A DNA stretch of 64,000 nt from the NCBI RefSeq assembly GCF_020544405.1, contig NZ_CP065410.1:2728001-2792000 (forward strand), read 5' to 3'. The translations under genes and the position numbers were made by a program. The notes under the pieces are model-generated. The model was not told where the DNA came from and made no database searches. It saw nothing but the letters and a program-made list of their open reading frames with translations. This DNA is from Pseudomonas sp. IAC-BECa141. Its GTDB lineage: Bacteria > Pseudomonadota > Gammaproteobacteria > Pseudomonadales > Pseudomonadaceae. Each line of letters starts with the position of its first letter. The stretch's first letter is position 1. Shown piece after piece: positions 1 to 64,000 of this stretch.

Positions 1-119
1 ATGCGAGCTGCTGCATCAATGCGTTGTACCTGCCCAATCATCGGGGCTCCAGTCGTATCAATGTGTTCATCGACTTTCTGGAAGAGATTCTGGCGGCGCA
101 GCCATCGAGTCAGCGCTAG
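1..119 (+). CDS. LysR-family transcriptional regulator, C-terminal end (partial)
   Basis: The window opens inside a gene read from base 3 to the TAG at 117-119. The last residues, NHRGSSRINVFIDFLEEIL, are typical of the C-terminus of a LysR-type regulator, where the effector-binding domain ends in a helix that normally reads FIDFL. Only about 38 codons are visible, so target and effector cannot be judged. It points towards the large kinase gene at 312, with a 190-bp gap. Confidence 0.6.
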   Translation, partial: ASCCINALYLPNHRGSSRINVFIDFLEEILAAQPSSQR

Positions 120-311
120 ATTGCCGTTTACTGTCGCTGCGTTGCCGGTGGGTCAGGTTTGTCGCGCCGGTCGTGGTCCATTCCCTTAACACCTTCGTTT
201 GATTGCCGCGCGTCGGTTTTACTGCAAAGATTTTCGTTGGTTTTTCTCCCTGCCTTTCCCTCAGCTACGGTTAGCAAAGGGTGCCAAACGGCATACAGGT
301 AACGGTGCCCC
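120..311 (+). other. Intergenic region ahead of the kinase fusion gene
   Basis: No convincing gene is visible on either strand. The stretch should hold the promoter of the gene at 312. No clear sigma-70 boxes or palindromes are apparent. A single half-site-like CATAC at 292-296 resembles the palindromes found further downstream but lacks the second arm. Confidence 0.4.
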
Positions 312-3300
312 ATGATCCAGCGATTACCAACGGCTGCGACGGCGATGAATGAAGGCATGCAGATGCTGTGGGACGACGCAGAACGCATTCTCCTGCGGGG
401 CAGACGTGCTTCTGGCGGTCATGAGGTTGATGTCCTGATCGCCTCGCTCGCTACGGAGCAACCTTCGGGCGCTAGCGTCGAGCGGCTTGCCCATGAGTTT
501 TCCCTGAAAGACCAGTTGGAGAGCGACTGGGCTGCCCGTCCCCTTGAGTTGTTGCATGACGAGGGCCGCCTGCAGCTGGTGCTCGAAGACCCGGGCGGCG
601 TGCCGCTGGCCCGTTTGCTGACGGCACCCCTGGACGTTGCGACGTTTCTGCCGCTGGCCATCAGCGTGGCGGTTGCACTGGGCAAGTTGCATCGACGTGG
701 CCTGATTCACAAAGACATCAAGCCCGCTCACCTTCTGGTGAACTGCCCCGATGGGCACGCCCGACTCACCGGCTTCGGCCTCGCATCGCGTCTGCCCCGG
801 GAACGGCAGCCCGCGGAACCGCCAGAAACGTTGTCCGGGACTCTGGCCTATATGGCCCCGGAACAGACGGGCCGGATGAACCGCTTGGTGGATTCGCGCA
901 GCGACCTCTATGCCTTCGGCGTCACGCTCTATCAAATGCTCACCGGGTCGCTGCCGTTCAGCGCTGCCGATCCGATGGAATGGCTGCATTGCCATATCGC
1001 GCGTACGCCGATGTCGCCGAATGCGCGCGTGGCGACGGTGCCCGAGATGCTGTCGCGAATCGTCATGAAGCTGCTGGCCAAGACCGCCGAGGAGCGCTAT
1101 CAGTCTGCGCTTGGCGTCGAGCAGGATCTGCGCCGTTGTCTGGCAGGCTGGCACCTGCAGAATATGGACGAGTTTGCGCTGGACGAGCAGGGGACGTGCG
1201 ACCGTTTGCTGATCCCCGAAAAGCTCTACGGCCGAGAGCCCGAAGTCCAGACGCTGATTGCCGCGTTCGAACGGATTGCCGTCAGCCACCGACCGGAGCT
1301 GGTGCTGGTTTGCGGCTATTCGGGCATCGGTAAATCCTCGGTGGTCCACGAGCTGCATCAAACCCTGGTGCCGGTGCGCGGGTTGTTTGCCAGCGGAAAG
1401 TTCGACCAGTACAAACGCGACGTACCTTATTCGACTCTGGCCCAAGCGTTCCAAGGGCTGGTGCGCACGCTTCTGGGCCAGAGCGATTCGCAAATGGCCG
1501 AGTGGCGCAACGCGCTGCGGCAAGCGCTGGGCGCCGAGGCGCGGCTGGTGAGCGACCTGATTCCGGAGCTGAAACTGATCATCGGCGATACGCCGCCGAT
1601 AGCGGACCTGGAGCCGCCACAGGCGCAACGCCGGTTCTTGCAGGTATTGCGACGGTTTATCGGCGTGTTTGCCCGCGCCGAACATCCACTTGTGCTGTTT
1701 CTGGATGATTTGCAATGGCTGGATGTCGCGACACTCAATTGGCTGGAGGAACTGCTGACGCATTCCCACTTGCAGCACTTGATGCTGATCGGCGCTTACC
1801 GCAGCAATGAGGTGGATGCCTCGCATCCGTTGACCACCCGGTTGAGCGCCATCAAAGCGGCTGGGGGGCGGGTACATCAGATCACCCTGTTGCCGCTGGC
1901 CCGATCGCACATCGAGCAGTTGATCGCCGAGTCATCGCGCTCCGAGCCGTCGTACATCGCGCCGCTCGCGCAGCTGATTCTGGACAAGACGCAGGGCAAT
2001 CCTTTCTTCGTCATTCAGTTCCTGCAAACCCTGGTCGAACAGGATCTGCTGACTTTCGATCATGACCGCCGGCAATGGGTCTGGGACGCACAGCGCATAC
2101 ACACCAGGGGCTACACCGACAATGTGGTCGACCTGATGCTCGACAAGATGGCACGGCTGCCCGCTGAAACGCAGCAGGCGTTGCAGCAACTGGCGTGCCT
2201 GGGCAACCTCGCCGATGTCGCCTCCCTGTCTACCGTTCTGGACTTGCCTGTCGCAGAGGTTCACGGGGTGTTGTGGCCGGCGGTTCGTCATGAATTGATC
2301 ACGCGTCAGGACAGCACTTATGGGTTTGTTCACGATCGGGTCCAGGAAGCGGCGTATCTGCTGATTGATGAGGCTGCCCGTGCGCAGCATCACCTGCGGA
2401 TCGGACGTTCGCTGGTGGAGAAGACGCCGGCAGACAAGCATGCAGAAAAGATTTTCGAGATGGTCGGCCAACTCAATCGAGGTGCCGCGCTGATGAATCG
2501 ACAACAGGAGCGCGAACACCTGTCGCAATTGAACCTGCTGGCGGGCGAACGGGCCAGAGCGTCAACGGCCTATGCTTCGGCGCTGACGTACTTCGCCCAG
2601 GGCGCAGCGCTGCTGGGCGAGGGCGGCTGGGAACATCAGCGTGAGTTGATGTTTGCGCTGGAGTCCGGCCGGGCCTTTTGCGAATTCCTTACCCGCCAGT
2701 TGGGGAGCGCCGAAGCGCGTCTGCGGCAATTGTCACGCCGTGCGCTGACGCTGATCGAACGCACCCGGGTCGCCTGCCTGCAAGCGGATCTCTACCTGGT
2801 TCTGAATCAGAGCGACAACGCGGTGACGGTCTGCCTGGCTTTCCTGCGTTATCTGGGGATCGAGTGGTCGCCTCATCCCGATGACGACGAGGTGCGTGAC
2901 GAATACCGGCAGATCGGGCAAAGGCTCGGCGAGCGTCCTATCGAAGCATTGATCGATCTGCCGCCCATGGTGGATGAAACCGCGCTTGCCACTCTTGAAG
3001 CCCTGACCAAGCTGATCGTTGCTGCGGTCCATATGGACGGCAATCTTCCGGGCCTGGCCATGTGCCGGGCGATCAATCTGAGCATTGAATACGGCAACAG
3101 CGATGCTTCGTGCGTGGCCTATGCCAACGTGTCGCGGATCGCCGGGCGGCGGTTCGCGGACTATCCGGCCGGCGTGGCGTTCGCCGAGCTGGGCTGTCGA
3201 CTGGTCGAACGGCGCGATCTGGAACGCTATCAGGCACGTACGCAACTGGCGTTCTGGTTGTTTGCCAAACGCTGGGCTCAACCGATACGAACCTGCCTTG

Positions 3301-5483
3301 AGCCTTTGGCCCGTATATTTGAAGTGGCGAACCGCACTGGTGATCTGCCGATTGCCGCGTTCACCGGCAACAGCCGGGTCTCCAACCTGTTGGCCACCGG
3401 CGAACCCCTGGCCGAATTGCATGAGGAGGCCGAGCGCGGGTTGGCTTACGCCAGAAAAATCGGGTTCGGCGTGGTCATCGACTTCATCGAAACGCAGTTG
3501 GCGTTTATCCGGATGCTCCGGGGCCAGACGCCAACTTTCGGCAGCATCGGCCCGGGCGCATTTGCCGAGCGCCACTGCGAGGATCACCAGACCTCATTGG
3601 TTGCCATTTGCTGGCACTGGATTCGCACCTTGCAGGCCTGTTATTTCGCCGGCCACTACGAAGCAGCGGCAGAGGCCGGCGCCGCCGCTCGACAATTGCT
3701 CAGGTCATCGCACTCGTTTCTTGAGGAAGCCGAATATTGCTTCTACCAGGCCTTGACCCTCGCTGCCCTGTGCAGCACCAGGCCCGCCGGTGAACGGCAG
3801 GCGCAACTCGACGTCATCACCGCGCAACACCGGCAATTGCAGGTCTGGGCCGAACTCTGCCCGGACAATTTCGCCAGCCACGCCGCATTGCTGGCGGGTG
3901 AAATTGCCCGTCTGGAGGGCCGGCTGCCAGAGGCCGAGCATTGCTTCGAACACGCAATCGAATCAGCTCAGCGCAGCGGCTTCCTGCATATCGAAGCGCT
4001 GGCCAACGAGCTCGCCGCGCGTTTCTATGAAAACCGCGGGCTGCACAAGATTGCCCGGGTCTATCTTCAGGATGCGCGCTACGGCTATCAGCGCTGGGGC
4101 GCCGAGGGCAAAGTGCGACAACTGGAAGCCGAGCACACGTTCCTGCGGGTCGAAAAACCGCTGCCCGGTCCCACCAGTACCATCGCCACGCCGGTGGAGC
4201 ACCTGGACCTTGCGACCGTGTTAAAGGTGTCGCAAGCGGCCTCCAGTGAAATCGTCCTCGAAAAGCTGATCGACATGATCATGCGCACCGCAATCGAACA
4301 GGCCGGCGCGCAGCGTGGCGTGCTGATCCTGACGGAGCAGGGCGAGCAGCGGATCGTCGCCGAGGCGATCACTCGTGACGACGCGACGCAACTGGATCTG
4401 CGCGATGCGCCGGTGGCTGCGAGGCTGTTGCCGGAGTCGGTCCTGAACCAGGTGCTGCGCACTCAGGAAAACCTGGTACTGGATGATGCCTTGGCCGAAC
4501 CATCGTTCGCGGCCGACCCGTATGTTCGCCAGCATCGCGTGCGCTCGGTACTCTGCCTGCCGTTGCTCAATCAGGCGAAACTGATCGGCGTGCTGTATCT
4601 GGAAAACAACCTGACTTCGAGGGTGTTCAGCCCCTCACGGATCGCCTCGCTGAGGCTGATCGCCTCACAGGCGGCGATCTCGCTGGTCAATGCACGCCTG
4701 TACCGCGATGTCGCCGAGCGCGAGGTCAAAAGCCGCGAAAGCGAGCAGCGTTATCGCGAGATACAGGCTGAGCTGGCCCATGCCTGCCGCGTCGCGACCA
4801 TGGGGCAACTCGCGGCCTCGATTGCCCATGAAGTCAGCCAGCCGCTGGCCTCGACACTCGCCAGCGCCCAGGCAGCGCTGCGCTGGTCGGGTGCGGCGCC
4901 ACCGAACCTCGAAGAAACCCGCCTGTGCCTGGAGCGGATCGTCAGGGATGCCCATCGGGGCAGTGAGGTGCTGGATCGTATTCGCGGGCTGATTCGCAAG
5001 GCCCCTCAGCCAAAGGAGCCGGTCAACCTCAATGAGGTGATTGGCGAAGTCATCGAGATCACCCGGAGCCAGGCGCAGAAGGCCGGGGTTTCGGTCGAGG
5101 CGCAGATGGCGGCCAGTTTGCCACGGGTCGATGGCGACCGGGTCGAGCTGCAGCAAGTGGTGCTCAATCTGGTGATGAACGCACTGGAAGCCATGAGCGG
5201 TGCAGGTATCGTCAAAGGAGAGCTGCGCATCCGCACGCAAGCCAATGAAGCGGAGCAGGTGTGGGTGTGTGTCAGCGATTCGGGGCCGGGGTTCGGCGCG
5301 CATTCGATCGGGCAGCTGTTTACACCGTTTTACACCACCAAACCCACGGGGCTGGGCATGGGGCTGTCGATCTGCCGTTCGATCATCGAGACCCATGGCG
5401 GTCAATTGTGGATCGAGGCCAATCAGCCGTGCGGTGCCGTCGTGCAGTTTGTCTTGCCGGCCGATCCCGTTCTGCTTCCGTGA
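312..5483 (+). CDS. Trifunctional Ser/Thr-kinase-like / AAA ATPase / GAF / sensor histidine kinase
   Basis: This 1723-residue cytoplasmic fusion protein has, in order, a Ser/Thr-kinase-like domain (about 1-280, HKDIKPAHLL near 135), an AAA-16/STAND-type ATPase (Walker A GYSGIGKSS near 335, Walker B LVLFLDDLQWLD), a long helical repeat region, a GAF domain (about 1310-1460), a HisKA helix with the phospho-acceptor in IAHEVSQP (about 1506) and a HATPase domain (LVMNALEAM, DSGPGFG, TGLGMGLSICRS). The family is known from proteobacteria, usually as an unusual input kinase for FixJ-type regulators. The kinase lobe lacks the VAIK lysine (VLIAS) and the DFG aspartate (TGFGLA), so it may be a pseudokinase. 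The ATG at 312 has a weak ribosome site. ATGs at 345 and 357 (the latter after GAAGG) are alternatives. The likely partner is the FixJ-type regulator at 13514-14161. Confidence 0.9.
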   Translation: MIQRLPTAATAMNEGMQMLWDDAERILLRGRRASGGHEVDVLIASLATEQPSGASVERLAHEFSLKDQLESDWAARPLELLHDEGRLQLVLEDPGGVPLARLLTAPLDVATFLPLAISVAVALGKLHRRGLIHKDIKPAHLLVNCPDGHARLTGFGLASRLPRERQPAEPPETLSGTLAYMAPEQTGRMNRLVDSRSDLYAFGVTLYQMLTGSLPFSAADPMEWLHCHIARTPMSPNARVATVPEMLSRIVMKLLAKTAEERYQSALGVEQDLRRCLAGWHLQNMDEFALDEQGTCDRLLIPEKLYGREPEVQTLIAAFERIAVSHRPELVLVCGYSGIGKSSVVHELHQTLVPVRGLFASGKFDQYKRDVPYSTLAQAFQGLVRTLLGQSDSQMAEWRNALRQALGAEARLVSDLIPELKLIIGDTPPIADLEPPQAQRRFLQVLRRFIGVFARAEHPLVLFLDDLQWLDVATLNWLEELLTHSHLQHLMLIGAYRSNEVDASHPLTTRLSAIKAAGGRVHQITLLPLARSHIEQLIAESSRSEPSYIAPLAQLILDKTQGNPFFVIQFLQTLVEQDLLTFDHDRRQWVWDAQRIHTRGYTDNVVDLMLDKMARLPAETQQALQQLACLGNLADVASLSTVLDLPVAEVHGVLWPAVRHELITRQDSTYGFVHDRVQEAAYLLIDEAARAQHHLRIGRSLVEKTPADKHAEKIFEMVGQLNRGAALMNRQQEREHLSQLNLLAGERARASTAYASALTYFAQGAALLGEGGWEHQRELMFALESGRAFCEFLTRQLGSAEARLRQLSRRALTLIERTRVACLQADLYLVLNQSDNAVTVCLAFLRYLGIEWSPHPDDDEVRDEYRQIGQRLGERPIEALIDLPPMVDETALATLEALTKLIVAAVHMDGNLPGLAMCRAINLSIEYGNSDASCVAYANVSRIAGRRFADYPAGVAFAELGCRLVERRDLERYQARTQLAFWLFAKRWAQPIRTCLEPLARIFEVANRTGDLPIAAFTGNSRVSNLLATGEPLAELHEEAERGLAYARKIGFGVVIDFIETQLAFIRMLRGQTPTFGSIGPGAFAERHCEDHQTSLVAICWHWIRTLQACYFAGHYEAAAEAGAAARQLLRSSHSFLEEAEYCFYQALTLAALCSTRPAGERQAQLDVITAQHRQLQVWAELCPDNFASHAALLAGEIARLEGRLPEAEHCFEHAIESAQRSGFLHIEALANELAARFYENRGLHKIARVYLQDARYGYQRWGAEGKVRQLEAEHTFLRVEKPLPGPTSTIATPVEHLDLATVLKVSQAASSEIVLEKLIDMIMRTAIEQAGAQRGVLILTEQGEQRIVAEAITRDDATQLDLRDAPVAARLLPESVLNQVLRTQENLVLDDALAEPSFAADPYVRQHRVRSVLCLPLLNQAKLIGVLYLENNLTSRVFSPSRIASLRLIASQAAISLVNARLYRDVAEREVKSRESEQRYREIQAELAHACRVATMGQLAASIAHEVSQPLASTLASAQAALRWSGAAPPNLEETRLCLERIVRDAHRGSEVLDRIRGLIRKAPQPKEPVNLNEVIGEVIEITRSQAQKAGVSVEAQMAASLPRVDGDRVELQQVVLNLVMNALEAMSGAGIVKGELRIRTQANEAEQVWVCVSDSGPGFGAHSIGQLFTPFYTTKPTGLGMGLSICRSIIETHGGQLWIEANQPCGAVVQFVLPADPVLLP

Positions 5484-5490
5484 GCAGAAA

Positions 5491-5524
5491 AAAAGCGCCC
5501 GCCAAAAAAAACCGTGGCGGGCGC
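5491..5524 (-). terminator. Terminator of the flavoprotein gene
   Basis: A 10-bp stem (GCGCCCGCCA with TGGCGGGCGC) is followed on the minus strand by a T-run. It lies between the convergent kinase and oxidoreductase genes and can serve both. Confidence 0.75.
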
Positions 5525-5568
5525 CTGGGAATGCGCGCAGCAGTAGAGAAGGGTCAAGCGTCGCGGGA

Positions 5569-6771
5569 TCAGGCCACCGGAATCAACGGGTCGGCAGCGG
5601 CCAGTGCGGTTGCACGATCGGCGGCCGGCGGGTAGATCCAAACGGTATTGATCTGAGTCTTGAGGTCTTTGGCTTCTTGCCCGACCAGTTTCAATTGACG
5701 GTCCCAGCCCTCGGTGAACACGGCGCCCCAGGCGCCGAGGTCAAGGCAGGTCACGTACTTGGGCTGGCTGTAGGTCATCGGCGCGACACCGATCAGGTCA
5801 GCCGCCACATTGTTGCCGGCATAACGGCCCAGGCTGATCGCATGCTGGCAGGACATCGCGGCGTAGTTTCCGAGATCATCCGTGGCGGCATAAGCGACGT
5901 CGCCGGCAGCGAAGACATCCACATGCCCCAGCACTTTCAGGTTGCCGTCGACGTGCAGGCGCCCTTGCGGATCACGGCTGCCCGGCACCTGTTCGGTGAG
6001 CGGGCTGGCGCGGAAACCAACGGTCCAGACGACGGTGCTGGATTCGATACGTTGGCCGTCGGCCAGGGTCACGCCGCCGGCATCGACCGAGGCGACCGAG
6101 GCGTCGACTATCCATTCGATGCCCAGCTCCCTGGAAGCTTCCACGATGGAAGGGCGAATGCCTTCACCCAACGTCGCGGCGATTTGCGGCGAACGATCCA
6201 CTACGATGACTCTGATCGGCGCATCGTCACCCAGAGCGGCACGCAGGCGGGCGGGCATTTCGGTGGCGGTTTCGATCCCGGTAAAACCACCACCGGCGAC
6301 CACCACGGTATTTCGCGCAGCGCTCGACGGCTGGTTCTTCAAGGATTTGATATGGGCTTCGAGGCGGGCGGCTTCTTCTATCTGGTCGACATCGAAAGCG
6401 TGTTCGATCATGCCTTTGAGCGGTGGGCGAATCACGCGACTGCCGGCGGCCAATACCAGCCGGTCATAGCTCAGCTTGCCTTGCGCGCCGAAGGCATCGC
6501 TGTAGGTCACCTGCTTGCTTTGGGTGTCGATGTTGTCGGCGATGCCTTTGACGAATCTCACGCCGACCGCATCGAACAGCTCACCCAGCGGCGCCTTCAT
6601 GTTGTGGACGTCCGGCTCGTAGAAGCGTGGGCGGATACGCAGTTCTGCCTGGGGCGCCAGGACGGTGATCTGCACGTCGTTACGATCATGCTGGTCCAGC
6701 AGTCGTGCGGCGCTCAAGGCGCTCCAGACTCCACCAAATCCTGCGCCTATCACTAAAATGTGCTGTTTCAT
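5569..6771 (-). CDS. NAD(P)/FAD-dependent oxidoreductase (NDH-2-like)
   Basis: The 400-residue protein starts with the FAD-binding Rossmann signature ILVIGAGFGGVWSA. It has a second dinucleotide motif, VVVAGGGFTGIETA, near residue 160, and the late AAGDVA segment that contacts FAD. This is the layout of type II NADH:quinone oxidoreductases and related pyridine nucleotide-disulphide oxidoreductases, which pass electrons from NAD(P)H to quinones or small acceptors. No membrane anchor is obvious. The start at 6771 is preceded by AGGAG. A TATAC-N4-GTATA palindrome lies 196 bp upstream, so the gene probably belongs to the local regulon. The true substrate is unknown. Confidence 0.85.
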   Translation of the reverse strand: MKQHILVIGAGFGGVWSALSAARLLDQHDRNDVQITVLAPQAELRIRPRFYEPDVHNMKAPLGELFDAVGVRFVKGIADNIDTQSKQVTYSDAFGAQGKLSYDRLVLAAGSRVIRPPLKGMIEHAFDVDQIEEAARLEAHIKSLKNQPSSAARNTVVVAGGGFTGIETATEMPARLRAALGDDAPIRVIVVDRSPQIAATLGEGIRPSIVEASRELGIEWIVDASVASVDAGGVTLADGQRIESSTVVWTVGFRASPLTEQVPGSRDPQGRLHVDGNLKVLGHVDVFAAGDVAYAATDDLGNYAAMSCQHAISLGRYAGNNVAADLIGVAPMTYSQPKYVTCLDLGAWGAVFTEGWDRQLKLVGQEAKDLKTQINTVWIYPPAADRATALAAADPLIPVA

Positions 6772-6966
6772 CGGATGACTCCTGAGAAATTCTGATCGTT
6801 GAACGACTTGACTGTTCACGCGTGACCGTCTCCCGGTCTGCACGAAGCAGGTTGTTGTGAGCAACCGCAGAACCGGTTCGATTCGCTGGAGAAAATGCTA
6901 TCGAGGAAGGCGCGGCGGAACACTTCTACATAGGGTCAGCGCCGACATGCTTAGGTGTGAGGCGGG

Positions 6967-6980
6967 TATACACAGGTATA
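6967..6980. promoter_or_regulatory. Palindrome TATAC-N4-GTATA, copy 1
   Basis: A perfect inverted repeat (spacer ACAG) upstream of the oxidoreductase gene and just past the stop of the REC-only regulator. It is one of five copies of the same motif in 3.4 kb. Confidence 0.6.
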
Positions 6981-6992
6981 GGAAGAGGGCAT

Positions 6993-7367
6993 TCAAACGG
7001 TGCGATTGAACGCGCTTTCGATGCAGGTGATGAGTTCGCCGCAGGGAAAGGGTTTCGGGAAGTAGGCGAGCGGCTCGGGAAATGCTGCGTTGACCTTTGG
7101 CGGTGGGCCCTGGTAGCCAGTGATGAAAATGATCGGGATGCGCAGGCCTCGGGCGCACAGTGCGTCGTACATCTGGATGCCAGACAGTCCGGGCATCTGG
7201 ATATCCGAGATGATGCAGCCGGGGCGGGGCGGTGCGGTCATCGCCAGAAAAGCCTCGGCGTTCGGGTACAGCCGCACGCTGTAGCCGTGAGAGCGCAAAA
7301 GGCTGTCCAGCGCCATGCGCACGGATTCATCATCATCGACAACCGAAACAACAGCGGTGTGGGACAT
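6993..7367 (-). CDS. REC-only response regulator, copy 1
   Basis: A single receiver domain of 124 residues. The acidic pocket (SVVDDDES), the phospho-acceptor aspartate in ISDIQMPG and the conserved lysine in YFPKPF are all present. There is no output domain, so the protein probably acts as a phosphate sink, shuttle or protein-protein switch for the neighbouring histidine kinases. It is clearly paralogous to the regulator at 9897-10271. The ATG at 7367 was chosen because the receiver fold begins right there; the upstream extension is not receiver-like. A TATAC-N4-GTATA palindrome lies 85 bp upstream of the start. Confidence 0.85.
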   Translation of the reverse strand: MSHTAVVSVVDDDESVRMALDSLLRSHGYSVRLYPNAEAFLAMTAPPRPGCIISDIQMPGLSGIQMYDALCARGLRIPIIFITGYQGPPPKVNAAFPEPLAYFPKPFPCGELITCIESAFNRTV

Positions 7368-7451
7368 TGCTTTACCAGGGCTGATCTCGGGTAGCCCGTC
7401 GAGGACGCCCGCCATTGCCGCACGATACGCCGCTCGATCCGGCGGCGTACT

Positions 7452-7465
7452 TATACGTGTGTATA
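7452..7465. promoter_or_regulatory. Palindrome TATAC-N4-GTATA, copy 2
   Basis: A perfect inverted repeat (spacer GTGT), 85 bp upstream of the start codon of the REC-only regulator at 6993-7367. Confidence 0.6.
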
Positions 7466-7515
7466 GCGACAGTATTTGAACGCCTGCGAGCCCGATGCCC
7501 TTGCGGTGTGTGGCG

Positions 7516-8535
7516 TCAGCGCGAGAACCGGCTGCGGTATTCCCGAGGCGAGACCGAGAGATGACGGTAGAAGGTGTCGCGCATGCGTTCTTCGTCGCCG
7601 AACCCGCACAACTGCGCGATCTGGTCGATGTTGCGCTGGGAGTCTTCGAGCATCCGTCGCGCCGCTTCCAGGCGAAACAGCTCAAGCGCCTTCGCCGGTG
7701 TGCGACCGGTCTTGCGTTTGTAGACCCGAGCGAAATTGCGCGGGCTCATCTGTGCCTGTCGGGCCAGGGTTTCGACGTTCAGGCCCGTGTCGCCGAGGTT
7801 TTCGCTGATCCACAGGTGCAGTTCGTCGAAGCCGCCGCGGTCGTCGATCTGCGATTGCAGCAACTGGCTGAACTGCGCCTGACCGCCGGGCCGCTTGAGA
7901 AAAACCACCAGCTCCCGCGCGACCTGTAGAGCTATGGCCCTGCCGCAATCGGCTTCGACCAGTGCCAGCGCCATGTCGATTCCGGTGGTGACCCCGGCGG
8001 AAGTCCAGACCTTGCCTTGCTGGATGTAGATCGCATCAAGGTCGACATCGACACTGGGAAAACCACCCTTGAGCATGTCGCACATCCCCCAGTGGGTGGT
8101 CGCGCGCAACCCTTCCAGCAGCCCGGCCTGGGCCAGCAGAAAGGTGCCGCTGCACACCGAGGCGGTGCGTCCCGCCTTAACCGACGCCGCGCGCAACCAG
8201 TCCACCAGCGCAACGTTGTCGAGCATGGCCTGCCGGATGTTCGGTGCACCGGGCACGATCAGGGTATCTATCGCGGTTTCGTCAAAGGTGTTCAGTGGGA
8301 CGGTGTTGACCGCCAGCCCTTCGGCGGTGGCGATCAATCCGCCGGCGAGGCTTGCGGTGTGCATCGCGTAGCCAGGCAGGCCGCGTTCGGCCCTGGCTTT
8401 GGACGCTGCCCAGAACACGGTCTGTGCGCCGGTCAGGTCCAGCAAGCCCATTTGCGGATAGGCCAGGAACACCAGCGTGCGCGGCTGCGCGAGCAGACAG
8501 GTGAGTGGGTCGGGGTGATGAAAAATTGAGTTCAT
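7516..8535 (-). CDS. GlxA-family regulator: DJ-1/PfpI domain plus AraC-type HTH
   Basis: The 339-residue protein has an N-terminal DJ-1/PfpI (glutamine-amidotransferase-like) domain of about 190 residues with the nucleophile-elbow cysteine in ASVCSGTF. A C-terminal AraC/XylS DNA-binding domain follows (about 240-335, two HTH units, ending in FYRHLSVSPREYRSRF). GlxA-type regulators such as GbdR, CdhR and ArgR control catabolic genes, with the DJ-1 fold binding a small molecule. The ATG at 8535 is used because the longer frame adds a non-conserved leader. A TATAC-N4-GTATG palindrome lies 83 bp upstream. It is closely paralogous to 10938-11648. Confidence 0.88.
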   Translation of the reverse strand: MNSIFHHPDPLTCLLAQPRTLVFLAYPQMGLLDLTGAQTVFWAASKARAERGLPGYAMHTASLAGGLIATAEGLAVNTVPLNTFDETAIDTLIVPGAPNIRQAMLDNVALVDWLRAASVKAGRTASVCSGTFLLAQAGLLEGLRATTHWGMCDMLKGGFPSVDVDLDAIYIQQGKVWTSAGVTTGIDMALALVEADCGRAIALQVARELVVFLKRPGGQAQFSQLLQSQIDDRGGFDELHLWISENLGDTGLNVETLARQAQMSPRNFARVYKRKTGRTPAKALELFRLEAARRMLEDSQRNIDQIAQLCGFGDEERMRDTFYRHLSVSPREYRSRFSR

Positions 8536-8617
8536 GACGGCTTTGAGGGCTTGGTGACCGCCAGTTTTCGACGATCCGGTGTGCCCTAGTGTCCGCGTTT
8601 GCGGGCGCCAGCGCGAA

Positions 8618-8631
8618 TATACATTGGTATG
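8618..8631. promoter_or_regulatory. Palindrome TATAC-N4-GTATG, copy 3
   Basis: The inverted repeat (spacer ATTG, one arm mismatch) lies 83 bp upstream of the GlxA-type gene, in the divergent interval shared with the metallo-hydrolase gene. Confidence 0.6.
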
Positions 8632-8682
8632 GGACGCAGCCACTTCAGCGCCGGCCGTACTCGCTCGATCCGGCGCAATCCC

Positions 8683-8696
8683 TATACCCGCGTATG
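8683..8696. promoter_or_regulatory. Palindrome TATAC-N4-GTATG, copy 4
   Basis: The inverted repeat (spacer CCGC) lies about 106 bp upstream of the metallo-hydrolase start and 52 bp from copy 3, so the divergent promoter region carries two sites. Confidence 0.6.
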
Positions 8697-8801
8697 GTAT
8701 TGGTCGTCAGGGTCGCGATGCACACTCGCTTTTAAGGAGCTTTATGCCGCTCTTGCGGCATTGCTCCGAGCAATTTCGACTCAGCCAACAGGAAAGCGAC
8801 C

Positions 8802-9752
8802 ATGTCTACCTATCTGAATCACTCCCAACAAACCCACTCAGCCACCAGCCTGCCATTCACCTCGAATTTCGGCCAGGCTCAGGAGCTGGTGCCTTCGCGC
8901 TACGCACTGCAGGTCGGCGACATCGACGTGGTGGTGATCAGCGATGGCGTCCTGCCGCTGCCGACCTCGACCATGTCGACCAATGCTGACCCGCAGGCTC
9001 GCGCCGCCTGGTTCAAGGACATGTTTCTGGGGCCGGACGCGTTCGACTGGGCACTCAACGTGCTGGTGGTGCGCAGCGGCGAGCAGATCATCCTGGTCGA
9101 CGCCGGACTGGGCGGGCAGTTTCCTGGCTTTCCCCGGGCCGGCCAGCTGCCGAAACGGCTGGAAGCGGCCGGCATTGATCTGGCAGCCGTGACCGACATC
9201 GTGATCACGCACATGCACATGGACCATGTCGGCGGCCTGCTGGTCGACGAAGTGAAGAGCCGGCTGCGTCCGGATGTGCGGATCCATGTTTCAGCGAAAG
9301 AAGTCGAGTTCTGGGAAACTCCGGACTTCACTCAGACCGAGATGCCGGCGCCGGTGCCTGACGTTCTGCGCGCGACAGCCAATCAGTTCATCAACGATTA
9401 CCGGAGCCGGGTGCGCACTTTCGACGATGAATACGAGGTGGCGCCGGGCGTGGTGGTGAAGCTGACCGGTGGGCATACGCCGGGCCACAGCATTGTTTAC
9501 GTCAACTCCGGCGGTGAACGCCTGACCTTTGCCGGCGATGCCTTGTTTCCGGTGGCCTTCGAACACCCGGAATGGCACAACGGCTTCGAGCATGACCCTG
9601 AAGAATCGGTGCGGGTGCGCGTGCGTCTGATGCGCGAGGCGGCGGCGAGCGGTGAGTGGTTTGTCGCCACGCACCTGCCGTTCCCTTCGGTGGGCCGAGT
9701 AGCGGTCGATGGTGACGCGTTCCGCTGGATTGCAGCGTTCTGGGATTACTGA
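8802..9752 (+). CDS. Metallo-beta-lactamase-fold hydrolase
   Basis: A protein of 316 residues with the zinc-binding motif THMHMDHVGG (HxHxDH), a later histidine in TGGHTPGHS, the aspartate in FAGDALFP and a final histidine in VATHLPFPS. That is the full ligand set of the binuclear metallo-beta-lactamase superfamily. Relatives include quorum-quenching lactonases, PqsE-like and sulphatase-type enzymes. No export signal is seen, although the first 30 residues are low-complexity and polar. It is divergent from the GlxA-type gene and shares its palindrome pair, which suggests joint control. The substrate cannot be read from the sequence. The ATG at 8802 follows CAGGAAAGCGACC. Confidence 0.85.
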   Translation: MSTYLNHSQQTHSATSLPFTSNFGQAQELVPSRYALQVGDIDVVVISDGVLPLPTSTMSTNADPQARAAWFKDMFLGPDAFDWALNVLVVRSGEQIILVDAGLGGQFPGFPRAGQLPKRLEAAGIDLAAVTDIVITHMHMDHVGGLLVDEVKSRLRPDVRIHVSAKEVEFWETPDFTQTEMPAPVPDVLRATANQFINDYRSRVRTFDDEYEVAPGVVVKLTGGHTPGHSIVYVNSGGERLTFAGDALFPVAFEHPEWHNGFEHDPEESVRVRVRLMREAAASGEWFVATHLPFPSVGRVAVDGDAFRWIAAFWDY

Positions 9753-9800
9753 TCGGCTGTCGGCGGCCCGGCTGCATTCGGCCGGCCTCGCTAAAAATCA

Positions 9801-9837
9801 GGCCCCGCAAGTGATGAGCTTGCGGGGCCTTTTTTTG
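9801..9837 (+). terminator. Rho-independent terminator after the metallo-hydrolase
   Basis: The stem GGCCCCGCAAG pairs with CTTGCGGGGCC around a 7-nt loop, followed by seven T residues. It separates the hydrolase from the convergent REC-only regulator. Confidence 0.9.
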
Positions 9838-9896
9838 CTTTGAGGTTTATCGAACGGGCAGCGGCAGCTCTGCATCGCCTTGTTCGAGGGGGCCGC

Positions 9897-10271
9897 TCAA
9901 CGTCGGCGCATCAGGGCCTGTTCGATGCAGGCCAGCAGTGCGTCGGTATGGAACGGTTTGGAGAAATAGCCCTCGGGCGTCTTCACACGGCTGCTGAACT
10001 CAGGGGGCAGGCCCGGCTTGCCGGTGATGAAGATAGTCGGAATGTGGATCTTCCTGGCCGCCAGCGCCTCGTACATTTCGACCCCGCACATGCCGGGCAT
10101 CTGAATGTCGGAGATCAGGCACCCGGTCTGCTCTGGCGCGCTTGATTCAAGAAAAGCAAACGCGCTGGTGAACGTCTTGACTGTATAACCGCAAGACCGC
10201 AACAAGCTGTCCAGTGAAACCAGAACAAGTTCGTCATCATCGACAACTGAAATAATAGCTGAGTTGAACAT
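9897..10271 (-). CDS. REC-only response regulator, copy 2
   Basis: A stand-alone receiver domain of 124 residues, with ISVVDDDE, phospho-acceptor aspartate in ISDIQMPG and lysine in YFSKPF. It has the same length and framework as the regulator at 6993-7367, so the two arose by duplication. With no output domain it probably works by interaction or phosphate buffering. A TATAC-N4-GTATG palindrome lies 79 bp upstream of the ATG at 10271, almost the same spacing as for copy 1. Candidate phospho-donors nearby are the histidine kinases at 312 and 11694. Confidence 0.85.
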   Translation of the reverse strand: MFNSAIISVVDDDELVLVSLDSLLRSCGYTVKTFTSAFAFLESSAPEQTGCLISDIQMPGMCGVEMYEALAARKIHIPTIFITGKPGLPPEFSSRVKTPEGYFSKPFHTDALLACIEQALMRRR

Positions 10272-10349
10272 GGGGAAACCTTGCGTCTTTGCGGGTGGCT
10301 GTAGCGCCCGCCATACTTGCAAGATACGCCTTCAAAAGTTGTGGAATAG

Positions 10350-10363
10350 TATACGTGGGTATG
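10350..10363. promoter_or_regulatory. Palindrome TATAC-N4-GTATG, copy 5
   Basis: The inverted repeat (spacer GTGG, one arm mismatch) lies 79 bp upstream of the second REC-only regulator. Confidence 0.6.
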
Positions 10364-10397
10364 TTTGGTCGGTTTTTTTGTTAGTTGCGACAGTTAA

Positions 10398-10922
10398 TTA
10401 ATGTTCAGCAAACAAGTGGTTGTTGATTAACGAAAGAAAGTAACCGTTATGCCGAATGCAGGCTTCAAAAAGTTGTCGGCTGGCGTAGTCGTTATTGGCA
10501 ATTGCACTGGCGCGACAGTCGCGGAACAAGGCGTCGGCGGCCCCGAGCCGGCGTATGGAGCGATCAATGCCTTTCAGGCAGTCGGCGAAACACAACGGTT
10601 CTGCCGCGTCATTGAGGCGGTATAGCGCGTCACGCTGGGCATGGCCACCCAGATCCGTGATGCCGGTGACGAGAAAGTCGGCGTATCGGGTATTGGCATT
10701 CAGCAACCTGCGCAACAGTGTCTGCACCGGTAAGAAACTGACGGTGCGCAATGTCTGCTGGCTGTGTTTGAGTCGCGCCAGAATATTCAGCGTAGCGCCA
10801 AGAGTCTGCGTCAACGCGTCGATGATCTCCACGCGCTCAGCGGTGCATAGCGATGTGTGCGTGCCGTAGCGGCTGACGCAGGGCGGGTGACTGACCAGGA
10901 GCAGTTTGTGCGGTGCGTTCAT
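10398..10922 (-). CDS. Dps-like ferritin-fold protein, probably without ferroxidase activity
   Basis: This 174-residue all-helical protein lines up with Dps over the first two helices: a shared arginine and phenylalanine around TLRTVSF and the LGG turn in TDLGGHAQ. A C-terminal helix pair ends in YFLSLINNHL. Dps proteins sequester and oxidise iron and coat DNA. In my alignment the ferroxidase ligands are mostly replaced (both histidines by Gln, the following Asp by Arg, the Glu by Thr; one Asp is kept), so iron oxidation seems unlikely. The ATG at 10922 has GGAG upstream. Nine to fifteen bp separate it from the DJ-1 gene, giving an operon with the histidine kinase. The family call is tentative. 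Confidence 0.55.
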   Translation of the reverse strand: MNAPHKLLLVSHPPCVSRYGTHTSLCTAERVEIIDALTQTLGATLNILARLKHSQQTLRTVSFLPVQTLLRRLLNANTRYADFLVTGITDLGGHAQRDALYRLNDAAEPLCFADCLKGIDRSIRRLGAADALFRDCRASAIANNDYASRQLFEACIRHNGYFLSLINNHLFAEH

Positions 10923-10937
10923 GACCACCGTCTCCAG

Positions 10938-11648
10938 CTAGCGCTCGAGCGCGATTGAATGTTGTGAGTGCAACAGCGGACTCCACTGTTCCTGGTTGTC
11001 CGGGCGCCGGTAGTAAACGACCATGCGCCGGGCGACCTGCATGGCCACATCACGGCCGTTGTCGGCCTCGACCAGTGCCAGTGCAAGATCGATTCCCGCG
11101 CTGACCCCGGCCGAAGTCCACACCGATGCCTGGCGAACGAAGATGGCTTCGCGATCCAGTTCGACCTTGGGAAACAGCCGCTCGAACGTGTCAGCCATCA
11201 GCCAGTGTGTCGCCACGCGCAGGCCGTCGAGCAGTCCCGCCTGAGCCAGGAAAAATGCGCCGCTGCATACCGACGTTGTACGGCTGGCCGTGGCTGACGT
11301 GACGCGCAACCAGTCCACCAGCGGCGCGTTGTCGAGCATGGCCTGGCGAATGGATGCCGAGCCCGGAACGATCAGCGTATTGATCGGCTCGCCGCTTAGC
11401 TCATCCAGCCGCCGGGTTTGCACCACCAGGCCTTCGCCGGTCTGCACCGGCCCGCCATGCAGGCTTGCGGTGTGCAAGGCGTAACCGGGCAAGCCGAGTT
11501 GCGCCAGTCTGCAGCTTGCCGCCCATAAGACGGTCTGGGCACCGGTCAGATCCAGCAGGCCCATTTGCGGATACGCCACGAAAACCACGGTTCGTTCTCG
11601 TACCGGATTTTCGGATTCAGGGTCGGGGGTTGTGCGTTGAGTAGACAA
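10938..11648 (-). CDS. DJ-1/PfpI-family protein, GlxA-like but lacking the HTH domain
   Basis: The 236 residues match the N-terminal half of the GlxA-type regulator at 7516-8535 almost throughout (for example AYPQMGLLDLTGAQTV and RQAMLDN), including the nucleophile cysteine in TSVCSGAF. The protein stops soon after the end of that domain, with no AraC-type HTH. It could be a ligand sensor, a hetero-oligomerisation partner of the full regulator, or an enzyme of the isonitrile-hydratase type, which has this domain alone. The start is a TTG at 11648 with GGAG seven bases upstream. It follows the histidine kinase gene by 45 bp and precedes the Dps-like gene, so the three look co-transcribed. Confidence 0.82.
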   Translation of the reverse strand: MSTQRTTPDPESENPVRERTVVFVAYPQMGLLDLTGAQTVLWAASCRLAQLGLPGYALHTASLHGGPVQTGEGLVVQTRRLDELSGEPINTLIVPGSASIRQAMLDNAPLVDWLRVTSATASRTTSVCSGAFFLAQAGLLDGLRVATHWLMADTFERLFPKVELDREAIFVRQASVWTSAGVSAGIDLALALVEADNGRDVAMQVARRMVVYYRRPDNQEQWSPLLHSQHSIALER

Positions 11649-11693
11649 TGCGAATCTCCATATCGCCTGCCGGCGACGTCAGGGGGATGACGG

Positions 11694-13154
11694 TCATTGA
11701 TCGTGTTCGGGCGCCGCCAACGGAATTGCAAATACGAACTGCGTACCGACGCCCTCGGTACTGTTGACCCAGATGCGCCCGCCGTGGAATTCAATGATCG
11801 ACCGGCAAATGGAGAGGCCCATTCCGAGGCCGGTCGGTTTGGTCGTGAAGAACGGGTCGAACAGCGAAGGCAGGATGTCTGCGGCAATGCCGACGCCGGA
11901 ATCGGCGATTTCAAGCACAGCCTCGTTGTGCAAAATCGAGGTGTTGATCCGTAGCGTCCGGGCTCGTTCTTGCACGTTGGCCATGGCCTGGCAGGCGTTG
12001 ATGATCAGATTGATGATGACTTGCTGCAGTTGCACACGATCGCCTTTGATCAGGGCGCCGCGAGTGCCCAGTTGTGCGTGCGGGCGAACCTCGTGAAAGC
12101 AGATGTCGTGTTGCATCAGCGTCAGCGAGTCACTGACGATCTCGTCAAACACTTCGACATTGCGCTGCACCTCGCTGTGGCGCGACAAGGCCCGGATACA
12201 GGCGATGACGTCGGAGACCCTGACCGAGTTTTGAATGATCCGGTCCAGCGAACGGCGTGCTTCTTCCAGATTGGGCTCGGGACGGTTGATCCAGCGTTTG
12301 CAGGATTCGCCGCTGGTAATGACCGCTGCCAGCGGCTGATTGATTTCGTGGGCGATGGAGGCTGCCAGTTCGCCCATGGAGGTCAGGCGTGTGACGTGGG
12401 CGAGGGTGGCTTGCGAGTGAAACAGCGCCTCTTCGGACTGTTTGCTGGCGGTGACTTCCATCAGCGCGCCGGCGTATTGCGTGCGCCCGCGATGCTTGGG
12501 CAAAGGGCTGGCGATCATCTGCACATGCTTGATCCGACCATCCGGCATGACCAGTCGATGCTCGGCTTCGATGAGCTCCTGGCGGCGCGCAAATTGGTCC
12601 AGCACCTGATCGATCACCGGTAGATCATCGGGATGGGTGCGTGACTTGACCAGGGCGAGAGTCGGAGTGACGTTCGGTGGGTACTCGAAAATGCGTGAGG
12701 ATTCTTCCGACCAGGACAAGGACACGCTGACCTTTTTATCGATGATGAAACCGATGCTGCCGGTGTGGCTGAGTTTCTGTGCGCCGAGAAAGAAGGCTTC
12801 CTTGCGCCGCAACGTTTCAGTGGCGCGTTTACTGCGTAGCGCCAACAGGGAAATGGTCGTCAGCGCGATCACGCACCTGACGAATCCGGCGATGCTTCTG
12901 TGATCGCGATAGCCTTGGTCGATCAGGAAGTCGGCCGTCAGGAGCGTGAGGCAACCCAGCGCAACGGCCAGGAATACCGGAACCGGGAAGATGTTCGCGG
13001 ACATGAACACCAGCGTGATATAGAACAACGTCGGCGCAACGTCCAGATCAAGGTAAGCGTTGGTGATATAGATCATGCTGCCGACTGCAATGGCGGCAAG
13101 CCAGGCGAAGGCGTCTGAGCAAAGAAGTTGTGCGCGACGTTTGATGATAGACAT
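11694..13154 (-). CDS. Membrane PAS sensor histidine kinase
   Basis: The 486-residue protein opens with about four hydrophobic helices (residues 12-105) and then has a PAS domain (about 120-235, HTGSIGF and later DGRIKHVQM). It continues with a HisKA helix carrying the phospho-histidine in IAHEINQPLAAV and a HATPase domain (INLIINACQAM, IADSGVGI, TGLGMGLSICRS). The transmitter closely resembles that of the fusion kinase at 312-5483, including the NQPLA/SQPLA motif typical of FixL/DctB-like kinases that pair with FixJ-type regulators. Such a regulator lies 359 bp upstream on the same strand. The signal is unknown. The ATG at 13154 immediately precedes the first membrane segment. Confidence 0.88.
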   Translation of the reverse strand: MSIIKRRAQLLCSDAFAWLAAIAVGSMIYITNAYLDLDVAPTLFYITLVFMSANIFPVPVFLAVALGCLTLLTADFLIDQGYRDHRSIAGFVRCVIALTTISLLALRSKRATETLRRKEAFFLGAQKLSHTGSIGFIIDKKVSVSLSWSEESSRIFEYPPNVTPTLALVKSRTHPDDLPVIDQVLDQFARRQELIEAEHRLVMPDGRIKHVQMIASPLPKHRGRTQYAGALMEVTASKQSEEALFHSQATLAHVTRLTSMGELAASIAHEINQPLAAVITSGESCKRWINRPEPNLEEARRSLDRIIQNSVRVSDVIACIRALSRHSEVQRNVEVFDEIVSDSLTLMQHDICFHEVRPHAQLGTRGALIKGDRVQLQQVIINLIINACQAMANVQERARTLRINTSILHNEAVLEIADSGVGIAADILPSLFDPFFTTKPTGLGMGLSICRSIIEFHGGRIWVNSTEGVGTQFVFAIPLAAPEHDQ

Positions 13155-13513
13155 TTATTCTTCCAGATTTTTGCTATCGGACGGCAGGTCGTGTTCTCTC
13201 GATGAAACAGGCAAATGCTATGAAGGGCGTATTAATGAAGAGGTTGAAAAGTCTGAACTTGTTTTTCAGGCATGACCGTTGTTGGCGACTGTCTGTCATT
13301 CACCAATCGTTGTATTGATTAATATTGATTTGAATAAAGATGTTATTCGAAGAGTTATTCTCTGGCATCGCTGCATTGGGTCAATCGAAGTATGACTACG
13401 TATGAACGGGATATACCTAAGTGTTAGTTGTGCCGAGTCTTTCGATGCCTTGCCTGATGGCACAAACATGCGCCATCCCGGCCCCTTGAGCCGTCCCGTT
13501 CTGGTTCATGTGG
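13155..13513. other. Intergenic region between FixJ-type regulator and sensor kinase
   Basis: These 359 bp hold no gene I can support. The AT-rich stretch 13310-13420 may contain the kinase promoter. A lone TATAC at about 13412 resembles one arm of the local palindrome but the other arm is absent. Confidence 0.4.
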
Positions 13514-14161
13514 TCACCGATTGACAGGCTGCGCCGCGATGACCTCGGCCATGCGCACCAGATCGGCAAATGAGCGCGCGCCCATCTTGCGCATGGCCTG
13601 GCCTCGGTGGATTTTCACGGTGATTTCGCTGAGGCCGATCTCCCCGGCGATCTGCTTGTTCATCAGGCCTGAGGCTGCCAGCGCCATGACCGTCTGCTCA
13701 CGGGGTGTCAGCGTCCCGTGGCGCGCGCGCAGTTCATCGGCATGTCGCCCGGATTCGCGACGTTGCCTGTCTCGCGAATGTGCGGCGCAGACAGCATCGA
13801 TCAGGTCCTGCTCGCGAAACGGTTTGGTCAGGAAGTCCACCGCGCCGGCTTTCATGGCGCGCACGGTCATGGCGATATCGCCGTGCCCGGTGATGAACAC
13901 GATCGGCACGTTGATGCCGGTAGCGGCCAGTTCATTCTGGAAATCCAGCCCGCTGCTGCCTTGCAGGCGCACGTCGAGTACCAGACAACTGACGGTGTCG
14001 GGACGTTGATGTTTCATGAACTCGGCGACCGAACCGAACAGTTCGACTTTAAGGCCAATGGAGCGCAACAGGCTGCCGAGGGATTCACGCAGCGCTGCAT
14101 CGTCGTCGACGATGAATACCACTGGCTCGCTGGGGTTATTGCTGATGGGATTGTTGTTCAT
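13514..14161 (-). CDS. FixJ-type response regulator (REC plus LuxR HTH)
   Basis: A two-domain regulator of 215 residues. The receiver has VFIVDDDAAL, the phospho-acceptor in LVLDVRLQG and the lysine in FLTKPFRE. A LuxR/FixJ HTH follows (about 145-205, LTPREQTVMALAASG and NKQIAGEIGLSEITVKIHR). This architecture activates promoters as a phosphorylated dimer at short palindromes. It is the only complete DNA-binding response regulator in the signalling island and lies upstream of the sensor kinase on the same strand. That makes it the best candidate to read the TATAC-N4-GTAT palindromes, which is inference. The ATG at 14161 starts a non-conserved 10-residue leader. Confidence 0.9.
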   Translation of the reverse strand: MNNNPISNNPSEPVVFIVDDDAALRESLGSLLRSIGLKVELFGSVAEFMKHQRPDTVSCLVLDVRLQGSSGLDFQNELAATGINVPIVFITGHGDIAMTVRAMKAGAVDFLTKPFREQDLIDAVCAAHSRDRQRRESGRHADELRARHGTLTPREQTVMALAASGLMNKQIAGEIGLSEITVKIHRGQAMRKMGARSFADLVRMAEVIAAQPVNR

Positions 14162-14577
14162 TGCTTTTTTCCCAAGAGGTTGTGACGTTGTGGAGCTTGT
14201 CGTGGTATCGGCGAAGCCCCATCAAAAATATGCCTATCCCTCGGCCCGGGTACCTGTGTTTGCTCTTTCGAGTGTATGCCCGACCAAAGACACGGTCACG
14301 CCGCAGGTTTGGGCGGGGAGCAGATAAACGGTTCAGCATCGTAGAGGGGCAACACTCCGTCAGCTAGGACAAAAAACCCGAAAAAACGGCCATCGCAGCG
14401 GTCTATTCGCAGCCCGATGCAGCTATCAGGTTCAAACGGTTCATACGCAAGTATCAATTCACTCACCTAACGCATGATCTCGCTGTCCCCAAGTACCACA
14501 GACGCCCGGCAGGCACGCCCTTAACCTTTACCTGCTCTCCGTCGATCTCAATGGCCGCGTGCCGGGTGGTGAACTTC
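14162..14577. other. Intergenic region between FixJ-type regulator and LysR pseudogene
   Basis: About 415 bp with no gene I can support. Short frames on both strands have no recognisable protein features. It presumably holds the divergent promoters for the regulator at 14161 and the LysR gene at 14578. No TATAC palindrome is present. Confidence 0.4.
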
Positions 14578-15551
14578 ATGAACAGAAATGATCTCCGTCG
14601 TGTCGACATCCATCTGCTGGTGGTCTTCGAGACGCTGATGCATGAGCGCAATGTCAGCCGGGTCGGCGAGAAGCTGTTTCTCGGCCAACCGACCATCAGT
14701 GCGGCGCTTGGGCGTTTGCGCGTGCTTTTCGACGATCCCTTGTTCGTGCGCGCGGGAGGGTGATGGAGCCGACTGCACGGGCCGAGGAAATTTTCGCCAA
14801 TCTGACGCCGGCGCTGGATGGCGTGGTCGCGGCGTTGAGCCGTTGCCAGCCGTTTGATCCGGGCACCAGCGAAGCGACCTTTCAGGTTGGCCTGTCCGAC
14901 GATGTCGAATACGCGCTTCTTCCTCGACTGTTACGCCAGCTTCGTATCGAGGCGCCGAACATTGCATTGGTGGTGCTGCGGGTCAATGAGCAGCAGATGG
15001 CGCAGCGGCTGTTCAATGGCGAGATCGCTCTGGGGATCAGCCCTACGCTCGATCTGCCAGCCAACGCGCGACGCAAGAGTCTGCGATTGATCCGGCCGAT
15101 GCTTTTGCGCTCGGACACTCGGCCGGGCATGCTGGCACTCGATGAATTCTGCGAGCGACCGCATGCCATCGTGTCGTCCATGGGCAAGGTCAAGGATGAC
15201 ACCGACCATGCCCTGGATCTGCTGGGGCGTCGGCGCAAAGTGGTGCTGGCGGTGCCGCAGTTCAGCGCCTTGCCAAGACTGTTGGCGCAAAGCGACATGC
15301 TGGTCATCGTGCCGGATTATGTGGCGAAGGCCATGGCCTCCGTGGAGGATATCAGGGCCGAACCGGCCCCTCTGTTACTGCCATCGCGGGAGCTTTCCAT
15401 GGTCTGGCGCGCGGCTGCGCACAACGATTGTGCTCAACGTTGGCTGCGTTCGCGTTGCCAGGCGTTTTTTGGCACACCGCTTGAGTTGCAGGTAGTGCCC
15501 AGGTTGCGCCAGGCGTTGCCCCTCGATCAGACGTTGACGATCGCCCGGTAG
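14578..15551 (+). pseudogene. LysR-family regulator split by a frameshift
   Basis: The first piece (14578-14763) encodes a standard LysR HTH, from MNRNDLRRVDIHLLVVFETL to DDPLFVRAGG, and stops at TGA 14761-14763. The second piece (from 14760 in another frame) continues directly with MEPTARAEEIFANL, the normal next segment of this NodD/LysR subgroup, and runs through the effector domain to 15551. One missing base near 14758-14762 explains the break. Together the pieces give about 324 residues, the usual size. Either the gene is dead or the base was lost in sequencing. ATGA overlap could allow re-initiation, but an HTH-less half would not regulate. Confidence 0.75.
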
Positions 15552-15582
15552 GAAATGGCAATGGCTGTGTCAATCGCCCAAT

Positions 15583-15617
15583 AAAAAAGCTCCGACTGGG
15601 TCGGAGCTTTTCTTTTT
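15583..15617. terminator. Bidirectional terminator
   Basis: The stem AAGCTCCGAC with GTCGGAGCTT is flanked by an A-run on the left and a T-run on the right. It sits between the LysR pseudogene and the convergent hydrolase gene. Confidence 0.85.
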
Positions 15618-15661
15618 AGAGGGTCGTACGTGATTTGTCGTGAGGACGCGGCCCCGGAACA

Positions 15662-16648
15662 TCACGCATTGATAAACGCCAGAAGGTCTGCGTTGATGGT
15701 GTCGCCGTTCGTGGTGCACATACCATGGGGCTGGCCGGGATAGGTTTTCAGCGTGCCGTGCTTGAGCAGTTTGATGGACAGATGGGCCGAATTCGCGATG
15801 GGCACGATCTGGTCATCTTCGCCGTGCAACACCAGAGTCGGCACCTCGATGTTTTTCAGGTCATCGGTGAAATCGGTTTCGGAGAACGCGCTGATGCAGT
15901 CGTACTGCGCCTTGATCCCGCCGTTCATGCCCTGACGCCACCAGTTTTCGACAATCGCTTCAGACACCTTGGCGCCGGGACGATTGAAACCGTAGAAAGG
16001 CCCGCTCGGGAAGTCACGATAAAACTGGCTGCGGTTCTGCGCGAGTGCTTTGCGCAATCCGTCAAACACATCCATCGCGAGGCCACCGGGATTTTTTGCG
16101 GTGCGCAGCATGATGGGGGGCACGGCACCGATCAGCACGGCCTTGGCCACCCGCCCGCGTCCATGACGCGCCACGTAGCGTGCCACTTCACCGCCGCCGG
16201 TGGAGTGGCCGATGTGGACGGCGTTGCGGATGTTCAGGTGCGCCATCAACTCGGCAACGTCGGCGGCGTAGGTGTCCATGTCGTTGCCACTGGCCGTCTG
16301 GGAAGATCGCCCATGGCCACGTCGGTCATGGGCGATGACGCGGAAGCCCTTGCCGAGGAAAAACAACATTTGCGCATCCCAGTCATCACTGGAAAGGGGC
16401 CAGCCGTGGTGGAACACGATCGGCTGCCCTTGACCCCAGTCCTTGTAGAAAATTTGCGTGCCATCCTTGACGGTGAACATTCCCGAGCCACTGCCGTTGC
16501 CGGCGCTTTTGCTGACCCCTGACGCGGAAGTCGGTGTCTGCTGTGTGGCCAGCGCCGGCAATGCCATCGCCAGGGTTGCGGCCATGGCCCCGGTCGTGAT
16601 CAAGCCACGACGCGTGGTCCCGTTTTTCTCGTCAGTCATTTTGAACAC
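15662..16648 (-). CDS. Tat-exported alpha/beta hydrolase, cofactor-free chloroperoxidase/esterase family
   Basis: The N-terminus has a twin-arginine motif ([10 protein letters not shown]), a hydrophobic stretch and an ALA cleavage site, which predicts export to the periplasm through Tat. The mature part is an alpha/beta hydrolase with [11 protein letters not shown] (oxyanion region), nucleophile serine in GHSTGGGE, acid in [10 protein letters not shown] and histidine in GQPHGM. This is the pattern of non-haem chloroperoxidases and aryl esterases, which hydrolyse esters and make peracids from acetate and peroxide. The GTG at 16648 gives 328 residues; the ATG at 16639 is equally possible, as neither has a strong ribosome site. 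The natural substrate is unknown. Confidence 0.85.
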
Positions 16649-16825
16649 CCATTGAGTTGTTTAAGTCGCACAGGCGGCAAGGGCTGCTGCCTTGGCCGAA
16701 GGCAATCTTTGGGCAAAGGAGAGCCGCTGAAAACCAGACATGGGTTTTCGAAATTAACGCTTTGGTATGTAGGGCGTGGCGGGAGGAATCCTGGCGGGGT
16801 TGGCGCGTCCCTGCGCCAGAACAAG

Positions 16826-19000
16826 TCAGAAGCTGTACTTGGCCGTCAACATCATGTTGCGCGGGGTGCCGTAGCTGTCGCCGCCGTAACTGACGGAATT
16901 GGCGATGGCGGAATAGTACTTGCGGTCGAAGATGTTGTTGGCGTTGAGTTGCAGATCGAGGTTCTCATTGACCCGGTAGCCGGCCATCAGGTCGGTCACG
17001 GCGTACGCACCTTGCTTGAGGCGGTAGTTGCCGCCATCGAGCAGTTCGATGTCGTTGTACATGCGGCTCTGCCAGGAAATGTTGCCGCCCACGCGCAGTT
17101 TTTCCAGCGGGCCCTGGAAGTCGTAGCGGGTGGTCAGTTTGAACAGGTGTTCCGGCGTGTCAGTGTCGAACTGCTTGTTCACGTTCTGCGGATTCGCTTC
17201 GTCCTTGATGGTATGCGTGCGGGCGTAGGTGTAGCCGCCGCCGATCTGCCAGTTGTCGGTAAGCGCGCCTTGCAGTTCCAGGTCGATACCCTGGCTGCGA
17301 ATTTCGCCGGAGGCTTCATAGCAGGACGACTGCGGGCAGTTCGGCACGAACACCTGCACTGCGCGGTTTTCCTGATCGACCCGGAATACGGCGAGGCTGG
17401 CATTCAGCGCGCCGCCCAGGTATTCGCCCTTGATGCCGACCTCGTAGTTCTTGCCCACGATCGGTTTGACCGGGCTGCCGGAGGTGTCCTTGTTGCTTTG
17501 CGGCGTGAAGATGTCGCTGTAGCTGGCGTAGATCGAGTGATGGTCGTCCAGTTCGTAGATCAGGCCGGCATAACGGGTGACGTTGCGGGTGACCTTGTAG
17601 TCGCCGTCGCCATCACGGTTGTCGTAGTCGTACCAGTCCAGACGTCCGCCGAGGATCAGCTTCAGCGGGTCAGCCAGGCTCAGGCGGGTGGTCAGGTACA
17701 CGCCGTCCTGAGTCGTGACTTCACGCGTGTTGTTGGTGTGGACGAAGTCCGGCTTGCCGGCGTTGATCGGCCAGTTGGTGTCGTACGGCGAATAGTTGTG
17801 GGTGGTCAGGTCGTAGATGCGTTTGCTGGCGCCGACCACCAATTCATGGCTACGTCCGAAGGCCTCGAACGGGCCGCTGAAGAAGGCGTCCAGACCGGCC
17901 TGGTTTTCATCGGCCCTTGACTGGTAAACCGTGCGGGCCAGGGTGTTGTTGACCCAGCGCGACTGGTACGAACCGGAGAACAGCGCGTCCTGTTCGGAGT
18001 AGTTGGCATTGACCTGCAGCTTCCAGTCATTGGCCAGTTGCTGCCGGATCTCGGCGAAGACGGTGTTGATCTCCTGATCCTTGTTCTCCCAATAGGTGCC
18101 GGGGTTGTAGGAGCGCGGCAGATCGAGGTGATGACCGTCGAGACCGATCATCGACGAGCCCCAGAAGTAGTTGGTTTTGTCTTTCTGGTTGGAGAAACCG
18201 AAGGTCAGCGTGGTGTCATCGCTCAGGTCGGCTTCGGTGACGGCGTAGAACAGGTTGTGTCGCTCGCCCACGTCATCGATAAAACTGTTGGCGTCGCAAT
18301 AGGACGTGACCACCCGGCCGCGCAGGGTGCCGCTGTCATTGAGTGGGCTGGAAGCATCGAGTTCGCCGCGATAGTTGTCCCACGTCCCGGCAGCGCCGGT
18401 GAGGGTGACACGCTGCTCGGCCAATGGCCGTTTACGGACCAGGTTGATCGCTGCCGAAGGGTTGCCGGAACCGGTGACCAGACCGGTCGCGCCCCGAACG
18501 ACCTCGACCCGATCAAACATCGCCAGATTCGGCTGGGAGCCGAGTTTCACGCCGTTGTAGCCGCTCGGAATGCCGTCGTACATCAGGTTGTCGATGTCGA
18601 AACCCCGGGCTTTGTAGGACTGCCGGCCGGGGCCGTCGGAGTAGTTGAGGAACAGCCCCGGCGTGGCGTTGACCACGTCATTGATGCTGGTCATCGCCTG
18701 ATCGTCCATGCGCTGGCGGGTGATCACGGTGACGGCCTGCGGCGTTTCGCGCAGGGTCAACGGCAGTTTGGTGGCGGTGGCCATGGTGCCGGTGGTATAG
18801 GAGTCGGAGCCTTCGGTGGTGCTGCCCAGTTGGGTGGAAGTGATGGCGGTTGCGCCGAGTTCGAGGGTGGCGGGTGGAGCGGTGTCCTGCGTCTCGCGGG
18901 TTTCATCGGCCAGCGCCGGCGTCATGACGGCCATGCAGATGGCCATGGACAGAAGGTTGCGTGACGGGTTGAAACGATGTTGCGAGGTAGGACGCGACAT
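16826..19000 (-). CDS. TonB-dependent siderophore receptor
   Basis: This 724-residue outer-membrane protein has a signal peptide ending near ALA-DE (residue 31). A plug domain follows (about 75-190, LPLTLRETPQAVTVITRQRM, then the RGFDIDN segment), then a 22-strand barrel ending in the aromatic C-terminal signature NMMLTAKYSF. The plug motifs place it among ferric-siderophore receptors of the FhuE/FpvA type. It lacks the N-terminal STN signalling domain, so it should be a transporter without sigma/anti-sigma cell-surface signalling, and no such genes are adjacent. A Fur-box-like site lies 39 bp upstream of the start. The siderophore it uses cannot be told from sequence. Confidence 0.92.
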   Translation of the reverse strand: MSRPTSQHRFNPSRNLLSMAICMAVMTPALADETRETQDTAPPATLELGATAITSTQLGSTTEGSDSYTTGTMATATKLPLTLRETPQAVTVITRQRMDDQAMTSINDVVNATPGLFLNYSDGPGRQSYKARGFDIDNLMYDGIPSGYNGVKLGSQPNLAMFDRVEVVRGATGLVTGSGNPSAAINLVRKRPLAEQRVTLTGAAGTWDNYRGELDASSPLNDSGTLRGRVVTSYCDANSFIDDVGERHNLFYAVTEADLSDDTTLTFGFSNQKDKTNYFWGSSMIGLDGHHLDLPRSYNPGTYWENKDQEINTVFAEIRQQLANDWKLQVNANYSEQDALFSGSYQSRWVNNTLARTVYQSRADENQAGLDAFFSGPFEAFGRSHELVVGASKRIYDLTTHNYSPYDTNWPINAGKPDFVHTNNTREVTTQDGVYLTTRLSLADPLKLILGGRLDWYDYDNRDGDGDYKVTRNVTRYAGLIYELDDHHSIYASYSDIFTPQSNKDTSGSPVKPIVGKNYEVGIKGEYLGGALNASLAVFRVDQENRAVQVFVPNCPQSSCYEASGEIRSQGIDLELQGALTDNWQIGGGYTYARTHTIKDEANPQNVNKQFDTDTPEHLFKLTTRYDFQGPLEKLRVGGNISWQSRMYNDIELLDGGNYRLKQGAYAVTDLMAGYRVNENLDLQLNANNIFDRKYYSAIANSVSYGGDSYGTPRNMMLTAKYSF

Positions 19001-19038
19001 GAAATTTCCCTGATTTTAAATAGCAAATAAAGAGCAGT

Positions 19039-19057
19039 TGAGAATCATTGCCAATAA
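19039..19057. promoter_or_regulatory. Probable Fur box of the siderophore receptor gene
   Basis: The segment TGAGAATCATTGCCAATAA resembles the Fur consensus around its AATCATT core and sits just upstream of the receptor gene. Repression by Fe-loaded Fur is expected. Confidence 0.55.
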
Positions 19058-19127
19058 TTGTGTCAGGGTTTTTTACAGCGACAAAGCGATTCGTGAAAAA
19101 AATGTGAAATCGCGTTCGCGAAAAAAC

Positions 19128-19155
19128 AAAACGCCCGAGGCACTGCCTCGGGCGT
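19128..19155 (-). terminator. Terminator after ohr-like gene
   Basis: The stem ACGCCCGAGGCA with TGCCTCGGGCGT is followed on the minus strand by TTTGTTTTTT. Confidence 0.8.
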
Positions 19156-19182
19156 TTGAGGATGAAACCGGCGTGACCTGTT

Positions 19183-19602
19183 TCAGATCAGGCGCAGGGT
19201 GACATCGATATTGCCGTGAGTGGCCTTGGAGTAGGGGCAAGTCTGGTGCGCGGCTTCCATCAGCGCCTGGGCGACCGAAGGCTCCAGCCCCGGCAGGCTG
19301 ACATTCAAACGGGCCCGCAGGAAAAACGCATCGCCGGTCTTGCCCAGATCGATTTCGGTTTCTACCGCCACATCAACCGGCAGTTTGAGCTTCAGCGAAG
19401 TGGCCGCTTTGCCCATGGCGCCGATGAAGCAGGCTGACCAACCTGCCGCCAGCAGTTGTTCCGGGTTGGTGCCGCTGCCGTGCGAACCGGGTGGTGACAG
19501 TTTGATGTCCAGATTGCCGTCCGAACTGCGCGAAGCGCCATCGCGGCCGCCGATTGTGCGGGTCTTGCCGGTGTACAGCACGGTGTCGATTTGATTGATC
19601 AT
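19183..19602 (-). CDS. Organic hydroperoxide resistance protein (Ohr/OsmC family)
   Basis: A 139-residue OsmC-fold peroxidase. The peroxidatic cysteine sits in GWSACFIGAM and the resolving cysteine in HQTCPYSKATHGN, the two-cysteine arrangement of Ohr. GTNPEQLLAAG is the subfamily signature. Ohr reduces organic and lipid hydroperoxides using dihydrolipoamide in the cytoplasm. The start at 19602 (MINQIDTVLYTGK) fits the family; the longer frame upstream is not conserved. No OhrR gene is adjacent, so its control must come from elsewhere. Confidence 0.92.
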   Translation of the reverse strand: MINQIDTVLYTGKTRTIGGRDGASRSSDGNLDIKLSPPGSHGSGTNPEQLLAAGWSACFIGAMGKAATSLKLKLPVDVAVETEIDLGKTGDAFFLRARLNVSLPGLEPSVAQALMEAAHQTCPYSKATHGNIDVTLRLI

Positions 19603-19705
19603 GAATTGCTCTGCCTGAGTGAGTGAGGGAGTCGGAACGTCAGGTTCCGATGGCCCACACTTTTGCATCGGCATGTACCCGGGATGTGTCGTGCCAAGGG
19701 AGGTT

Positions 19706-20029
19706 ATGTATCGTTGTGTAGCCCCAGGCCAGGCAGCCTGGGAAATGGATTTGCTGGAGTGGTTGCGGGCAGTGTTTCGAGTGCTCGCAGATCCTGGCCC
19801 TGAGCACCAGCAACTACTCGAAACCCCGGATAAAACTGCGCTCGTCGAAGCGGAGGTGTATCGATGGTACAACCTCTTTTTTCCGTGGTCGCGCGGCGTG
19901 GCTTCCCAATCGGAGGGCGCCATAAAACCTTTGTACGACGCATTGGCCATGCGCCTCGACCCGGCCTCGCCGTCGGGAATCTCGTGGATTTACGTGCATG
20001 AAAGCGAGCACGAGAGCTCCTTTGCCTAA
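19706..20029 (+). CDS. Hypothetical protein
   Basis: A 107-residue frame with a natural-looking composition (EWLRAVFRVLADPGPEHQQL, later GISWIYVHESEHESSFA) and no family I recognise. A GGGAGG sits only two bases before the ATG at 19706, so the true start may lie a few codons further in, such as the ATG at about 19745. A hairpin follows at 20043-20071. It has no signal peptide or membrane segment. It stands alone between the ohr-like gene and the GNAT cluster, divergent from the former. Minus-strand frames over the same stretch look less protein-like. Confidence 0.4.
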   Translation: MYRCVAPGQAAWEMDLLEWLRAVFRVLADPGPEHQQLLETPDKTALVEAEVYRWYNLFFPWSRGVASQSEGAIKPLYDALAMRLDPASPSGISWIYVHESEHESSFA

Positions 20030-20042
20030 GGTGCTCGATTAC

Positions 20043-20071
20043 CCGGTCGCGGTGTTCAGCGCCGCGACCGG
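20043..20071. repeat. 10-bp perfect hairpin
   Basis: CCGGTCGCGG pairs with CCGCGACCGG around a 9-nt loop, between the hypothetical gene and the convergent GNAT gene. There is no T-run, so it is at most a weak terminator or an mRNA-end structure. Confidence 0.5.
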
Positions 20072-20158
20072 CTTGCTTGGCGTTCCCCTGCCGGGCAGCC
20101 CCGTCAACTGTCGTCGCGAACCGGGATAAGCGCGAACCCCAGCAGATTTCCTGGCTCG

Positions 20159-20812
20159 TCAGTTCGTGTCGTCATCACCTTGAAAAATCTCTGCGTAAAG
20201 TCGCGCGACTGTAGGGGTAAGGTTATGAGCGGAAGGAATCAGAAAGTCGGCGTGTGGGGCGAGGCGTTTTACGTAGATGACTTCGTAAATCCTGCGCACG
20301 ATTCCGGGCGCTGTTTCTTCCTGATCGAGGCCAGGCATTATCCCAACGGCCTTGTAACCGGCTTGCTCCAGTGCTTGTTGCATATACGGCGTGCGGGTTG
20401 TTGCCATGCCATAGATCAGCCCCGCACCGATGAACCTGCCGATTTTTTCTCCCAGGTCCTGGGCCGCAACGGCCAGACTGGCTTGTCTATGCGGTTTGGC
20501 TACCGCGCCGACCCTCCCGAAAATAACGTCAGCACCGTCAATTTTTTCCCACGTGGCGATAGCGACAATCTCATCGTTCTGGCGGACGACTATGGCGATT
20601 ATTCTTGGCTCCGGATCGTCTTCGAGCACCACGTTGTCTGCGTAGAACTGCGGATCCAGGAATGGGCTTCCCAACCCCACCGAAATGGAGGGAAACCATG
20701 CGCGGAAAAAATCTGTCGCGACATTGATCTCCTCACGTTTCAGGTAATCCCAACTGTAGCCGGAGGGTAAATCGGTGAAGCTGCGAATTTGCTCGATCGT
20801 TGGCCATTTCAT
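20159..20812 (-). CDS. GNAT-like acetyltransferase
   Basis: A soluble protein of 217 residues whose middle resembles a GNAT core: strand IIAIVVRQNDEIVAIATWEKI, then GRVGAVAKPHRQASLAVAAQDLGEKIGRF in the place of the acetyl-CoA pyrophosphate loop and helix, and a late QALEQAGYKAVGIMPG. The family transfers acetyl groups to amines. The loop is not a perfect Q/RxxGxG/A, so the call rests on overall pattern. The ATG lies inside the frame of the upstream chorismate mutase remnant, an overlap of 80 bp, which points to a deletion that brought the genes together. Confidence 0.6.
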   Translation of the reverse strand: MKWPTIEQIRSFTDLPSGYSWDYLKREEINVATDFFRAWFPSISVGLGSPFLDPQFYADNVVLEDDPEPRIIAIVVRQNDEIVAIATWEKIDGADVIFGRVGAVAKPHRQASLAVAAQDLGEKIGRFIGAGLIYGMATTRTPYMQQALEQAGYKAVGIMPGLDQEETAPGIVRRIYEVIYVKRLAPHADFLIPSAHNLTPTVARLYAEIFQGDDDTN

Positions 20813-20975
20813 GCGGTTCTGCTCGTCTGATTGCTTCGATAAGTGGCGCCGGGGTCAGGCCCACCTCATCGGTACAGCGAAACCGTTCCGCGAGCAGGTG
20901 GATGAGGGCGGCGTCGATATTGTCGATGGTTTTCCTGAATGTTGTGAGTTGACGCGCGATGTCGGAGTTTTCCAT
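20733..20975 (-). pseudogene. Chorismate mutase type II, 3'-truncated remnant
   Basis: Residues 1-39 (IARQLTTFRKTIDNIDAALI, then AERFRCTDEVG) match helix 1 of AroQ-type chorismate mutases, including the arginine/aspartate pattern around IDNIDAAL. After DEVG the family similarity ends, and the frame runs out of register into the following GNAT gene, stopping after 80 residues. About two thirds of the usual fold is missing, so catalysis is very unlikely. It follows the dehydrogenase gene by 34 bp. Confidence 0.65.
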
Positions 20976-21009
20976 GAATGACCTCGTGGCAGGTGTTCGA
21001 AAGAGCTTC

Positions 21010-21861
21010 TCAATGATTCGTCTGCCGAGCGAAAACCGACCAGTCCTTGTCGCCATGCCCCCGGGCTACCGCCGACGTCATTTTCAATCGCACGGCATCC
21101 GCCGCTGGCAGTTCCAGCCCCTTTAGACGACCCGCATCGATCGCCAGATTTATATCCTTGAGGCCAAGCGACAGTTTGAAACCCGGTTCAAAATTGCTGG
21201 TGACGATGTTCCGCCCGTAGCGTTGATAACTGGGGCAGGCGAACAGGGTCTGGGTCATGAGATTGATGAAAATCGAAGGGCTCAGTCCGTGGCGTTGAAC
21301 GAGTTGGCTGGCTTCGCCCAGCGACTGGATGGCTTGGGTGATCATCATGTTGCCGGCGATTTTCGCGATACAGGCCTGTTCAGGTTGGTCGCCCAGATAC
21401 CAGGTGTTTTTCCCGAGCAGGTCGAACAGCGGTTGGACGGTCGAGGCCGCTGCCTGCGGTCCGGCCGCCAGGATATTCAGCTCGCCCTTGGCCGCCACGG
21501 CAGGCACCCCGAAGACCGGTGCCGCGATCAATGGCATGCCGACGGCGTCATGTTCGCGCTGCAACTCCAACATCAGCGAAGGCGACAAGGTCGACATCAC
21601 GACATGCACGCAAGCTTTGTCTGCAGTTTCCAGAGCAGCGCTGGAGAGCAGCACTTGTCTGACGGCGGCATCATCGGCCAGAAGAGTGATGACCACCTCT
21701 TGCTGGAACGCCGAGGCCGGGGATTCGAGAGCGCTGATGCCTTCAAGATCCTTGATCGCCGCGTAATTGCGGTTCCATGCAGAGACGTGATGGCCAGCGC
21801 GGACGAGCAGTGGAATGATCGCTCTGCCCATGCTTCCCACTCCGATAAAACCAATCTTCAT
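21010..21861 (-). CDS. NAD(P)-dependent beta-hydroxyacid dehydrogenase family protein
   Basis: A 283-residue member of the 6-phosphogluconate/3-hydroxyisobutyrate dehydrogenase superfamily. The N-terminal Rossmann motif is IGFIGVGSMGRAI, the substrate-side segment is in APVFGVPAVAAKGELNILAAG, and the catalytic-lysine region is KIAGNMMITQAIQSLGEA. These enzymes oxidise beta-hydroxyacids or reduce succinic semialdehyde/imines with NAD(P). The substrate is open. It is divergent from the LysR gene at 21980, a typical regulator-target pair, and starts a minus-strand cluster with the chorismate mutase remnant and the GNAT gene. Confidence 0.87.
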   Translation of the reverse strand: MKIGFIGVGSMGRAIIPLLVRAGHHVSAWNRNYAAIKDLEGISALESPASAFQQEVVITLLADDAAVRQVLLSSAALETADKACVHVVMSTLSPSLMLELQREHDAVGMPLIAAPVFGVPAVAAKGELNILAAGPQAAASTVQPLFDLLGKNTWYLGDQPEQACIAKIAGNMMITQAIQSLGEASQLVQRHGLSPSIFINLMTQTLFACPSYQRYGRNIVTSNFEPGFKLSLGLKDINLAIDAGRLKGLELPAADAVRLKMTSAVARGHGDKDWSVFARQTNH

Positions 21862-21979
21862 TTGCAGTCTCCGGTTGGTATTCGACGACGGTGAATGCAG
21901 ACAAGTATGTCGGGCACGGGATTGCTACGGCACTGCCATTGCTGCACTCTCACTGTTCATTTTTGTACGGGGGCAGAGC

Positions 21980-22840
21980 ATGGACTGGAGTGATGTGCGG
22001 GTCTTTCTCGCGATTGCCCGAAGCGGGTCATTGGGCGCCGCCGCCAAGCTGTTGGGGGTCAGCCATCCGACCGTGGGGCGGCGCTTGCAGGTGTTGGAAC
22101 AGTCCAGTGGCCAGCCCGTTTTCCTGCGTACCAACCAGGGTCTGGTCCTGACCGAAAGCGGAGAAAAGCTGCTCAGCCTCGCGCAGGAAATGGAGCAAAG
22201 TGCGTTGGCCATCGAAAGACGCCTGGCGGGGGACAGCACGCAGCCCGAAGGTGTGTTGCGCATTTCCTGCGCGGACTGGTTCGCCTGTTATGTGCTGGCC
22301 CCGGTGCTGAGTGAACTGGTCCGGCGCTATCCGTTGATCGTGCCCGAGGTGATCGCCGGGCATCGATTGTTTGACCTGGCTCGCCGCGACGCCGACATCG
22401 CGTTTCGAATCGTTCCGTTCACCGAGCCCGATGTCGTGCATCGCAAGCTGATCTCCCTGAGCTACGGGTTATACGCAGCCGTTGGATCTGCTGACCCTGA
22501 GCCACAGGGCGACGGGCTGGGGCTGATCACCATGAGTGTTGCCCAGTCCCATTATCCCGATGTGCAGTGGCTGCAGCAGCGTTACCCTCTGGCGCGTACC
22601 GTGTTTACCAGTAGCAGCCGCACAGTCCAGGCGCAAATGTGCGCGCAGGGGCAGGGCGTCGCGGTATTGCCCCGCGCGTTGGGCGACAGGTTGACGGCGC
22701 TGCGACTGATCGATTCGGATGAACCACCCCCAGGCCGCGACATTTGGATGGGCTACCACCAGGACATGCGCCAGATGGACAGTCTGCGCGCGCTTGCCGA
22801 CCTGGCCTCCGTCATGATCGGCACTCAGGCAGGCGGTTGA
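21980..22840 (+). CDS. LysR-family transcriptional regulator
   Basis: A regulator of 286 residues with a winged HTH at residues 1-60 (VFLAIARSGSLGAAAKLLG, SHPTVGRRLQVLE) and the LysR effector domain after it. The ATG at 21980 gives the standard start MDWSDVRVFLAIA. The divergent dehydrogenase gene at 21010-21861 lies 118 bp away and is the likely target. Effector unknown. It is convergent with the MFS gene, 34 bp apart. Confidence 0.9.
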   Translation: MDWSDVRVFLAIARSGSLGAAAKLLGVSHPTVGRRLQVLEQSSGQPVFLRTNQGLVLTESGEKLLSLAQEMEQSALAIERRLAGDSTQPEGVLRISCADWFACYVLAPVLSELVRRYPLIVPEVIAGHRLFDLARRDADIAFRIVPFTEPDVVHRKLISLSYGLYAAVGSADPEPQGDGLGLITMSVAQSHYPDVQWLQQRYPLARTVFTSSSRTVQAQMCAQGQGVAVLPRALGDRLTALRLIDSDEPPPGRDIWMGYHQDMRQMDSLRALADLASVMIGTQAGG

Positions 22841-22874
22841 TTCACGCTGCCGGCTGCATGACCACCGTTTGGGG

Positions 22875-24299
22875 CTATGCAGCAGGTTGACGTGCCAGGG
22901 TCAGGCTCAGTCCTGCGCCTGCCGCCAGACACGTAGCGATGCACAGTATGGCGACGGTGAAGGCGTGGGTGACGGCCACCGCATCCGTGTTCGTGCCCAG
23001 AAGCGTGTAAAAGATGCCACCGATGATCGCCACGCTCAGCGACGTGCTGATTTGCAAGGTGGAACTGGTGATGCCCGCAATCATGCCGGAATACGCCGGT
23101 GCCACGCGTCCCGTGATCATGCGCATTAATGTCGGAAGGGCCAGTCCTTGTCCGAAGCCGATCAGAAATAGAATCACGGCAAGGGACAGCGCAGAGGGCG
23201 TGACGGCCGCCGGTGTGCGCGCCACGAGCCAGGCCAACAGCACAAAACCCAGCACTTCGAGTGCCATTCCGAAGGGATTCACATAAGACCCCAGCAAACG
23301 CCGGAACTGATGGGTGGCGAGCGGACCCAGCAAGAAACCAGCGCCGAATGGCAGAAAGACCAGGCCTGCACTGAGTGGGCTCGTATGCAGGGCTCCCTGT
23401 AAATAAATGGAAAACAACAGGAAGAACACGCCGATCGCGTAGAAGGTCAGCGCGACCAGCAATGCGCGACCCAGCCCGGGCGCACGCAGTGCAGCAGGGC
23501 TCAGCAACGGCGCGCCTTGCGCCTGATACAACCGGGTTTCGTAGCGCCAGAACAGCCAGGCCAGCAGTGGCGCCGCTGCCAGCGACAGCCAGGCCCACAA
23601 CGGCCAGCCTGCTTCACGTCCCTCGATCAGTGGAACGATCAGCGCCGCAAGCGTCACCATCGACAACAGCGTTCCTCCCAGATCCAGCTTGCTGGGCTGG
23701 AGGGCGCGGGTTTCCTTGACCACAGGGATGGCGATCAGGATGACCAGCAACGCAATCGGTAGATTCACCAGAAATATCGCCCGCCAGCCCAGGTTCATCA
23801 GATTGAGCGAAATCAGAATCCCGCCTAGCGCCTGGCCGATTACCGACGCCAAGCCAAACACCGCGCCATACAGGCTCAGCGCCAAGGCCTTTTCGGACTC
23901 CGGAAATATCGCCTGCACTGAGGCGAGTGCCTGAGGCGCCATGATGGCTGCCGTTACACCTTGCAGCGAGCGTCCGGCGATCAACACCCAGGGGGACTCG
24001 GCGACACCGCAGATCAGTGAGGCAACAGCAAAACCAATCAGGCCAACGAAGAACATTTTCATGCGACCAAAGATGTCCCCAAGGCGCCCACCGGTGATCA
24101 GTGTCACGGCATAAAGGGCTGCATACGAAGAGATGATCAACTGTTCAGCGGAGGAGGCTGTGCCCAGCGATTGCTGAATCGAGGGCAGCGCTACGTTGAC
24201 GATAAAAAAATCCAGCGGCGGCAAGAATGCACCGACCAACAATATGGCGAACATCAGCCAGCGCCGCGGTTCCGCCAGAGCTACTTCTTTGTGAGGCAT
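22875..24299 (-). CDS. MFS multidrug-type transporter, DHA2 (14-TM) family
   Basis: The 474-residue protein has about 14 hydrophobic segments. It carries the DHA2 motif C-like FIVNVALPSIQQSLG in TM1 and the motif-A loop GGRLGDIFGRMKMFF after TM2. This family exports drugs, dyes and organic solvents in exchange for protons across the inner membrane. The ATG at 24299 is preceded by AAGGAGACCTT. A perfect 11-bp inverted repeat about 110 bp upstream (24407-24435) looks like a repressor operator. The regulator is not adjacent. Confidence 0.9.
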   Translation of the reverse strand: MPHKEVALAEPRRWLMFAILLVGAFLPPLDFFIVNVALPSIQQSLGTASSAEQLIISSYAALYAVTLITGGRLGDIFGRMKMFFVGLIGFAVASLICGVAESPWVLIAGRSLQGVTAAIMAPQALASVQAIFPESEKALALSLYGAVFGLASVIGQALGGILISLNLMNLGWRAIFLVNLPIALLVILIAIPVVKETRALQPSKLDLGGTLLSMVTLAALIVPLIEGREAGWPLWAWLSLAAAPLLAWLFWRYETRLYQAQGAPLLSPAALRAPGLGRALLVALTFYAIGVFFLLFSIYLQGALHTSPLSAGLVFLPFGAGFLLGPLATHQFRRLLGSYVNPFGMALEVLGFVLLAWLVARTPAAVTPSALSLAVILFLIGFGQGLALPTLMRMITGRVAPAYSGMIAGITSSTLQISTSLSVAIIGGIFYTLLGTNTDAVAVTHAFTVAILCIATCLAAGAGLSLTLARQPAA

Positions 24300-24406
24300 A
24301 AGGTCTCCTTTCTGGAACCCTTCGGTTCCGGAATATTCTCGATTGCGGGTCATGCTTTTAATCAGCTGACCTCAATCTAAACGATCATCCCTTCGCTGAC
24401 GCCTCA

Positions 24407-24435
24407 CATAAATGAACGGCCAATGTTCATTTATG
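24407..24435. promoter_or_regulatory. Perfect inverted repeat, probable operator
   Basis: CATAAATGAAC and GTTCATTTATG flank a 7-bp spacer between the MFS gene and the divergent SDR remnant. Such palindromes at divergent promoters usually bind TetR- or MarR-type repressors. Confidence 0.6.
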
Positions 24436-24521
24436 GCAGTGCCGCTGCGCGCCTGACTCCTCGCAAAATGGCCGCACTTTGGTTCCAGTCGAGCCATACA
24501 ACCGAGATTGAGGAGTCAGTT

Positions 24522-24689
24522 ATGTCAGGTAAATTCGCTGATCAGGTTGCCGTCGTTACCGGCGCGTCCACCGGGATCGGGTTTGCGATTGCACTCGCAC
24601 TCGGATGCTCTTTGATAATCTTGCCGCGTGTACCTTCAATGGCGAAAAAAGCGCTATCTGCTCTGATGTTATTGGCACAGGGGGACTGA
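24522..24689 (+). pseudogene. Short-chain dehydrogenase/reductase, N-terminal remnant
   Basis: The first 27 residues (KFADQVAVVTGASTGIGFAI) are the first strand and TGxxxGIG cofactor loop of an SDR enzyme. Then the similarity ends and the frame stops after 55 codons; the active-site YxxxK is absent. It appears that the rest of the gene was deleted near 24600. The promoter operator at 24407-24435 probably once drove this gene divergently from the MFS pump. Confidence 0.7.
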
Positions 24690-24858
24690 ATGCGTTCGCC
24701 ATTGCAGTGGCTCTCTCGCCTATAACCACCACTTGGGCACCGACCGAGATTGTTCGAGCGCCACTGCGTTCGCCTGGAATAAGGGCTTTTCGCCGTCGCA
24801 ATCCCTCTTCAGCCGATTAGGAGCGCACTGCTCAGAGGTGTTCCTCACATCCGTTGAA

Positions 24859-24883
24859 GGTGCCCATCAAGGGCACCGTTTTT
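24859..24883 (+). terminator. Terminator
   Basis: The stem GGTGCCC with GGGCACC around ATCAA is followed by GTTTTT. It is probably the original end of the truncated SDR transcript. Confidence 0.65.
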
Positions 24884-24903
24884 CAGCTATATCCCCCCTG
24901 TGG

Positions 24904-25911
24904 TCATACTTGAATCAAGTCTTCAGGTCGCATCGTCAAAATGATTTTCCCGACGTTCTGTGAAGATTCCATCCGGCGGTGAGCATCGGCAGCCCTTGAG
25001 AGCGCAAACGTGCTATCGACAACCGGCTCAAGGCTTCCGGCACCCTCGAAGCGATCAAGCCAGTGCTCGCGGAAACGCTTGATCATGTCGTGCTTCTCCG
25101 GTTGCGTGCGCGACTTCATGACCGTACCGATGATTTGCAAGTGGCGGTAAAGGATGTCCTCCAGCGCCACCGTGACGTTCCCGCCACCGGCGAGAATCCC
25201 GACCTGAACCAAGCGACCGCCCCGTGCAAGGGATGCAATATTGCGGGCGAAGTAGGGTTCTCCGATAAAGTCGATGATCACATCGACGCCGCGATCCTGG
25301 GTTTTATCGGCGATCACTTCAGCGAAGTCCTGCGTCTTATAATCGATCGCCACGTCAGCGCCCAAATGCTCGACACGCGCCAACTTGCTGCCTTCGGTTG
25401 TCGCATACACCGTGGCGCCGGTGGCGTAAGCCAACTGCACAGCGGCAGAACCGACGCCGCCAGCCGCCGCGTGAATCAACACTGAATCGCCAGCCTTGAG
25501 CCGAGCCAGATGCATCATTGCTTCATGGGCCGTGACGAAGACCTCGGGAATGGCTGCCGCGTGTACATAATCAAGCTGCGCGGGGATGTGCATGGCCATG
25601 CGGTAATCGATGCGGGCCAACTCGGCGTAGGCACCGCCGCCGACCACGCCCATGACTCGATCTCCTACCTCGAACCCTGTAACCGCACTCCCTTTGCCGA
25701 TCACTTCGCCGGCGATTTCCAGGCCGATGATCAGGGAGTCACCGAAGTTCGGATGGCCGTACCCACCGGTCCGGTGAGTCAGGTCCGCACGGTTCACCCC
25801 GGCGGCATAGACACGCACCAGCAGGTCGTCAGGACGGACTTCAGGATTGGCGACCTCTACTAATTCCAGGACGTCTGGCGCACCAAACTGCTTGATGTTG
25901 ATGGCTTTCAT
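24904..25911 (-). CDS. Zinc-independent quinone oxidoreductase / medium-chain dehydrogenase
   Basis: A medium-chain reductase of 335 residues. The N-terminal GroES-like part has GLEIAGEVIGKGSAVTGFEVG. The nucleotide-binding loop is HAAAGGVGSAAVQLA. The structural zinc cysteines are missing, which places it with NADPH:quinone oxidoreductases (QOR/PIG3 type). Such enzymes reduce quinones or enones in the cytoplasm. Its ATG directly abuts the stop of the carboxymuconolactone-decarboxylase-like gene upstream, showing an operon with the latter and the aldehyde dehydrogenase. Confidence 0.87.
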   Translation of the reverse strand: MKAINIKQFGAPDVLELVEVANPEVRPDDLLVRVYAAGVNRADLTHRTGGYGHPNFGDSLIIGLEIAGEVIGKGSAVTGFEVGDRVMGVVGGGAYAELARIDYRMAMHIPAQLDYVHAAAIPEVFVTAHEAMMHLARLKAGDSVLIHAAAGGVGSAAVQLAYATGATVYATTEGSKLARVEHLGADVAIDYKTQDFAEVIADKTQDRGVDVIIDFIGEPYFARNIASLARGGRLVQVGILAGGGNVTVALEDILYRHLQIIGTVMKSRTQPEKHDMIKRFREHWLDRFEGAGSLEPVVDSTFALSRAADAHRRMESSQNVGKIILTMRPEDLIQV

Positions 25912-26244
25912 TCAATTGTTCTCCGTTTCGCTGAACGTGGCGTTGGCGATCGCCGATGCGGTAATGGCGCCAGGCAAGCCCACATAGAAAGCCAGGTGCG
26001 TGATCGCTGCTTCCATTTCGTCGCGGGTCACTCCGTTGCCAGCCGCCCGGCGCAAGTGGGCAGGCAACTCTTCCGAGTGACCACCGGCTATCAAGGCCGC
26101 CACGGTGATCAGGCTACGGTCGCGCGGGGACAGCGCCGGGTCACTCCAGATCTGCGGATAAAGCGTCGAGTCGACGAATTGCGACAGCTTCGGCGTGAAC
26201 GCGCGCGCTGCTTCGCGAGGGCTGCTGAAATCGAGCTTGGACAT
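25912..26244 (-). CDS. Carboxymuconolactone decarboxylase / AhpD-like family protein
   Basis: A small helical protein of 110 residues of the CMD fold: LSPRDRSLITVAALIAGGH and then LPAHLRRAAGNGVTRDEMEA, the family core. The CxxC of AhpD is absent, so it is closer to the decarboxylase/lactonase branch than to peroxidases. It is the middle gene of the aldehyde dehydrogenase operon, with 11 bp to the upstream gene and none to the downstream gene. Exact reaction unknown. Confidence 0.85.
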   Translation of the reverse strand: MSKLDFSSPREAARAFTPKLSQFVDSTLYPQIWSDPALSPRDRSLITVAALIAGGHSEELPAHLRRAAGNGVTRDEMEAAITHLAFYVGLPGAITASAIANATFSETENN

Positions 26245-26255
26245 GGGCGAGTTCC

Positions 26256-27692
26256 TTAAACCTGGCTGATGAATTTGTGGGTGAGATAGTGCTCGATGCC
26301 TTCAATGCCGCCTTCGGAGCCGTGACCGCTTTCTTTCATGCCGCCGAACGGGAGCTCGGTTGCGACGATGCGATATTGGTTGATGCCGATCATCCCGGCC
26401 TCCAATCCGTCAGCGACATCAATGGCCGTGCGCGCGTTGGAGGTGAACGCGTAGGCCGAGAGTCCGTAGGGCAGGCGGTTGGCTTCCTGCAGCCCATCGG
26501 CCAGTTCATCGAACGGCATCAGTACGGCAATGGGGCCGAAGGGTTCTTCGTGCATGACGCGGGCGTTCATCGGCACATCTGCCAGAACCGTGGGTTGGAA
26601 GAAGTAGCCTTCGCCTGACAAGGCTTCACCACCGACCAATACCCGTGCACCTTTCTCGACGGCATCGGCGACCAGTTCTTCCATTTTTGCCAATTGCCTT
26701 GGGTTGGCCAGGGGGCCGACCTGAGTGTCCGGATGCAGGCCGTCACCGATCCTCAGGGCTTCGGTCGCCGCGACAAAATGATCGACGAAGGCTTGATAGG
26801 CGCCACGCTGGATCAGAAACCGAGTGGATGAAATGCACACCTGCCCGGTGCCGCGAAAGCGGTTGGCGACGCCTTCGATAGCGGCTTTTTCAATGTCGGC
26901 ATCCTCGAACACCAGCACCGGTCCGTGCCCCCCCAGTTCAAGGGTGATGGGCTTGACGCCTTCAGCAGCTCGCGCAGACAGCAAACGACCGATGGGCACC
27001 GAACCGGTGAAGGTCACTTTGCGAATGACTGGCGAGGCGATCAGATGGCTGGACACTTGGTCCGGTACGCCAAAGACCACTTGCAACACACCCTTGGGCA
27101 ATCCTGCATCGTCGAGTGCACGCGCCAGGGCCAACGCTGTGGAGGGACTTTCTTCACCAGGTTTGAGAATGACGCTGCAACCGGCGGCCAGCGCTGCCGA
27201 GAGCTTGCGTGCCGGGGTAATGGCCGGAAAATTCCACGGTGTAAATGCGGCCACTGGGCCGATAGCCTGGCGTTTGACCAGTTGCAATACGCCTGGCCGG
27301 TTGGCCGGGACCACACGGCCATCGATACGCCGTGCGCTTTCGGCGAACCATTCGAAATACTCTGCCGCGCGGGTCACTTCATCCAGGCTTTCACCCAGCG
27401 GTTTACCTTCCTCCAGGGTCATCTGCGCGGCAATCTGCGGTGCACGTTCGAGGATCAGGTCGGCGGCACGCTTGAGGATCCTGGCGCGTTGGTCAGGTAC
27501 GGTCTGGCGCCACTGCTCGAAGCTCAGGCGAGTCACTTCCAAGGCGTGATCAAGATCGCCTGCGGTGGCAAGTGGGACGCGCCCGATTTCCCGGCCGGTA
27601 GCCGGGTTAACGACGGCGGCAGTATCGCGCCCGTCGGCACTGATCCATTCACCCCCGATGAAAAGATAAAGCGGATCGTAGGAAATCTTCAT
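26256..27692 (-). CDS. NAD(P)-dependent aldehyde dehydrogenase, succinate-semialdehyde type
   Basis: A 478-residue ALDH with FTPWNFPAITPARKLSAAL, the general base in LELGGHGP and the catalytic cysteine in GTGQVCISSTRF. The pattern GGMKESGHGSEGGIEGIEHY at the C-terminus is typical of succinate-semialdehyde/GabD-like enzymes. It oxidises an aldehyde to the acid in the cytoplasm. It is first in a three-gene operon and divergent from the LysR gene at 27915. The ATG at 27692 starts the conserved N-terminus; the longer frame adds a spurious leader. Confidence 0.9.
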   Translation of the reverse strand: MKISYDPLYLFIGGEWISADGRDTAAVVNPATGREIGRVPLATAGDLDHALEVTRLSFEQWRQTVPDQRARILKRAADLILERAPQIAAQMTLEEGKPLGESLDEVTRAAEYFEWFAESARRIDGRVVPANRPGVLQLVKRQAIGPVAAFTPWNFPAITPARKLSAALAAGCSVILKPGEESPSTALALARALDDAGLPKGVLQVVFGVPDQVSSHLIASPVIRKVTFTGSVPIGRLLSARAAEGVKPITLELGGHGPVLVFEDADIEKAAIEGVANRFRGTGQVCISSTRFLIQRGAYQAFVDHFVAATEALRIGDGLHPDTQVGPLANPRQLAKMEELVADAVEKGARVLVGGEALSGEGYFFQPTVLADVPMNARVMHEEPFGPIAVLMPFDELADGLQEANRLPYGLSAYAFTSNARTAIDVADGLEAGMIGINQYRIVATELPFGGMKESGHGSEGGIEGIEHYLTHKFISQV

Positions 27693-27914
27693 GATTGTGC
27701 CCTTCAGTTGGTTGTCGGAGATTCGTATCAAACCCGGCGCCTGTTCAGGCGGCCTGTGCAACCAAGTCTATGGAAGGAGCGCCCATCGATTTAGACGGGC
27801 CAGAGGGAATGATTGTTGTCGCCAGAGGTAATATCGAGCCTCAGGCCGAACGTGTAGCATCCGGAAAAAGTGCGCCTTATCACGGGTGAGCGTCAGATCT
27901 ACAGGAAGGTCGCG

Positions 27915-28841
27915 ATGGATAAGCTTTCGAACATGTCGGTGTACATAAAGGTTGTCGAGATGGGCAGTTTCACGGCCGTGGCCAATCATCTGGATTCAAC
28001 GGTCGGTAACGTATCGCGTGCGGTCTCTGCGCTGGAAAACGTGCTCGATACGCGCCTGTTGCAGCGCTCGACCCGACGCCTCTCGGTCACCGATGCAGGG
28101 CGACGGTTCTACGAGCGCTGCACGAAAATTCTGGCTGACCTGGAGAGTGCCGAAGCCGAAGCCAGCAATGCCGCGCTGGAGCCTCGGGGAACACTGAGGG
28201 TACATTGCGTCCCTGGACTGGCTCGGCATCTGGTCACCGGGGCTGTACTGGAATACCGCCAGCAATTTCCTGAAGTGACAGTGGATTTATTGCTCTCGCA
28301 ACGCATGCCTAACCTGTTGGAAGACCAACTGGATGTCTCGATTCTGATCGCCCGCGCGCTCCCCGATTCGGCGTATGTCAGCCAGAAGATCGGTGTCAGC
28401 CATTGTGTGCTGGTGGCGTCGCCAGATTACCTGGCACGGCATGCGGCCCCGCAGACGCCTGAAGATCTGCGCGATCACCAGTGTCTGTTGTTAAGTACCG
28501 TGGACTATGTGCGGGATGAGTGGCAGCTAAAGAGCAAAGCGGGGGACGCGACATTCGTCCCGACAGGGCCAAGTTTCAGCGTCAACGATATGGATGCGAT
28601 GGCGCATGCCATTCGAGAGGGGGCGGGGATTGGCTTGCTGGCCGGGTTCACGGCCATCGACGATTTGCGTTCCGGCAAGCTCATGCGGGTTTTGCCTGAC
28701 TACCATACCTATGAGCGCAACGTGTACGCCATCTATACCTCCCGGCAGTTTGTCGATGCGAAAATCACCCGGTTTATTGAAGCGCTGAAAGATCGTGTTG
28801 GCAGTCAGCTGGCAGCCACGGCCAAAGAACTTATCGATTGA
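27915..28841 (+). CDS. LysR-family transcriptional regulator
   Basis: A regulator of 308 residues whose HTH (SNMSVYIKVVEMGSFTAVAN, then NVSRAVSALENVL) belongs to the AaeR/PA-type LysR subgroup beginning MDKLSNMSVY. The effector domain follows. The ATG at 27915 is preceded by AGGAAGGTCGCG. It is divergent from the aldehyde dehydrogenase operon (222 bp between), the likely target. A hairpin at 28865-28897 ends the transcript. Confidence 0.9.
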   Translation: MDKLSNMSVYIKVVEMGSFTAVANHLDSTVGNVSRAVSALENVLDTRLLQRSTRRLSVTDAGRRFYERCTKILADLESAEAEASNAALEPRGTLRVHCVPGLARHLVTGAVLEYRQQFPEVTVDLLLSQRMPNLLEDQLDVSILIARALPDSAYVSQKIGVSHCVLVASPDYLARHAAPQTPEDLRDHQCLLLSTVDYVRDEWQLKSKAGDATFVPTGPSFSVNDMDAMAHAIREGAGIGLLAGFTAIDDLRSGKLMRVLPDYHTYERNVYAIYTSRQFVDAKITRFIEALKDRVGSQLAATAKELID

Positions 28842-28864
28842 AATGCCGCAGGGCAGAAAGTGAT

Positions 28865-28897
28865 TTGCGCCTCGATGAACAACGCTTCGAGGCGCAA
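28865..28897 (+). terminator. Hairpin after LysR gene
   Basis: A perfect 11-bp stem, TTGCGCCTCGA with TCGAGGCGCAA, 24 bp past the stop. No strong T-run follows, so it may be a weak terminator. Confidence 0.5.
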
Positions 28898-28990
28898 TGA
28901 TCGGCGAACAGGTTGCTTTCCTTGGCTGCGTGGCGGCACGACTGCGCATACATCTGGCACCGGGTCTTCAGAGATGACCTTACGGCCCTG

Positions 28991-29175
28991 TCCTCTACAG
29001 ACCGCACTCTACAAGGGGCCTGCTTTGAGTTATGGAACGGACGTCGCTCACATCGCTGATCTCTGACGCGCATTTGGGCGAATGTCGCAAAACTGGAATT
29101 CCCCGATCCGGTCGGCGAGCGGCTCGTCACCTTTCTCAAGCGCTTCCAGTTTTGCTTTTTCCCGCGCCGCGTCCC
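28991..29175 (-). pseudogene. Phage integrase remnant (decayed second copy)
   Basis: Bases 28991-29038 match the strip between attL and the integrase stop at 30798-30845. Bases 29049-29175 match codons of the integrase around EKAKLEALE and RIGEFQF. Some 35 C-terminal codons, including the catalytic histidine and tyrosine, are deleted at the junction near 29045. The copy cannot be active. It marks an older related element at the same tRNA locus. Confidence 0.75.
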
Positions 29176-29276
29176 GATGCTTCGAAGTCGGGCATGTCGA
29201 GCATGTCGGAGTGCTGGTACATCCCGTTTTCATCGCGCACAACCGGGGCCGGCTGAATCAGTTTTATCGTTTCCAT
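29136..29276 (-). pseudogene. 5' fragment of a phage gene fused to the integrase remnant
   Basis: A minus-strand frame from an ATG at 29276, with AAGGACGAG upstream, encodes METIKLIQPAPVVRDENGMY and then DMLDMPDFE. That is a natural-looking start of a small phage-type protein, which then runs into the integrase remnant in another frame and stops. Only the first 30 or so codons look original. I do not recognise the family. Confidence 0.45.
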
Positions 29277-29341
29277 GGGCGAGCTCGTCCTTGACGCTAT
29301 AACGGCTGACTTTGAAGGAGAGGGGGATTTCTCTTTCGTAT

Positions 29342-29358
29342 CTAACCTATAGGGTTAG
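29342..29358. repeat. Inverted repeat CTAACC-N5-GGTTAG
   Basis: A small palindrome, 70 bp upstream of the gene at 29428. A related one, CTAA-TCGG-TTAG, lies at 29407-29418. Together they resemble paired repressor operators. Confidence 0.4.
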
Positions 29359-29427
29359 TGCCATACTGATTTCATAGGAATAGCGGCTCGTAATTCCGAG
29401 CCAGCCCTAATCGGTTAGCGTGTCCTA

Positions 29428-29688
29428 ATGAAGGCTTATGATGATTTTCGCTTCAAATCCCATCAACATCTGATCGATCTGGAAGCCACAACAAATCATC
29501 TGATGATGCTGGTCGTGTCAGATGAGATGACCGGCAAAATTTGGGAGGATGCGCTGAGCAGGCAAAAGTGTTCCTACGCAGCCTGGATCGCGTTTGCAGA
29601 CAGCCTGACGTGTCCAGACGTGCCAGCCATCGACGAAGAACTTATCGATGAGTCTTCCAGCAATAATTTCTTAAACCCCACTCAGTAA
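29428..29688 (+). CDS. Small hypothetical protein
   Basis: An 86-residue acidic, soluble protein (FRFKSHQHLIDLEATTNHLM, later DVPAIDEELIDESSS). I recognise no family. Its composition is lower in GC than the host genes and it lies in the remnant region between the old integrase copy and attL, which suggests phage or island origin. Two CTAA/TTAG palindromes precede it, and its ATG has only a weak GGTTAG-type ribosome site. Confidence 0.5.
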   Translation: MKAYDDFRFKSHQHLIDLEATTNHLMMLVVSDEMTGKIWEDALSRQKCSYAAWIAFADSLTCPDVPAIDEELIDESSSNNFLNPTQ

Positions 29689-29775
29689 GAGTTTTCGCGC
29701 TGATGAGTTCATCTTGTTCATAGGATGCGGAATGTAATGTGATGCATACTCGATCACCGAAATTGGAGATCAGAA

Positions 29776-30105
29776 ATGCGCACACGTGGAAGCGTTTATT
29801 GGGGTTGGGCCAATCCCGAGATCCATTTTCGAAACAAGGATGAAATACTCCCGGACGGGAAGCTGGTAAACGTGCAAGTTCGCACGTCCAAAACTGGCGA
29901 CGTTCAGCTGTTTCTGGGGGTATACGGGCAAGCCGGCACCATGCTCCTGGAGGAGGGTTTCGATTCCCGACCGGGCGAAACGATGACCGGTGCAATGGAG
30001 TGGGGGTTCGAGCGAGCTAAAGAGTTCATCGCAATGATGAGCCAAACCGCACCAGCACTTGGATCTGAAAGCCTTCCTCGCAGACGATCGCGTCAAGCCA
30101 TTTGA
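29776..30105 (+). CDS. Hypothetical protein
   Basis: A 109-residue protein with GGAGATCAGAA directly before the ATG. Sequence such as RGSVYWGWANPEIHFRNKDE and LFLGVYGQAGTMLLEEGF looks like a compact beta-rich fold without signal peptide or membrane helix. No family recognised. It follows the small gene at 29428 by 87 bp and may be co-transcribed. It belongs to the degraded island left of attL. Confidence 0.55.
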   Translation: MRTRGSVYWGWANPEIHFRNKDEILPDGKLVNVQVRTSKTGDVQLFLGVYGQAGTMLLEEGFDSRPGETMTGAMEWGFERAKEFIAMMSQTAPALGSESLPRRRSRQAI

Positions 30106-30624
30106 ACCTCTTACGTCACTGCTGCGGATGCGCCTGATTCAGGCGGCATCCCGCTGCGGTTGCTCTTGACGGAGCGCCTGCTGAAGCGCGAGGACGATTC
30201 GCCCAAGGTAGGCGTAGTCGTGGATTCGACGTCAACGTTGCCGGCAGCCTGACGCCTGAATGGCGGGTAATAGGGAAAACGTGCTGCGCTCAGGCTCGCG
30301 GCTGATGAACATCCCGAATAACAGCTTCAACCTTCGGAATATCGAAGTGAAAAACCTGTTCGACGCGTTTGGCAACATCTATGGCTGTCCGGGGGCGCCG
30401 CGAACCGTGCAAAGACGGTAATACCTACATCTTGTACCGTGCAGCGCTGGTAGACGCCTCACCTGCCGCGTTATTGCAGCAGGTGAGGCAATTTGCGCCG
30501 GCTGTAGCGGTCGCATACGCAGCACTGATTTGTGGGCGGATCTGATAAACCGCTGAGCAAGTTGCGGAAACTGGCGAAAAGATGTGGAAATGATCCTTAG
30601 ACAGAGGAGAATTTTTCCTGAAAG
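30106..30624 (+). other. Degraded phage-type sequence
   Basis: No intact gene. Two plus-strand stretches still look coding. One (about 30300-30420) reads NIPNNSFNLRNIEVKNLFDA in one frame. The other (30381-30545) reads NTYILYRAALVDASPAALLQ and stops at 30545. The frames are not continuous, as expected for decayed phage genes. Confidence 0.35.
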
Positions 30625-30732
30625 CCAGAAACGACAAAGCCCTGAATAATCAGGGCTTTGTCGTATCAAATATGGCGGAGGCGATGGGATTCGAACTCAT
30701 GGACCTGTTACAGTCGACGGTTTTCAAGACCG
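30625..30732. repeat. attL: direct repeat shared with attR
   Basis: These 108 bp recur at 62119-62226 with three mismatches (30664-30666). The last 66 bp (30667-30732) are identical. The core is the 3' part of tRNA-Ser plus the tRNA terminator hairpin (30632-30658). It is a tRNA fragment, not a functional tRNA, because the sequence diverges after the anticodon arm. Confidence 0.9.
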
Positions 30733-30856
30733 CTATGGAAAGCCGCTAAGTACGCGGCCTCAGACACTTTTTCGTTCCAATACTTTTGTTTTGCTGCACC
30801 TCTACAGACCGCATTCTACAAGGGGTGCCTTTCGAGTTATGGAACCCTTTTTTCGC

Positions 30857-31906
30857 CTATTTTGAAGGTTTCGCGATGGCGCCAACGCGCCGGTAAACCC
30901 GCTCTGTGATGTCGCCTTTCGTGTGCCCGAGAAGCAGGCTGGCATCACCCACATCGCTGATTTCAGACGCCGCCTTTGGCCGGATGTCCCGGAACTGGAA
31001 TTCACCGATTCGCTTAGCCAGCAGTTCGTCTCCCTGTTCAAGCGCTTCCAGTTTTGCCTTCTCTCGCGCCATGTCCCATCGCTTCCTCAGCATTGTCGCT
31101 GTCATTCGCTTACCGCTCCGGTTGATGATCAGGTAGCTCGAAACGTGCGCAGCGTTTCGCTCTGTGATCGCAGCGATCAGAATGCCCAGACTGTTCGCTT
31201 CTCCGGCGGTCGTCATCTGAATGCGCAGCTTCTTGTGTGTCTTGTTCTGCTGAACAGTCAGATATCCGCCTTCAACATCATCCTTCCGCATTACCAGCAC
31301 ATCTGCCGGCCTTTGCCCGGTCAGGTAGGCCAGGTCCATCGCTTCCTTCAGCTCCTGAGCTGCCTTCATGTATACCGCCTCCCAAACCACATCATTTGCG
31401 TAGTAGTCCCTCGGCGTTTCCTTGTTCTTGCGCACGCCCTGGCAGGGGTTTTCCTTTGTTGTCAGGCCCCACTCCCGGGCAATGTTGAAAATATGGGAGA
31501 GGGTAGCGATCTCGCGGTTGGCCCGGACCTTTGCCGATCGGGCGTCACGATAGCCGGCAATTGTCGCCGGAGTGATCGAGTCAATCGGTGCGCGATCGAA
31601 CATCGGCCGAAGCTGCTTGATTTCCGCCAAGTTGTCCTTCTGCGTGCGCGGCGCTTTCTTTGGCACCACATCACGAATGTACCGGTCGAAGATTCCCTTC
31701 ATGGTGCGCAGGTCGAGCGGCTTTTCCTTGGTTTCCAGCTCGGCCCATTTCAACCGTGCTTTGTCGAGATCCTTGCCCAGAGGAATGTCATTGCCGCGCA
31801 GGTCGCGGTAGTAATACGCGGTCCAGGTACTACCGTTTTTGCGCTTTCGGGATCGCTTGTACATTCGAGGGGGCAGGTGCTGGTGCTCGGTCTTGCGGGG
31901 GCGCAT
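30857..31906 (-). CDS. int: Phage integrase, tyrosine recombinase
   Basis: The 349-residue enzyme has an N-terminal arm-binding region, a SAM-like core-binding domain (about 75-160) and a catalytic domain with arginine in YLTGQRPADVL, the second box FQFRDIRPKAA (aspartate in place of the first histidine, then arginine), histidine in LLGHTKGD and tyrosine in ITERVYRR. It mediates integration into and excision from the tRNA-Ser gene. It sits 125 bp inside attL, the usual place. The ATG at 31906 has AGGTGA upstream and overlaps the stop region of the DUF4224 gene, so the two are co-expressed. Confidence 0.95.
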   Translation of the reverse strand: MRPRKTEHQHLPPRMYKRSRKRKNGSTWTAYYYRDLRGNDIPLGKDLDKARLKWAELETKEKPLDLRTMKGIFDRYIRDVVPKKAPRTQKDNLAEIKQLRPMFDRAPIDSITPATIAGYRDARSAKVRANREIATLSHIFNIAREWGLTTKENPCQGVRKNKETPRDYYANDVVWEAVYMKAAQELKEAMDLAYLTGQRPADVLVMRKDDVEGGYLTVQQNKTHKKLRIQMTTAGEANSLGILIAAITERNAAHVSSYLIINRSGKRMTATMLRKRWDMAREKAKLEALEQGDELLAKRIGEFQFRDIRPKAASEISDVGDASLLLGHTKGDITERVYRRVGAIAKPSK

Positions 31907-31907
31907 A

Positions 31908-32150
31908 TCAGTTCACCTGCGAATAGTCTGGCGTCCACACCGGCGCGGCCGGCGGCGGATTCGGATCGGCAATAGTGGGGCTGATCATGCCCAGCTTCAT
32001 GCGGGCGTACATGCGGCCCACCAGCGGGCGCTTGCCCCGGCTTTCGACGAACACCCACTGACGATCAATCAGCCAGCGGCGCTGGTAGGCCCTGGCCTTG
32101 TAGCCTGTGAGTTCGGCCAGTTCCTCGTCGGAGAGGATTTCGTTTTCCAC
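31908..32150 (-). CDS. DUF4224 domain protein, probable excisionase-like partner
   Basis: An 80-residue protein beginning ILSDEELAELTGYKARAYQR, the DUF4224 signature. These proteins nearly always lie just upstream of prophage integrases in Pseudomonas and Burkholderia. The N-terminal helices resemble a small HTH followed by a basic stretch (RRWLIDRQW), so a DNA-bending excisionase role is plausible but inferred. Its stop is next to the integrase ATG. Confidence 0.8.
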   Translation of the reverse strand: MENEILSDEELAELTGYKARAYQRRWLIDRQWVFVESRGKRPLVGRMYARMKLGMISPTIADPNPPPAAPVWTPDYSQVN

Positions 32151-32264
32151 TTACGTGCTCCATTTCGCATATAGCGATAGACTTTGAATTGGGGTTATAG
32201 TTGAGATGGTAGGTTGTTAAGGTTGATTATAAATTTTGCAGTTTGGGTTTAGCTTTCTGCACTA

Positions 32265-33392
32265 ATGTTTAGGTTTTGTTTGGTGGGCATTATGGAAGTC
32301 GTCGAAGGTGGGTTCTTACTAAAGTCTAGAGTTTTGTTTTTAGACTCGTGCATATATCATTCGAACAACTATCAGTTTCTATCGAAGGATTTAGAAAGCC
32401 TTGGGAGGCTTTTGAAAGCTGATCAGGTAACTCTTTTATTTACGACGATTACGGTTTTGGAAATAAAAAGACATCTAAGGGAGCAGGCAGGCCAAGCAGC
32501 TAGTGCAGTTCAGTCACTTCAACAAAAAGGCAAGGTTTTACGAAATCTACCACACTTTGCAAACTCGGTAATTTTTGATAGCGTTCAAGTCGCAGAGTTG
32601 ACGAGTGAGTTGGTATTTAGGTTTGAAGAGTTTTTAGCAACGCCTAACGTCGAAGTTGTTTCTGTAGATACGGTTTCTGCGGACAAAATATTTAATAACT
32701 ATTTTGAGATTCGTCCTCCGTTTTCGGTAAAAAAACCAGATGAATTTAGAGATGCATTTGTGTTGGAGGCGTTGAAGGATTATGCTCAAGAGAATAGTAC
32801 TCGAATACATGTAGTAAGCGCTGATTTAGATATGAAGGAATTTTGTTCCGAAAATCCTCAACTCATTTGGTCCAGTAAGCTCGGCGAAGTGGTAAATGCT
32901 CTGATGCACTCAGCGCGCGCCGAACCCTCCGTCTTCGCGGATCAAGCCTATTCGGTGGTAGAAAATGAAGTCATTGCTATTGTCACAGAGTATTTGTCAG
33001 AGCAGGATTTCGGGGTTTTCGATGAAAGTGACAAAGGCATTCAGGGGTTTAATGCCGTAACTACTAATTTGCGTAGCGTCAACCAAAGGGTTTTCTTCGC
33101 GGATCGTACATCTGCAAGATATGGCGTTGATTTTGAATTCGATGTCGTCGCCAGTTATTTCCAGCGTGAGTCTTCTCGCCCTGCAGTAGAAACTGGGCGC
33201 GATGGTGTGGAGATTTACAGTTGTGAGAAGCGCTTCAAAAAAACTGTGGAGGTCGTTCTTGTGCTGGAGTATTACGAAGACGATATCTCAAGTGTCGAAA
33301 TCAACGACTGGGATATAGATTTGCCTGGAGGGGATATACTTTGGGACGACGAGGGCGAAGAGGTGATTCGTCGAAAAGCGTTTGAGTTTTAG
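32265..33392 (+). CDS. PIN-like (DUF4935-type) domain protein
   Basis: A 375-residue protein whose first 200 residues resemble a PIN-like nuclease fold. Acidic positions occur in order: VLFLDSCIYHS, TTITVLEIKRHL, KPDEFRDAFVLEAL and HVVSADLDMKEF. PIN nucleases of this type cut RNA in a Mg-dependent way. The C-terminal 170 residues are acidic and unassigned. The coding sequence is clearly AT-richer than the phage genes around it and is followed after 12 bp by the HNH gene, so the pair moved in together. The start could instead be the ATG at 32292, which has GGTGGG in front. A defence role is inference from context. Confidence 0.7.
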   Translation: MFRFCLVGIMEVVEGGFLLKSRVLFLDSCIYHSNNYQFLSKDLESLGRLLKADQVTLLFTTITVLEIKRHLREQAGQAASAVQSLQQKGKVLRNLPHFANSVIFDSVQVAELTSELVFRFEEFLATPNVEVVSVDTVSADKIFNNYFEIRPPFSVKKPDEFRDAFVLEALKDYAQENSTRIHVVSADLDMKEFCSENPQLIWSSKLGEVVNALMHSARAEPSVFADQAYSVVENEVIAIVTEYLSEQDFGVFDESDKGIQGFNAVTTNLRSVNQRVFFADRTSARYGVDFEFDVVASYFQRESSRPAVETGRDGVEIYSCEKRFKKTVEVVLVLEYYEDDISSVEINDWDIDLPGGDILWDDEGEEVIRRKAFEF

Positions 33393-33404
33393 ACTTTATA
33401 AGGT

Positions 33405-34244
33405 GTGCTAAGATTTGGATGGAACCATGAAAAAGACAGTTTTTTGGATTTGTTAGAAGCGGATGACGGTGTATTTATCTCAAAAAGAGAGCTTTTCGAT
33501 TTGATTCGACTATCCAAGGTGGAAGGCTCGGATCATTGGCACGGAAAAGAACTTTTGATCGCTAATACTCCGCAGCAGGGAATAAATTGGGTTGGAGAAT
33601 TTCCAGTTTTAGCAGGAGTAATACTGAAGGTGCGGCCTGGAAGCTATAGCGGTGACGGCTGGGTGGGGACTGATAAGGAGCGTTACAGGTATTCTCTCAA
33701 AGCTCGAAAAGGGATCGTCTCTTTGACTGAGAAAGCAAATAGGTCGCTTATTAATCAACCTCAGTATTCTTATCCTATCGTGTTGCTGTCCGATCGCAAA
33801 GCTTTTTGGAGATTTGAGGGAGTATTTGAGGTTTCAGAAATAGGTAGTGATAGTGTTGAGTTAAGAAGAAAGGCGATTGGTGGGGATACGGTTAATGAAA
33901 AGTTCGAGACTTACTTCGTTGAGGGAGGTAAGAGGTACGTTACGCACTTGATCTCAGAGCGCAGCAAAGAGGTTGTTTCGCTTTTGAAATCCAGTGAGAG
34001 ATTTGAATGCGAAATTTGCAATTTGGATTTTCGAGAAAAATATAAGGTTGATTATATCGAAGCGCATCATAAAGTCCCGGTTTCGACTTTTGCTTCGGGA
34101 ACTAAAGTGACTGTAGATGATTTTGCCTTGTTGTGCGCAAACTGCCATTCGGTCGTTCATGTTCATATGCGTAATAGCTCGGATGCCTATCCGGATATTA
34201 AAAGAAAAATACAAAAAGCTATAGGAAGTGACACGCCGAAATGA
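33405..34244 (+). CDS. HNH endonuclease with N-terminal sensor-like domain
   Basis: The C-terminal third has a classic HNH motif with zinc-type cysteines: CEICNLDF, then IEAHHKVPVS and LLCANCHSVVH. The first 170 residues (NTPQQGINWVGEF, VILKVRPGSYSGDGW, YSYPIVLLSDRKAFWRFEG) resemble the N-terminal region of ScoMcrA/McrA-like modification-dependent nucleases, where such a domain recognises altered DNA. I therefore read it as a candidate type IV-like restriction enzyme. The GTG at 33405 is the first possible start after an in-frame TAA. It is AT-rich, in an operon with the PIN gene, and its 3' end overlaps the convergent methyltransferase by 26 bp. Confidence 0.72.
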   Translation: MLRFGWNHEKDSFLDLLEADDGVFISKRELFDLIRLSKVEGSDHWHGKELLIANTPQQGINWVGEFPVLAGVILKVRPGSYSGDGWVGTDKERYRYSLKARKGIVSLTEKANRSLINQPQYSYPIVLLSDRKAFWRFEGVFEVSEIGSDSVELRRKAIGGDTVNEKFETYFVEGGKRYVTHLISERSKEVVSLLKSSERFECEICNLDFREKYKVDYIEAHHKVPVSTFASGTKVTVDDFALLCANCHSVVHVHMRNSSDAYPDIKRKIQKAIGSDTPK

Positions 34245-35163
34245 TCCTTTCCCCTATCCACCGAATAACATGAACTGCTTTACTATTACCAATCACCTTG
34301 TACCGAGGCCCGTCGGGACAAGCACTTTCCAAGCTTCCACGCCAAGGAATCCGCGTGTAATTGTCTGGTAGGCCTTGGCAGCGCTCCCATTCAATCACGC
34401 TGGTTCGGCGTACTCCTTCGGGCTCCAGTACATATGCCTCTCGATCATCGAGAGAGCCTCCTCCTTGTGCCGTGAGAGTAGGATGAACTGCGAGCTTCTC
34501 CTTCCATCCCGGCGGCCGATCCCTGCGAGCGCCTTCTCGCTCAAAAAGTACCTCGATGGGATCGAATCCGTCTCGAGCACTTGCGACAACGAACACACGG
34601 CGGCGTCGTTGGGCCAAGCCGAAATATTGGGCGTCCAGGATCCGCCACGCGATTGTTCTTTTGGGTCCATACACACAACCAGCGTCCGGCCATTTCTTCC
34701 CTGAAGGCTGCAGCTCGCAGTCTTCCCCAGCAAGCGCGCCAAGAAAGCATCCGAAGGCGTTCCCTTTATCGCTGAGGACGCCGGGGACGTTTTCCCAGAC
34801 GACAACGCAGGCGGGCTTTCGCTGGCCGGCGCGAACATAGTCAACTGCATCTGCAAGCTCCACGTATTTGATGGTGAGGGCTCCGCGTGGGTCGGTGAGT
34901 CCTTCGCGCATGCCAGCCACGCTGAACGCCTGGCACGGGGTTCCGCCGACGAGGACGTCCGGTGCGGCGATCTTGCCGGCCAGCACCAGGGCGCCGAGTT
35001 TGGTCATGTCGCCAAGGTTCGGCGTGTTCGGGTAGTGGTGGGCCAGCACCGCGCTGGGGAAGGCTTCGATCTCGGCGAACCAGGTGGAGCGCATACCGAG
35101 CGGCTGCCATGCAAGCGTTGCCGCCTCGATGCCGGAGCAGACCGAGCCGTAAGTGATTTCCAT
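34219..35163 (-). CDS. DNA cytosine-5 methyltransferase, phage type
   Basis: A 314-residue Dcm-family enzyme. It has motif I (SVCSGIEAATLAW), motif IV with the catalytic cysteine (GGTPCQAFSVAGMR), motif VI (VVWENVPG), motif VIII (AQRRRRVFVVA) and motif X (YKVIGNSKAVHVIRW). It transfers a methyl group from SAM to cytosine C5 in DNA. Phage copies protect phage DNA from host restriction. Its GC content matches the phage genes, not the AT-rich HNH and DUF2971 genes on its two sides. The last residues (ISACHFL) overlap the HNH gene and may have been altered by that insertion. Confidence 0.92.
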   Translation of the reverse strand: MEITYGSVCSGIEAATLAWQPLGMRSTWFAEIEAFPSAVLAHHYPNTPNLGDMTKLGALVLAGKIAAPDVLVGGTPCQAFSVAGMREGLTDPRGALTIKYVELADAVDYVRAGQRKPACVVVWENVPGVLSDKGNAFGCFLGALAGEDCELQPSGKKWPDAGCVYGPKRTIAWRILDAQYFGLAQRRRRVFVVASARDGFDPIEVLFEREGARRDRPPGWKEKLAVHPTLTAQGGGSLDDREAYVLEPEGVRRTSVIEWERCQGLPDNYTRIPWRGSLESACPDGPRYKVIGNSKAVHVIRWIGERIISACHFL

Positions 35164-35189
35164 AGGAGGATCCTCGCGGTTATATTGGC

Positions 35190-36041
35190 GTGAATTTGCG
35201 AGCGGTTTCGGGGAATCAAGTGCAACAAAATCTATTTCATTACACTGATGCTTTGGCTATTAAATCAATCCTCGAAAATCGTGAGCTTTGGTTGAGCGAT
35301 ATCCGATTCTTGAATGACTCGCAGGAAATGAATGATGGCGTCAAATATATTGTTGAGGCACTAGGTTCTGATTTGCCGGATGTTGGGCTTGGTGTCGGTG
35401 GCACTCTGTACGCCAGAGATTATCTAATGGAGGCATTTGATGATCATATTTCGTACGGTATCGATAGTGAGCCGACATTTGTCTGTTCGTTTAGTGAGGC
35501 TGGAAATCAGCTAAGTCAATGGCGCGCATACGGTGGTTATGCCATTGAGTTTGATCGGGAATTGATTCAATCTGCACTAGATCTTTTTGTCTGCATTTAT
35601 AATGACGAAGAAAAAAAGCATGCTGCGTCCTACATGGTGCGTGAAGCGATCCATGAGCTAGCTTCTGATATTGAGAAGCATGGCGAGGTAAGCCCAGAGG
35701 GCGTGATGTGCCTTTCTATGCTGGTGCGTACAGCATCAATATTCAAAGACCAAAGCTTTTATGAAGAAAAAGAAGTTAGATGCGCAGTTGATATTCCCTT
35801 GCCAGATTCCGAATTAAAGTTCAGATCGCGCGGTGGGCTTTTGATTCCGTATGTAACTTTGGCCTTTCCATTTGCAGCTATCAAAGCTATTCATGTTGGG
35901 CCAATGCGAGACCAAGAGCTTGCGTTCACGTCAATGAAGGCGCTTGTGTCTAATGTTACGCATGATTTCATATCTAATAGTAATGAGCCGATTTCGGAGA
36001 TTAATGTTGTAATGTCAAAAATCCCATATCGAGCGCCATAA
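35190..36041 (+). CDS. DUF2971 domain protein
   Basis: A 283-residue protein with the DUF2971 hallmarks: LFHYTDALAIKSILENRELW, LSDIRFLNDSQEM, then FVCSFSEAGNQLSQWRAYG. Function is not established for this family; it occurs often in phage and defence-rich islands. The YT...W...F/LND...S pattern is vaguely like ADP-ribosyltransferase folds, which I regard as speculation. GTG at 35190 or, better by its upstream GGGGAA, GTG at 35220 is the start. It is AT-rich, divergent from the methyltransferase with only 26 bp between, and looks like cargo. Confidence 0.75.
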   Translation: MNLRAVSGNQVQQNLFHYTDALAIKSILENRELWLSDIRFLNDSQEMNDGVKYIVEALGSDLPDVGLGVGGTLYARDYLMEAFDDHISYGIDSEPTFVCSFSEAGNQLSQWRAYGGYAIEFDRELIQSALDLFVCIYNDEEKKHAASYMVREAIHELASDIEKHGEVSPEGVMCLSMLVRTASIFKDQSFYEEKEVRCAVDIPLPDSELKFRSRGGLLIPYVTLAFPFAAIKAIHVGPMRDQELAFTSMKALVSNVTHDFISNSNEPISEINVVMSKIPYRAP

Positions 36042-36080
36042 TTCGGTAGACATGGACAGTTAAAATCGCAGAAGGTCTGG

Positions 36081-36472
36081 TTAGGCAGCGGCCAGAGCTT
36101 CCTGCTTTGGCGGCCACTCTGAGAAACCAACCTTCGGCGCCTTGGTTTTCGGATTGAGGATTGGCTTACCCTTGGCGTCAGTCAGTACCGCCTTTGCCCT
36201 GATCTTCAGATCACGACAGCGCAAAGTCTTGCGAGCCAACTCCATGAACTGCTCGGCGTACTGCGGCGCGTCGAACAATGGCGAGAGCTGACGCACTGTA
36301 GCTCCCCCATGATCTTCTCAGCACGCTTACGAACCATCTCAAGCCACTCATGCTCCGGTATTGGCTCGACGCCGCCTGGAGCCTTGAGGTTCTTGCGCGT
36401 GCCGCTCGTTTTCTTGCGCGCCTCGACGGTGGCGACATCAATGGTCATTCCAAATACAGCGAAAGTGCTCAT
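36081..36472 (-). pseudogene. Phage hypothetical gene, apparently split by a frameshift
   Basis: The first part, from ATG 36472 (GGAG seven bases before), reads MSTFAVFGMTIDVATVEARK to EKIMGEL. The second part, in another frame from a GTG at 36296, reads VRQLSPLFDAPQYAEQFMEL and ends at 36081. The join at about 36297-36300 reads as one continuous protein if one base is restored. GGGGAG before the GTG could also allow separate translation, so two overlapping genes is the alternative. No function recognised. Confidence 0.55.
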
Positions 36473-36527
36473 AAGCATTCTCCAGGCATACGCCTGCCTC
36501 GCCGGCTGGCGTGATTCGTAGAAGTGG

Positions 36528-36560
36528 GGTATTTGTGTTCGGCCCGGCATGGAGCCGGAA
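36528..36560 (+). repeat. 33-bp leader repeat, copy 1
   Basis: Almost identical (one mismatch) to 38429-38461. Each copy ends just before the ribosome site of a plus-strand gene (starts 36572 and 38472). It contains the small inverted repeat CCGG-CATGGAG-CCGG. Confidence 0.7.
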
Positions 36561-36571
36561 AGGGGATAAAA

Positions 36572-36958
36572 ATGGCAAAATTTCAGTATTGCTTTCCACA
36601 AACCATGCTGGCTCGATGGCGTGACGACCCGAACGAGAAGTATGAGACTCACTCTTCTGAATCGTTGTCTGGTCTTTATTTGGATTACGCAGTCGCTCAA
36701 CTTGACAAGTTTTCGGCCAAGTCTTTTATTTTGAACTTTGGTCCCGATCTTAGCTTGCAGTCAGTCAGTATTAAGACAGAACAGGGCAGTGAAAATTGGA
36801 CTCCGCGGAAAGACAGGGTGCAAGCCTCAAAAATTTTAGGGTATGAGCCTTCTGATGAAGAGATGGCATGTGTTTCCCAAACATATCGTGCTTTAGTAAT
36901 GAATCAATACCCGAAAGGAATTTCTTTATTGACTCTTGAAGAGCCCGCAAATAGATAG
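36572..36958 (+). CDS. Hypothetical protein, prophage cargo
   Basis: A 128-residue soluble protein (FQYCFPQTMLARWRDDPNEK, later DEEMACVSQTYRALVMNQYP). I recognise no family. It is AT-richer than the flanking minus-strand phage genes, is transcribed against them, and interrupts the 3' end of a methyltransferase remnant, so it is inserted cargo. The ATG at 36572 follows AGGGGATAAA and the 33-bp leader repeat. Confidence 0.65.
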   Translation: MAKFQYCFPQTMLARWRDDPNEKYETHSSESLSGLYLDYAVAQLDKFSAKSFILNFGPDLSLQSVSIKTEQGSENWTPRKDRVQASKILGYEPSDEEMACVSQTYRALVMNQYPKGISLLTLEEPANR

Positions 36959-36963
36959 GTTGC

Positions 36964-37114
36964 TTATCGCCTCGTCTGGCAGCGACCGCATCATGTCGAT
37001 GCAGTCGCCGACCTGTTTCTGATGCTGCTGAGCCCTGATGCTCTCCAATGCAGGCACCGGCCCTCTGTGACCGGATGCGGCATGGTGGCAATTTGGTGTT
37101 GAATCGTGTCTCAT
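36964..37114 (-). pseudogene. DNA N4/N6-methyltransferase, N-terminal remnant
   Basis: From ATG 37114 the frame gives about 50 codons, including HQKQVGDCIDMMRSLPDEAI, the typical opening of beta-class amino-methyltransferases just before their (D/S)PP(Y/F) motif. The catalytic motif and everything after it are missing. The frame then runs 12 codons into foreign sequence. The insertion of the gene at 36572-36958 probably replaced the rest. Confidence 0.6.
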
Positions 37115-37143
37115 AGCCTTTTACGAGCTTAAGGAGCGCTCAC

Positions 37144-37791
37144 GTGGGTAAAAAAAGCAAAGCTAAGAGAGAGGCCAAGCAAGCACTGAAAGCTGAGCGC
37201 CAAGTGTCGCAGAGCTTCAAGTCACTAGGAGTACCTAGTTGGCTTGGGGATATGCTGGCAATGGAGAATATTTTTAACGACCTAGATACCCCGCGCGCAA
37301 TAACTGAGCAAGTATCTAGGTTCTGTTCATCTATCAGCTCGGAAACGCCTTTTTACATTGATTCAGACCCCGAACCTTGGAGTCGGGACGGCTGCTGCGA
37401 TTTGAACGTCATGGAATTCATGAAAGAAAATGGTGGGAGAGTTCTTTATGGCTTCCGCATTTGGTGCAATGACGTGTATATCGAGGCCGAACGGCACGCA
37501 ATCTGGAATGATGGTGAATCGTTCAGAGATGTCTCGTTTGTTGCTGATGGAACTGTCAAGGTGCTTTTCCTGCCTGATGTGGCAGAGAAGCAGGTAGACC
37601 TGACGTCCAATAAGCTCAAAATTCGTAAGGCTCTCAATCCAAAGTACGAAGAATTTGTGGCCACCCGAAGCTTGATCGATGTTGATCTCCCCCCTTGTAG
37701 TCCAGAGGAAGCCTGGAATATTTCGCAGACGTATGAACAGTGGCAGGGGAGGAATCTACATAAGCACAGTGGTCGCGGGTCCGTTGTTTAA
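37144..37791 (+). CDS. Hypothetical protein, prophage cargo
   Basis: A 215-residue protein with a lysine-rich N-terminus (KKSKAKREAKQALKAERQVS) and a folded remainder (VLYGFRIWCNDVYIEAERHA, TVKVLFLPDVAEKQVDL). No known family. The late PCSPEEAWNISQTYEQWQ resembles a segment of the neighbouring cargo protein (DEEMACVSQTYRAL), hinting at relatedness or a shared partner. The GTG at 37144 follows AAGGAGCGCTCAC. It is AT-rich and read against the early phage genes. Confidence 0.65.
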   Translation: MGKKSKAKREAKQALKAERQVSQSFKSLGVPSWLGDMLAMENIFNDLDTPRAITEQVSRFCSSISSETPFYIDSDPEPWSRDGCCDLNVMEFMKENGGRVLYGFRIWCNDVYIEAERHAIWNDGESFRDVSFVADGTVKVLFLPDVAEKQVDLTSNKLKIRKALNPKYEEFVATRSLIDVDLPPCSPEEAWNISQTYEQWQGRNLHKHSGRGSVV

Positions 37792-37806
37792 TAACCGTCT
37801 TCGGCA

Positions 37807-38121
37807 TCAACAGCCCGTTATCACTTCGTCGCCACGACCCTGCTGAATCATCAGCTGGCTATTCTGGTGAAAAGCCAGCGACACGTTTTGGGATATCTCA
37901 ATAACGTGTCGCTGTAGCCTAAGCATGGGTAGGGCGCCGCCCGGACCAAGGCCGCGCAGGTGGTGAACCATCAGTGTGATCGCTTCGCTCTGTTCCTCGA
38001 TGCCGCTCCAGGCCATCAGCTCAGCAAGTGCTTGGCGCGTGCCGGCCATCGCGTGGAATCTGAACTCTTCTTCGCGGCGCTCTTTCCTCGTCGACGCCGC
38101 TTTCTCTGAACCGTTCCGCAT
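37807..38121 (-). CDS. Small phage early protein, related to 38768-39157
   Basis: A 104-residue protein with a charged start (SEKAASTRKERREEEFRFHA) and a helical core (LAELMAWSGIEEQSEAITLM, HHLRGLGPG). It shares its size, helix pattern and a 34-bp leader repeat with the gene at 38768-39157, so the two are probably duplicates. The layout (basic start, short repeat core) is like small phage DNA-binding regulators; that is only inference. Confidence 0.65.
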   Translation of the reverse strand: MRNGSEKAASTRKERREEEFRFHAMAGTRQALAELMAWSGIEEQSEAITLMVHHLRGLGPGGALPMLRLQRHVIEISQNVSLAFHQNSQLMIQQGRGDEVITGC

Positions 38122-38134
38122 TGCTCTTGCCCTT

Positions 38135-38168
38135 GGCCTACCTCTTCAATTCCGCTGGCCGGCAAGTC
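38135..38168 (-). repeat. 34-bp early-gene leader repeat, copy 1
   Basis: Identical to 39158-39191. On the minus strand it carries the GAAGAGGTAGG ribosome-site region in front of the genes starting at 38121 and 39157. Confidence 0.7.
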
Positions 38169-38216
38169 ACCGGATGTTGTATGTATTCTCCCAGCTCACA
38201 CTGGCAGGAGGCCGAC

Positions 38217-38405
38217 ATGAGATTGCAAAGCGATGTAGATGCGCTAGCTGCTATTGAAGAAGACGCTAAAGCGATGCTGAAACGGATAGGACTGCCGGAC
38301 GACGCAGTGAAACTGGAAGTGGTCGTGTTCATTCGGGAGGTGATCGACCTAGCCTGCTATATGGAGTCGGCGCATCGAATCGTTGAGCCGCCGAGCTTTG
38401 TCTGA
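38217..38405 (+). CDS. Small hypothetical phage protein
   Basis: A 62-residue acidic helical protein (RLQSDVDALAAIEEDAKAML, later VVVFIREVIDLACYMES). The ATG at 38217 is preceded by GGCAGGAGGCCGAC. It is divergent from the gene at 37807-38121 and followed by the leader repeat and the gene at 38472. No family recognised; a small anti-regulator or inhibitor would fit the size but cannot be shown. Confidence 0.6.
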   Translation: MRLQSDVDALAAIEEDAKAMLKRIGLPDDAVKLEVVVFIREVIDLACYMESAHRIVEPPSFV

Positions 38406-38428
38406 GCTGGCGTATTCCCGACCGTTGC

Positions 38429-38461
38429 GGTATTTGTGTTCGGCCCGGCACGGAGCCGGAA
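38429..38461 (+). repeat. 33-bp leader repeat, copy 2
   Basis: One mismatch to 36528-36560. It directly precedes AAGGAGAAAA and the GTG start at 38472. Confidence 0.7.
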
Positions 38462-38471
38462 GGAGAAAAGT

Positions 38472-38771
38472 GTGGGAAAAATTAAGATTGAGCGCCTGAC
38501 AGTCAGCTCTGGCTCAAGTCTAGCAACGTACGACCGGGAGAAAAGCACTGAAGAACTTTTCTTGGAAGACACCGATGAACTCAATGTTTACAAAGTCACT
38601 CTTCGAGAAGGCACTTACGGCCACACTGGCGAAGTGCGCGCTCAGGGTGAGTTCGAGGTCGATCTGTCGATCGGCGGCAGCATGCATGGCCATGTGGTTG
38701 CACAGCTACTTGGCCGCACTCAAGATGGTGAGCCTGAAACAATCATCCTTACACTTGAGGCTGAGCGCTAG
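38472..38771 (+). CDS. Hypothetical phage protein
   Basis: A 99-residue beta-rich acidic protein (KIKIERLTVSSGSSLATYDR, FEVDLSIGGSMHGHVVAQLL). The start is a GTG with AAGGAGAAAA upstream. The 3' end overlaps that of the convergent gene at 38768 by four bases. No family recognised. Confidence 0.6.
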   Translation: MGKIKIERLTVSSGSSLATYDREKSTEELFLEDTDELNVYKVTLREGTYGHTGEVRAQGEFEVDLSIGGSMHGHVVAQLLGRTQDGEPETIILTLEAER

Positions 38772-39157
38772 GGCTGGATAATTTCGTCCTCAGGCTCTGG
38801 CGGGTGGCCGGCGAGCGACTTCCTGCCGGCCGCCTCAATTAGTCGCGACACCTTTTCGGATATAACAAAAGGTGTCGTGACACAACGCAGCATCGTGGCC
38901 TGTGTTTCAAAATTGGCGGCGATCAGGTTGATCAGCAGCAGCTGGTAAACCTCCTGCTGGTTGTTAAAGCCGTGGGCAGCCATGACCCGCTTCAGATCAG
39001 GCTTGAACACTCCGGCCACTTCAACCGTAAACTTCTCGACGCCCAATGCAGCGTCTTTCGCTGCTGTCTTCTCGCGCTTCTTGCGCTTCTTGCGCTGCTT
39101 GATGGCTTCCGCTGTCAGCTGTGGCTCGACTGGCGCAAGTTCCTGTTCTTCGGCCAT
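38768..39157 (-). CDS. Small phage early protein, related to 37807-38121
   Basis: A 129-residue protein with a basic stretch (IKQRKKRKKREKTAAKD) and a helical core (LKRVMAAHGFNNQQEVYQLL, then LRCVTTPFVISEKVSRLIEA). It is similar in layout to the gene at 37807-38121 and has the same leader directly before its ATG. It may be a small DNA-binding protein, inferred from charge and size only. Confidence 0.65.
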   Translation of the reverse strand: MAEEQELAPVEPQLTAEAIKQRKKRKKREKTAAKDAALGVEKFTVEVAGVFKPDLKRVMAAHGFNNQQEVYQLLLINLIAANFETQATMLRCVTTPFVISEKVSRLIEAAGRKSLAGHPPEPEDEIIQP

Positions 39158-39191
39158 GGCCTACCTCTTCAATTCCGCTGGCCGGCAAGTC
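39158..39191 (-). repeat. 34-bp early-gene leader repeat, copy 2
   Basis: Identical to 38135-38168. It ends at the ATG of the gene at 38768-39157. Confidence 0.7.
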
Positions 39192-39238
39192 CAGCCAGGT
39201 CTGTCGGCGGCGCGTGGCCGCCCGGTTGGTGGTTCGTT

Positions 39239-39703
39239 TCACGCTGCAACCTTCACCTGATTCCAGGCGCCGGCGGCGTAGAACAGCTTCGCGGCTTGCG
39301 CCTCTTCCAGCGTGATCTCTGCCGGGATGGCGATCCACCCTGAAGCGAGTATGTGGTTCGGGTTGCAGCCGTTGCGCAGCTCCAGGTAGTAATGCTCGAT
39401 CGCGTCAGTCAGGCGCTCGACCTTGTACATGCCCTGCGGCGAGATCTCCGTGGACTTCAGGTACTCGGTGCCCAACTCGTCGCGGCACATCGCGGCGATG
39501 TAGATCGTCCAGTGATAGGAGAAGTCGAACAGGGCGTTGGCGATCGCCAGACTCCGGATCTGCCGGCAGTTCTTCCAGTTCACCATGATCTGGCTGCCGC
39601 TCGGGTCGATGTTCACCACCGCGACGTGGTTGGTGCTGAGTAGCGCCCGGCAACTGCGTTCGGCCCGGGCGAAACCGTTTTTGGGTTTGCGTTTCGATTT
39701 CAT
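39239..39703 (-). CDS. Phage hypothetical protein
   Basis: A 154-residue protein (KSKRKPKNGFARAERSCRAL, TNHVAVVNIDPSGSQIMVNW, LFDFSYHWTIYIAAM). It has no signal peptide and no family I can name. It overlaps the upstream 80-residue gene by ATGA and so belongs to the exonuclease/Bet early operon, read leftward. Confidence 0.7.
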   Translation of the reverse strand: MKSKRKPKNGFARAERSCRALLSTNHVAVVNIDPSGSQIMVNWKNCRQIRSLAIANALFDFSYHWTIYIAAMCRDELGTEYLKSTEISPQGMYKVERLTDAIEHYYLELRNGCNPNHILASGWIAIPAEITLEEAQAAKLFYAAGAWNQVKVAA

Positions 39704-39942
39704 AGTGCGTCCGCCATCTTACGCAGCGCCTTCCGGTCAGCAGCCGATATCGGCTTCGGGCGCCGCTTGAGGACCGTTTCAGGGTCTATTTTCTTTGAGC
39801 GTGGCGGTGGCAGCGGGTTGCGCGGCGGACTTTTCAATTGGTCGATCTGTCCGCCGGCGGCCAGGAACTGGGAGACCCGTTCAGAGATCGACTCAGCGTC
39901 TGGCCGGTGTTGCTCCACTAGGTTGAGGTGGTTGCTGATCAT
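39700..39942 (-). CDS. Small phage protein in the recombination operon
   Basis: An 80-residue basic, proline-rich protein (RPDAESISERVSQFLAAGGQ, RSKKIDPETVLKRRPKPISA). The first half could form a short HTH-like helix pair (SERVSQFLAAGGQIDQL). A regulator is possible but not shown. Its start overlaps the stop of the YqaJ gene by ATGA, and its stop overlaps the start of the next gene, which is tight operon coupling. Confidence 0.65.
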   Translation of the reverse strand: MISNHLNLVEQHRPDAESISERVSQFLAAGGQIDQLKSPPRNPLPPPRSKKIDPETVLKRRPKPISAADRKALRKMADAL

Positions 39943-41519
39943 GCTGCCACCTTGACCAGCTTCACGCCGGCCATGCTGAACTTGGCGCCTTGAGCGGCCA
40001 CCAGAGCATCAAGCTTTTCCCAATCCACGGTCAGCACCGAAATCGGGGCCTGGCCAACAGCGACGGCATGGATCAATGCTTCCAGATCGAACACTTCAGC
40101 CTGCAGATTCACCGGCGCCGCAGCTTTCATCGGTGTCGGGCTGGCAACTGGAGCCTGTTCGACCGGCGCCTTGGCCTTTGCCTCGTCCTCGATTCGCTTC
40201 AGCTCCTGCTGGCGGATCTGCTCCCGCTGGGCTTCGGCTCTCTGCTCCTCGGCCTTCTGATGCTCAGAGATACGCACCTTGATCAACGCGACCAGGTCGT
40301 CGTTCGCCTTCATCACCAGCTGCTGAATATCGTTGAACAGGAAAGCGTAATCGGCCGCCATCTCGGCCAAGCTGGCCAGGTTCAGGCGAATTGCGTCGGC
40401 GGCTTGGCTCGCGGCAATTTTCGCCCGTGCCAGCTCAGTATCGACAGCGTCCTGCAAGCTGGCGATCGTTCGCTTGTTCTTCATGACGCCGGCGAAGTCT
40501 GCGGCGACTGCTGGTAGGGTGACCCGGCCCAGTGTCTTGTTGATCGCCGCGACGTGATCTGCGAGCGACTGCTCTGCTTTCTGCTTGATGTTGGTCTTCA
40601 CCAGCAGCTCTTGAGCTTTCACCAGCTTGTCGACCTTCAGTCGAGTCTCGCGAGCGTGAGCGCTGATCCTATCCAGCGAGGAGAACAGGTCGTCGATTGT
40701 CTGGGTTTGGGATAGTGCCTGTTTCTTCGCCGTCGCGACGGCTTCTTCAACATCGCCGCACCATTTCACGGCCTTCTTGGCATCGGCGAAGTCCTGATCT
40801 GTAGTCAGCTCGGTCTTCACCGAGTCGATGACCGCCAGTGCCGATTCCTCGAACACCTTGAGGTTGCTCGCGGTGACCATGCCGGTCAGCTCGATCCGCA
40901 GCGCTGGCAGCTCGTCCGGGGCCTTGCCGACGACAATCGACGGCGCCTCGGCCATTTCGAAGTTGGCCATATCGGCCTCGAACTGCTTCCAGCCTTCGAC
41001 CAACAGCGCGGCGCGGCCGGCAACAGGTCGGTACTCCATGTGCACGAAGTTTTCGGCGGTGCCGTCGGAACAAACGAAAATCACGCGCTCGGCGCCGCTC
41101 ACCAGCAGTTGCTGCTCAAGCTGCCAGTAGTAATGAGGATCAAGATCTTCGGCTCGCACCTGGGCAGCCAGCGATTCGTTCCAGAGCTTGTGTTCGAACA
41201 GAGTCTCGCCGAGCATCGTCGCGCCGTCCATGGAGGCCAGCAAGTTGCCGTCGGTACCGACCACGGGATAAAGCTCTTCGCCGATCATGACTTCAACCAG
41301 TGGCCGGGCGAGCGCTTCAGTAGCGTGACCTTTGTCGAAGATGTACTGCTGAGCCTGGGTGACTTCCGGCGCAATGCCGGTTTTCTTCAGCGTCAGCAGC
41401 TCGGAACGGGTTTGGTACTTCGAGGCGCCCATCATTGCTGGCGCCTCGGAGGCGGTGAAGTGCTGGGCGCGGAGTGCGTGCCACTCGGCGAAGCCTTGAG
41501 CTACGTTGTGAATTTTCAT
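39939..41519 (-). CDS. YqaJ-family phage exonuclease (lambda Exo-like) with long coiled C-terminus
   Basis: The N-terminal 200 residues have the YqaJ/PD-(D/E)XK nuclease pattern: HALRAQHFTASEAPAMMGAS, LFEHKLWNESLA (the E-x-K), and the LEQQLLVSGAERVIFVC region. Such 5'-3' exonucleases make single-stranded ends for recombination. The remaining 300 residues are rich in coiled coil and charged helices (AEEQRAEAQREQIRQQELKR), unlike the 226-residue lambda Exo, and may bind the annealing protein or DNA. The ATG at 41519 overlaps the stop of the bet gene by four bases, which couples the two. Confidence 0.88.
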   Translation of the reverse strand: MKIHNVAQGFAEWHALRAQHFTASEAPAMMGASKYQTRSELLTLKKTGIAPEVTQAQQYIFDKGHATEALARPLVEVMIGEELYPVVGTDGNLLASMDGATMLGETLFEHKLWNESLAAQVRAEDLDPHYYWQLEQQLLVSGAERVIFVCSDGTAENFVHMEYRPVAGRAALLVEGWKQFEADMANFEMAEAPSIVVGKAPDELPALRIELTGMVTASNLKVFEESALAVIDSVKTELTTDQDFADAKKAVKWCGDVEEAVATAKKQALSQTQTIDDLFSSLDRISAHARETRLKVDKLVKAQELLVKTNIKQKAEQSLADHVAAINKTLGRVTLPAVAADFAGVMKNKRTIASLQDAVDTELARAKIAASQAADAIRLNLASLAEMAADYAFLFNDIQQLVMKANDDLVALIKVRISEHQKAEEQRAEAQREQIRQQELKRIEDEAKAKAPVEQAPVASPTPMKAAAPVNLQAEVFDLEALIHAVAVGQAPISVLTVDWEKLDALVAAQGAKFSMAGVKLVKVAA

Positions 41520-42334
41520 GCTGCGTCTCCGTCGAGGGCTTTCAGGTTCTGGATTTTTTCGATCTGCTCCGGGCTCAGCGTGTACTTGCTGCTGATGGTC
41601 GCGATCAGGTGTTCCGAGCTGGTGCGGTTGGCATCAACCAATGGCTGCCACTTGACGATGTTCTCTTTCAGAAGATCATCGGAGTAGGGCGGGAGGGCTT
41701 CAGGCTCGGGTTCTGGCTGCCTTTGCGGGCTTACATCACGCGGCGCCTCATCAAACGTCTTGCCCTCCATCTCGTCTGCTGTCGGAGCTGATCCGACCTC
41801 AGGGAAAGCCTTGCGCAGGGCCTGGGCCTCGGCGCATTTGGCGAGCTGCGCGAAGGCGCGGCGTTTCCACATGGAGTTCGGGGCAATGGTGTCCTTGCTG
41901 GCCGTGGCGTAGTTTTCAAGCCACCGCTCATTGGCAGTGAACTCGGCGACAAGGCCGTTCGACATCTGGCGTTTCACCGTCACCCGGCACCACTCCGGAT
42001 AGGTGACGTCGACGCCGCCTAGCTTGGCGGTGATCGGTGGCCCGTATTCAGGGTCGCTGATTCCAGCGTATTGCCCGGTGCGCGCAGCCTGAATGCGGTA
42101 CAGGCCAATGCCTGGCATCACGGTGTCCTGCATCTTTTTCGCTTTGGCGTTCCAGATCGGCACGATGTGCACGGGCTTCAGCATTGGGTCCAGGTGCGCG
42201 GCCTGGCAGTACGCCAGAACCATCACCACCGAGTTCTTTTCCGCGCCCGGGTAGAGGCTGCTGCTCAGCACTTCAACGAGTGCGGCCTCCGACATCACGG
42301 GAAGCTGGTCGTCCTGCTTCATTACTGCGCTCAC
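41516..42334 (-). CDS. bet: Phage recombination protein Bet (single-strand annealing)
   Basis: A 272-residue RecT/Redbeta-superfamily protein: VVMVLAYCQAAHLDPMLKPV, VMPGIGLYRIQAARTGQYAG and MWKRRAFAQLAKCAEAQALR are its core motifs. It anneals complementary single strands produced by the exonuclease encoded directly downstream. The start is a GTG at 42334. The C-terminal 70 residues (after DEMEGKTFDEAP) are a flexible acidic linker and small domain. Confidence 0.9.
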   Translation of the reverse strand: MSAVMKQDDQLPVMSEAALVEVLSSSLYPGAEKNSVVMVLAYCQAAHLDPMLKPVHIVPIWNAKAKKMQDTVMPGIGLYRIQAARTGQYAGISDPEYGPPITAKLGGVDVTYPEWCRVTVKRQMSNGLVAEFTANERWLENYATASKDTIAPNSMWKRRAFAQLAKCAEAQALRKAFPEVGSAPTADEMEGKTFDEAPRDVSPQRQPEPEPEALPPYSDDLLKENIVKWQPLVDANRTSSEHLIATISSKYTLSPEQIEKIQNLKALDGDAA

Positions 42335-42377
42335 GGGAGATCCTTGCCGCGCCCAGCGCAGCGATTGAATGCTTGGT

Positions 42378-42494
42378 TTATTGAGTGATGCGGTCGGCGA
42401 GGGCGCTGAGCAGCATCAGGAGGGTGAAGACGCCGATGGCAGAGAACGAGCCGCGCCGGATCAAAATGCGGCGGGCCAACTGCCGGGAGGTCAC
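42378..42494 (-). CDS. Tiny membrane protein
   Basis: A 38-codon frame from GTG 42494 reads SRQLARRILIRRGSFSAIGV and then FTLLMLLSALADRITQ. It has a basic head and one hydrophobic segment, so an inner-membrane N-in protein. Its start overlaps the stop of the next tiny gene by GTGA. Function unknown. Confidence 0.5.
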   Translation of the reverse strand: MTSRQLARRILIRRGSFSAIGVFTLLMLLSALADRITQ

Positions 42495-42616
42495 CGGAAC
42501 ACCCGGTAGGTGGTTGGCTGCGGTACTTGGCACACACCAGAGTCACTGGTGATGACTTTGTAAGCGCCTGCACTGGCAACAAGGATGACGACAAGCGCCC
42601 AGTAGAAGAGATTCAT
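42491..42616 (-). CDS. Tiny membrane or exported protein
   Basis: A 41-residue frame from ATG 42616 starts NLFYWALVVILVASAGAYKV, a single hydrophobic segment, followed by ITSDSGVCQVPQPTT. Its start overlaps the stop of the upstream 64-residue gene by ATGA. It belongs to the early operon; no function recognised. Confidence 0.55.
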   Translation of the reverse strand: MNLFYWALVVILVASAGAYKVITSDSGVCQVPQPTTYRVFR

Positions 42617-42807
42617 GGCCGGACCCTCGCGGCGATGCGGCCGCCTTTCATAGTCACCGACAAGCGCTGCGGCAGATCCTGCACCAGGTCCTCGCGCTTG
42701 CGGCCGATCACCTCGTTGAAGGGAAGCCCGAAACCGAGGATCGCGATACGGCGCTCGATGTCGTCGAGCTGTTCATCGATCAGCGTTTTTACCGGTGGCG
42801 TACTCAT
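42613..42807 (-). CDS. Small phage protein
   Basis: A 64-residue protein (TPPVKTLIDEQLDDIERRIA, then RKREDLVQDLPQRL) that is helical and charged. It overlaps both neighbours by ATGA-type joins. No family recognised. Confidence 0.6.
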   Translation of the reverse strand: MSTPPVKTLIDEQLDDIERRIAILGFGLPFNEVIGRKREDLVQDLPQRLSVTMKGGRIAARVRP

Positions 42808-42995
42808 GCAGCCTCCTTGCGGCGTTGGCAGGTATCACGCAGCCGCTGGCAGTAGTGGTTGAATTCTTCGGCAGTGATGTCGCCGGCGGTGAAGTGGCGG
42901 ACGATCAGGCCCTCTGTCAGGGTGTCGTCCAGATCGCGGTTGCCGGGATGCTCCAGGGCTTCCAGCGCCTGATCGATGGCAATGTGCGGGCTCAC
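42804..42995 (-). CDS. Small phage protein
   Basis: A 63-residue acidic helical protein (HIAIDQALEALEHPGNRDLD, ITAEEFNHYCQRLRDTCQRR) starting with GTG at 42995. It overlaps the genes on each side by four bases. No family recognised. Confidence 0.6.
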   Translation of the reverse strand: MSPHIAIDQALEALEHPGNRDLDDTLTEGLIVRHFTAGDITAEEFNHYCQRLRDTCQRRKEAA

Positions 42996-43258
42996 AGGTC
43001 ACCGTCCACATCGTCTTCTGCTGCTTCGCGCTCGGCCTCCACAGCATCGGCGGCGTGCGGATGGAGGAAGTTGGCGGCGATCGCCTCAAGCTGTGTGACC
43101 GGGCTGTCAGTTCCCAGCAGGTGCTTGGCGTGCGTCAGCGCCTCGGACGGGCTGCCGACCACGACGGCCAGCACCAGGTTGGCGAACGAGTCGCGATCAT
43201 CCAGCCCGTCGATCTGCCGCTGGTTCAGGTGATGCTGTTCGTGAAAATCGCCGATGAC
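42992..43258 (-). pseudogene. Phage early gene, 5' end lost at the deletion junction
   Basis: The minus-strand frame reads IGDFHEQHHLNQRQIDGLDD, then FANLVLAVVVGSPSEALTHA and ends at 42992. Upstream of 43258 it meets tape-measure sequence and a stop at 43277. A GTG at 43174 could still start a 60-residue protein. The original start is gone. Confidence 0.6.
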
Positions 43259-45334
43259 CCGGTTGAGGCAGCGAAGTCACTCAATGATCAGTACCACTTC
43301 CTAACAGCGTCCGTGTACTCGCAGATCGTGGCACTGAAGGAGCAGGGTGATGAGGTCGGCGCGGTAAAGCTCTTGACCGACACCTACGCAGAAGCTGTCA
43401 GGTCGCGAGCTGGCGAGATCACTCAGAACCTTGGACTGATTGAGAAGGGCTGGAAGGGTATTAAGTCTGCGGCCGCGGAAGCGCTGGATGCCACGCTTGA
43501 TGTTGGTCGAACCCAGTCATTCGACGCCCAGATTGCTAACTATCAAAAGATCCTCGATGACCGAAAAACGGGCTTCTTGGCAAATCTATTCCCGGATGAC
43601 CTCGGCAGCGGAAGCAGCTCCACCAAGTTCATCGAAGAACAGATTGCCGCGCTGAAAAGGCAGAAGGCAGAAGTCGAGGCGAACGCCAAAGCCGAAGGTG
43701 AGCGAAGAAAGGCTGAAGACGATGCAATAGAGGCGGGCAAGTCGCTGCACTCCAGCTACTTGGCAGGCCTCGACAAGGAGCAGAAGAAAAAGCTCGAAAT
43801 AGCAGAGCTTGATCGCAATAGAGCCAAGGCATTAGGCGGCAACAACGTCGATGCTGACCGGATCAATCGCGAATATGCGGTATCCCTTCAGGCGATTAAC
43901 GACAAGTTCAAGGAGCCCAAGAAGGCAGGCTCCGCTGTTGACCTAACCGGCTTCAACGATGCCAAAAACCAGATCACGGCAATTCTGGCCGAGTACAACA
44001 ACGCCCAGAAGCAGCTGGATGCTGCGCAGAAGGCGGGGCTCATCTCCCAGGCTGAGTACGCTCAGAAGCAGGATGGCCTGATCGGCAATGAGCGAGATGA
44101 GATCACGGCAGCCTACGAGGCCGAGATTGCGGCGTTGGAGGCAGTGAAGAACAAGTCCAGCACCACGGGAGCTCAGCGCATCCAGCTGGACCAAAAGATT
44201 GCCGATGCTCGCACGGCGATGGTCAAGGCCCAGAAGGACGCCGACAGCCAGCTCGAAATTCTGGCCACGAACGAGACCGGCCGCCTTGATCGACAAGAGC
44301 GATCGATCACGACCTACGTTCAGGCCTTGGCTCAGCAGCAGCGGGCTTTGGAGCTGGCGGGGCAGCGCGCCGTTCTCGGCGTCGGCCAGGGCGATCGCCA
44401 GAACGCGCTCAACAACGAACTGAACAGCCAGCAAGACCGGTTCGCTCAGCAATCGCTGGAGCTCGCCAATCAGAAATCCGATCCCTCGCGGAACATGTCG
44501 GAGGAAGAGTTCGTCCGTAAGTCGCAGGCGCTCGCCGACGCGAACAAGGCGACCACCGACCAGATCCGGCAGAACTACGCGGACGTGGAGGCGGCGCAGG
44601 GGGATTGGACCAAAGGCGCAACCTCGGCCTGGGCCAATTATCTGGATTCAGCCAGCAACATTGCCGGCCAGACGAAAACCTTGTTCGGCAACGCCTTCAG
44701 TTCGATGGAAGACGCGGTCGTCAACTTCGCCATGACCGGGAAGCTGTCGTTTGCTGACTTCACCAAGTCGATTCTGGCGGACATGGCGCGGATCGCGACT
44801 CGGCAAGCCAGCTCGGCGTTGCTGAGCAGCTTGGTCGGTGCCGCAACCAGCTATTTCACTGGCAGTGGCGCAACCAATGGCTTGGCGGCGGGCTCTGCCG
44901 GTGCTGCTTCGTCGGCTGCCGGTGTATCGCAGGCCGGATATACCGGTGTCGACTTCTCTGGCTACAGAGCAACCGGCGGCTCGGTTGCACCGAACTCCTT
45001 GTACGAGGTGAACGAACTGGGACCGGAGCTCTACAACGAGGGTGGCCGGTCGTTTCTGATGACTGGTGCCAACGGCGGTAGCGTCACGCCGCTGACCACC
45101 GGTGGCGGGCCTGCACTGGCCGCGATGTCTGATGGTGGGGGTAACACGTACAACTTTCCGGTTGCGGTCTCGGTGCAGACGTCCGGGAGCGACGGAGCGG
45201 GTGTTTCGCAAGAGACAACCAACCAGCTCGGCAAGAGCATTCAACAGGCAGCAAAAACCGAGGCTGAAACTGCGATTGCCAGAGCGCTGCAGCCAGGCGG
45301 ATCAATCTGGCGCCTGACAAATGGGAGGGCCTGA
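43259..45334 (+). pseudogene. Tail tape measure protein, 5'-truncated
   Basis: From PVEAAKSLNDQYHFLTASVY on, the frame is the C-terminal 690 residues of a lambda H-like tape measure protein. It has long helices rich in Gln/Ala/Lys, a hydrophobic patch (ASSALLSSLVGAATSYFTG) and the conserved end with YEVNELGPELYNEGGRSFLM. Upstream of 43259 the sequence is the back of an early gene, so several hundred N-terminal residues are gone. An ATG at 43232 could drive a fusion, but a functional tail ruler is not possible. The stop overlaps the start of the next tail gene. Confidence 0.85.
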
Positions 45335-45672
45335 TGGCCATCGAGAAATTCTCCTGGCCAACCGAGCGCGGGGAAACGCCCGATATCAACTATCGGGTGC
45401 GTTCCTCGAAGTTCGGCAATGGCTACGCGCAGAACGTCGGAGACGGGCCGAACAACAAAGAGGACTCCTACCCGATCACCTTTGCCGGCCAGAAGGCCAA
45501 GGTGCTGGAGATTATGGCGTTCCTCGACCGGCACGCCGGTGCGAAAGCGTTTCTCTGGACAACGCCGCTCGGGGAGCTAGGCCTGTTCACCTGCAAAAAT
45601 CCCGCTCCCACACCAATGGGCGGCGGCGTCTTCAAACTCACCGCCACCTTCGAGCGTGCATTCCAACCATAA
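45334..45672 (+). CDS. Minor tail protein, lambda M-like
   Basis: A protein of 112 residues of the Phage_min_tail family: FSWPTERGETPDINYRVRSS, FGNGYAQNVGDGPN and a C-terminal ATFERAFQP. In lambda, gpM acts at the tail tip between tape measure and gpL. Its ATG overlaps the tape-measure stop (TGATG). The gene is intact. Confidence 0.87.
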   Translation: MAIEKFSWPTERGETPDINYRVRSSKFGNGYAQNVGDGPNNKEDSYPITFAGQKAKVLEIMAFLDRHAGAKAFLWTTPLGELGLFTCKNPAPTPMGGGVFKLTATFERAFQP

Positions 45673-45681
45673 GGGGCAATC

Positions 45682-46431
45682 ATGCCGCTGATCAGTGACA
45701 TCCAGGTGCTTGAGCCTGGCAGTGAAGTGCTGCTCTTTGAATTGGACGGCACGGACTACGGGGCGGACGTGCTGCGCTTCCACGGGCACGCGATCCCGCA
45801 CACGGCGGCCGAGCTGATCGCTGCCGGCGACAACGCGGACCAGATTCCGGCGAAGGCGATCTACTGGCAGGGCAACGAGTACAGCGCCTGGCCGATGCAG
45901 ATTGACGGCATTGAAGCAAACGGCGACGGAACAGCTGTTCGGCCCACGCTGTCGGTCGGCAACGTCAACGGGCGCATCACGGCGCTCTGTCTGGCGTTCG
46001 AGGATCTGCTCGAGTTCAAGCTGACGATGCGTCACACGCTGGGCACGTACCTGGACGCGGTGAACTTCCCGGCCGGCAATCCAACGGCAGATCCGACCCA
46101 AGAGACGATCGAGGTCTGGTACATCGACCAGAAAACGAACGAGGACGGGGAAACGGTCAGTTGGGAGTTGGCCAGCCCGGGCGACGTCGGTAACGAGTCC
46201 ATCGGCCGGCAGGCGACGACGCTGTGCCACTGGTGCCTCACCGGTGGATACCGAGGGCCGAACTGTGGCTACACAGGCCCGTACGTGACCAAGGACGGCG
46301 TCGTCACGGACAACCCTGAACTGGACGAGTGCGATGCCACGCTGGGCAAGGGATGCATCCCACGCTTCGGCGAGGGAAACCCGCTGTCATTCGGTGGGAT
46401 GCCCGCTGTTTCACTGATCGCACGGAGCTGA
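45682..46431 (+). CDS. Minor tail protein, lambda L-like, with iron-sulphur-type cysteines
   Basis: A 249-residue tail-tip protein. The C-terminal part has four cysteines in the arrangement TLCHWCLTGGYRGPNCGYTG and DECDATLGKGCIPRFG. Lambda gpL binds a 4Fe-4S cluster with such a set, so the same is expected. Gene order M-L-K follows lambda. The gene is intact. Confidence 0.88.
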   Translation: MPLISDIQVLEPGSEVLLFELDGTDYGADVLRFHGHAIPHTAAELIAAGDNADQIPAKAIYWQGNEYSAWPMQIDGIEANGDGTAVRPTLSVGNVNGRITALCLAFEDLLEFKLTMRHTLGTYLDAVNFPAGNPTADPTQETIEVWYIDQKTNEDGETVSWELASPGDVGNESIGRQATTLCHWCLTGGYRGPNCGYTGPYVTKDGVVTDNPELDECDATLGKGCIPRFGEGNPLSFGGMPAVSLIARS

Positions 46432-46432
46432 C

Positions 46433-47197
46433 ATGCGCAAACACATTCTCAACGCGATCCAGGTGCACGCGGCGGCCGAGTACCCGAAGGAGTGCTGCGG
46501 GCTGCTGCTGGCTGTGGGCCGCAAACAGCAGTACTACCCGTGCCGCAATGTATCGACTGAGCCAAACGAAGAGTTCCGAATCGACCCAGTGGAATACGCG
46601 GCGGCCGAAGACGTAGGCGAGGTGATCGGCGTGGTGCACTCGCATCCGGACGCCACCAGCCGACCTTCTCCTCGCGACTTGGCCATGTGCGAGGCAACGG
46701 CCATGCCCTGGCACATCATCAGTTGGCCCGAGGGCGACCTGCGTACTGTCATGCCTACCGGTGAGGTGCCGCTGCTCAAGCGCCCATTCGTACACGGTGC
46801 CTGGGACTGCTGGCAAGTCTGTGCAGATTGGTACAAGCGCGAATGGGGTTTGGAGTTCGAAGTCTTCAAGCGCACCGAGGGCTGGTGGGAGAGCAAGGAC
46901 AACACCAGCCTGTACGAGGCGAACTATGAGGCCGCCGGCTTCTACCGAGTCGATCAGCCTCAGCGCGGCGACATGATCGTAATGGAAGTGGGGCGGACGG
47001 CTTACCCGAACCACGCCGGGATCTTCCTCGGCGCCGATCCGGTACTGCCTGGGGAGGATGCCGCGACGTTCGGCCCTGGCCCGTTCCTGCTGCACCACCT
47101 GTACGGCAGGCCGTCCGAGGTCATCGTTTTCGGTGGGCCGTGGTTGGACAAAACACGCCTGATTCTCAGGCACAAAGACGCACAACCAATGACATGA
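46433..47197 (+). CDS. Tail-tip peptidase, lambda K-like (JAB/MPN plus NlpC/P60)
   Basis: A two-domain protein of 254 residues. The N-terminal JAB/MPN metallopeptidase has YPKECCGLLLAV and the zinc motif HSHPDATSRPSPRD. The C-terminal NlpC/P60 domain has the catalytic cysteine in GAWDCWQVCADWY and histidine in NHAGIFLG. Such proteins help the tail tip cross the peptidoglycan. It starts one base after the L stop. Intact. Confidence 0.9.
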   Translation: MRKHILNAIQVHAAAEYPKECCGLLLAVGRKQQYYPCRNVSTEPNEEFRIDPVEYAAAEDVGEVIGVVHSHPDATSRPSPRDLAMCEATAMPWHIISWPEGDLRTVMPTGEVPLLKRPFVHGAWDCWQVCADWYKREWGLEFEVFKRTEGWWESKDNTSLYEANYEAAGFYRVDQPQRGDMIVMEVGRTAYPNHAGIFLGADPVLPGEDAATFGPGPFLLHHLYGRPSEVIVFGGPWLDKTRLILRHKDAQPMT

Positions 47198-47222
47198 TGC
47201 GGTAGCACCGCTGGAGCAGGGA

Positions 47223-47465
47223 ATGGAAAACGCTCAGAAATACATGCTGAACATTCGAAATTTATTTGGCACCTCCAGCGGCGTGGTATGCGGCGTGGAG
47301 GTTGTTGTCGCTCTTCTCGACGGGGGCACCGAGATCGATCGTTTGAACTTCAAGGGCAAAGTTGGTCCCGGTGGTGGCTTCAGTCTCAGCTATACCGGGA
47401 AGCCAGGGCTGAGTGCCGAAATCATCTCGGGCCCCGGATCCGTTATGCTGACGAATCTTGCTTAA
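47223..47465 (+). CDS. Small hypothetical protein after K
   Basis: An 80-residue beta-rich protein (YMLNIRNLFGTSSGVVCGVE, GPGGGFSLSYTGKPGLSAEI) with no known family. It starts 25 bp after K and is read with the tail genes. It could be a small tail-associated protein or cargo. Confidence 0.55.
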   Translation: MENAQKYMLNIRNLFGTSSGVVCGVEVVVALLDGGTEIDRLNFKGKVGPGGGFSLSYTGKPGLSAEIISGPGSVMLTNLA

Positions 47466-47665
47466 GAGGACCAGACGAAGTCATCTGTACCTGGCCTGTG
47501 CGATCCGTGACGTACTAGATAGCCTTCACCAGCATCAGCTGCTACAGACTCAGCTTCCTCTTCGCTTGGGTATATGCCGAGGAAACTCCACGGCGAGTTT
47601 CTAACAACACCCCAGCCAAGCACCCACCCGGCGTTATCTGGGTCCTTCGGAAATTCTCTGCTCAT
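47462..47665 (-). CDS. Small hypothetical cargo protein
   Basis: A 67-residue protein (WVLGWGVVRNSPWSFLGIYP, AADAGEGYLVRHG) read against the tail genes. The stop overlaps the end of the convergent gene at 47223. It starts the reverse-oriented cargo block between K and I. No family recognised. Confidence 0.55.
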   Translation of the reverse strand: MSREFPKDPDNAGWVLGWGVVRNSPWSFLGIYPSEEEAESVAADAGEGYLVRHGSHRPGTDDFVWSS

Positions 47666-47768
47666 TTCACTTTCCTTGCGTTATCCGCGCCGAAATTGGC
47701 GCAATCCCAGTCCTTGGGCTTGCAGGCAAAGGACTGGGAAATCCTTTGAAGAACCTTGCTATTCGTAA

Positions 47769-48071
47769 TCAGAAAACGATCATGTCGTGCAATTCGCCGA
47801 TTTGCTTTAGAAAGTCGTCACTTGATAGCTCTATCTGTTCGATGAAGTCATTAAGTTGCGCTTGCCTTGCCTCGTCGAACTTTGGGGAACCCTTTTTGAG
47901 AGGGTTCTCCAATGGCACGAAATTATCGCAGACGCTGGCGTCGTCAACATTAGTGCCGTCTAGAGCGGTTTTGACTGCTTTTCGAAGGACGGTAACCTTA
48001 TCGAAGCTCGATCCTGGCGGACACATTGCGTCACGTATTACAACGGCTTTCTCCGCATTGGGGATGGGCAT
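47769..48071 (-). CDS. Hypothetical cargo protein
   Basis: A 100-residue acidic helical protein (CPPGSSFDKVTVLRKAVKTA, LNDFIEQIELSSDDFLKQIG) read against the tail genes in the block between K and I. No family recognised. It is soluble and without signal peptide. Confidence 0.55.
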   Translation of the reverse strand: MPIPNAEKAVVIRDAMCPPGSSFDKVTVLRKAVKTALDGTNVDDASVCDNFVPLENPLKKGSPKFDEARQAQLNDFIEQIELSSDDFLKQIGELHDMIVF

Positions 48072-48192
48072 GATCTTCCTTGTCCGCTTCTGATAAAGGC
48101 AAGAGGCTACTATTGGCGAGAGGCGGGGCGTTACTGGGGATTCGTACAGGCGAGAAAAAGCCCGAACATAGCCGGGCTCATGAAGGAGTTAC

Positions 48193-48354
48193 TCAGCGCG
48201 AGTCTGCATCCGTCGCGCGATCAGAGGAGGATCCTTGACTCCGTCTCCGAAGCCAACTGATGAGCGCATGTACTGGGTGAAGGATGGCTACCAGCACCCC
48301 AAGAAGCATGATGGTGAAGATGATGATCAGCGGGATGCTTTCGTGCGAGAACAT
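48193..48354 (-). CDS. Small inner-membrane cargo protein
   Basis: A 53-residue frame from ATG 48354, with AGGAG nine bases before. The start HESIPLIIIFTIMLLGVLVA is a single membrane helix, followed by a basic, serine-rich cytoplasmic tail (SWLRRRSQGSSSD). A palindrome at 48418-48437 lies upstream. A superinfection-exclusion role would be typical for such morons but is unproven. Confidence 0.55.
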   Translation of the reverse strand: MFSHESIPLIIIFTIMLLGVLVAILHPVHALISWLRRRSQGSSSDRATDADSR

Positions 48355-48417
48355 GGTGGGTTACTCCTGTAGTCACTATGTCGGAACCCGCAGACTAGAC
48401 GCATCGAGCGACATTTT

Positions 48418-48437
48418 GGATGAACGTATGTTCATCC
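48418..48437. promoter_or_regulatory. Perfect palindrome inside a putative promoter
   Basis: GGATGAAC-GTAT-GTTCATCC overlaps a plus-strand promoter-like pair (TTGGAT at 48416, TACAAT at 48438, spacer 16) and is upstream of the minus-strand membrane gene. Probably a repressor operator. Confidence 0.45.
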
Positions 48438-48543
48438 TACAATGCCTCAGCTGTGCTACAACAAGGCCCACCATGCTTGTGCTGTCTTGAAATCGGTGAG
48501 CAACAAATCCAGCAAGATAGGCCTGTGACACCGGCCCCTCAGC

Positions 48544-48819
48544 TCAGCGCAAGTCTTCGCTGTCAGCATCAAAGTCTGGAGAGTCAAACAGCTTAAGAAG
48601 CATCTGGTTATGCGCCTTCTGAGTAACCGAGTAGTACATGCATCGGGCTAGAAGGATTGTCTTCATGCTGCGAGCTGAGGCCAAGTACCTGGGCTCGACG
48701 GAAATTGTCGCCGTCCTTCCGGTCCGTGTATCGGTCACTTCCAAGTGGTACCGGCCAATTAAGCCGTCGTTCCGTTTGGTGTGGCCCAGGCATTTGAGAG
48801 TGAGAGTCGATTCTGGCAC
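48544..48819 (-). CDS. Hypothetical cargo protein
   Basis: A 91-residue protein (YHLEVTDTRTGRTATISVEP, then LLARCMYYSVTQKAHNQMLL) starting with GTG at 48819. It is soluble. No family recognised. It lies in the same minus-strand block as the next gene, 14 bp downstream of its stop. Confidence 0.5.
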   Translation of the reverse strand: MPESTLTLKCLGHTKRNDGLIGRYHLEVTDTRTGRTATISVEPRYLASARSMKTILLARCMYYSVTQKAHNQMLLKLFDSPDFDADSEDLR

Positions 48820-48833
48820 GTGTCAACCAATGG

Positions 48834-49310
48834 CTATAGTTTGTTTAGAAGATCGGCAAAGGCCCAAAGCATGGTGCCTACCGACGCCACAGCAAACTCA
48901 TGCTTTTGAATCTTTTTGGATATGACGCTACGAATAACTTCGTTAGCGAAAACTAGGCGACGGGCATGCTCTTTCTCTGAAATTTCGTTGATGTGTAGTT
49001 CGCTTGTTTCGCTGGTTACGCCATACAAATGCGCTCGCCTTTTTACCTGCATCAACACAATTTCAGCTGTGACACCTTCGGCAATGCCCATTACTTTTTT
49101 TACGTACTTTTCAAGAATGCCCGTTACCTCGAATATCATCGCCATACAAACGAGGAACGCTCCGAACCTCGCTAGCCACATCCAATCTCGCGTTGAGAAA
49201 CTGAGTCCGATTCCAACAGCAAGGACGACTGTCACGAGCAGATATGCTGCCGCTAGGTAACGCTTTGGGATGTTGAATCCTTTCGCTACCACCTCATCAA
49301 TGTCTCTCAT
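48834..49310 (-). CDS. Membrane protein, hypothetical cargo
   Basis: A 158-residue protein with two clear hydrophobic helices (YLAAAYLLVTVVLAVGIGLS, WLARFGAFLVCMAMIFEVTG), a charged helical middle and a final hydrophobic stretch (HEFAVASVGTMLWAFADLL). AAGGAGAGGC precedes the ATG. No family recognised. An exclusion-type moron is a reasonable guess only. Confidence 0.6.
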   Translation of the reverse strand: MRDIDEVVAKGFNIPKRYLAAAYLLVTVVLAVGIGLSFSTRDWMWLARFGAFLVCMAMIFEVTGILEKYVKKVMGIAEGVTAEIVLMQVKRRAHLYGVTSETSELHINEISEKEHARRLVFANEVIRSVISKKIQKHEFAVASVGTMLWAFADLLNKL

Positions 49311-49424
49311 GCCTCTCCTTCAAACCTCGCATCCGTTCTTGTGTGATGTGAGTCTAGCCAACCAGTTGGTTCGCTTCCTCAAGTCCGATGATATCTTGCA
49401 CCCTTTCCCACAGGAGTGACCTGC

Positions 49425-49769
49425 ATGAAATTGATCGTAGGAGCGCTGGCGGTAGCGCTATTGGCGGGGTGCTCCTCGCCCGGCGATGTGAAAAAGAACG
49501 ATCCGACCATCAGTGCATCCACCAGTAAATCAGCCAAGAAGTACGCTCTGTGCGTTTTACCAAAGTGGCAGGAGCAGCGCTCGACTTCGACCATGTCTGA
49601 GAAAGAGAACGGCTATCGGCTGGTTGTTGCCACTGACATGATGACCGATGAGGTTCTCGAGATTACCAGCACCGGATCCGGGAGTAAGGTCGCCTTATAC
49701 CAGCGGATGCCATGGTCCAAGATGTGGGGTCGGGGCGCGTTAGAAGCCGCCGTCCGCGAGTGTTTGTGA
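49425..49769 (+). CDS. Small lipoprotein
   Basis: A 114-residue protein with a lipoprotein signal, KLIVGALAVALLAGCSS, and the lipobox LAGC giving a lipidated Cys near residue 15. The mature part has two further cysteines (YALCVLPKW, AVRECL). AGGAG eight bases before the ATG decides the start. A strong terminator follows. Phage-encoded lipoproteins often block receptors to prevent superinfection, a role that is inference here. Confidence 0.7.
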   Translation: MKLIVGALAVALLAGCSSPGDVKKNDPTISASTSKSAKKYALCVLPKWQEQRSTSTMSEKENGYRLVVATDMMTDEVLEITSTGSGSKVALYQRMPWSKMWGRGALEAAVRECL

Positions 49770-49785
49770 CACGATCAAATTAATC

Positions 49786-49810
49786 AAACCGCCGATTGGC
49801 GGTTTTTTTT
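49786..49810 (+). terminator. Terminator after the lipoprotein gene
   Basis: The stem AAACCGCC with GGCGGTTT is followed by a T-run. It ends the cargo transcript directly before the ribosome site of tail gene I. Confidence 0.9.
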
Positions 49811-49829
49811 CGCCAGGAGAATAATCGTA

Positions 49830-50423
49830 ATGCCTGCTATAGCTTCGAATTCATCGATGACTACCATCCTTTTGTCTGGCCCGCTGGCGAGATTGTTTGG
49901 TCGCGCTCATCTCCGTGAACTCAGCAGCAAATCTGTTGGTGAGGCCTTCAAGGCCTTGAAATGCACACTTGAAGGATTTGAGCAGGCGATCAAAGACCTA
50001 GACCGTCGCGGGATGCGATTCGCGATTTTTCGCAATCGGAAAAACGTCGGCGAAAAGGACTTCGGATTGGGTGGCGCTCAGGAAATCCGTATCGTTCCTG
50101 TAATTTCAGGCAGCAAACGCGCAGGCGTCCTTCAAACGATCATCGGCGTTGTTCTTATCGCGGCGTCGTTCTTTGCTGGCGGTGCTGGGCCGTCCCTGTT
50201 TTCTGCGGGCCTCGCCATGACAGCAGGCGGCGTAATCCAAATGCTCAGCCCCCAAGCCTCAGGCCTGAAGCAAAACGCATCCCCCGAAAACGCCCCGTCC
50301 TACGCCTTCGGCAGTGCCAAGAACACCACGGCCAGCGGCAACCCGGTGCCGATCTGCATCGGCGAACGCCGGTGGGGCGGAATGATCATCTCGGCGTCCA
50401 TTTACGCAGAGGATAAAATGTAG
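49830..50423 (+). CDS. Tail assembly protein, lambda I-like
   Basis: A protein of 197 residues: LLSGPLARLFGRAHLRELSS, VGEAFKALKCTLEGF, a hydrophobic glycine-rich segment (IIGVVLIAASFFAGGAGPSL) and a C-terminal NPVPICIGERRWGGMIISAS that resembles the start of J-linked tail-tip proteins. Lambda gpI helps start tail-tip assembly. CAGGAG precedes the ATG at 49830. Intact. Confidence 0.85.
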   Translation: MPAIASNSSMTTILLSGPLARLFGRAHLRELSSKSVGEAFKALKCTLEGFEQAIKDLDRRGMRFAIFRNRKNVGEKDFGLGGAQEIRIVPVISGSKRAGVLQTIIGVVLIAASFFAGGAGPSLFSAGLAMTAGGVIQMLSPQASGLKQNASPENAPSYAFGSAKNTTASGNPVPICIGERRWGGMIISASIYAEDKM

Positions 50424-50585
50424 CAACATTATTTTTTGAGGTTATTGGGGCAACAGTATGGATAGCGAAAATGGATTTTTAAAAAAACTCTTGAGTGCAC
50501 CATATAAGTGGTTTGAATCGTTGGTGCTTCCGGGGAAGAGGATGGGGTTCGAAAGCTTTATCGTATTTTTGTTGCGGCTGTAGGT

Positions 50586-51359
50586 GTGATTTTTATTGTC
50601 TTTATTGCGGATGTTGTAATTGCGGTTCGGTCAAAGGATGAGTCTTTCTCATCAGGGGTTTTTGGGGATTTTTTCGGAGGAGTAACTAATCCGATACTGA
50701 CATTTTTCGCTTTCATGGGACTCTTGATAACAATTACAATTCAAAGGGTGGAGTTAAAGGAGTCTCGTCTCGAGCTAGCTAAATCTGCAAATGCGCTAGA
50801 TCAGCAGGTTGAGAATTTCAAAGTGCAAAATTCGGTCGCGACCTTTTATAAAATGATCGATACTCACATGGCAGCGTTGGCTGCAATAGACTTGGTTGAT
50901 GATAATAATAAGGTAACAAAGGGGCGTGACTGTATAAAGATTTTCTGTAAGAGGCTTCACTCGTCTTTTGTGAAAAGTACTGCTGCGCCTGAAAATCCGT
51001 ACGTTAAAGTGACCGGAACGTTGAATTTAAAACCACGTAGGGATGAGTTTAGGGGGGTTGTTGCCGCATTTGATCATTTTTGGGATAGTGATGGCGAGGA
51101 GCTTCAGCAATACTTGGCAGGTGTCGAAATAACTCTGTCATATGTTGATTCATTTTTGGAAGGTAATAAGCTGTATGTGGATATGTATAAGTCGCTTTTC
51201 TCAGATTCGGAAAAATTGTTAATTTTTTATTATGCGGTGGTTTGCGGTACTGATCATTTAAAAGAATTGTTGGTGAAGTATTCTTTCTGTGTAGGTGTGC
51301 CGCAAAATAGGCTGTTGGACAGAGCCCATGTGCTGGGATTGCCAATACTTTCACTTTGA
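50586..51359 (+). CDS. AbiC-like putative phage abortive infection protein (5' end frameshifted)
   Basis: The 257 residues begin with a membrane helix (IFIVFIADVVIAV), then FGDFFGGVTNPILTFFAFMG and LITITIQRVELKESRLELAK, the hallmark of the putative AbiC family: two TM helices and a coiled coil, then a soluble domain with an FYKMIDTHM-like region. A preceding frame (50458-50583, DSENGFLKKLLSAPYKWF) stops just before and would join to YRIFVAAVGVIF if one base in GATGGGG were restored. The true gene therefore probably began at 50458 with about 299 residues. The GTG at 50586 gives the present frame. AT-rich cargo between I and J; family function (stopping phage growth by cell arrest) is inferred. 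Confidence 0.65.
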   Translation: MIFIVFIADVVIAVRSKDESFSSGVFGDFFGGVTNPILTFFAFMGLLITITIQRVELKESRLELAKSANALDQQVENFKVQNSVATFYKMIDTHMAALAAIDLVDDNNKVTKGRDCIKIFCKRLHSSFVKSTAAPENPYVKVTGTLNLKPRRDEFRGVVAAFDHFWDSDGEELQQYLAGVEITLSYVDSFLEGNKLYVDMYKSLFSDSEKLLIFYYAVVCGTDHLKELLVKYSFCVGVPQNRLLDRAHVLGLPILSL

Positions 51360-51371
51360 CTTTTGTCACTT

Positions 51372-51395
51372 TATTACCCGCTGCGGCGGGTTTTT
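51372..51395 (+). terminator. Terminator ahead of J
   Basis: The short stem CCCGCTGCGGCGGG with a T-run lies 13 bp past the AbiC-like gene and just before TTGCCTGGAGG, the ribosome site of J. A close copy is found at 58737. Confidence 0.6.
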
Positions 51396-51413
51396 TATTG
51401 CCTGGAGGAAAGC

Positions 51414-54113
51414 ATGGGCGCAGCGGAACAGATCGAGATCTACGGCGAGAAGGGCGGCAGCAGCAAGCCGAAATCGCCGGTCGAAGCCAGCGACAGCCTG
51501 CGCTCGACCAACCTGGCAAAGCTGCTGATCGCCGTAGGCGAGGGTGAGTTCGACGCCGTACCGACTGAATACGACATATACCTGGACAACACGCCGATCC
51601 GCGATGCCAGCGGCAACTACAACTTCCCGAACGTGAAATGGGACTGGCGCCCGGGTTCCGTGGATCAGACCTACATTCCGGGCATTCCGTCAGTTGAGAA
51701 CGAGACGTCGCTGAACATCGAGCTGCGCAGTGATGCGCCGTGGGTGCGCTCGATCACCAACACACAGTTGTCGGCCGTGCGCATGCGTCTGGCTTGGCCA
51801 GCGTTGCAGCGGGTTGATGATCAAGGCAACGTCGGCGGGTATCGCATCGAATACGCCATTGACGTGGCCACCGATGGCGGCGCGTATCAGCAGGTGCTGG
51901 TGGATGCTGTCGACGGAAAGACCACGACCCGTTATGAGCGCTCGCGCCGCATTGACTTACCGACCGCCACCACGGGCTGGCAGATCCGCGTGCGCCGCCT
52001 GACGCCGAACCAGAACAGCAACAAGATCGCCGACACCGTGCTGGTGGCCGGTTACACCGAGGTGATCGACGCCAAGTTGCGCTACCCGAATACCGCGCTG
52101 CTCTACATCGAATTCGACGCCGAGCAGTTCACCAACATCCCGGCCGTGACCGTGAAGTGCAAGGCCCGGCGCTGGATGGTGCCGAGCAACTACGACCCGA
52201 TCCTGCGCACCTATACCGGTACGTGGGATGGCTCGATGAAGTCGGCCTGGACCAATAACCCGGCGTGGATCACCTACGGGATCTGCACTGAAGAACGTTT
52301 CGGCCTGGGCAAGCGAATCAAGCCGTTCATGGTCGACAAGTGGGAACTGTACCGGATTGCCCAGTACTGCGATCAGTTGGTGCCGAACGGGCTAGGCGGT
52401 CAGGAACCACGCTTTCTCTGCGACATGAACCTGCAGGGCAAGGCTGATGCCTGGTCGCTGCTGCGCGACATCTCGGCGATTTATCGTGGCATGACGTACT
52501 GGGCGCAGGGCCAGCTGGTGATGCAGGCCGACATGCCGCGCGCGCAGGACTTCGACTACGTGTTCACGCGGGCCAACGTCATCGACGGGAAATTCTCGTA
52601 CGGCAGCGCCTCGGCGAAGACCCGGTACACCAGAGCCCTGGTCAGCTACGACAACCCGGCGAACAACTACGACACCGACGTCATTCCGTTCGCCGACCTG
52701 GACCTGCAACGTCGCTACGGCGACAGGCCAACCGAGCTGAGCGCGATTGGCTGCACCCGCGCCTCCGAGGCCCAGCGCCGTGGCAAGTGGGCGATCCTCA
52801 GCAACAACCAGGACCGCACCGTGTCGTTCAAGACCGGCATGGAAGGTGTGATCCCGTTGCCGGGCCACATCATCCCGGTCGCGGACTCGCTGCTGGCCGG
52901 GCGGGAGGTCGGCGGCCGGATCTCGTCGGCGGCAGGCCGTGTGTTGACGCTCGACCGGGACACTTTGGCCAAGGCTGGTGACCGGCTGATCATCAACCTG
53001 CCGGGCGGCCGCGCCGAAGGCCGTACTGTACAGAGCGTCAATGGGCGCGCCGTGACTGTCACGACCAACTATAGCGAGCCGCCGATCGCGCAACTGCAAT
53101 GGGCGCTCGACGCTGATGATCTGGCAATTCCGCTTTACCGGGTGCTGCGCACCAAGCGCACCACCGAGGGTGACTTCGAGATCAGCGCGCTGCAGTTCAA
53201 CCCGAGCAAGTTCGCGCACATCGACACCGGAGCGCGGCTGGAAGAACGGCCCATCAGCGTGATCCCCATTACCGTCGTGCCGGCGCCGGCGAGCGTGTCT
53301 CTGTCGTCGACTTCGTCGGTGGTGCAGGGCCTGGCCGTTGCCACCATGACCATCAGTTGGCCCGCCGTGGATGGCGCAGTTGGCTATGACGTGGAGTGGC
53401 GCAAGGACAGTGGAAACTGGATCAAGCTGCAGCGCACCGGTATGACCAACGTGGACGTGGTCGGCATTTACGCCGGCGCCTACGTGGCCCGGGTGCGTGC
53501 GGTGAGTGCGTTCGACATCACTTCGATCTGGCGCAACTCGATCCTGACCAACCTCAGCGGTAAGCAGGGACTGCCGCCGGCGCTGAGCTATCTGACGGCC
53601 ACGCCGCTTCTGTTCGGCATCTACCTGAAGTGGGGTTTTCCGCCGGGCGCCGAGGACAGCCAGCGGACGGAGATCTGGTACGGCCCGACGACAGTATTGG
53701 AGGCCGCTACCAAGCTGACTGATCTGGCTTACCCGCAGAGCGATTTTTCCATGCTCGGCCTTCGCGCTGGTGTGACGTTCTACTTCTGGGGGCGAGTCGT
53801 CGACAAGATCGGCAACATCGGTCCGTGGTTTCCGATCGGCACCGGAGTGCAAGGGCAATCGAGCGCCGACGCTGCGGCAATTCTGGAAATGATCGCCGGT
53901 CAGATTACCGAGACGGAACTCGGGGAAGACTTGCTCAAGGAAATCGAGAAGATCCCAGGACTGCAGGCTCAGATCGATGCACTGGACGGCCTGAAGGGGT
54001 ACGACCCGGAGGCCACCTACGTGGAATATGACTTGGTGGTGCAGGGCAAACGGATCTACCAGGCCACCGGCCCGGTGCCCGTCAATACGCCGCCGCCGAA
54101 TCCCGCTTTTTGA
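51414..54113 (+). CDS. Host specificity protein J, N-terminal part (ends at in-frame stop)
   Basis: The 899 residues correspond to the tail-tip hub of lambda J: opening MGAAEQIEIYGEKGG, the baseplate-hub domains with ITYGICTEERFGLGK, fibronectin-III-like repeats (ISWPAVDGAVGYDVEWRKDS), ending at PPPNPAF. The TGA at 54111-54113 stands where relatives have a Trp codon, since the same frame continues at once with LDVGQTVEAANG. So J would be about 1187 residues without the stop. J binds the host receptor and starts DNA injection. CTGGAGG precedes the ATG. Confidence 0.85.
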   Translation: MGAAEQIEIYGEKGGSSKPKSPVEASDSLRSTNLAKLLIAVGEGEFDAVPTEYDIYLDNTPIRDASGNYNFPNVKWDWRPGSVDQTYIPGIPSVENETSLNIELRSDAPWVRSITNTQLSAVRMRLAWPALQRVDDQGNVGGYRIEYAIDVATDGGAYQQVLVDAVDGKTTTRYERSRRIDLPTATTGWQIRVRRLTPNQNSNKIADTVLVAGYTEVIDAKLRYPNTALLYIEFDAEQFTNIPAVTVKCKARRWMVPSNYDPILRTYTGTWDGSMKSAWTNNPAWITYGICTEERFGLGKRIKPFMVDKWELYRIAQYCDQLVPNGLGGQEPRFLCDMNLQGKADAWSLLRDISAIYRGMTYWAQGQLVMQADMPRAQDFDYVFTRANVIDGKFSYGSASAKTRYTRALVSYDNPANNYDTDVIPFADLDLQRRYGDRPTELSAIGCTRASEAQRRGKWAILSNNQDRTVSFKTGMEGVIPLPGHIIPVADSLLAGREVGGRISSAAGRVLTLDRDTLAKAGDRLIINLPGGRAEGRTVQSVNGRAVTVTTNYSEPPIAQLQWALDADDLAIPLYRVLRTKRTTEGDFEISALQFNPSKFAHIDTGARLEERPISVIPITVVPAPASVSLSSTSSVVQGLAVATMTISWPAVDGAVGYDVEWRKDSGNWIKLQRTGMTNVDVVGIYAGAYVARVRAVSAFDITSIWRNSILTNLSGKQGLPPALSYLTATPLLFGIYLKWGFPPGAEDSQRTEIWYGPTTVLEAATKLTDLAYPQSDFSMLGLRAGVTFYFWGRVVDKIGNIGPWFPIGTGVQGQSSADAAAILEMIAGQITETELGEDLLKEIEKIPGLQAQIDALDGLKGYDPEATYVEYDLVVQGKRIYQATGPVPVNTPPPNPAF

Positions 54114-54977
54114 CTCGATGTGGGCCAGACCGTGGAAGCGGCAAATGGCCTGGCTCAACAGGTCGCTACCAATACCGTCGAGATTACCAAACTCGACGGC
54201 GTGGTCACCGCGCAGGCAACGGCCTTTCAGGCGTTGCGCGCGTCCTGGCGCGACGAAGATGGGCAAGGTGATCTGGATGGTGCGATCAAGGAGTGGGGCA
54301 GTGCGGCCGCCATTGCCAACGAAGACCGAGTCAGGTCATCCGAGAATTTGGCCAGCGCACAAAAGCTCACCACCCTTGATTCCAGGGTTGATGAAAACGA
54401 AGCGAATGTCACTGACCTGCGTAAGACAGTCGCCACGGACAAGGAAGCGACAGCCCAGGCGATCACCCAGGTGAACGTGAAAGTTGGCGAGAACACCGCA
54501 GCGATTCAGGAAACCTCGACAGCCTACGCGGACACGAGTGGGAAGCTGTCCACGATGTGGTCGGTGAAGATGCAGGTCGCCCAGAACGGGCAGTACGTGG
54601 CGGCGGGGATCGGACTCGGTATTGAAAACACGGGCGCCGGCTTGCAAAGCCAGTTTCTGGTTGCGGCTGACCGGTTCGCCATCGTCAACACTATCGCCGG
54701 CGGGGCAATCTCGGTTCCGTTTGCGGTGCAGGGTGGCCAGGTGTTCATGAACTCCGCGTTCATTGCCGACGGCACGATCACTAACGCCAAGATCGGCAGC
54801 TATATCAGCTCGACCAACTACATCGCCGGCCAGCAGGGCTGGATTCTCAATAAAGACGGAACGCTTGAGATCAACGGAATCGTGCCCGGCCAGGGCCGGT
54901 TGGTGATCAACTCGCTGAACGTCTCGGTCTACGACGCCAACAACGTGTTGCGCGTCCGGCTCGGTTACTTGGGGTGA
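54114..54977 (+). pseudogene. Host specificity protein J, C-terminal part beyond the stop
   Basis: In the same frame as the preceding gene, this segment encodes the central-spike/DUF1983 part of J. Coiled-coil repeats (QQVATNTVEITKL, NEANVTDLRKTVATD) are followed by the tip domain (GAISVPFAVQGGQVFMNSAF, GTITNAKIGSYI). A GTG at 54120 could start separate translation but has no convincing ribosome site. One base change from TGG to TGA explains the split. Confidence 0.8.
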
Positions 54978-54980
54978 TTA

Positions 54981-55298
54981 ATGGCACATGGAATGCGGAT
55001 CTGGGGCGCCGACGGCGCCCTTCAGGTCGATGAGAACTCATTCACCATTCGGGTGGTGCTGTCGACGCTGGTGACTTTCAGTAACGCGGCGAAGACCAAT
55101 CAGGACTTCTCTGTTCCCGGAGTAGGGCCTGCGAATGGTTGCGCGATTGTAGTGCCAATCGGGCCTTACACCGACCAGCAACAGCAGTTCGAAACCGAGC
55201 TCATCGACAACGTGGCAAGGGTCTACAACCACACGCGGGGGTACGCTAGCACGATCGCGTCAGGGACGATGCGACTGATCGTAATGAGGTTCAACTGA
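54981..55298 (+). CDS. Tail-associated hypothetical protein
   Basis: A 105-residue beta-rich protein (AHGMRIWGADGALQVDENSF, VVPIGPYTDQQQQFETELID). It starts three bases after the end of J and its stop overlaps the next start by one base. It resembles the short proteins that follow J in many Pseudomonas siphophages, probably tail-fibre components. Confidence 0.7.
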   Translation: MAHGMRIWGADGALQVDENSFTIRVVLSTLVTFSNAAKTNQDFSVPGVGPANGCAIVVPIGPYTDQQQQFETELIDNVARVYNHTRGYASTIASGTMRLIVMRFN

Positions 55299-55981
55299 TG
55301 GCGGGATACGGCCTTCAATTCACAAACAACAGCAATGTGGTCACTATCGACTCGGAGTTTGCTCGCTTGATGGTGATCTCCAGCGGAAGATATGCGCCGA
55401 CTGAAGAAGCCGGCATGGGCTCAACAACCTACTTCGAGAGGCCAGTGACTTCCCTGGAGCCGCCGCTGGTGTTTGTACGTCCGGACAACAGCGCTTTGAT
55501 CGCAGGCCTGAGCAATATGCGGTTAATCGGCTCGACCGGTAACTGGACCGGCTTCTACGTCAGGACATACAGCAATGCGACCGCTCAGCCAAATGGCCGC
55601 TACTTTGTTGCAGCTTTTGCAGCTCAAGCTGTAGCGCAGTACGGGATGCGGCTTTGGGACGGGGCCGGGAAGATGATTTTCGACTCGGGAACGCCAAACG
55701 CAACGTTCACGCGAGCTTTCCAGAACTGGACATACGTGAAGTCGGATCAGACCGATCAAGGCTTATACCGCAATTATTATTCGGTGCCTTTCAGTTTCCC
55801 GCAGAACGAATTCATGCTGATCAACAACTTCGGGATGACGATGGTTTCGGGAGGAACAATCCCCAGGCAGCTGTATTGCACCTGGGATTTTTCCACTGGC
55901 ACGCTCTATGCCGTAACTGTTGCAGCAAACAACCCATTCGCCTTTTTCCTGCCTGTGCTCTTTGCGAAGCAGGCTGTCTAA
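55298..55981 (+). CDS. Tail-fibre-type hypothetical protein
   Basis: A protein of 227 residues (GYGLQFTNNSNVVTIDSEFA, GMRLWDGAGKMIFDSGTPN). The RLWDGAGKMIFDSG segment is a recurrent motif of fibre-proximal proteins downstream of J. It is tightly coupled to the gene at 54981 and most likely part of the fibre assembly. Intact. Confidence 0.7.
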   Translation: MAGYGLQFTNNSNVVTIDSEFARLMVISSGRYAPTEEAGMGSTTYFERPVTSLEPPLVFVRPDNSALIAGLSNMRLIGSTGNWTGFYVRTYSNATAQPNGRYFVAAFAAQAVAQYGMRLWDGAGKMIFDSGTPNATFTRAFQNWTYVKSDQTDQGLYRNYYSVPFSFPQNEFMLINNFGMTMVSGGTIPRQLYCTWDFSTGTLYAVTVAANNPFAFFLPVLFAKQAV

Positions 55982-56003
55982 CTTCCCCATATAGGAACAC
56001 GCC

Positions 56004-57170
56004 ATGCCCTGGTACAAAACCGGGACGGTTTCTGTCGTCCAAAATTCCAATGCGGTGATCGGTACGGGAACTGCATTTATTGCCAATGCGCGGGTCGGCG
56101 ATGCATTCCGCGGGCCCGACGGTGGCTGGTACGAAGTGACCAACATTGCCAGTGATACTGCGCTGTCGATCGCTCCGCCATATCTGGGGGGAACCAATGC
56201 TGCCGGCGCCTATGCTCTGGCCCCAATGCAGGGTTACGTCAAGGACTCCGCCGATGCGCTGCGAGCGCTGGTGAATCAGTTCGGCGGCGTCATGGCCGTT
56301 CTGGGACAGACCCCAACTCAGTCGGGGGTTCGCGCATCTCTCAACCTGACGAACACGGATGGTCTCCCGGAAGGGATGACCAATAAATACATGAGCGCCA
56401 CCGGTGTCCGTGCAATTACCCTGACAGGCCTTGATCTCACGACCATCACATCGGTTGTTTCAACTGACTCGATTCTCAGCGCTGTCGGAAAACTTCAGGC
56501 GCAAGTGAATGCCGGTGTTAGTCCGGGTTACATCGACGGCCTGAATCCAATCTGGAATTCTGCGACCTCTATCACCGTCGACTCTGGAACCGCGTACATT
56601 CCGGGATCGACTAAAGCGCTGAGGGTTTCAGCGCCTTTGACGCTTTCCGGCCTCTCGCTAACAGCCAACACCTGGTACTACCTGTACCTGTTCGAAACTA
56701 CTGGAGTCGCGACAATTGAGCTGGTGACAACTGCTCCATCTGCACCTTATTTCGGCACAGCCAGAACAAAGACCGGTGACTCCAGTAGGCGCTTCATTGC
56801 TGCCGTACGGTGCGGTGCGAGCGGCTTGCGGCCATTTCTGTTATCAGGTGGTGCGCTGATCTACACCGAGGACGCATCAACAACCCTGGCCTTGTCGGGC
56901 GGGACAGCTACCTCGGCCACATCTGTAAGCTGCTCATCCTTTATTCCACCGACAACACAAAGATGCATTTTGACGCTCTATGGTCCGCCGAGTGGTGGGA
57001 CGCTGATCGTCGGTTATGCCAACACAATCGAAATACTTTCGTGTCCCGCCGGGACTCGATATCAGGCTGATACTTTGTGTAGCGTCGTTCAGACGGTTAA
57101 CTACAGGCACGTTACTGCCGTTACGGGTGGTAGCTCGATTGGTGTGCGCGGTTACGGACTGGAGCGATAA
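56004..57170 (+). CDS. Tail fibre protein
   Basis: A 388-residue protein. The N-terminal WYKTGTVSVVQNSNAVIGTG and VGDAFRGPDGGWYEVTNIAS are the attachment region of Pseudomonas tail fibres. Repetitive beta/coiled segments follow (GLDLTTITSVVSTDSILSAV), then a variable C-terminal receptor-binding domain. It should decide host surface recognition. Intact and followed by a small assembly-type gene. Confidence 0.8.
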   Translation: MPWYKTGTVSVVQNSNAVIGTGTAFIANARVGDAFRGPDGGWYEVTNIASDTALSIAPPYLGGTNAAGAYALAPMQGYVKDSADALRALVNQFGGVMAVLGQTPTQSGVRASLNLTNTDGLPEGMTNKYMSATGVRAITLTGLDLTTITSVVSTDSILSAVGKLQAQVNAGVSPGYIDGLNPIWNSATSITVDSGTAYIPGSTKALRVSAPLTLSGLSLTANTWYYLYLFETTGVATIELVTTAPSAPYFGTARTKTGDSSRRFIAAVRCGASGLRPFLLSGGALIYTEDASTTLALSGGTATSATSVSCSSFIPPTTQRCILTLYGPPSGGTLIVGYANTIEILSCPAGTRYQADTLCSVVQTVNYRHVTAVTGGSSIGVRGYGLER

Positions 57171-57173
57171 ATT

Positions 57174-57512
57174 ATGCCTTATGCAATTACCAGTACGGGC
57201 TGGAGAAGCATCCAAGAGGACTGGCCTCTCGCTGAGGGAGAACGCTTTTCCGAAGAACTACCACAATGGCTGATCCAGCTGGCCGAGCAGCAGCGAATCG
57301 AATCGGCCGTAAAAACTGTTCTCGACTCCCTGCTCGATGAGGCCAGCAAGATTATTCAGCCGCTTCAGGATGACTATGACGTGGGTGAAATCACAGAAGA
57401 CGGTTTGTCGAATTTGAAGGCTTGGAAAAAGTATCGGAGCGCTTTGAGCAAAACATCAGAGCGTTCGGACTGGCCAAGCACAACAGATTGGCCAGCGCCG
57501 CCACTAACTTAG
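57174..57512 (+). CDS. Tail fibre assembly-like protein
   Basis: A 112-residue protein (PYAITSTGWRSIQEDWPLAE, DDYDVGEITEDGLSNLKAWK, then SDWPSTTDWPAPP). The ending LxxWKxYR with a Pro/Trp-rich tail is the mark of the Caudovirales tail-fibre-assembly chaperones. It starts three bases after the fibre gene. The long N-terminal domain of classic Tfa proteins is short here. Confidence 0.75.
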   Translation: MPYAITSTGWRSIQEDWPLAEGERFSEELPQWLIQLAEQQRIESAVKTVLDSLLDEASKIIQPLQDDYDVGEITEDGLSNLKAWKKYRSALSKTSERSDWPSTTDWPAPPLT

Positions 57513-57530
57513 GCGCTCAATAGTATAACT

Positions 57531-58643
57531 CTATAATTGAGGTGTTGTTGTTTGTTGGGTGGCCAAATTTATCTCTGGCCGTCTATTTGAAAGTTTTCTT
57601 TGAAATGGGAGCTCGATGAATTTGTAAGAGGCTTCAGACATGAATGCGATCAAGGCTGTTGCGATGACTATGCCAATAAAGAAATTAATATTTGAAGGGG
57701 CTGTCAAGCTTAAAGTGTTTAAAATTTCCCTACTAAAAAGTATCATAGGTAGATGGCACAGGTAAATTGAATACGACCGCTCTCCGATCCAAGAGAAGAA
57801 TCCGCCAATGAGGGGTGGAATTGAAGAGCCACCTAGCGTGGAATACAAGCATAACCCGGCTCCAACTGAAATCGCTGGAACAGTAAAAGGTTGCGGTATG
57901 TTAATCGGAGAGAGCAAGCAGATTAATAATCCTGTGAAAAGAAGTGCAATGTTTGCTGAGGGATTTAATGCTTTTGATTTTTCAGTGCCGATTAAGAAAA
58001 TCAACGCTCCGATCACAAAAGCCTGCGGTCTAAACACCCACGGGAACGAAAAGCTTGGGGATGGTAGGAAGGACATGATTATCGATATTGCCGCGAGTAT
58101 GATAATGCCTTTTCTGAATCCGGTAGCCACAAATAACAATGTCGATAATGCGTATAGCTGCCATTCAAGGGACAGGGACCAAGTGACAGCGTTATAATCT
58201 GCGCTACCGCACTCGAGTGCAAATTGCACACAAGACGCCCAGTAGATATTCGATACGCCAAGTATTCCAGTCAACGCACTTTTTGCTACTAGGGACGGAT
58301 TTGTATTAGGATAGCTAGAAGTATAAAAAGAAATTGCAATTGATGTCACTCCCCAAAAAACCACGGCAGGTAATAATCTAGCAACTCTTCGGATCCAAAA
58401 TGACTTAATAGCAGAGGTTTTTGTTTGGGATGTCTGCATATCTCTGAAAAATGTTTTGCAAATAAGAAATCCAGATATCGCAAAAAAGATATCAACCCCC
58501 GGCCAAAACGTTACGTGATCAAATATTTCGTGATACGCTTGAGGTGTTGGTAGTCTTGATCTTATATGCTGAGCAATAACTAGTAGTATTGCAATAGCTC
58601 TCAATATCTGTATGTCAGCATTTTTTTCGCTGGTTGTTTTCAA
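57531..58643 (-). CDS. Acyltransferase family 3 (OafA/YrhL-like) membrane protein
   Basis: The 370-residue protein has about ten membrane helices and the family start ADIQILRAIAILLVIAQHIR, with the conserved histidine of the R/K-A-x(10)-H motif, then FWPGVDIFFAISGFLI. Phage-borne members O-acetylate lipopolysaccharide O-antigen in the inner membrane, changing the serotype and the phage receptor. It is strongly AT-rich, read against the tail genes, and starts with TTG at 58643. It is inserted between fibre and lysis genes. O-antigen as substrate is inferred from the phage context. Confidence 0.87.
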   Translation of the reverse strand: MKTTSEKNADIQILRAIAILLVIAQHIRSRLPTPQAYHEIFDHVTFWPGVDIFFAISGFLICKTFFRDMQTSQTKTSAIKSFWIRRVARLLPAVVFWGVTSIAISFYTSSYPNTNPSLVAKSALTGILGVSNIYWASCVQFALECGSADYNAVTWSLSLEWQLYALSTLLFVATGFRKGIIILAAISIIMSFLPSPSFSFPWVFRPQAFVIGALIFLIGTEKSKALNPSANIALLFTGLLICLLSPINIPQPFTVPAISVGAGLCLYSTLGGSSIPPLIGGFFSWIGERSYSIYLCHLPMILFSREILNTLSLTAPSNINFFIGIVIATALIAFMSEASYKFIELPFQRKLSNRRPEINLATQQTTTPQL

Positions 58644-58736
58644 TTTATTAACTCTTTTTAATATCCAAGAGCAAAATTTAATTAATTAAGGTCTCAGGAT
58701 AGTACCAAAATTTATTGAAATGCATTCTACCCAACG

Positions 58737-58761
58737 CCCGCTGCTCAGCGGGTATTTTTTT
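58737..58761 (+). terminator. Terminator ahead of the endolysin gene
   Basis: The stem CCCGCTG with CAGCGGG and a T-run stands immediately before TGCCTGGAGA, the ribosome site of the endolysin. It resembles the element ahead of J at 51372. Confidence 0.7.
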
Positions 58762-58775
58762 GCCTGGAGAAAAGT

Positions 58776-59324
58776 ATGCCCATTACTCAGCAGCAGTTGC
58801 TGCAGATCCTCCCAAACGCCGGCGCCAAAGCCGGCGTTTTTGCACCCGTCCTCAACACTGCGATGCAGTGCTTCCAGATCGTCGGTGCCAAGCGTGTTGC
58901 CGCGTTCATTGCCCAGACCGGTCATGAATCCGGCCAGTTGCGCTGGGTGCGCGAAATCTGGGGGCCGACGGATGCCCAGCGTGGCTACGAGGGCCGCAAA
59001 GACCTGGGCAACACCGTGGCAGGTGATGGCAGGAAGTTCTGCGGCCGTGGCCTGATCCAGATCACCGGCCGGGCGAACTATGCCGCGTGCGGCGAGGCGC
59101 TGCGCCTGGACCTGATCAATCAGCCGGAGCTGCTGGAGCTGCCGCAGCACGCCACGATGTCGGCTGCATGGTGGTGGGCTACGCATGGGCTGAACACGCT
59201 GGCCGATGCCGGTGACAACGCCAACATCGGCAGCATCATCAACACCGGTCGGCGCGGGCGCAATCCGAATGGCGCCGCTGAGCGCCAAGCTTTCTATGAG
59301 AAGGCTTTGCAGGTGTTGGCGTGA
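58776..59324 (+). CDS. Endolysin, glycoside hydrolase family 19
   Basis: A 182-residue chitinase-like lysozyme. AFIAQTGHESGQLRWVREIW holds the first catalytic glutamate, then RKFCGRGLIQITGRANYAAC and later the AAWWWATHGLNTLAD and INTGRRGRNPNG segments. GH19 phage endolysins hydrolyse the peptidoglycan glycan chain. No signal peptide is seen, so a holin is needed, but no holin gene is obvious here; the small membrane gene at 59861 is a possible candidate. The stop overlaps the Rz start by four bases. Confidence 0.92.
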   Translation: MPITQQQLLQILPNAGAKAGVFAPVLNTAMQCFQIVGAKRVAAFIAQTGHESGQLRWVREIWGPTDAQRGYEGRKDLGNTVAGDGRKFCGRGLIQITGRANYAACGEALRLDLINQPELLELPQHATMSAAWWWATHGLNTLADAGDNANIGSIINTGRRGRNPNGAAERQAFYEKALQVLA

Positions 59325-59826
59325 CCGCCGTTCCGTGGAAAGCGATAGGTGCCATCGTGCTGGTGCTTATCGGCGCCGCCATCGCCTGGCAAGTCCAGGA
59401 CTGGCGCTTTGGTCGCCAACTGGCCGAGCAGGCCCGGCTGCACACCGAAATCCTGAATCAGCTGACCATGGCAGCGGCCACCGCGCAGCGGGCCGAGCAG
59501 GACAAGCGGCTGGCGCTCGAGCAGCGGCTGGCCGCCAGTGACAAAACCACTCCGAGAAAATGACCAATGTCCAAAAATACCAGGCTCTTCTGCGCGATCG
59601 CCTTGCCACTTCTGATTTGCGGCTGTCAGTCCTACTCGACGCGGGTTCAGCCGGTGGCTGTTCAGTGCCTGCCACCGCCGGCGCCGGCGGCGTGGTTCAT
59701 GGCCCCGTACGAGCCGAACTTGACCCAGCGCATGCTCAACGAATTGTCGCCATCACCGACGAAGGCGACCGGGGATTGATTGCGCTTTAGGCTTGCCAGG
59801 ACTACGTTCAGAAAATGCAGCATTGA
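59321..59826 (+). pseudogene. Spanin inner subunit Rz, frameshifted and prematurely stopped
   Basis: The first frame (59321-59563) has the membrane anchor (AIGAIVLVLIGAAIAWQVQD) and a coiled coil (EQDKRLALEQRLAAS). It breaks at DKTTPRK. The second frame resumes (59560 on) with MTNVQKYQALLRDRLATSDL through IVAITDEGDRGLIAL, as expected for Rz if one C is restored in ACCACTCC. A TAG at 59788-59790 then cuts off the last residues (ACQDYVQKMQH to TGA 59824). Rz links inner and outer membrane in the last step of lysis; this copy should not work. Confidence 0.7.
59567..59779 (+). CDS. Spanin outer-membrane lipoprotein Rz1, nested in Rz
   Basis: A 70-residue lipoprotein in a different frame inside Rz. 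The signal NTRLFCAIALPLLICGCQSY has a lipobox ending in GC, and the mature part is proline-rich (QCLPPPAPAAWFMAPYEPNL), as in Rz1 of lambda. It would sit in the outer membrane and contact Rz. The nested layout is the family norm and supports the reading of the surrounding Rz frames. Confidence 0.82.
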   Translation: MSKNTRLFCAIALPLLICGCQSYSTRVQPVAVQCLPPPAPAAWFMAPYEPNLTQRMLNELSPSPTKATGD

Positions 59827-59860
59827 TGGCCCCCAAGCCATTCTTGCGAGACCTACAGTC

Positions 59861-59986
59861 GTGAACCATCCTTTAGATTCGTACCGGATGAAGCAGCAGA
59901 TGGATAGGCAACTGGCAGGCTACTCAATTGTGATGACGATTGTCTGGGTTTCAGCGGTTCTCGCTGTCATGTATTGGATGTCGTAG
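59861..59986 (+). CDS. Small membrane protein
   Basis: A 41-residue frame from GTG 59861: NHPLDSYRMKQQMDRQLAGY, then a single membrane helix (IVMTIVWVSAVLAVMYWMS). Similar short one-helix proteins follow the spanin genes in Pseudomonas prophages. A holin-like role is possible but unproven. Confidence 0.45.
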   Translation: MNHPLDSYRMKQQMDRQLAGYSIVMTIVWVSAVLAVMYWMS

Positions 59987-59994
59987 TGAAATAG

Positions 59995-60234
59995 GTGATT
60001 GATTTGGAAGGCGTGGTGCTGGGCGAGAAGATGCAGCGAGAAGCGGATAGGCTGCTGGCGCAGATTGTCCGGGCAGACTCCATGATCATCGCTGTGAAGG
60101 CGGGCGCACGGGCGGATGGCTTCGTGCTGGGGCTGGAAACAGGCGGCGCTTTGCGCGCCGGCGATGCCGAGCGGCTGTACATCATTTTCGAAGCCGCTTT
60201 GGTGGAGCGTTTGAAGACGTTGTCGCGGAGCTGA
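59995..60234 (+). CDS. Hypothetical phage protein
   Basis: A 79-residue protein (IDLEGVVLGEKMQREADRLL, MIIAVKAGARADGFVLGLET) starting with GTG at 59995, eight bases after the small membrane gene. It is soluble with no known family. Convergent with the SRAP gene, one base apart. Confidence 0.55.
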   Translation: MIDLEGVVLGEKMQREADRLLAQIVRADSMIIAVKAGARADGFVLGLETGGALRAGDAERLYIIFEAALVERLKTLSRS

Positions 60235-60235
60235 A

Positions 60236-60916
60236 TCACTCGACTGGCTCAATCAGTTGCGGACCCTGGTTTCGAACGTTTCCCACCGCCCGGTCAACTT
60301 TGAACCATTCAAATACTTCTGTCGGCTCGCCTTGATGCAGCACCAGTTGCTCGGCTCGCTCTTTCGGTGTGGCCGGATCCAACCATTCTCTGGTCAGCTC
60401 CGGCGATAGGGCGACAGGCCGCCGGTCGTGGGTGTCGACCATGCCACCAGCACTGTCAGCGGTGATGATGACAAAGCCGTCATGCTCGCCTGGATCATGC
60501 TCATCGTTCGGATACTGGCCGATCGCGGCGCAGAGGATCGGCGACTGGTCCCGGTGCCGGATCAGGTACGGCTGCTTCTTCGGGCCACCTTCGTCAACCC
60601 ACTCGAACCAGTTGTTGATCGCGATGATTGCCCGGTGCGGCCAGATGGCGCGGAAGAATGGATCGTGGGCGACTTTCTCGACCCTGGCGTTGATCGGTGC
60701 GGCGCGATCCTTGGCCCAGTGCGGGCGCCATCCCCAACGAACCATGTCGGCGTGCAGGAACTGACCTTCCTGATGGAAGAGGGCAAGCTGGGCGGTCGGC
60801 GCGGCGTTGTACCGCTCGAGGGGCTGCTCGCCGGTTGAGTTGATCAGGGCGTTTGGCATGCTGAGCACTGCCACGAAGTCATGAATGCCGCTGTATTGGG
60901 AGAGTCGTCCGCACAT
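60236..60916 (-). CDS. SOS response-associated peptidase (SRAP, YedK/HMCES-like)
   Basis: A 226-residue SRAP protein. The initiator is followed by the catalytic Cys2 (MCGRLSQYSG), the active-site asparagine in YNAAPTAQ, the glutamate in NNWFEWVDE and the histidine in DTHDRRPVAL. SRAP proteins form a thiazolidine crosslink with abasic sites in single-stranded DNA and shield them during replication. The Met must be removed to free Cys2. It is second in an operon whose promoter carries a LexA box (61689-61704), so SOS induction is expected. Confidence 0.92.
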   Translation of the reverse strand: MCGRLSQYSGIHDFVAVLSMPNALINSTGEQPLERYNAAPTAQLALFHQEGQFLHADMVRWGWRPHWAKDRAAPINARVEKVAHDPFFRAIWPHRAIIAINNWFEWVDEGGPKKQPYLIRHRDQSPILCAAIGQYPNDEHDPGEHDGFVIITADSAGGMVDTHDRRPVALSPELTREWLDPATPKERAEQLVLHQGEPTEVFEWFKVDRAVGNVRNQGPQLIEPVE

Positions 60917-60938
60917 TGCCAGATCCTCGCATGAGCTT

Positions 60939-61664
60939 TCAGCGTAGACCTGTTGGTGCTGGCTTTGTCACAAAACCTTTTCCGGCGCAGGTCTGGCAGT
61001 CATCGCGCGCGCCAAATCGGTCAAGGCACACAGGGCAGGTGCAGAACGCCGCTGATTCGATGTGTGGTCGAACCTTTTCAAAAGCGCGCAGATCGCGCTC
61101 TTCCTGTGCGACCTGGCCAGCGTCAACCAGCGCGCGATACGTATCAGGGTCGTCAATTGGTCGGTAGTCGAGGCCACCAATGACCCGCTCTGTTTCGACC
61201 AACTGGTATCGCTGCCCATACATGGCCAGGATCAGTCCTGAAATTTTGCCAATGTTTCTGGAGAGACCCAGGTTGAGATATATGCCTTCTGGACCAGAGT
61301 AAATCTTCCCGTCGTACGCGGATGACGCGCCTCGCGGCGTGGGAGATGCGAAGTTGAATATGGACCGGCTGATGGTGCCCAGCAGCTTTCCGTTGTCGAT
61401 CTGCACGACTTTGTAAGTCGAGGCGCCGCGGTAATGGCCAAGCGAATTCTGCAGCTCCTCGGCGGCATGCCAGTAAGCAGCGTCTGCCATCTCGTTCATG
61501 TCGAACTGTTCAAACCGGTCGATAAGTCCCTCTGCTTGCAGCGCAGCTGACATCTCATGAAGGGTTTGGCGGTGCCCCTCTGGGTTTTGCATGCGAAAAT
61601 CTTGATCATCGAGAGTTGAGCGCCATCGCTGGAGTCGGAGGGCTTTCGCCTGATCGAAATTCAT
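60939..61664 (-). CDS. Hypothetical protein with C-terminal zinc-finger-like motif, SRAP operon
   Basis: A 241-residue protein starting NFDQAKALRLQRWRSTLDDQ. The C-terminal ESAAFCTCPVCLDRFGARDD and QTCAGKGF hold four or five cysteines in the pattern CxCxxC...CxxC, likely a zinc site of DnaJ-type. The core (LLGTISRSIFNFASPTPRG) is unassigned. It is first in the LexA-controlled operon, 22 bp before the SRAP gene, which suggests a role in DNA damage or prophage SOS response. The ATG at 61664 was preferred to the TTG at 61685. Confidence 0.65.
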   Translation of the reverse strand: MNFDQAKALRLQRWRSTLDDQDFRMQNPEGHRQTLHEMSAALQAEGLIDRFEQFDMNEMADAAYWHAAEELQNSLGHYRGASTYKVVQIDNGKLLGTISRSIFNFASPTPRGASSAYDGKIYSGPEGIYLNLGLSRNIGKISGLILAMYGQRYQLVETERVIGGLDYRPIDDPDTYRALVDAGQVAQEERDLRAFEKVRPHIESAAFCTCPVCLDRFGARDDCQTCAGKGFVTKPAPTGLR

Positions 61665-61688
61665 GGGAACGGATTCACTGTACAAGTG

Positions 61689-61704
61689 CTGTATGTATGT
61701 ACAG
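61689..61704. promoter_or_regulatory. LexA (SOS) box
   Basis: CTGT-N8-ACAG with an alternating TATG spacer, 25 bp upstream of the start at 61664. It is a full match to the gammaproteobacterial LexA consensus ends. Confidence 0.75.
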
Positions 61705-61747
61705 TAATTGAGGCGAGACTGTTGGGCGAGTCTGAAGCGACGAGCTG

Positions 61748-61957
61748 TCAGTCGGGTGTCATCAACACAGCGAGGGTCATCTTGATGAACTCCTCATTCC
61801 GATCGATTGCGGCCAGAGACTCGCGAACGTTGTTCGCGACGTCGGCAGATCCGCGCTGCTCAACCCAGAGGGTGAGTTCCATGATGGCTGCCTCGAGAGT
61901 GAGCTGGTTTTCGTTGATTTTGAAGAGCAGGGAGGGGAGTAGATCAGAGTTGGACAT
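61748..61957 (-). CDS. Small phage protein
   Basis: A 69-residue acidic helical protein (SNSDLLPSLLFKINENQLTL, then NNVRESLAAIDRNEEF) with GGAGG eight bases before the ATG at 61957. It is the last prophage gene before attR. No family recognised. It may be read separately from the SOS operon because its stop precedes the LexA box. Confidence 0.6.
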   Translation of the reverse strand: MSNSDLLPSLLFKINENQLTLEAAIMELTLWVEQRGSADVANNVRESLAAIDRNEEFIKMTLAVLMTPD

Positions 61958-62054
61958 TGCGGTTTCCTCCGTGAAAGGACCCAGCGTAGCACCGTGTTGC
62001 ATGAAGAGTGTTTTAAGTTCGGCAGGACGCCGGAGAGGGGAGTGAAAAGCTGTG

Positions 62055-62120
62055 AGTTATGGAACACGTCCAGAATAGTTATGGAACACATCCTGATGCC
62101 AGCAGAATTTCTGGAACACC
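62055..62120. repeat. Three imperfect repeats, possible integrase arm sites
   Basis: AGTTATGGAACAC at 62055 and 62077 and the looser TTTCTGGAACACC at 62108 lie just inside attR. A fourth GAGTTATGGAACC is at 30834 near attL, and another at 29027 in the integrase remnant. Confidence 0.45.
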
Positions 62121-62226
62121 AGAAACGACAAAGCCCTGAATAATCAGGGCTTTGTCGATACAAATATGGCGGAGGCGATGGGATTCGAACTCATGGACCT
62201 GTTACAGTCGACGGTTTTCAAGACCG
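62119..62226. repeat. attR: direct repeat shared with attL
   Basis: Matches 30625-30732 (three mismatches in 108 bp, 66 bp identical at the right). It contains the tRNA terminator hairpin (62126-62152) and the 3' half of tRNA-Ser. Confidence 0.9.
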
Positions 62227-62254
62227 TTGCCTTAAACCACTCGGCCACACCTCC
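62167..62254 (-). tRNA. tRNA-Ser (anticodon UGA)
   Basis: The 88-nt minus-strand tRNA begins GGAGGTGTGGCCGAG and ends with ATCGCCTCC and encoded GCCA. The acceptor stem GGAGGTG pairs with CGCCTCC (one G-T pair). The anticodon loop CTTGAAAA reads UGA, with a long variable arm as in type II tRNAs. Its 3' half serves as the attachment site of the prophage; the phage copy restores a full tRNA. Confidence 0.95.
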
Positions 62255-62376
62255 GTTGCGTTGCGGGCGCCATAATACCTGAATGAAACACACTGTCAAA
62301 CTCTGTGCATGGCTTGTTACAGAGCGTCTGTTATGATCTTTGCGACTGAACGTTTCAAACCAACAGGAGTGTCGCC

Positions 62377-63048
62377 ATGCGCGAACAGGATTACGCAGTT
62401 CACAACAGCGTGCAGGCTGAGCAGCTAGAGGTTAGCCGCGTCCTGCGCAACACTTACGGTCTACTGGCGCTCACCCTCGCATTCAGCGGTGTGATGGCGT
62501 TCGTAGCCCAGCAGATGCGGGTCGGCTACCCGAACATTTTCGTGGTGCTGATCGGTTTCTACGGGCTGTTCTTCCTCACCAACAAGCTTCGTGATTCCGC
62601 CTGGGGCCTGGTGTCGGCGTTTGCCCTGACCGGCTTCATGGGTTTCCTGCTCGGCCCGATCCTCAACCGTTACCTGGGCATGCAGGGTGGCGCTGAAGTC
62701 GTAAGCTCCGCGTTCGCGATGACCGCACTGGTGTTTGGTGGTCTGTCGGCCTACGTGCTGATCACCCGCAAGGACATGAGCTTCCTCGGTGGTTTCATCA
62801 CCGCCGGTTTCTTCGTCCTGCTGGGCGCGACGCTGGCGAGCATGTTCTTCCAGATCAGCGGTCTGCAACTGGCGATCAGCGCAGGTTTCGTACTGTTCTC
62901 GTCGGTCTGCATCCTGTTCCAGACCAGCGCCATCATCCATGGCGGCGAGCGCAACTACATCATGGCGACCATCAGCCTGTATGTATCGATCTACAACCTG
63001 TTCGTCAGCCTGTTGCAGATCTTCGGCATCATGAGCCGCGACGACTGA
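62377..63048 (+). CDS. Bax inhibitor-1 / YccA family membrane protein
   Basis: A 223-residue protein with seven hydrophobic helices. The start VHNSVQAEQLEVSRVLRNTY leads into TYGLLALTLAFSGVMAFVAQ, and the family signature near the C-terminus is present (NYIMATISLYVSIYNLFVSL). In the inner membrane, relatives (YccA) bind and restrain the FtsH protease, or act as pH-gated calcium leak channels. CAGGAGTGTCGCC precedes the ATG. It reads away from the tRNA and ends at a strong terminator. Confidence 0.92.
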   Translation: MREQDYAVHNSVQAEQLEVSRVLRNTYGLLALTLAFSGVMAFVAQQMRVGYPNIFVVLIGFYGLFFLTNKLRDSAWGLVSAFALTGFMGFLLGPILNRYLGMQGGAEVVSSAFAMTALVFGGLSAYVLITRKDMSFLGGFITAGFFVLLGATLASMFFQISGLQLAISAGFVLFSSVCILFQTSAIIHGGERNYIMATISLYVSIYNLFVSLLQIFGIMSRDD

Positions 63049-63070
63049 TCGCTGCATCGCTATAAACAGA

Positions 63071-63093
63071 AAACCCGCGAGAGCGGGTTTTTT
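63071..63093 (+). terminator. Rho-independent terminator
   Basis: The stem AAACCCGC with GCGGGTTT around GAGA is followed by a T-run, between the convergent BI-1 family gene and lipoprotein gene. Confidence 0.9.
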
Positions 63094-63119
63094 GTTGCCT
63101 GCGAAAAAGAGGCAGGCGA

Positions 63120-63446
63120 TCAATTGATCACGATGCTGCCATCGGCCTGTTGCTTGTAGATCGTGTAGGGCAACAGCAATGTATCGAGCACTCCCGACAC
63201 GGCCGCATCGACCAGCAGGCCCGGCGTCGCGTTCTTGTAGTTGAACGCATCGACGTCATCCGGCTTTTCGGCGTGCAGCAGGCAGAAGTCGTACGTCACG
63301 CCACTGTAGATGCGCGGTACGGCGCCGCAGTAGGATTTGTTAGCCTTCAACTGCTCGGTGGAATGCTTGTCACTGAATGCTACGGTCTGCACCGTCCCGC
63401 ACCCAGCCAGCATCAACGCCGCCAGCATCATTGCCTGAATTTTCAT
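63120..63446 (-). CDS. YceK/YidQ family lipoprotein
   Basis: A protein of 108 residues with a lipoprotein signal (KIQAMMLAALMLAGCGTV; lipobox LAGC) and the family body NKSYCGAVPRIYSGVTYDFC followed by PGLLVDAAVSGVLDTLLLPY. Function unknown; relatives are outer-membrane lipoproteins. It reads minus strand, 39 bp downstream of the Lrp-type gene. Confidence 0.88.
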   Translation of the reverse strand: MKIQAMMLAALMLAGCGTVQTVAFSDKHSTEQLKANKSYCGAVPRIYSGVTYDFCLLHAEKPDDVDAFNYKNATPGLLVDAAVSGVLDTLLLPYTIYKQQADGSIVIN

Positions 63447-63485
63447 GCCGCCAATCCTTCGCCGGAAAAACTCAATCTTCGCCGC

Positions 63486-63923
63486 TTATCCCATCGGCGG
63501 CAATCGACGTTTCACCGGGGTCTTCTTGACGATCGCGGTATTGGTTTCCGCCAGGGTATTCAGCCGATCGAGCAGGGTATCGAGCTGCTCCATCGAACGC
63601 ACATGCAGACGAGCGATAAAACAATCCTCGCCAGTAACCTTGTCGCATTCGGTGAATTCGGGAATCGACAGGATCTGCCGCTCGACTTCCTGCAATTGCC
63701 CCGGCAATGGCCGTACCCGGACAATCGCCTGTAACTGATAACCGAAGCACTTCGGGTCGATCTCCACGGTGTAGCCCTTGAGCACACCGCGTTCTTCCAG
63801 GCGGCGCAAGCGCTCGGCCACGCTGGGCGAGGACAGCCCGCTGATCTGCGCCAGCGCCTTGAGCGAGCGCCGCGAATCCTCCATCAAGGCCCCGATCAGG
63901 ATCTGGTCGATATCGTCGGTCAT
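63486..63923 (-). CDS. Lrp/AsnC-family transcriptional regulator
   Basis: A protein of 145 residues. The N-terminal HTH is IGALMEDSRRSLKALAQISG with SPSVAERLRRLEERGVLKGY. The C-terminal RAM (ligand-binding) domain is about 65-140. Family members bind amino acids and control their metabolism or transport as octamers. The ATG at 63923 has AGGAG six bases before it. The gene it controls is not shown in this window; an outward-facing target beyond 64000 is possible. Confidence 0.9.
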   Translation of the reverse strand: MTDDIDQILIGALMEDSRRSLKALAQISGLSSPSVAERLRRLEERGVLKGYTVEIDPKCFGYQLQAIVRVRPLPGQLQEVERQILSIPEFTECDKVTGEDCFIARLHVRSMEQLDTLLDRLNTLAETNTAIVKKTPVKRRLPPMG

Positions 63924-64000
63924 ACAAAACTCCTGCATTAGGCGAATGGCTCAAACCACCCTTGATAAAAAAGGCAGAAATCGAGTTTAGCCTGCTTTTT

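Follow-up and report, generated by a model that had tools for sequence, protein, structure and literature searches.

Response regulators of the StyR/TodT group, which serve styrene and toluene catabolism in Pseudomonas, consist of a receiver (REC) domain and a GerE-type helix-turn-helix (HTH) domain. The accessible part of PMC5874301 gives the operator of the StyR group as a palindrome with an N4 spacer, ATAAAC-N4-GTTTAT, and the high-affinity site of StyR lies at about -40 according to the available excerpt of PMC2442086. The FixL-FixJ regulon includes a receiver-only member, FixT, which inhibits the kinase FixL in Caulobacter and Sinorhizobium (accessible sections of PMC7078487) and is a precedent for receiver-only feedback on this pair of proteins.

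The window analysed here, a stretch of 64,000 nucleotides from the genome of Pseudomonas sp. IAC-BECa141, contains a cluster in which a regulator of likewise REC and GerE HTH architecture is found together with two histidine kinases, two receiver-only (REC-only) genes and five copies of the palindrome TATAC-N4-GTAT(A/G). Judging from comparative sequence data, this palindrome is probably the operator of a StyR-like FixJ clade, of which the phosphorylated regulator would activate transcription and a receiver-only product would limit the response.

Gene content of the cluster

312..5483, plus strand: large kinase with Ser/Thr-kinase, AAA, GAF, HisKA and HATPase_c domains (domain search)
5569..6771, minus strand: NDH-2-like FAD oxidoreductase (PF07992)
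6993..7367, minus strand: REC-only gene 1, single receiver domain (domain search), phospho-receiver residues kept in the family
7516..8535, minus strand: GlxA-type AraC regulator, DJ-1/PfpI and HTH_18 (domain search)
8802..9752, plus strand: MBL-fold hydrolase akin to methyl parathion hydrolase and lactonases, below NCBIfam cut-offs
9897..10271, minus strand: REC-only gene 2 (domain search), phospho-receiver residues kept in the family
10398..10928, minus strand: degenerate Dps/ferritin-like protein (weak match), no exact site of its own in the window
10938..11648, minus strand: DJ-1/PfpI protein, like the GlxA-type gene without HTH (domain search)
11694..13154, minus strand: PAS-domain histidine kinase (PAS_3, HisKA, HATPase_c)
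13514..14161, minus strand: FixJ-type response regulator (REC and GerE HTH), StyR-like, proposed binder (PF00072 and PF00196 above cut-off)
15662..16648, minus strand: alpha/beta hydrolase without its own site, a recurrent neighbour at some alpha- and betaproteobacterial loci of the same regulator

The N-terminal receiver and C-terminal GerE/LuxR-type HTH place the FixJ-type protein in the NarL/FixJ family, and it scored 185.8 bits against the FixJ equivalog NF006900, for which 255 are required. Among solved structures, StyR (1yio) is nearest to it in sequence. Compared with the KVHRH of StyR, the recognition helix reads KIHRG, K175 being kept, V176 replaced by I and H179 by G, a set that departs from the recognition residues of the StyR subgroup. 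The arms of the candidate operator differ as well (TATAC/GTATA here versus ATAAAC/GTTTAT), and the N4 spacer is common to both. FixJ-binding motifs (GTAMGTAG class, TAAGTAATTTCCCTTA), as given in the accessible part of PMC4999443, differ by eye from TATAC-N4-GTAT(A/G). A Pfam scan covering the surroundings of the regulator (ten proteins of the window) returned no enzymes of aromatic degradation and, unlike in StyR/TodT, the predicted target set centres on a receiver-only gene.

Both cluster kinases score best with FixL among the NCBIfam models, far below its cut-off. A PAS kinase adjoins the FixJ-type gene in several relatives and the large kinase does so in others (loci L072, L076, L078 etc.). 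The REC-only proteins resemble FixT in having a single receiver domain with phospho-receiver residues; in a set of 93 distinct receiver proteins with an upstream site, identical proteins being counted once, D11, D13, D55 and K105 each reach at least 95% conservation. The 4-Cys motif of Caulobacter FixT, as described in the accessible text of PMC7078487, is absent here, and one cysteine, C51, is at least 95% conserved. Unlike in FixL-FixJ/FixT, the receiver gene itself carries a candidate operator. The MBL-fold hydrolase is similar by sequence to solved MPH, OPH and lactonase structures, with AidB as its best NCBIfam match (125 bits versus a cut-off of 360).

Candidate operator sites

The five copies described in the initial annotation were all found, two of them (6967 and 7452) perfect and three (8618, 8683 and 10350) with one arm mismatch each, and the exact motif is absent from the rest of the window. 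The distances to the start codons, taken from the near edge and dependent on the choice of start, also agree with that annotation. Operator sites are listed without strand.

6967..6980: candidate operator TATACACAGGTATA, 195 bp upstream of the NDH-2-like gene
7422..7427, minus strand: TATCGT, predicted -10-like hexamer of the REC-only 1 promoter, at 38 nt when counted from the start of the site, compared with 37 for the consensus block
7452..7465: candidate operator TATACGTGTGTATA, 84 bp upstream of REC-only gene 1
8618..8631: candidate operator TATACATTGGTATG, 82 bp upstream of the GlxA-type gene
8683..8696: candidate operator TATACCCGCGTATG, 105 bp upstream of the MBL-fold hydrolase gene
10321..10326, minus strand: TATCTT, predicted -10-like hexamer of the REC-only 2 promoter, which would put the site centre at -42.5
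10350..10363: candidate operator TATACGTGGGTATG (minus strand CATACCCACGTATA), 78 bp upstream of REC-only gene 2
13412..13425: weak site TATACCTAAGTGTT, two mismatches, upstream of the PAS kinase gene
14442..14455: weak site CATACGCAAGTATC before the FixJ-type gene, differing from the strict pattern at two positions

The sites at 8618 and 8683 are also present in the four nearest relatives (L083-L086), a comparison in which the arms match by selection and the flank figures alone are informative. The weak sites at 14442-14455 and 13412-13425 are additions to the initial list, and autoregulation through the one before the FixJ-type gene would be a speculative reading.

With up to two mismatches allowed, the window contains 11 matches, whereas its 100 dinucleotide shuffles averaged 3.5 and reached 10 at most. 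The strict form, TATACN4GTATR, which was used for the scans of this genome and of 59 Pseudomonas genomes, occurs seven times in the 6.22 Mb genome, five of them within this 3.4 kb, and the reversed pattern used as a control does not occur in it at all. Six of the seven sites are near clade FixJ-type genes, the sixth adjoining a second FixJ-type copy that is 75% identical to the regulator of the window. The regulon suggested in the initial annotation is supported, and it is not confined to the cluster. The site at genome position 724800, for which no link to this system was found, precedes a 1316-aa ORF by 65 bp and another ORF, which is presumably prmA-like, by 106 bp. The wider form (T/C first, A/G last), on which most locus counts are based, adds one place in the genome (518094), away from the system.

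Sites with one mismatch showed no excess across the whole genome (36 forward and 26 reverse versus 38 and 28 for the control), and the signal therefore resides in the exact form; such sites were rejected as additional regulon members. A third FixJ-type paralogue (51-52% identity, recognition helix VKAHRGK) has a single one-mismatch site about 5 kb away, which was left uncounted.

Association of the motif with the regulator clade

The FixJ-type protein had been named the first-choice binder, and the comparative evidence supports this, the motif tracking the FixJ-type clade. In its wider form the site was found at 103 of the 123 Pseudomonas clade loci versus 0 of 18 lower-scoring relatives among the matches listed, and in its strict form at 97 of 123 versus 0 of 18, again among the matches listed. 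The clade was cut at 215 bits, a value chosen after the list was seen, and the window itself is outside the 123. When the cut was raised to 225 or 230 bits, 3 of 23 and 7 of 29 loci below it had sites; when it was lowered to 200, none of 15 did. Eight rows were left out (G375:C13:186161, G167:C135, G389:4559341, G134, two of G051, G155:C66 and G016:C14:122284), all of them below 194 bits, the range of loci under the cut. Among these, the row from G389 matches in part, with 58% identity, and is a possible clade member.

When 59 Pseudomonas genomes were searched by pattern first, 34 of 90 strict sites lay within 12 kb of 20 clade genes (0.12 expected), and a site was present at 19 of these 20 genes versus 0 of 25 FixJ genes of lower identity, which are a part of those listed. 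The arms are separated by N4 in 164 sites, any other spacing from 0 to 12 occurring at most five times. No exact site was found within about 8 kb at 20 of the 123 clade loci, mostly of the group with 60-72% identity; sites are carried by 26 of 39 loci in that group and by 38 of 43 below 60%. Locus counts are not independent events, because the rows are related, and at least 18 of the 80 loci in one locus set overlap loci of another.

Proposed target genes and promoter structure

The predicted occurrence of the motif upstream of orthologues in reordered loci holds for the receiver-only genes and, less often, for the NDH-2 gene. The steadiest target is the REC1-type gene, with a site 71-92 bp upstream in 63 of 74 cases, followed by the REC2-type gene (9 of 11, 78-82 bp upstream), the window being included in both counts. 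NDH2 genes of the Pseudomonas clade loci, the window included, have a site 126-208 bp upstream in 16 of 46 cases. Upstream sites were also found for GlxA1 (4/37), MBL (5/19) and large-kinase-type genes (10/63). The GlxA1, MBL, NDH2 and large-kinase genes are not core targets, because the site is often missing. Full sites precede 5 of 60 PAS-kinase genes, plus others in further relatives, as well as 8 of 12 Dps/ferritin-like genes at clade loci and 5 of 128 FixJ genes themselves.

The 46 non-redundant REC-only promoters (thinned to below 75% identity) share a conserved -10-like block at a fixed distance from the site, and 70% of them have an A where the start is predicted. This block would centre the site at -42.5, much like the high-affinity site of StyR; it is not shared by the NDH2, GlxA and MBL promoters, which were thinned in the same way. 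A sigma-70 consensus scan of 6700-14700 gave one promoter-like site versus 2.8 expected, with no -35/-10 pair at the receiver-only promoters, which is what would follow if the site replaces the -35 element. An alternative shared promoter for NDH2, CCTATGTAGAAGTGTT, was rejected, having one exact copy in the genome and eight one-mismatch copies versus ten in the control. A combined site-plus-block pattern had no match in this genome because it was too strict, neither of the genome's own receiver-only promoters fitting all its letters. No Rfam families were found within 5000-17000.

Alternative explanations

The GlxA-type AraC regulator, proposed earlier as the alternative binder, is encoded inside the cluster with a site 82 bp upstream that recurs in four near relatives, and it is nevertheless a very improbable candidate, since the motif occurs without a close GlxA and GlxA without the motif. 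The motif is found near clade FixJ genes in five genomes (G018, G021, G028, G050 and G056) with no GlxA above 50% identity among the matches listed, and conversely G007, G025, G044 and G045, which are without the FixJ clade, have no copy of it beside their closest GlxA orthologues (66-69% identity). The GlxA1 orthologue was present at 1 of 39 loci in the 60-72% group and at 10 of 43 below 60%, although 26 and 38 of these have sites; the counts cover loci, GlxA elsewhere in those genomes being checked for a part only. AraC proteins usually have asymmetric sites, to which a symmetric N4 dyad is dissimilar. An origin of the motif in conserved coding or repeat DNA, with no role as an operator, is even less credible. 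Related loci do have recurrent dyads derived from coding sequence, and in a ranking against a base-composition null these score high, above TATAC-N4 in two identity subsets, so that this ranking is not convincing by itself; however, the sites precede different genes in reordered loci, the arms are surrounded by drifting spacer and flank sequence, permuted arms and other spacings are nearly absent, and alpha- and betaproteobacteria have such sites too. Chance or a coding artefact was rejected on the spacing and permutation controls.

Another explanation, unlikely in our opinion although clearly better placed than the former two, is that the FixJ-type protein mainly represses and/or that the receiver-only proteins are outputs, acting as adaptors to other partners, and not a brake. 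StyR represses once two of its sites are filled, according to the accessible part of PMC2442086, and the GlxA-MBL intergenic region holds two sites, 65 bp apart. Single-domain receivers generally work through protein-protein contacts, as stated in the available sections of PMC7078487. The receiver-only genes, however, have the layout of activated promoters, with a constant site next to the -10-like block and no sigma-70 pair.

Proposed regulatory mechanism

Under the preferred reading, activation with receiver-only feedback, one or both cluster histidine kinases would respond to a signal and phosphorylate the FixJ-type regulator, which might then bind the palindrome as a dimer. The bound regulator would activate its promoters, the site standing in for the -35 element with its centre at about -42.5 at the receiver-only genes. 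The stand-alone receiver, the steadiest product, could take phosphoryl groups from the same kinases or block them, and the response would thereby be limited. The NDH-2-like flavoprotein and the MBL-fold hydrolase, as enzymes, and the GlxA-type protein, as a second regulator, might be lineage-specific outputs. A multi-input circuit would be compatible with the kinases, clade regulators and receivers, of which there are two each.

The regulator clade had no description that we could find in the open full-text literature, from which subscription journals are mostly excluded, and the motif, in six spellings, was absent from the same literature. For this clade, the analysis puts forward a candidate operator together with its presumed binder and targets. 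If the proposal is true, the two clade regulators of this genome could read the same sites, and a single regulon under control of the brake would receive the signals of several kinases. It would also be another setting, besides FixLJ-FixT, for the apparent control of a stand-alone receiver by a FixJ-type regulator; therefore, receiver-only feedback may be a recurrent design.

Distribution beyond Pseudomonas

The predicted regulon is extended past Pseudomonas into alpha- and betaproteobacteria, where a site in the wider form is present at 20 of 43 loci. These loci contain 28 sites at N4, the mean at other spacings being 0.08. No site was found in eleven relatives from Bradyrhizobium, whose recognition helix (AEITVKIHRG) is almost the same. 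With KVHRH changed to KIHRG, altered arms and a constant N4, the clade lends itself to testing how DNA is read in this family. We are evenly divided on whether the system is a portable self-limiting module across alpha-, beta- and gammaproteobacteria, composed of a StyR-like clade, its own operator and a receiver-only brake, with swapped kinases and enzymes. The kinases exchanged between lineages would be the PAS kinase, the Ser/Thr-kinase hybrid and a small kinase beside an ABC transporter.

Distribution of the proposed operator in Pseudomonas

A scan of the source genome (6.22 Mb) with the palindrome TATAC-N4-GTAT(A/G), a check proposed in the initial annotation, yielded seven sites, among them all five reported in the window, which were found again at the same positions; five of the seven are packed into 3.4 kb. 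The reversed pattern had no match in this genome, and one-mismatch sites were not more frequent there than the control. The genome has a second FixJ-type gene, approximately 75% identical to the FixJ-type regulator of the window, and the sixth site lies 39 bp beyond its stop codon; the seventh is located away from the other six. By eye, an apparent short tandem peptide repeat, about AEGGSDRLIERRV, is present near the second FixJ-type gene (L002:3838-4110, minus strand). The window genes of main concern are:

6993..7367, minus strand, receiver-only gene 1 (REC1)
9897..10271, minus strand, receiver-only gene 2 (REC2)
13514..14161, minus strand, FixJ-type response regulator

The FixJ-type regulator had been put forward as the likeliest binder, with the GlxA-type protein as the alternative. 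As the loci fetched around regulator relatives all contain a FixJ-type gene by construction, the independent test was pattern-first: all exact sites (n=90) in 59 Pseudomonas genomes, a scan also proposed initially, were set against FixJ-type genes. Twenty FixJ-type genes share at least 55% identity with the regulator of the window, and 34 sites lie within 12 kb of them (expected, 0.12). A site accompanies 19 of the 20, and none of 25 lower-identity FixJ-type genes picked from the same list. The excess is local, because other sites number 0.73 per genome in the 15 clade-bearing genomes versus 1.02 in the 44 without the clade. The sites follow the clade genes, which points to the FixJ-type regulator as the probable binder. 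The GlxA-type gene is absent from many site-bearing loci, and in four genomes lacking the FixJ clade no site accompanies the orthologues closest to it; the GlxA-type protein is disfavoured as the binder.

The locus set comprised 140 loci fetched from 398 searched genomes, plus L002, the locus of the second FixJ-type gene. With 215 bits as the minimum BLAST score for clade membership, a cut fixed only after the list was seen, and the window left out, 103 of 123 clade loci carry the site in its wider form (T/C first, A/G last) and 97 of 123 the strict pattern, with none at the 18 loci below the cut; as with all counts given here, the genomes are related, and some records appear twice, once among the named and once among the unnamed loci. 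The lowest-scoring locus with a site has 219 bits, and at 225 bits three of the 23 loci below the cut would have sites. By regulator identity, window included, the site occurs at 40/42 loci (at least 73%), 26/39 (60-72%) and 38/43 (below 60%). The arrangement of the motif is specific: 164 sites have the N4 spacing, each remaining spacing between 0 and 12 has at most five, and permuted arms were found at no more than two loci, versus 64 for the true arms. Mapped onto a FastTree phylogeny of 202 distinct regulators, site presence requires 23 changes, versus 53 when shuffled, near-copies adding to this contrast.

The 14-mer TATACTGGGGTATA or its complement occurs in each of seven compared genomes that, by the cut applied, do not have the clade (G006, G024, G025, G045, G051, G057 and G058); it is probably another conserved element.

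Occurrence beyond Pseudomonas

Among the best 80 loci of a scan of named genomes, regulator and site occur together in Duganella, Massilia, Herbaspirillum, Paraburkholderia, Caballeronia, Ancylobacter, Azorhizobium, Hyphomicrobium, Kaistia and others. Of 43 non-Pseudomonas loci, 20 carry the wider form (28 sites, versus a mean of 0.08 at other spacings) and 16 the strict pattern (22 sites); the reversed pattern was absent from all 43. According to BLAST annotation, eight of the 28 sites precede a receiver-only gene, at 69-134 bp, eight precede a kinase gene and 12 neither. No operator was found at 11 Bradyrhizobium loci (L223, L224, L225, L227, L229, L237, L242, L244, L246, L250 and L264), whose regulators have the recognition helix AEITVKIHRG, the remainder of the helix being nearly identical.

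Copies of the window's alpha/beta hydrolase (15662-16648), 57-70% identical, adjoin the regulator in Massilia L263, Ancylobacter L232, Hyphomicrobium L252 and Kaistia L267, in each case without an operator of their own.

Predicted specificity

Of the proteins with a solved structure, StyR is the one closest to the regulator. The operator of StyR-like proteins, as described in PMC5874301, is ATAAAC-N4-GTTTAT, read by K175, V176 and H179. At these positions the window's regulator has K, I and G, and the N4 spacing is the same whereas the arms differ; its predicted specificity therefore looks like a sister of the StyR-like operator group rather than a member of it.

Promoters and products of receiver-only genes

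Forty-six non-redundant receiver-only promoters were aligned on the site, so that the invariance of its arms follows from the way the promoters were chosen. The spacer drifts, a T-rich stretch lies 3' of the site, and a second conserved block, with the consensus GCGTATCTTG, contains TATCTT, which begins 37 nt from where the site starts. With TATCTT taken as the -10 element, the site would be centred at -42.5 and stand in for the -35 element; an A occupies the expected transcription start in 70% of the promoters. The StyR high-affinity site is placed at about -40 in PMC2442086. Checked by hand, the REC2 promoter of the window fits this layout exactly and that of REC1 within one base. The promoters of the NDH2 and Dps-like genes share a different downstream block, and those of GlxA and MBL have neither block.

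The acidic pair, the phospho-Asp and the Lys are conserved across 128 distinct receiver-only proteins, of which 93 have a site and 35 do not; relative to the receiver domain of the regulator itself, the stretch that follows the conserved T is degenerate. These proteins are presumably phosphorylatable; Pfam revealed no DNA-binding domain in the two of the window. FixT, a single-domain receiver of the FixL-FixJ microaerobic regulon, inhibits FixL autophosphorylation, as stated in PMC7078487. By analogy, FixT-like feedback is proposed, in which the receiver-only product would restrain the kinases.

Probable target genes

Genes with a site upstream at Pseudomonas clade loci, window included (types named after window genes, annotated by BLAST to them)
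REC1-type: 63/74, at 71-92 bp
REC2-type: 9/11, at 78-82 bp
NDH2: 16/46
Dps-like: 8/12
Large-kinase-type: 10/63
MBL: 5/19
GlxA1: 4/37
PAS kinase: 5/60
FixJ-type gene itself: 5/128
DJ-1 protein: 0/11
Alpha/beta hydrolase: 0/8

The expectation that the motif is kept upstream of orthologues held for the receiver-only genes and less often for NDH2, GlxA1 and MBL. Because of these per-gene counts, the receiver-only gene is the predicted core target, the enzymes being putative lineage-specific ones. In the group of regulators below 60% identity, 25 sites precede ABC-permease-like ORFs, which, in loci read individually, head the row ABC permease-ATPase-kinase-FixJ; the site before this row suggests that the regulator may be autoregulated there.

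At L080 (6668-13907) and similar loci, a regulator subgroup ends such a row, whose ATPase has an AAA-associated C-terminal domain, with the operator upstream; the row at L080 adjoins a gene for a chemoreceptor whose sensor domain is HBM. In the window, the product of 10398-10928 has no Pfam family above the cut-off and a weak Dps/ferritin match. The DJ-1/PfpI protein (10938-11648) resembles the GlxA-type regulator minus the HTH and might be either a degenerated copy or a sensor in its own right. An apparent interruption affects the LysR-type gene (14578-15551): around 14760 the reading frame of the half encoding the N-terminal HTH differs from that of the C-terminal half.
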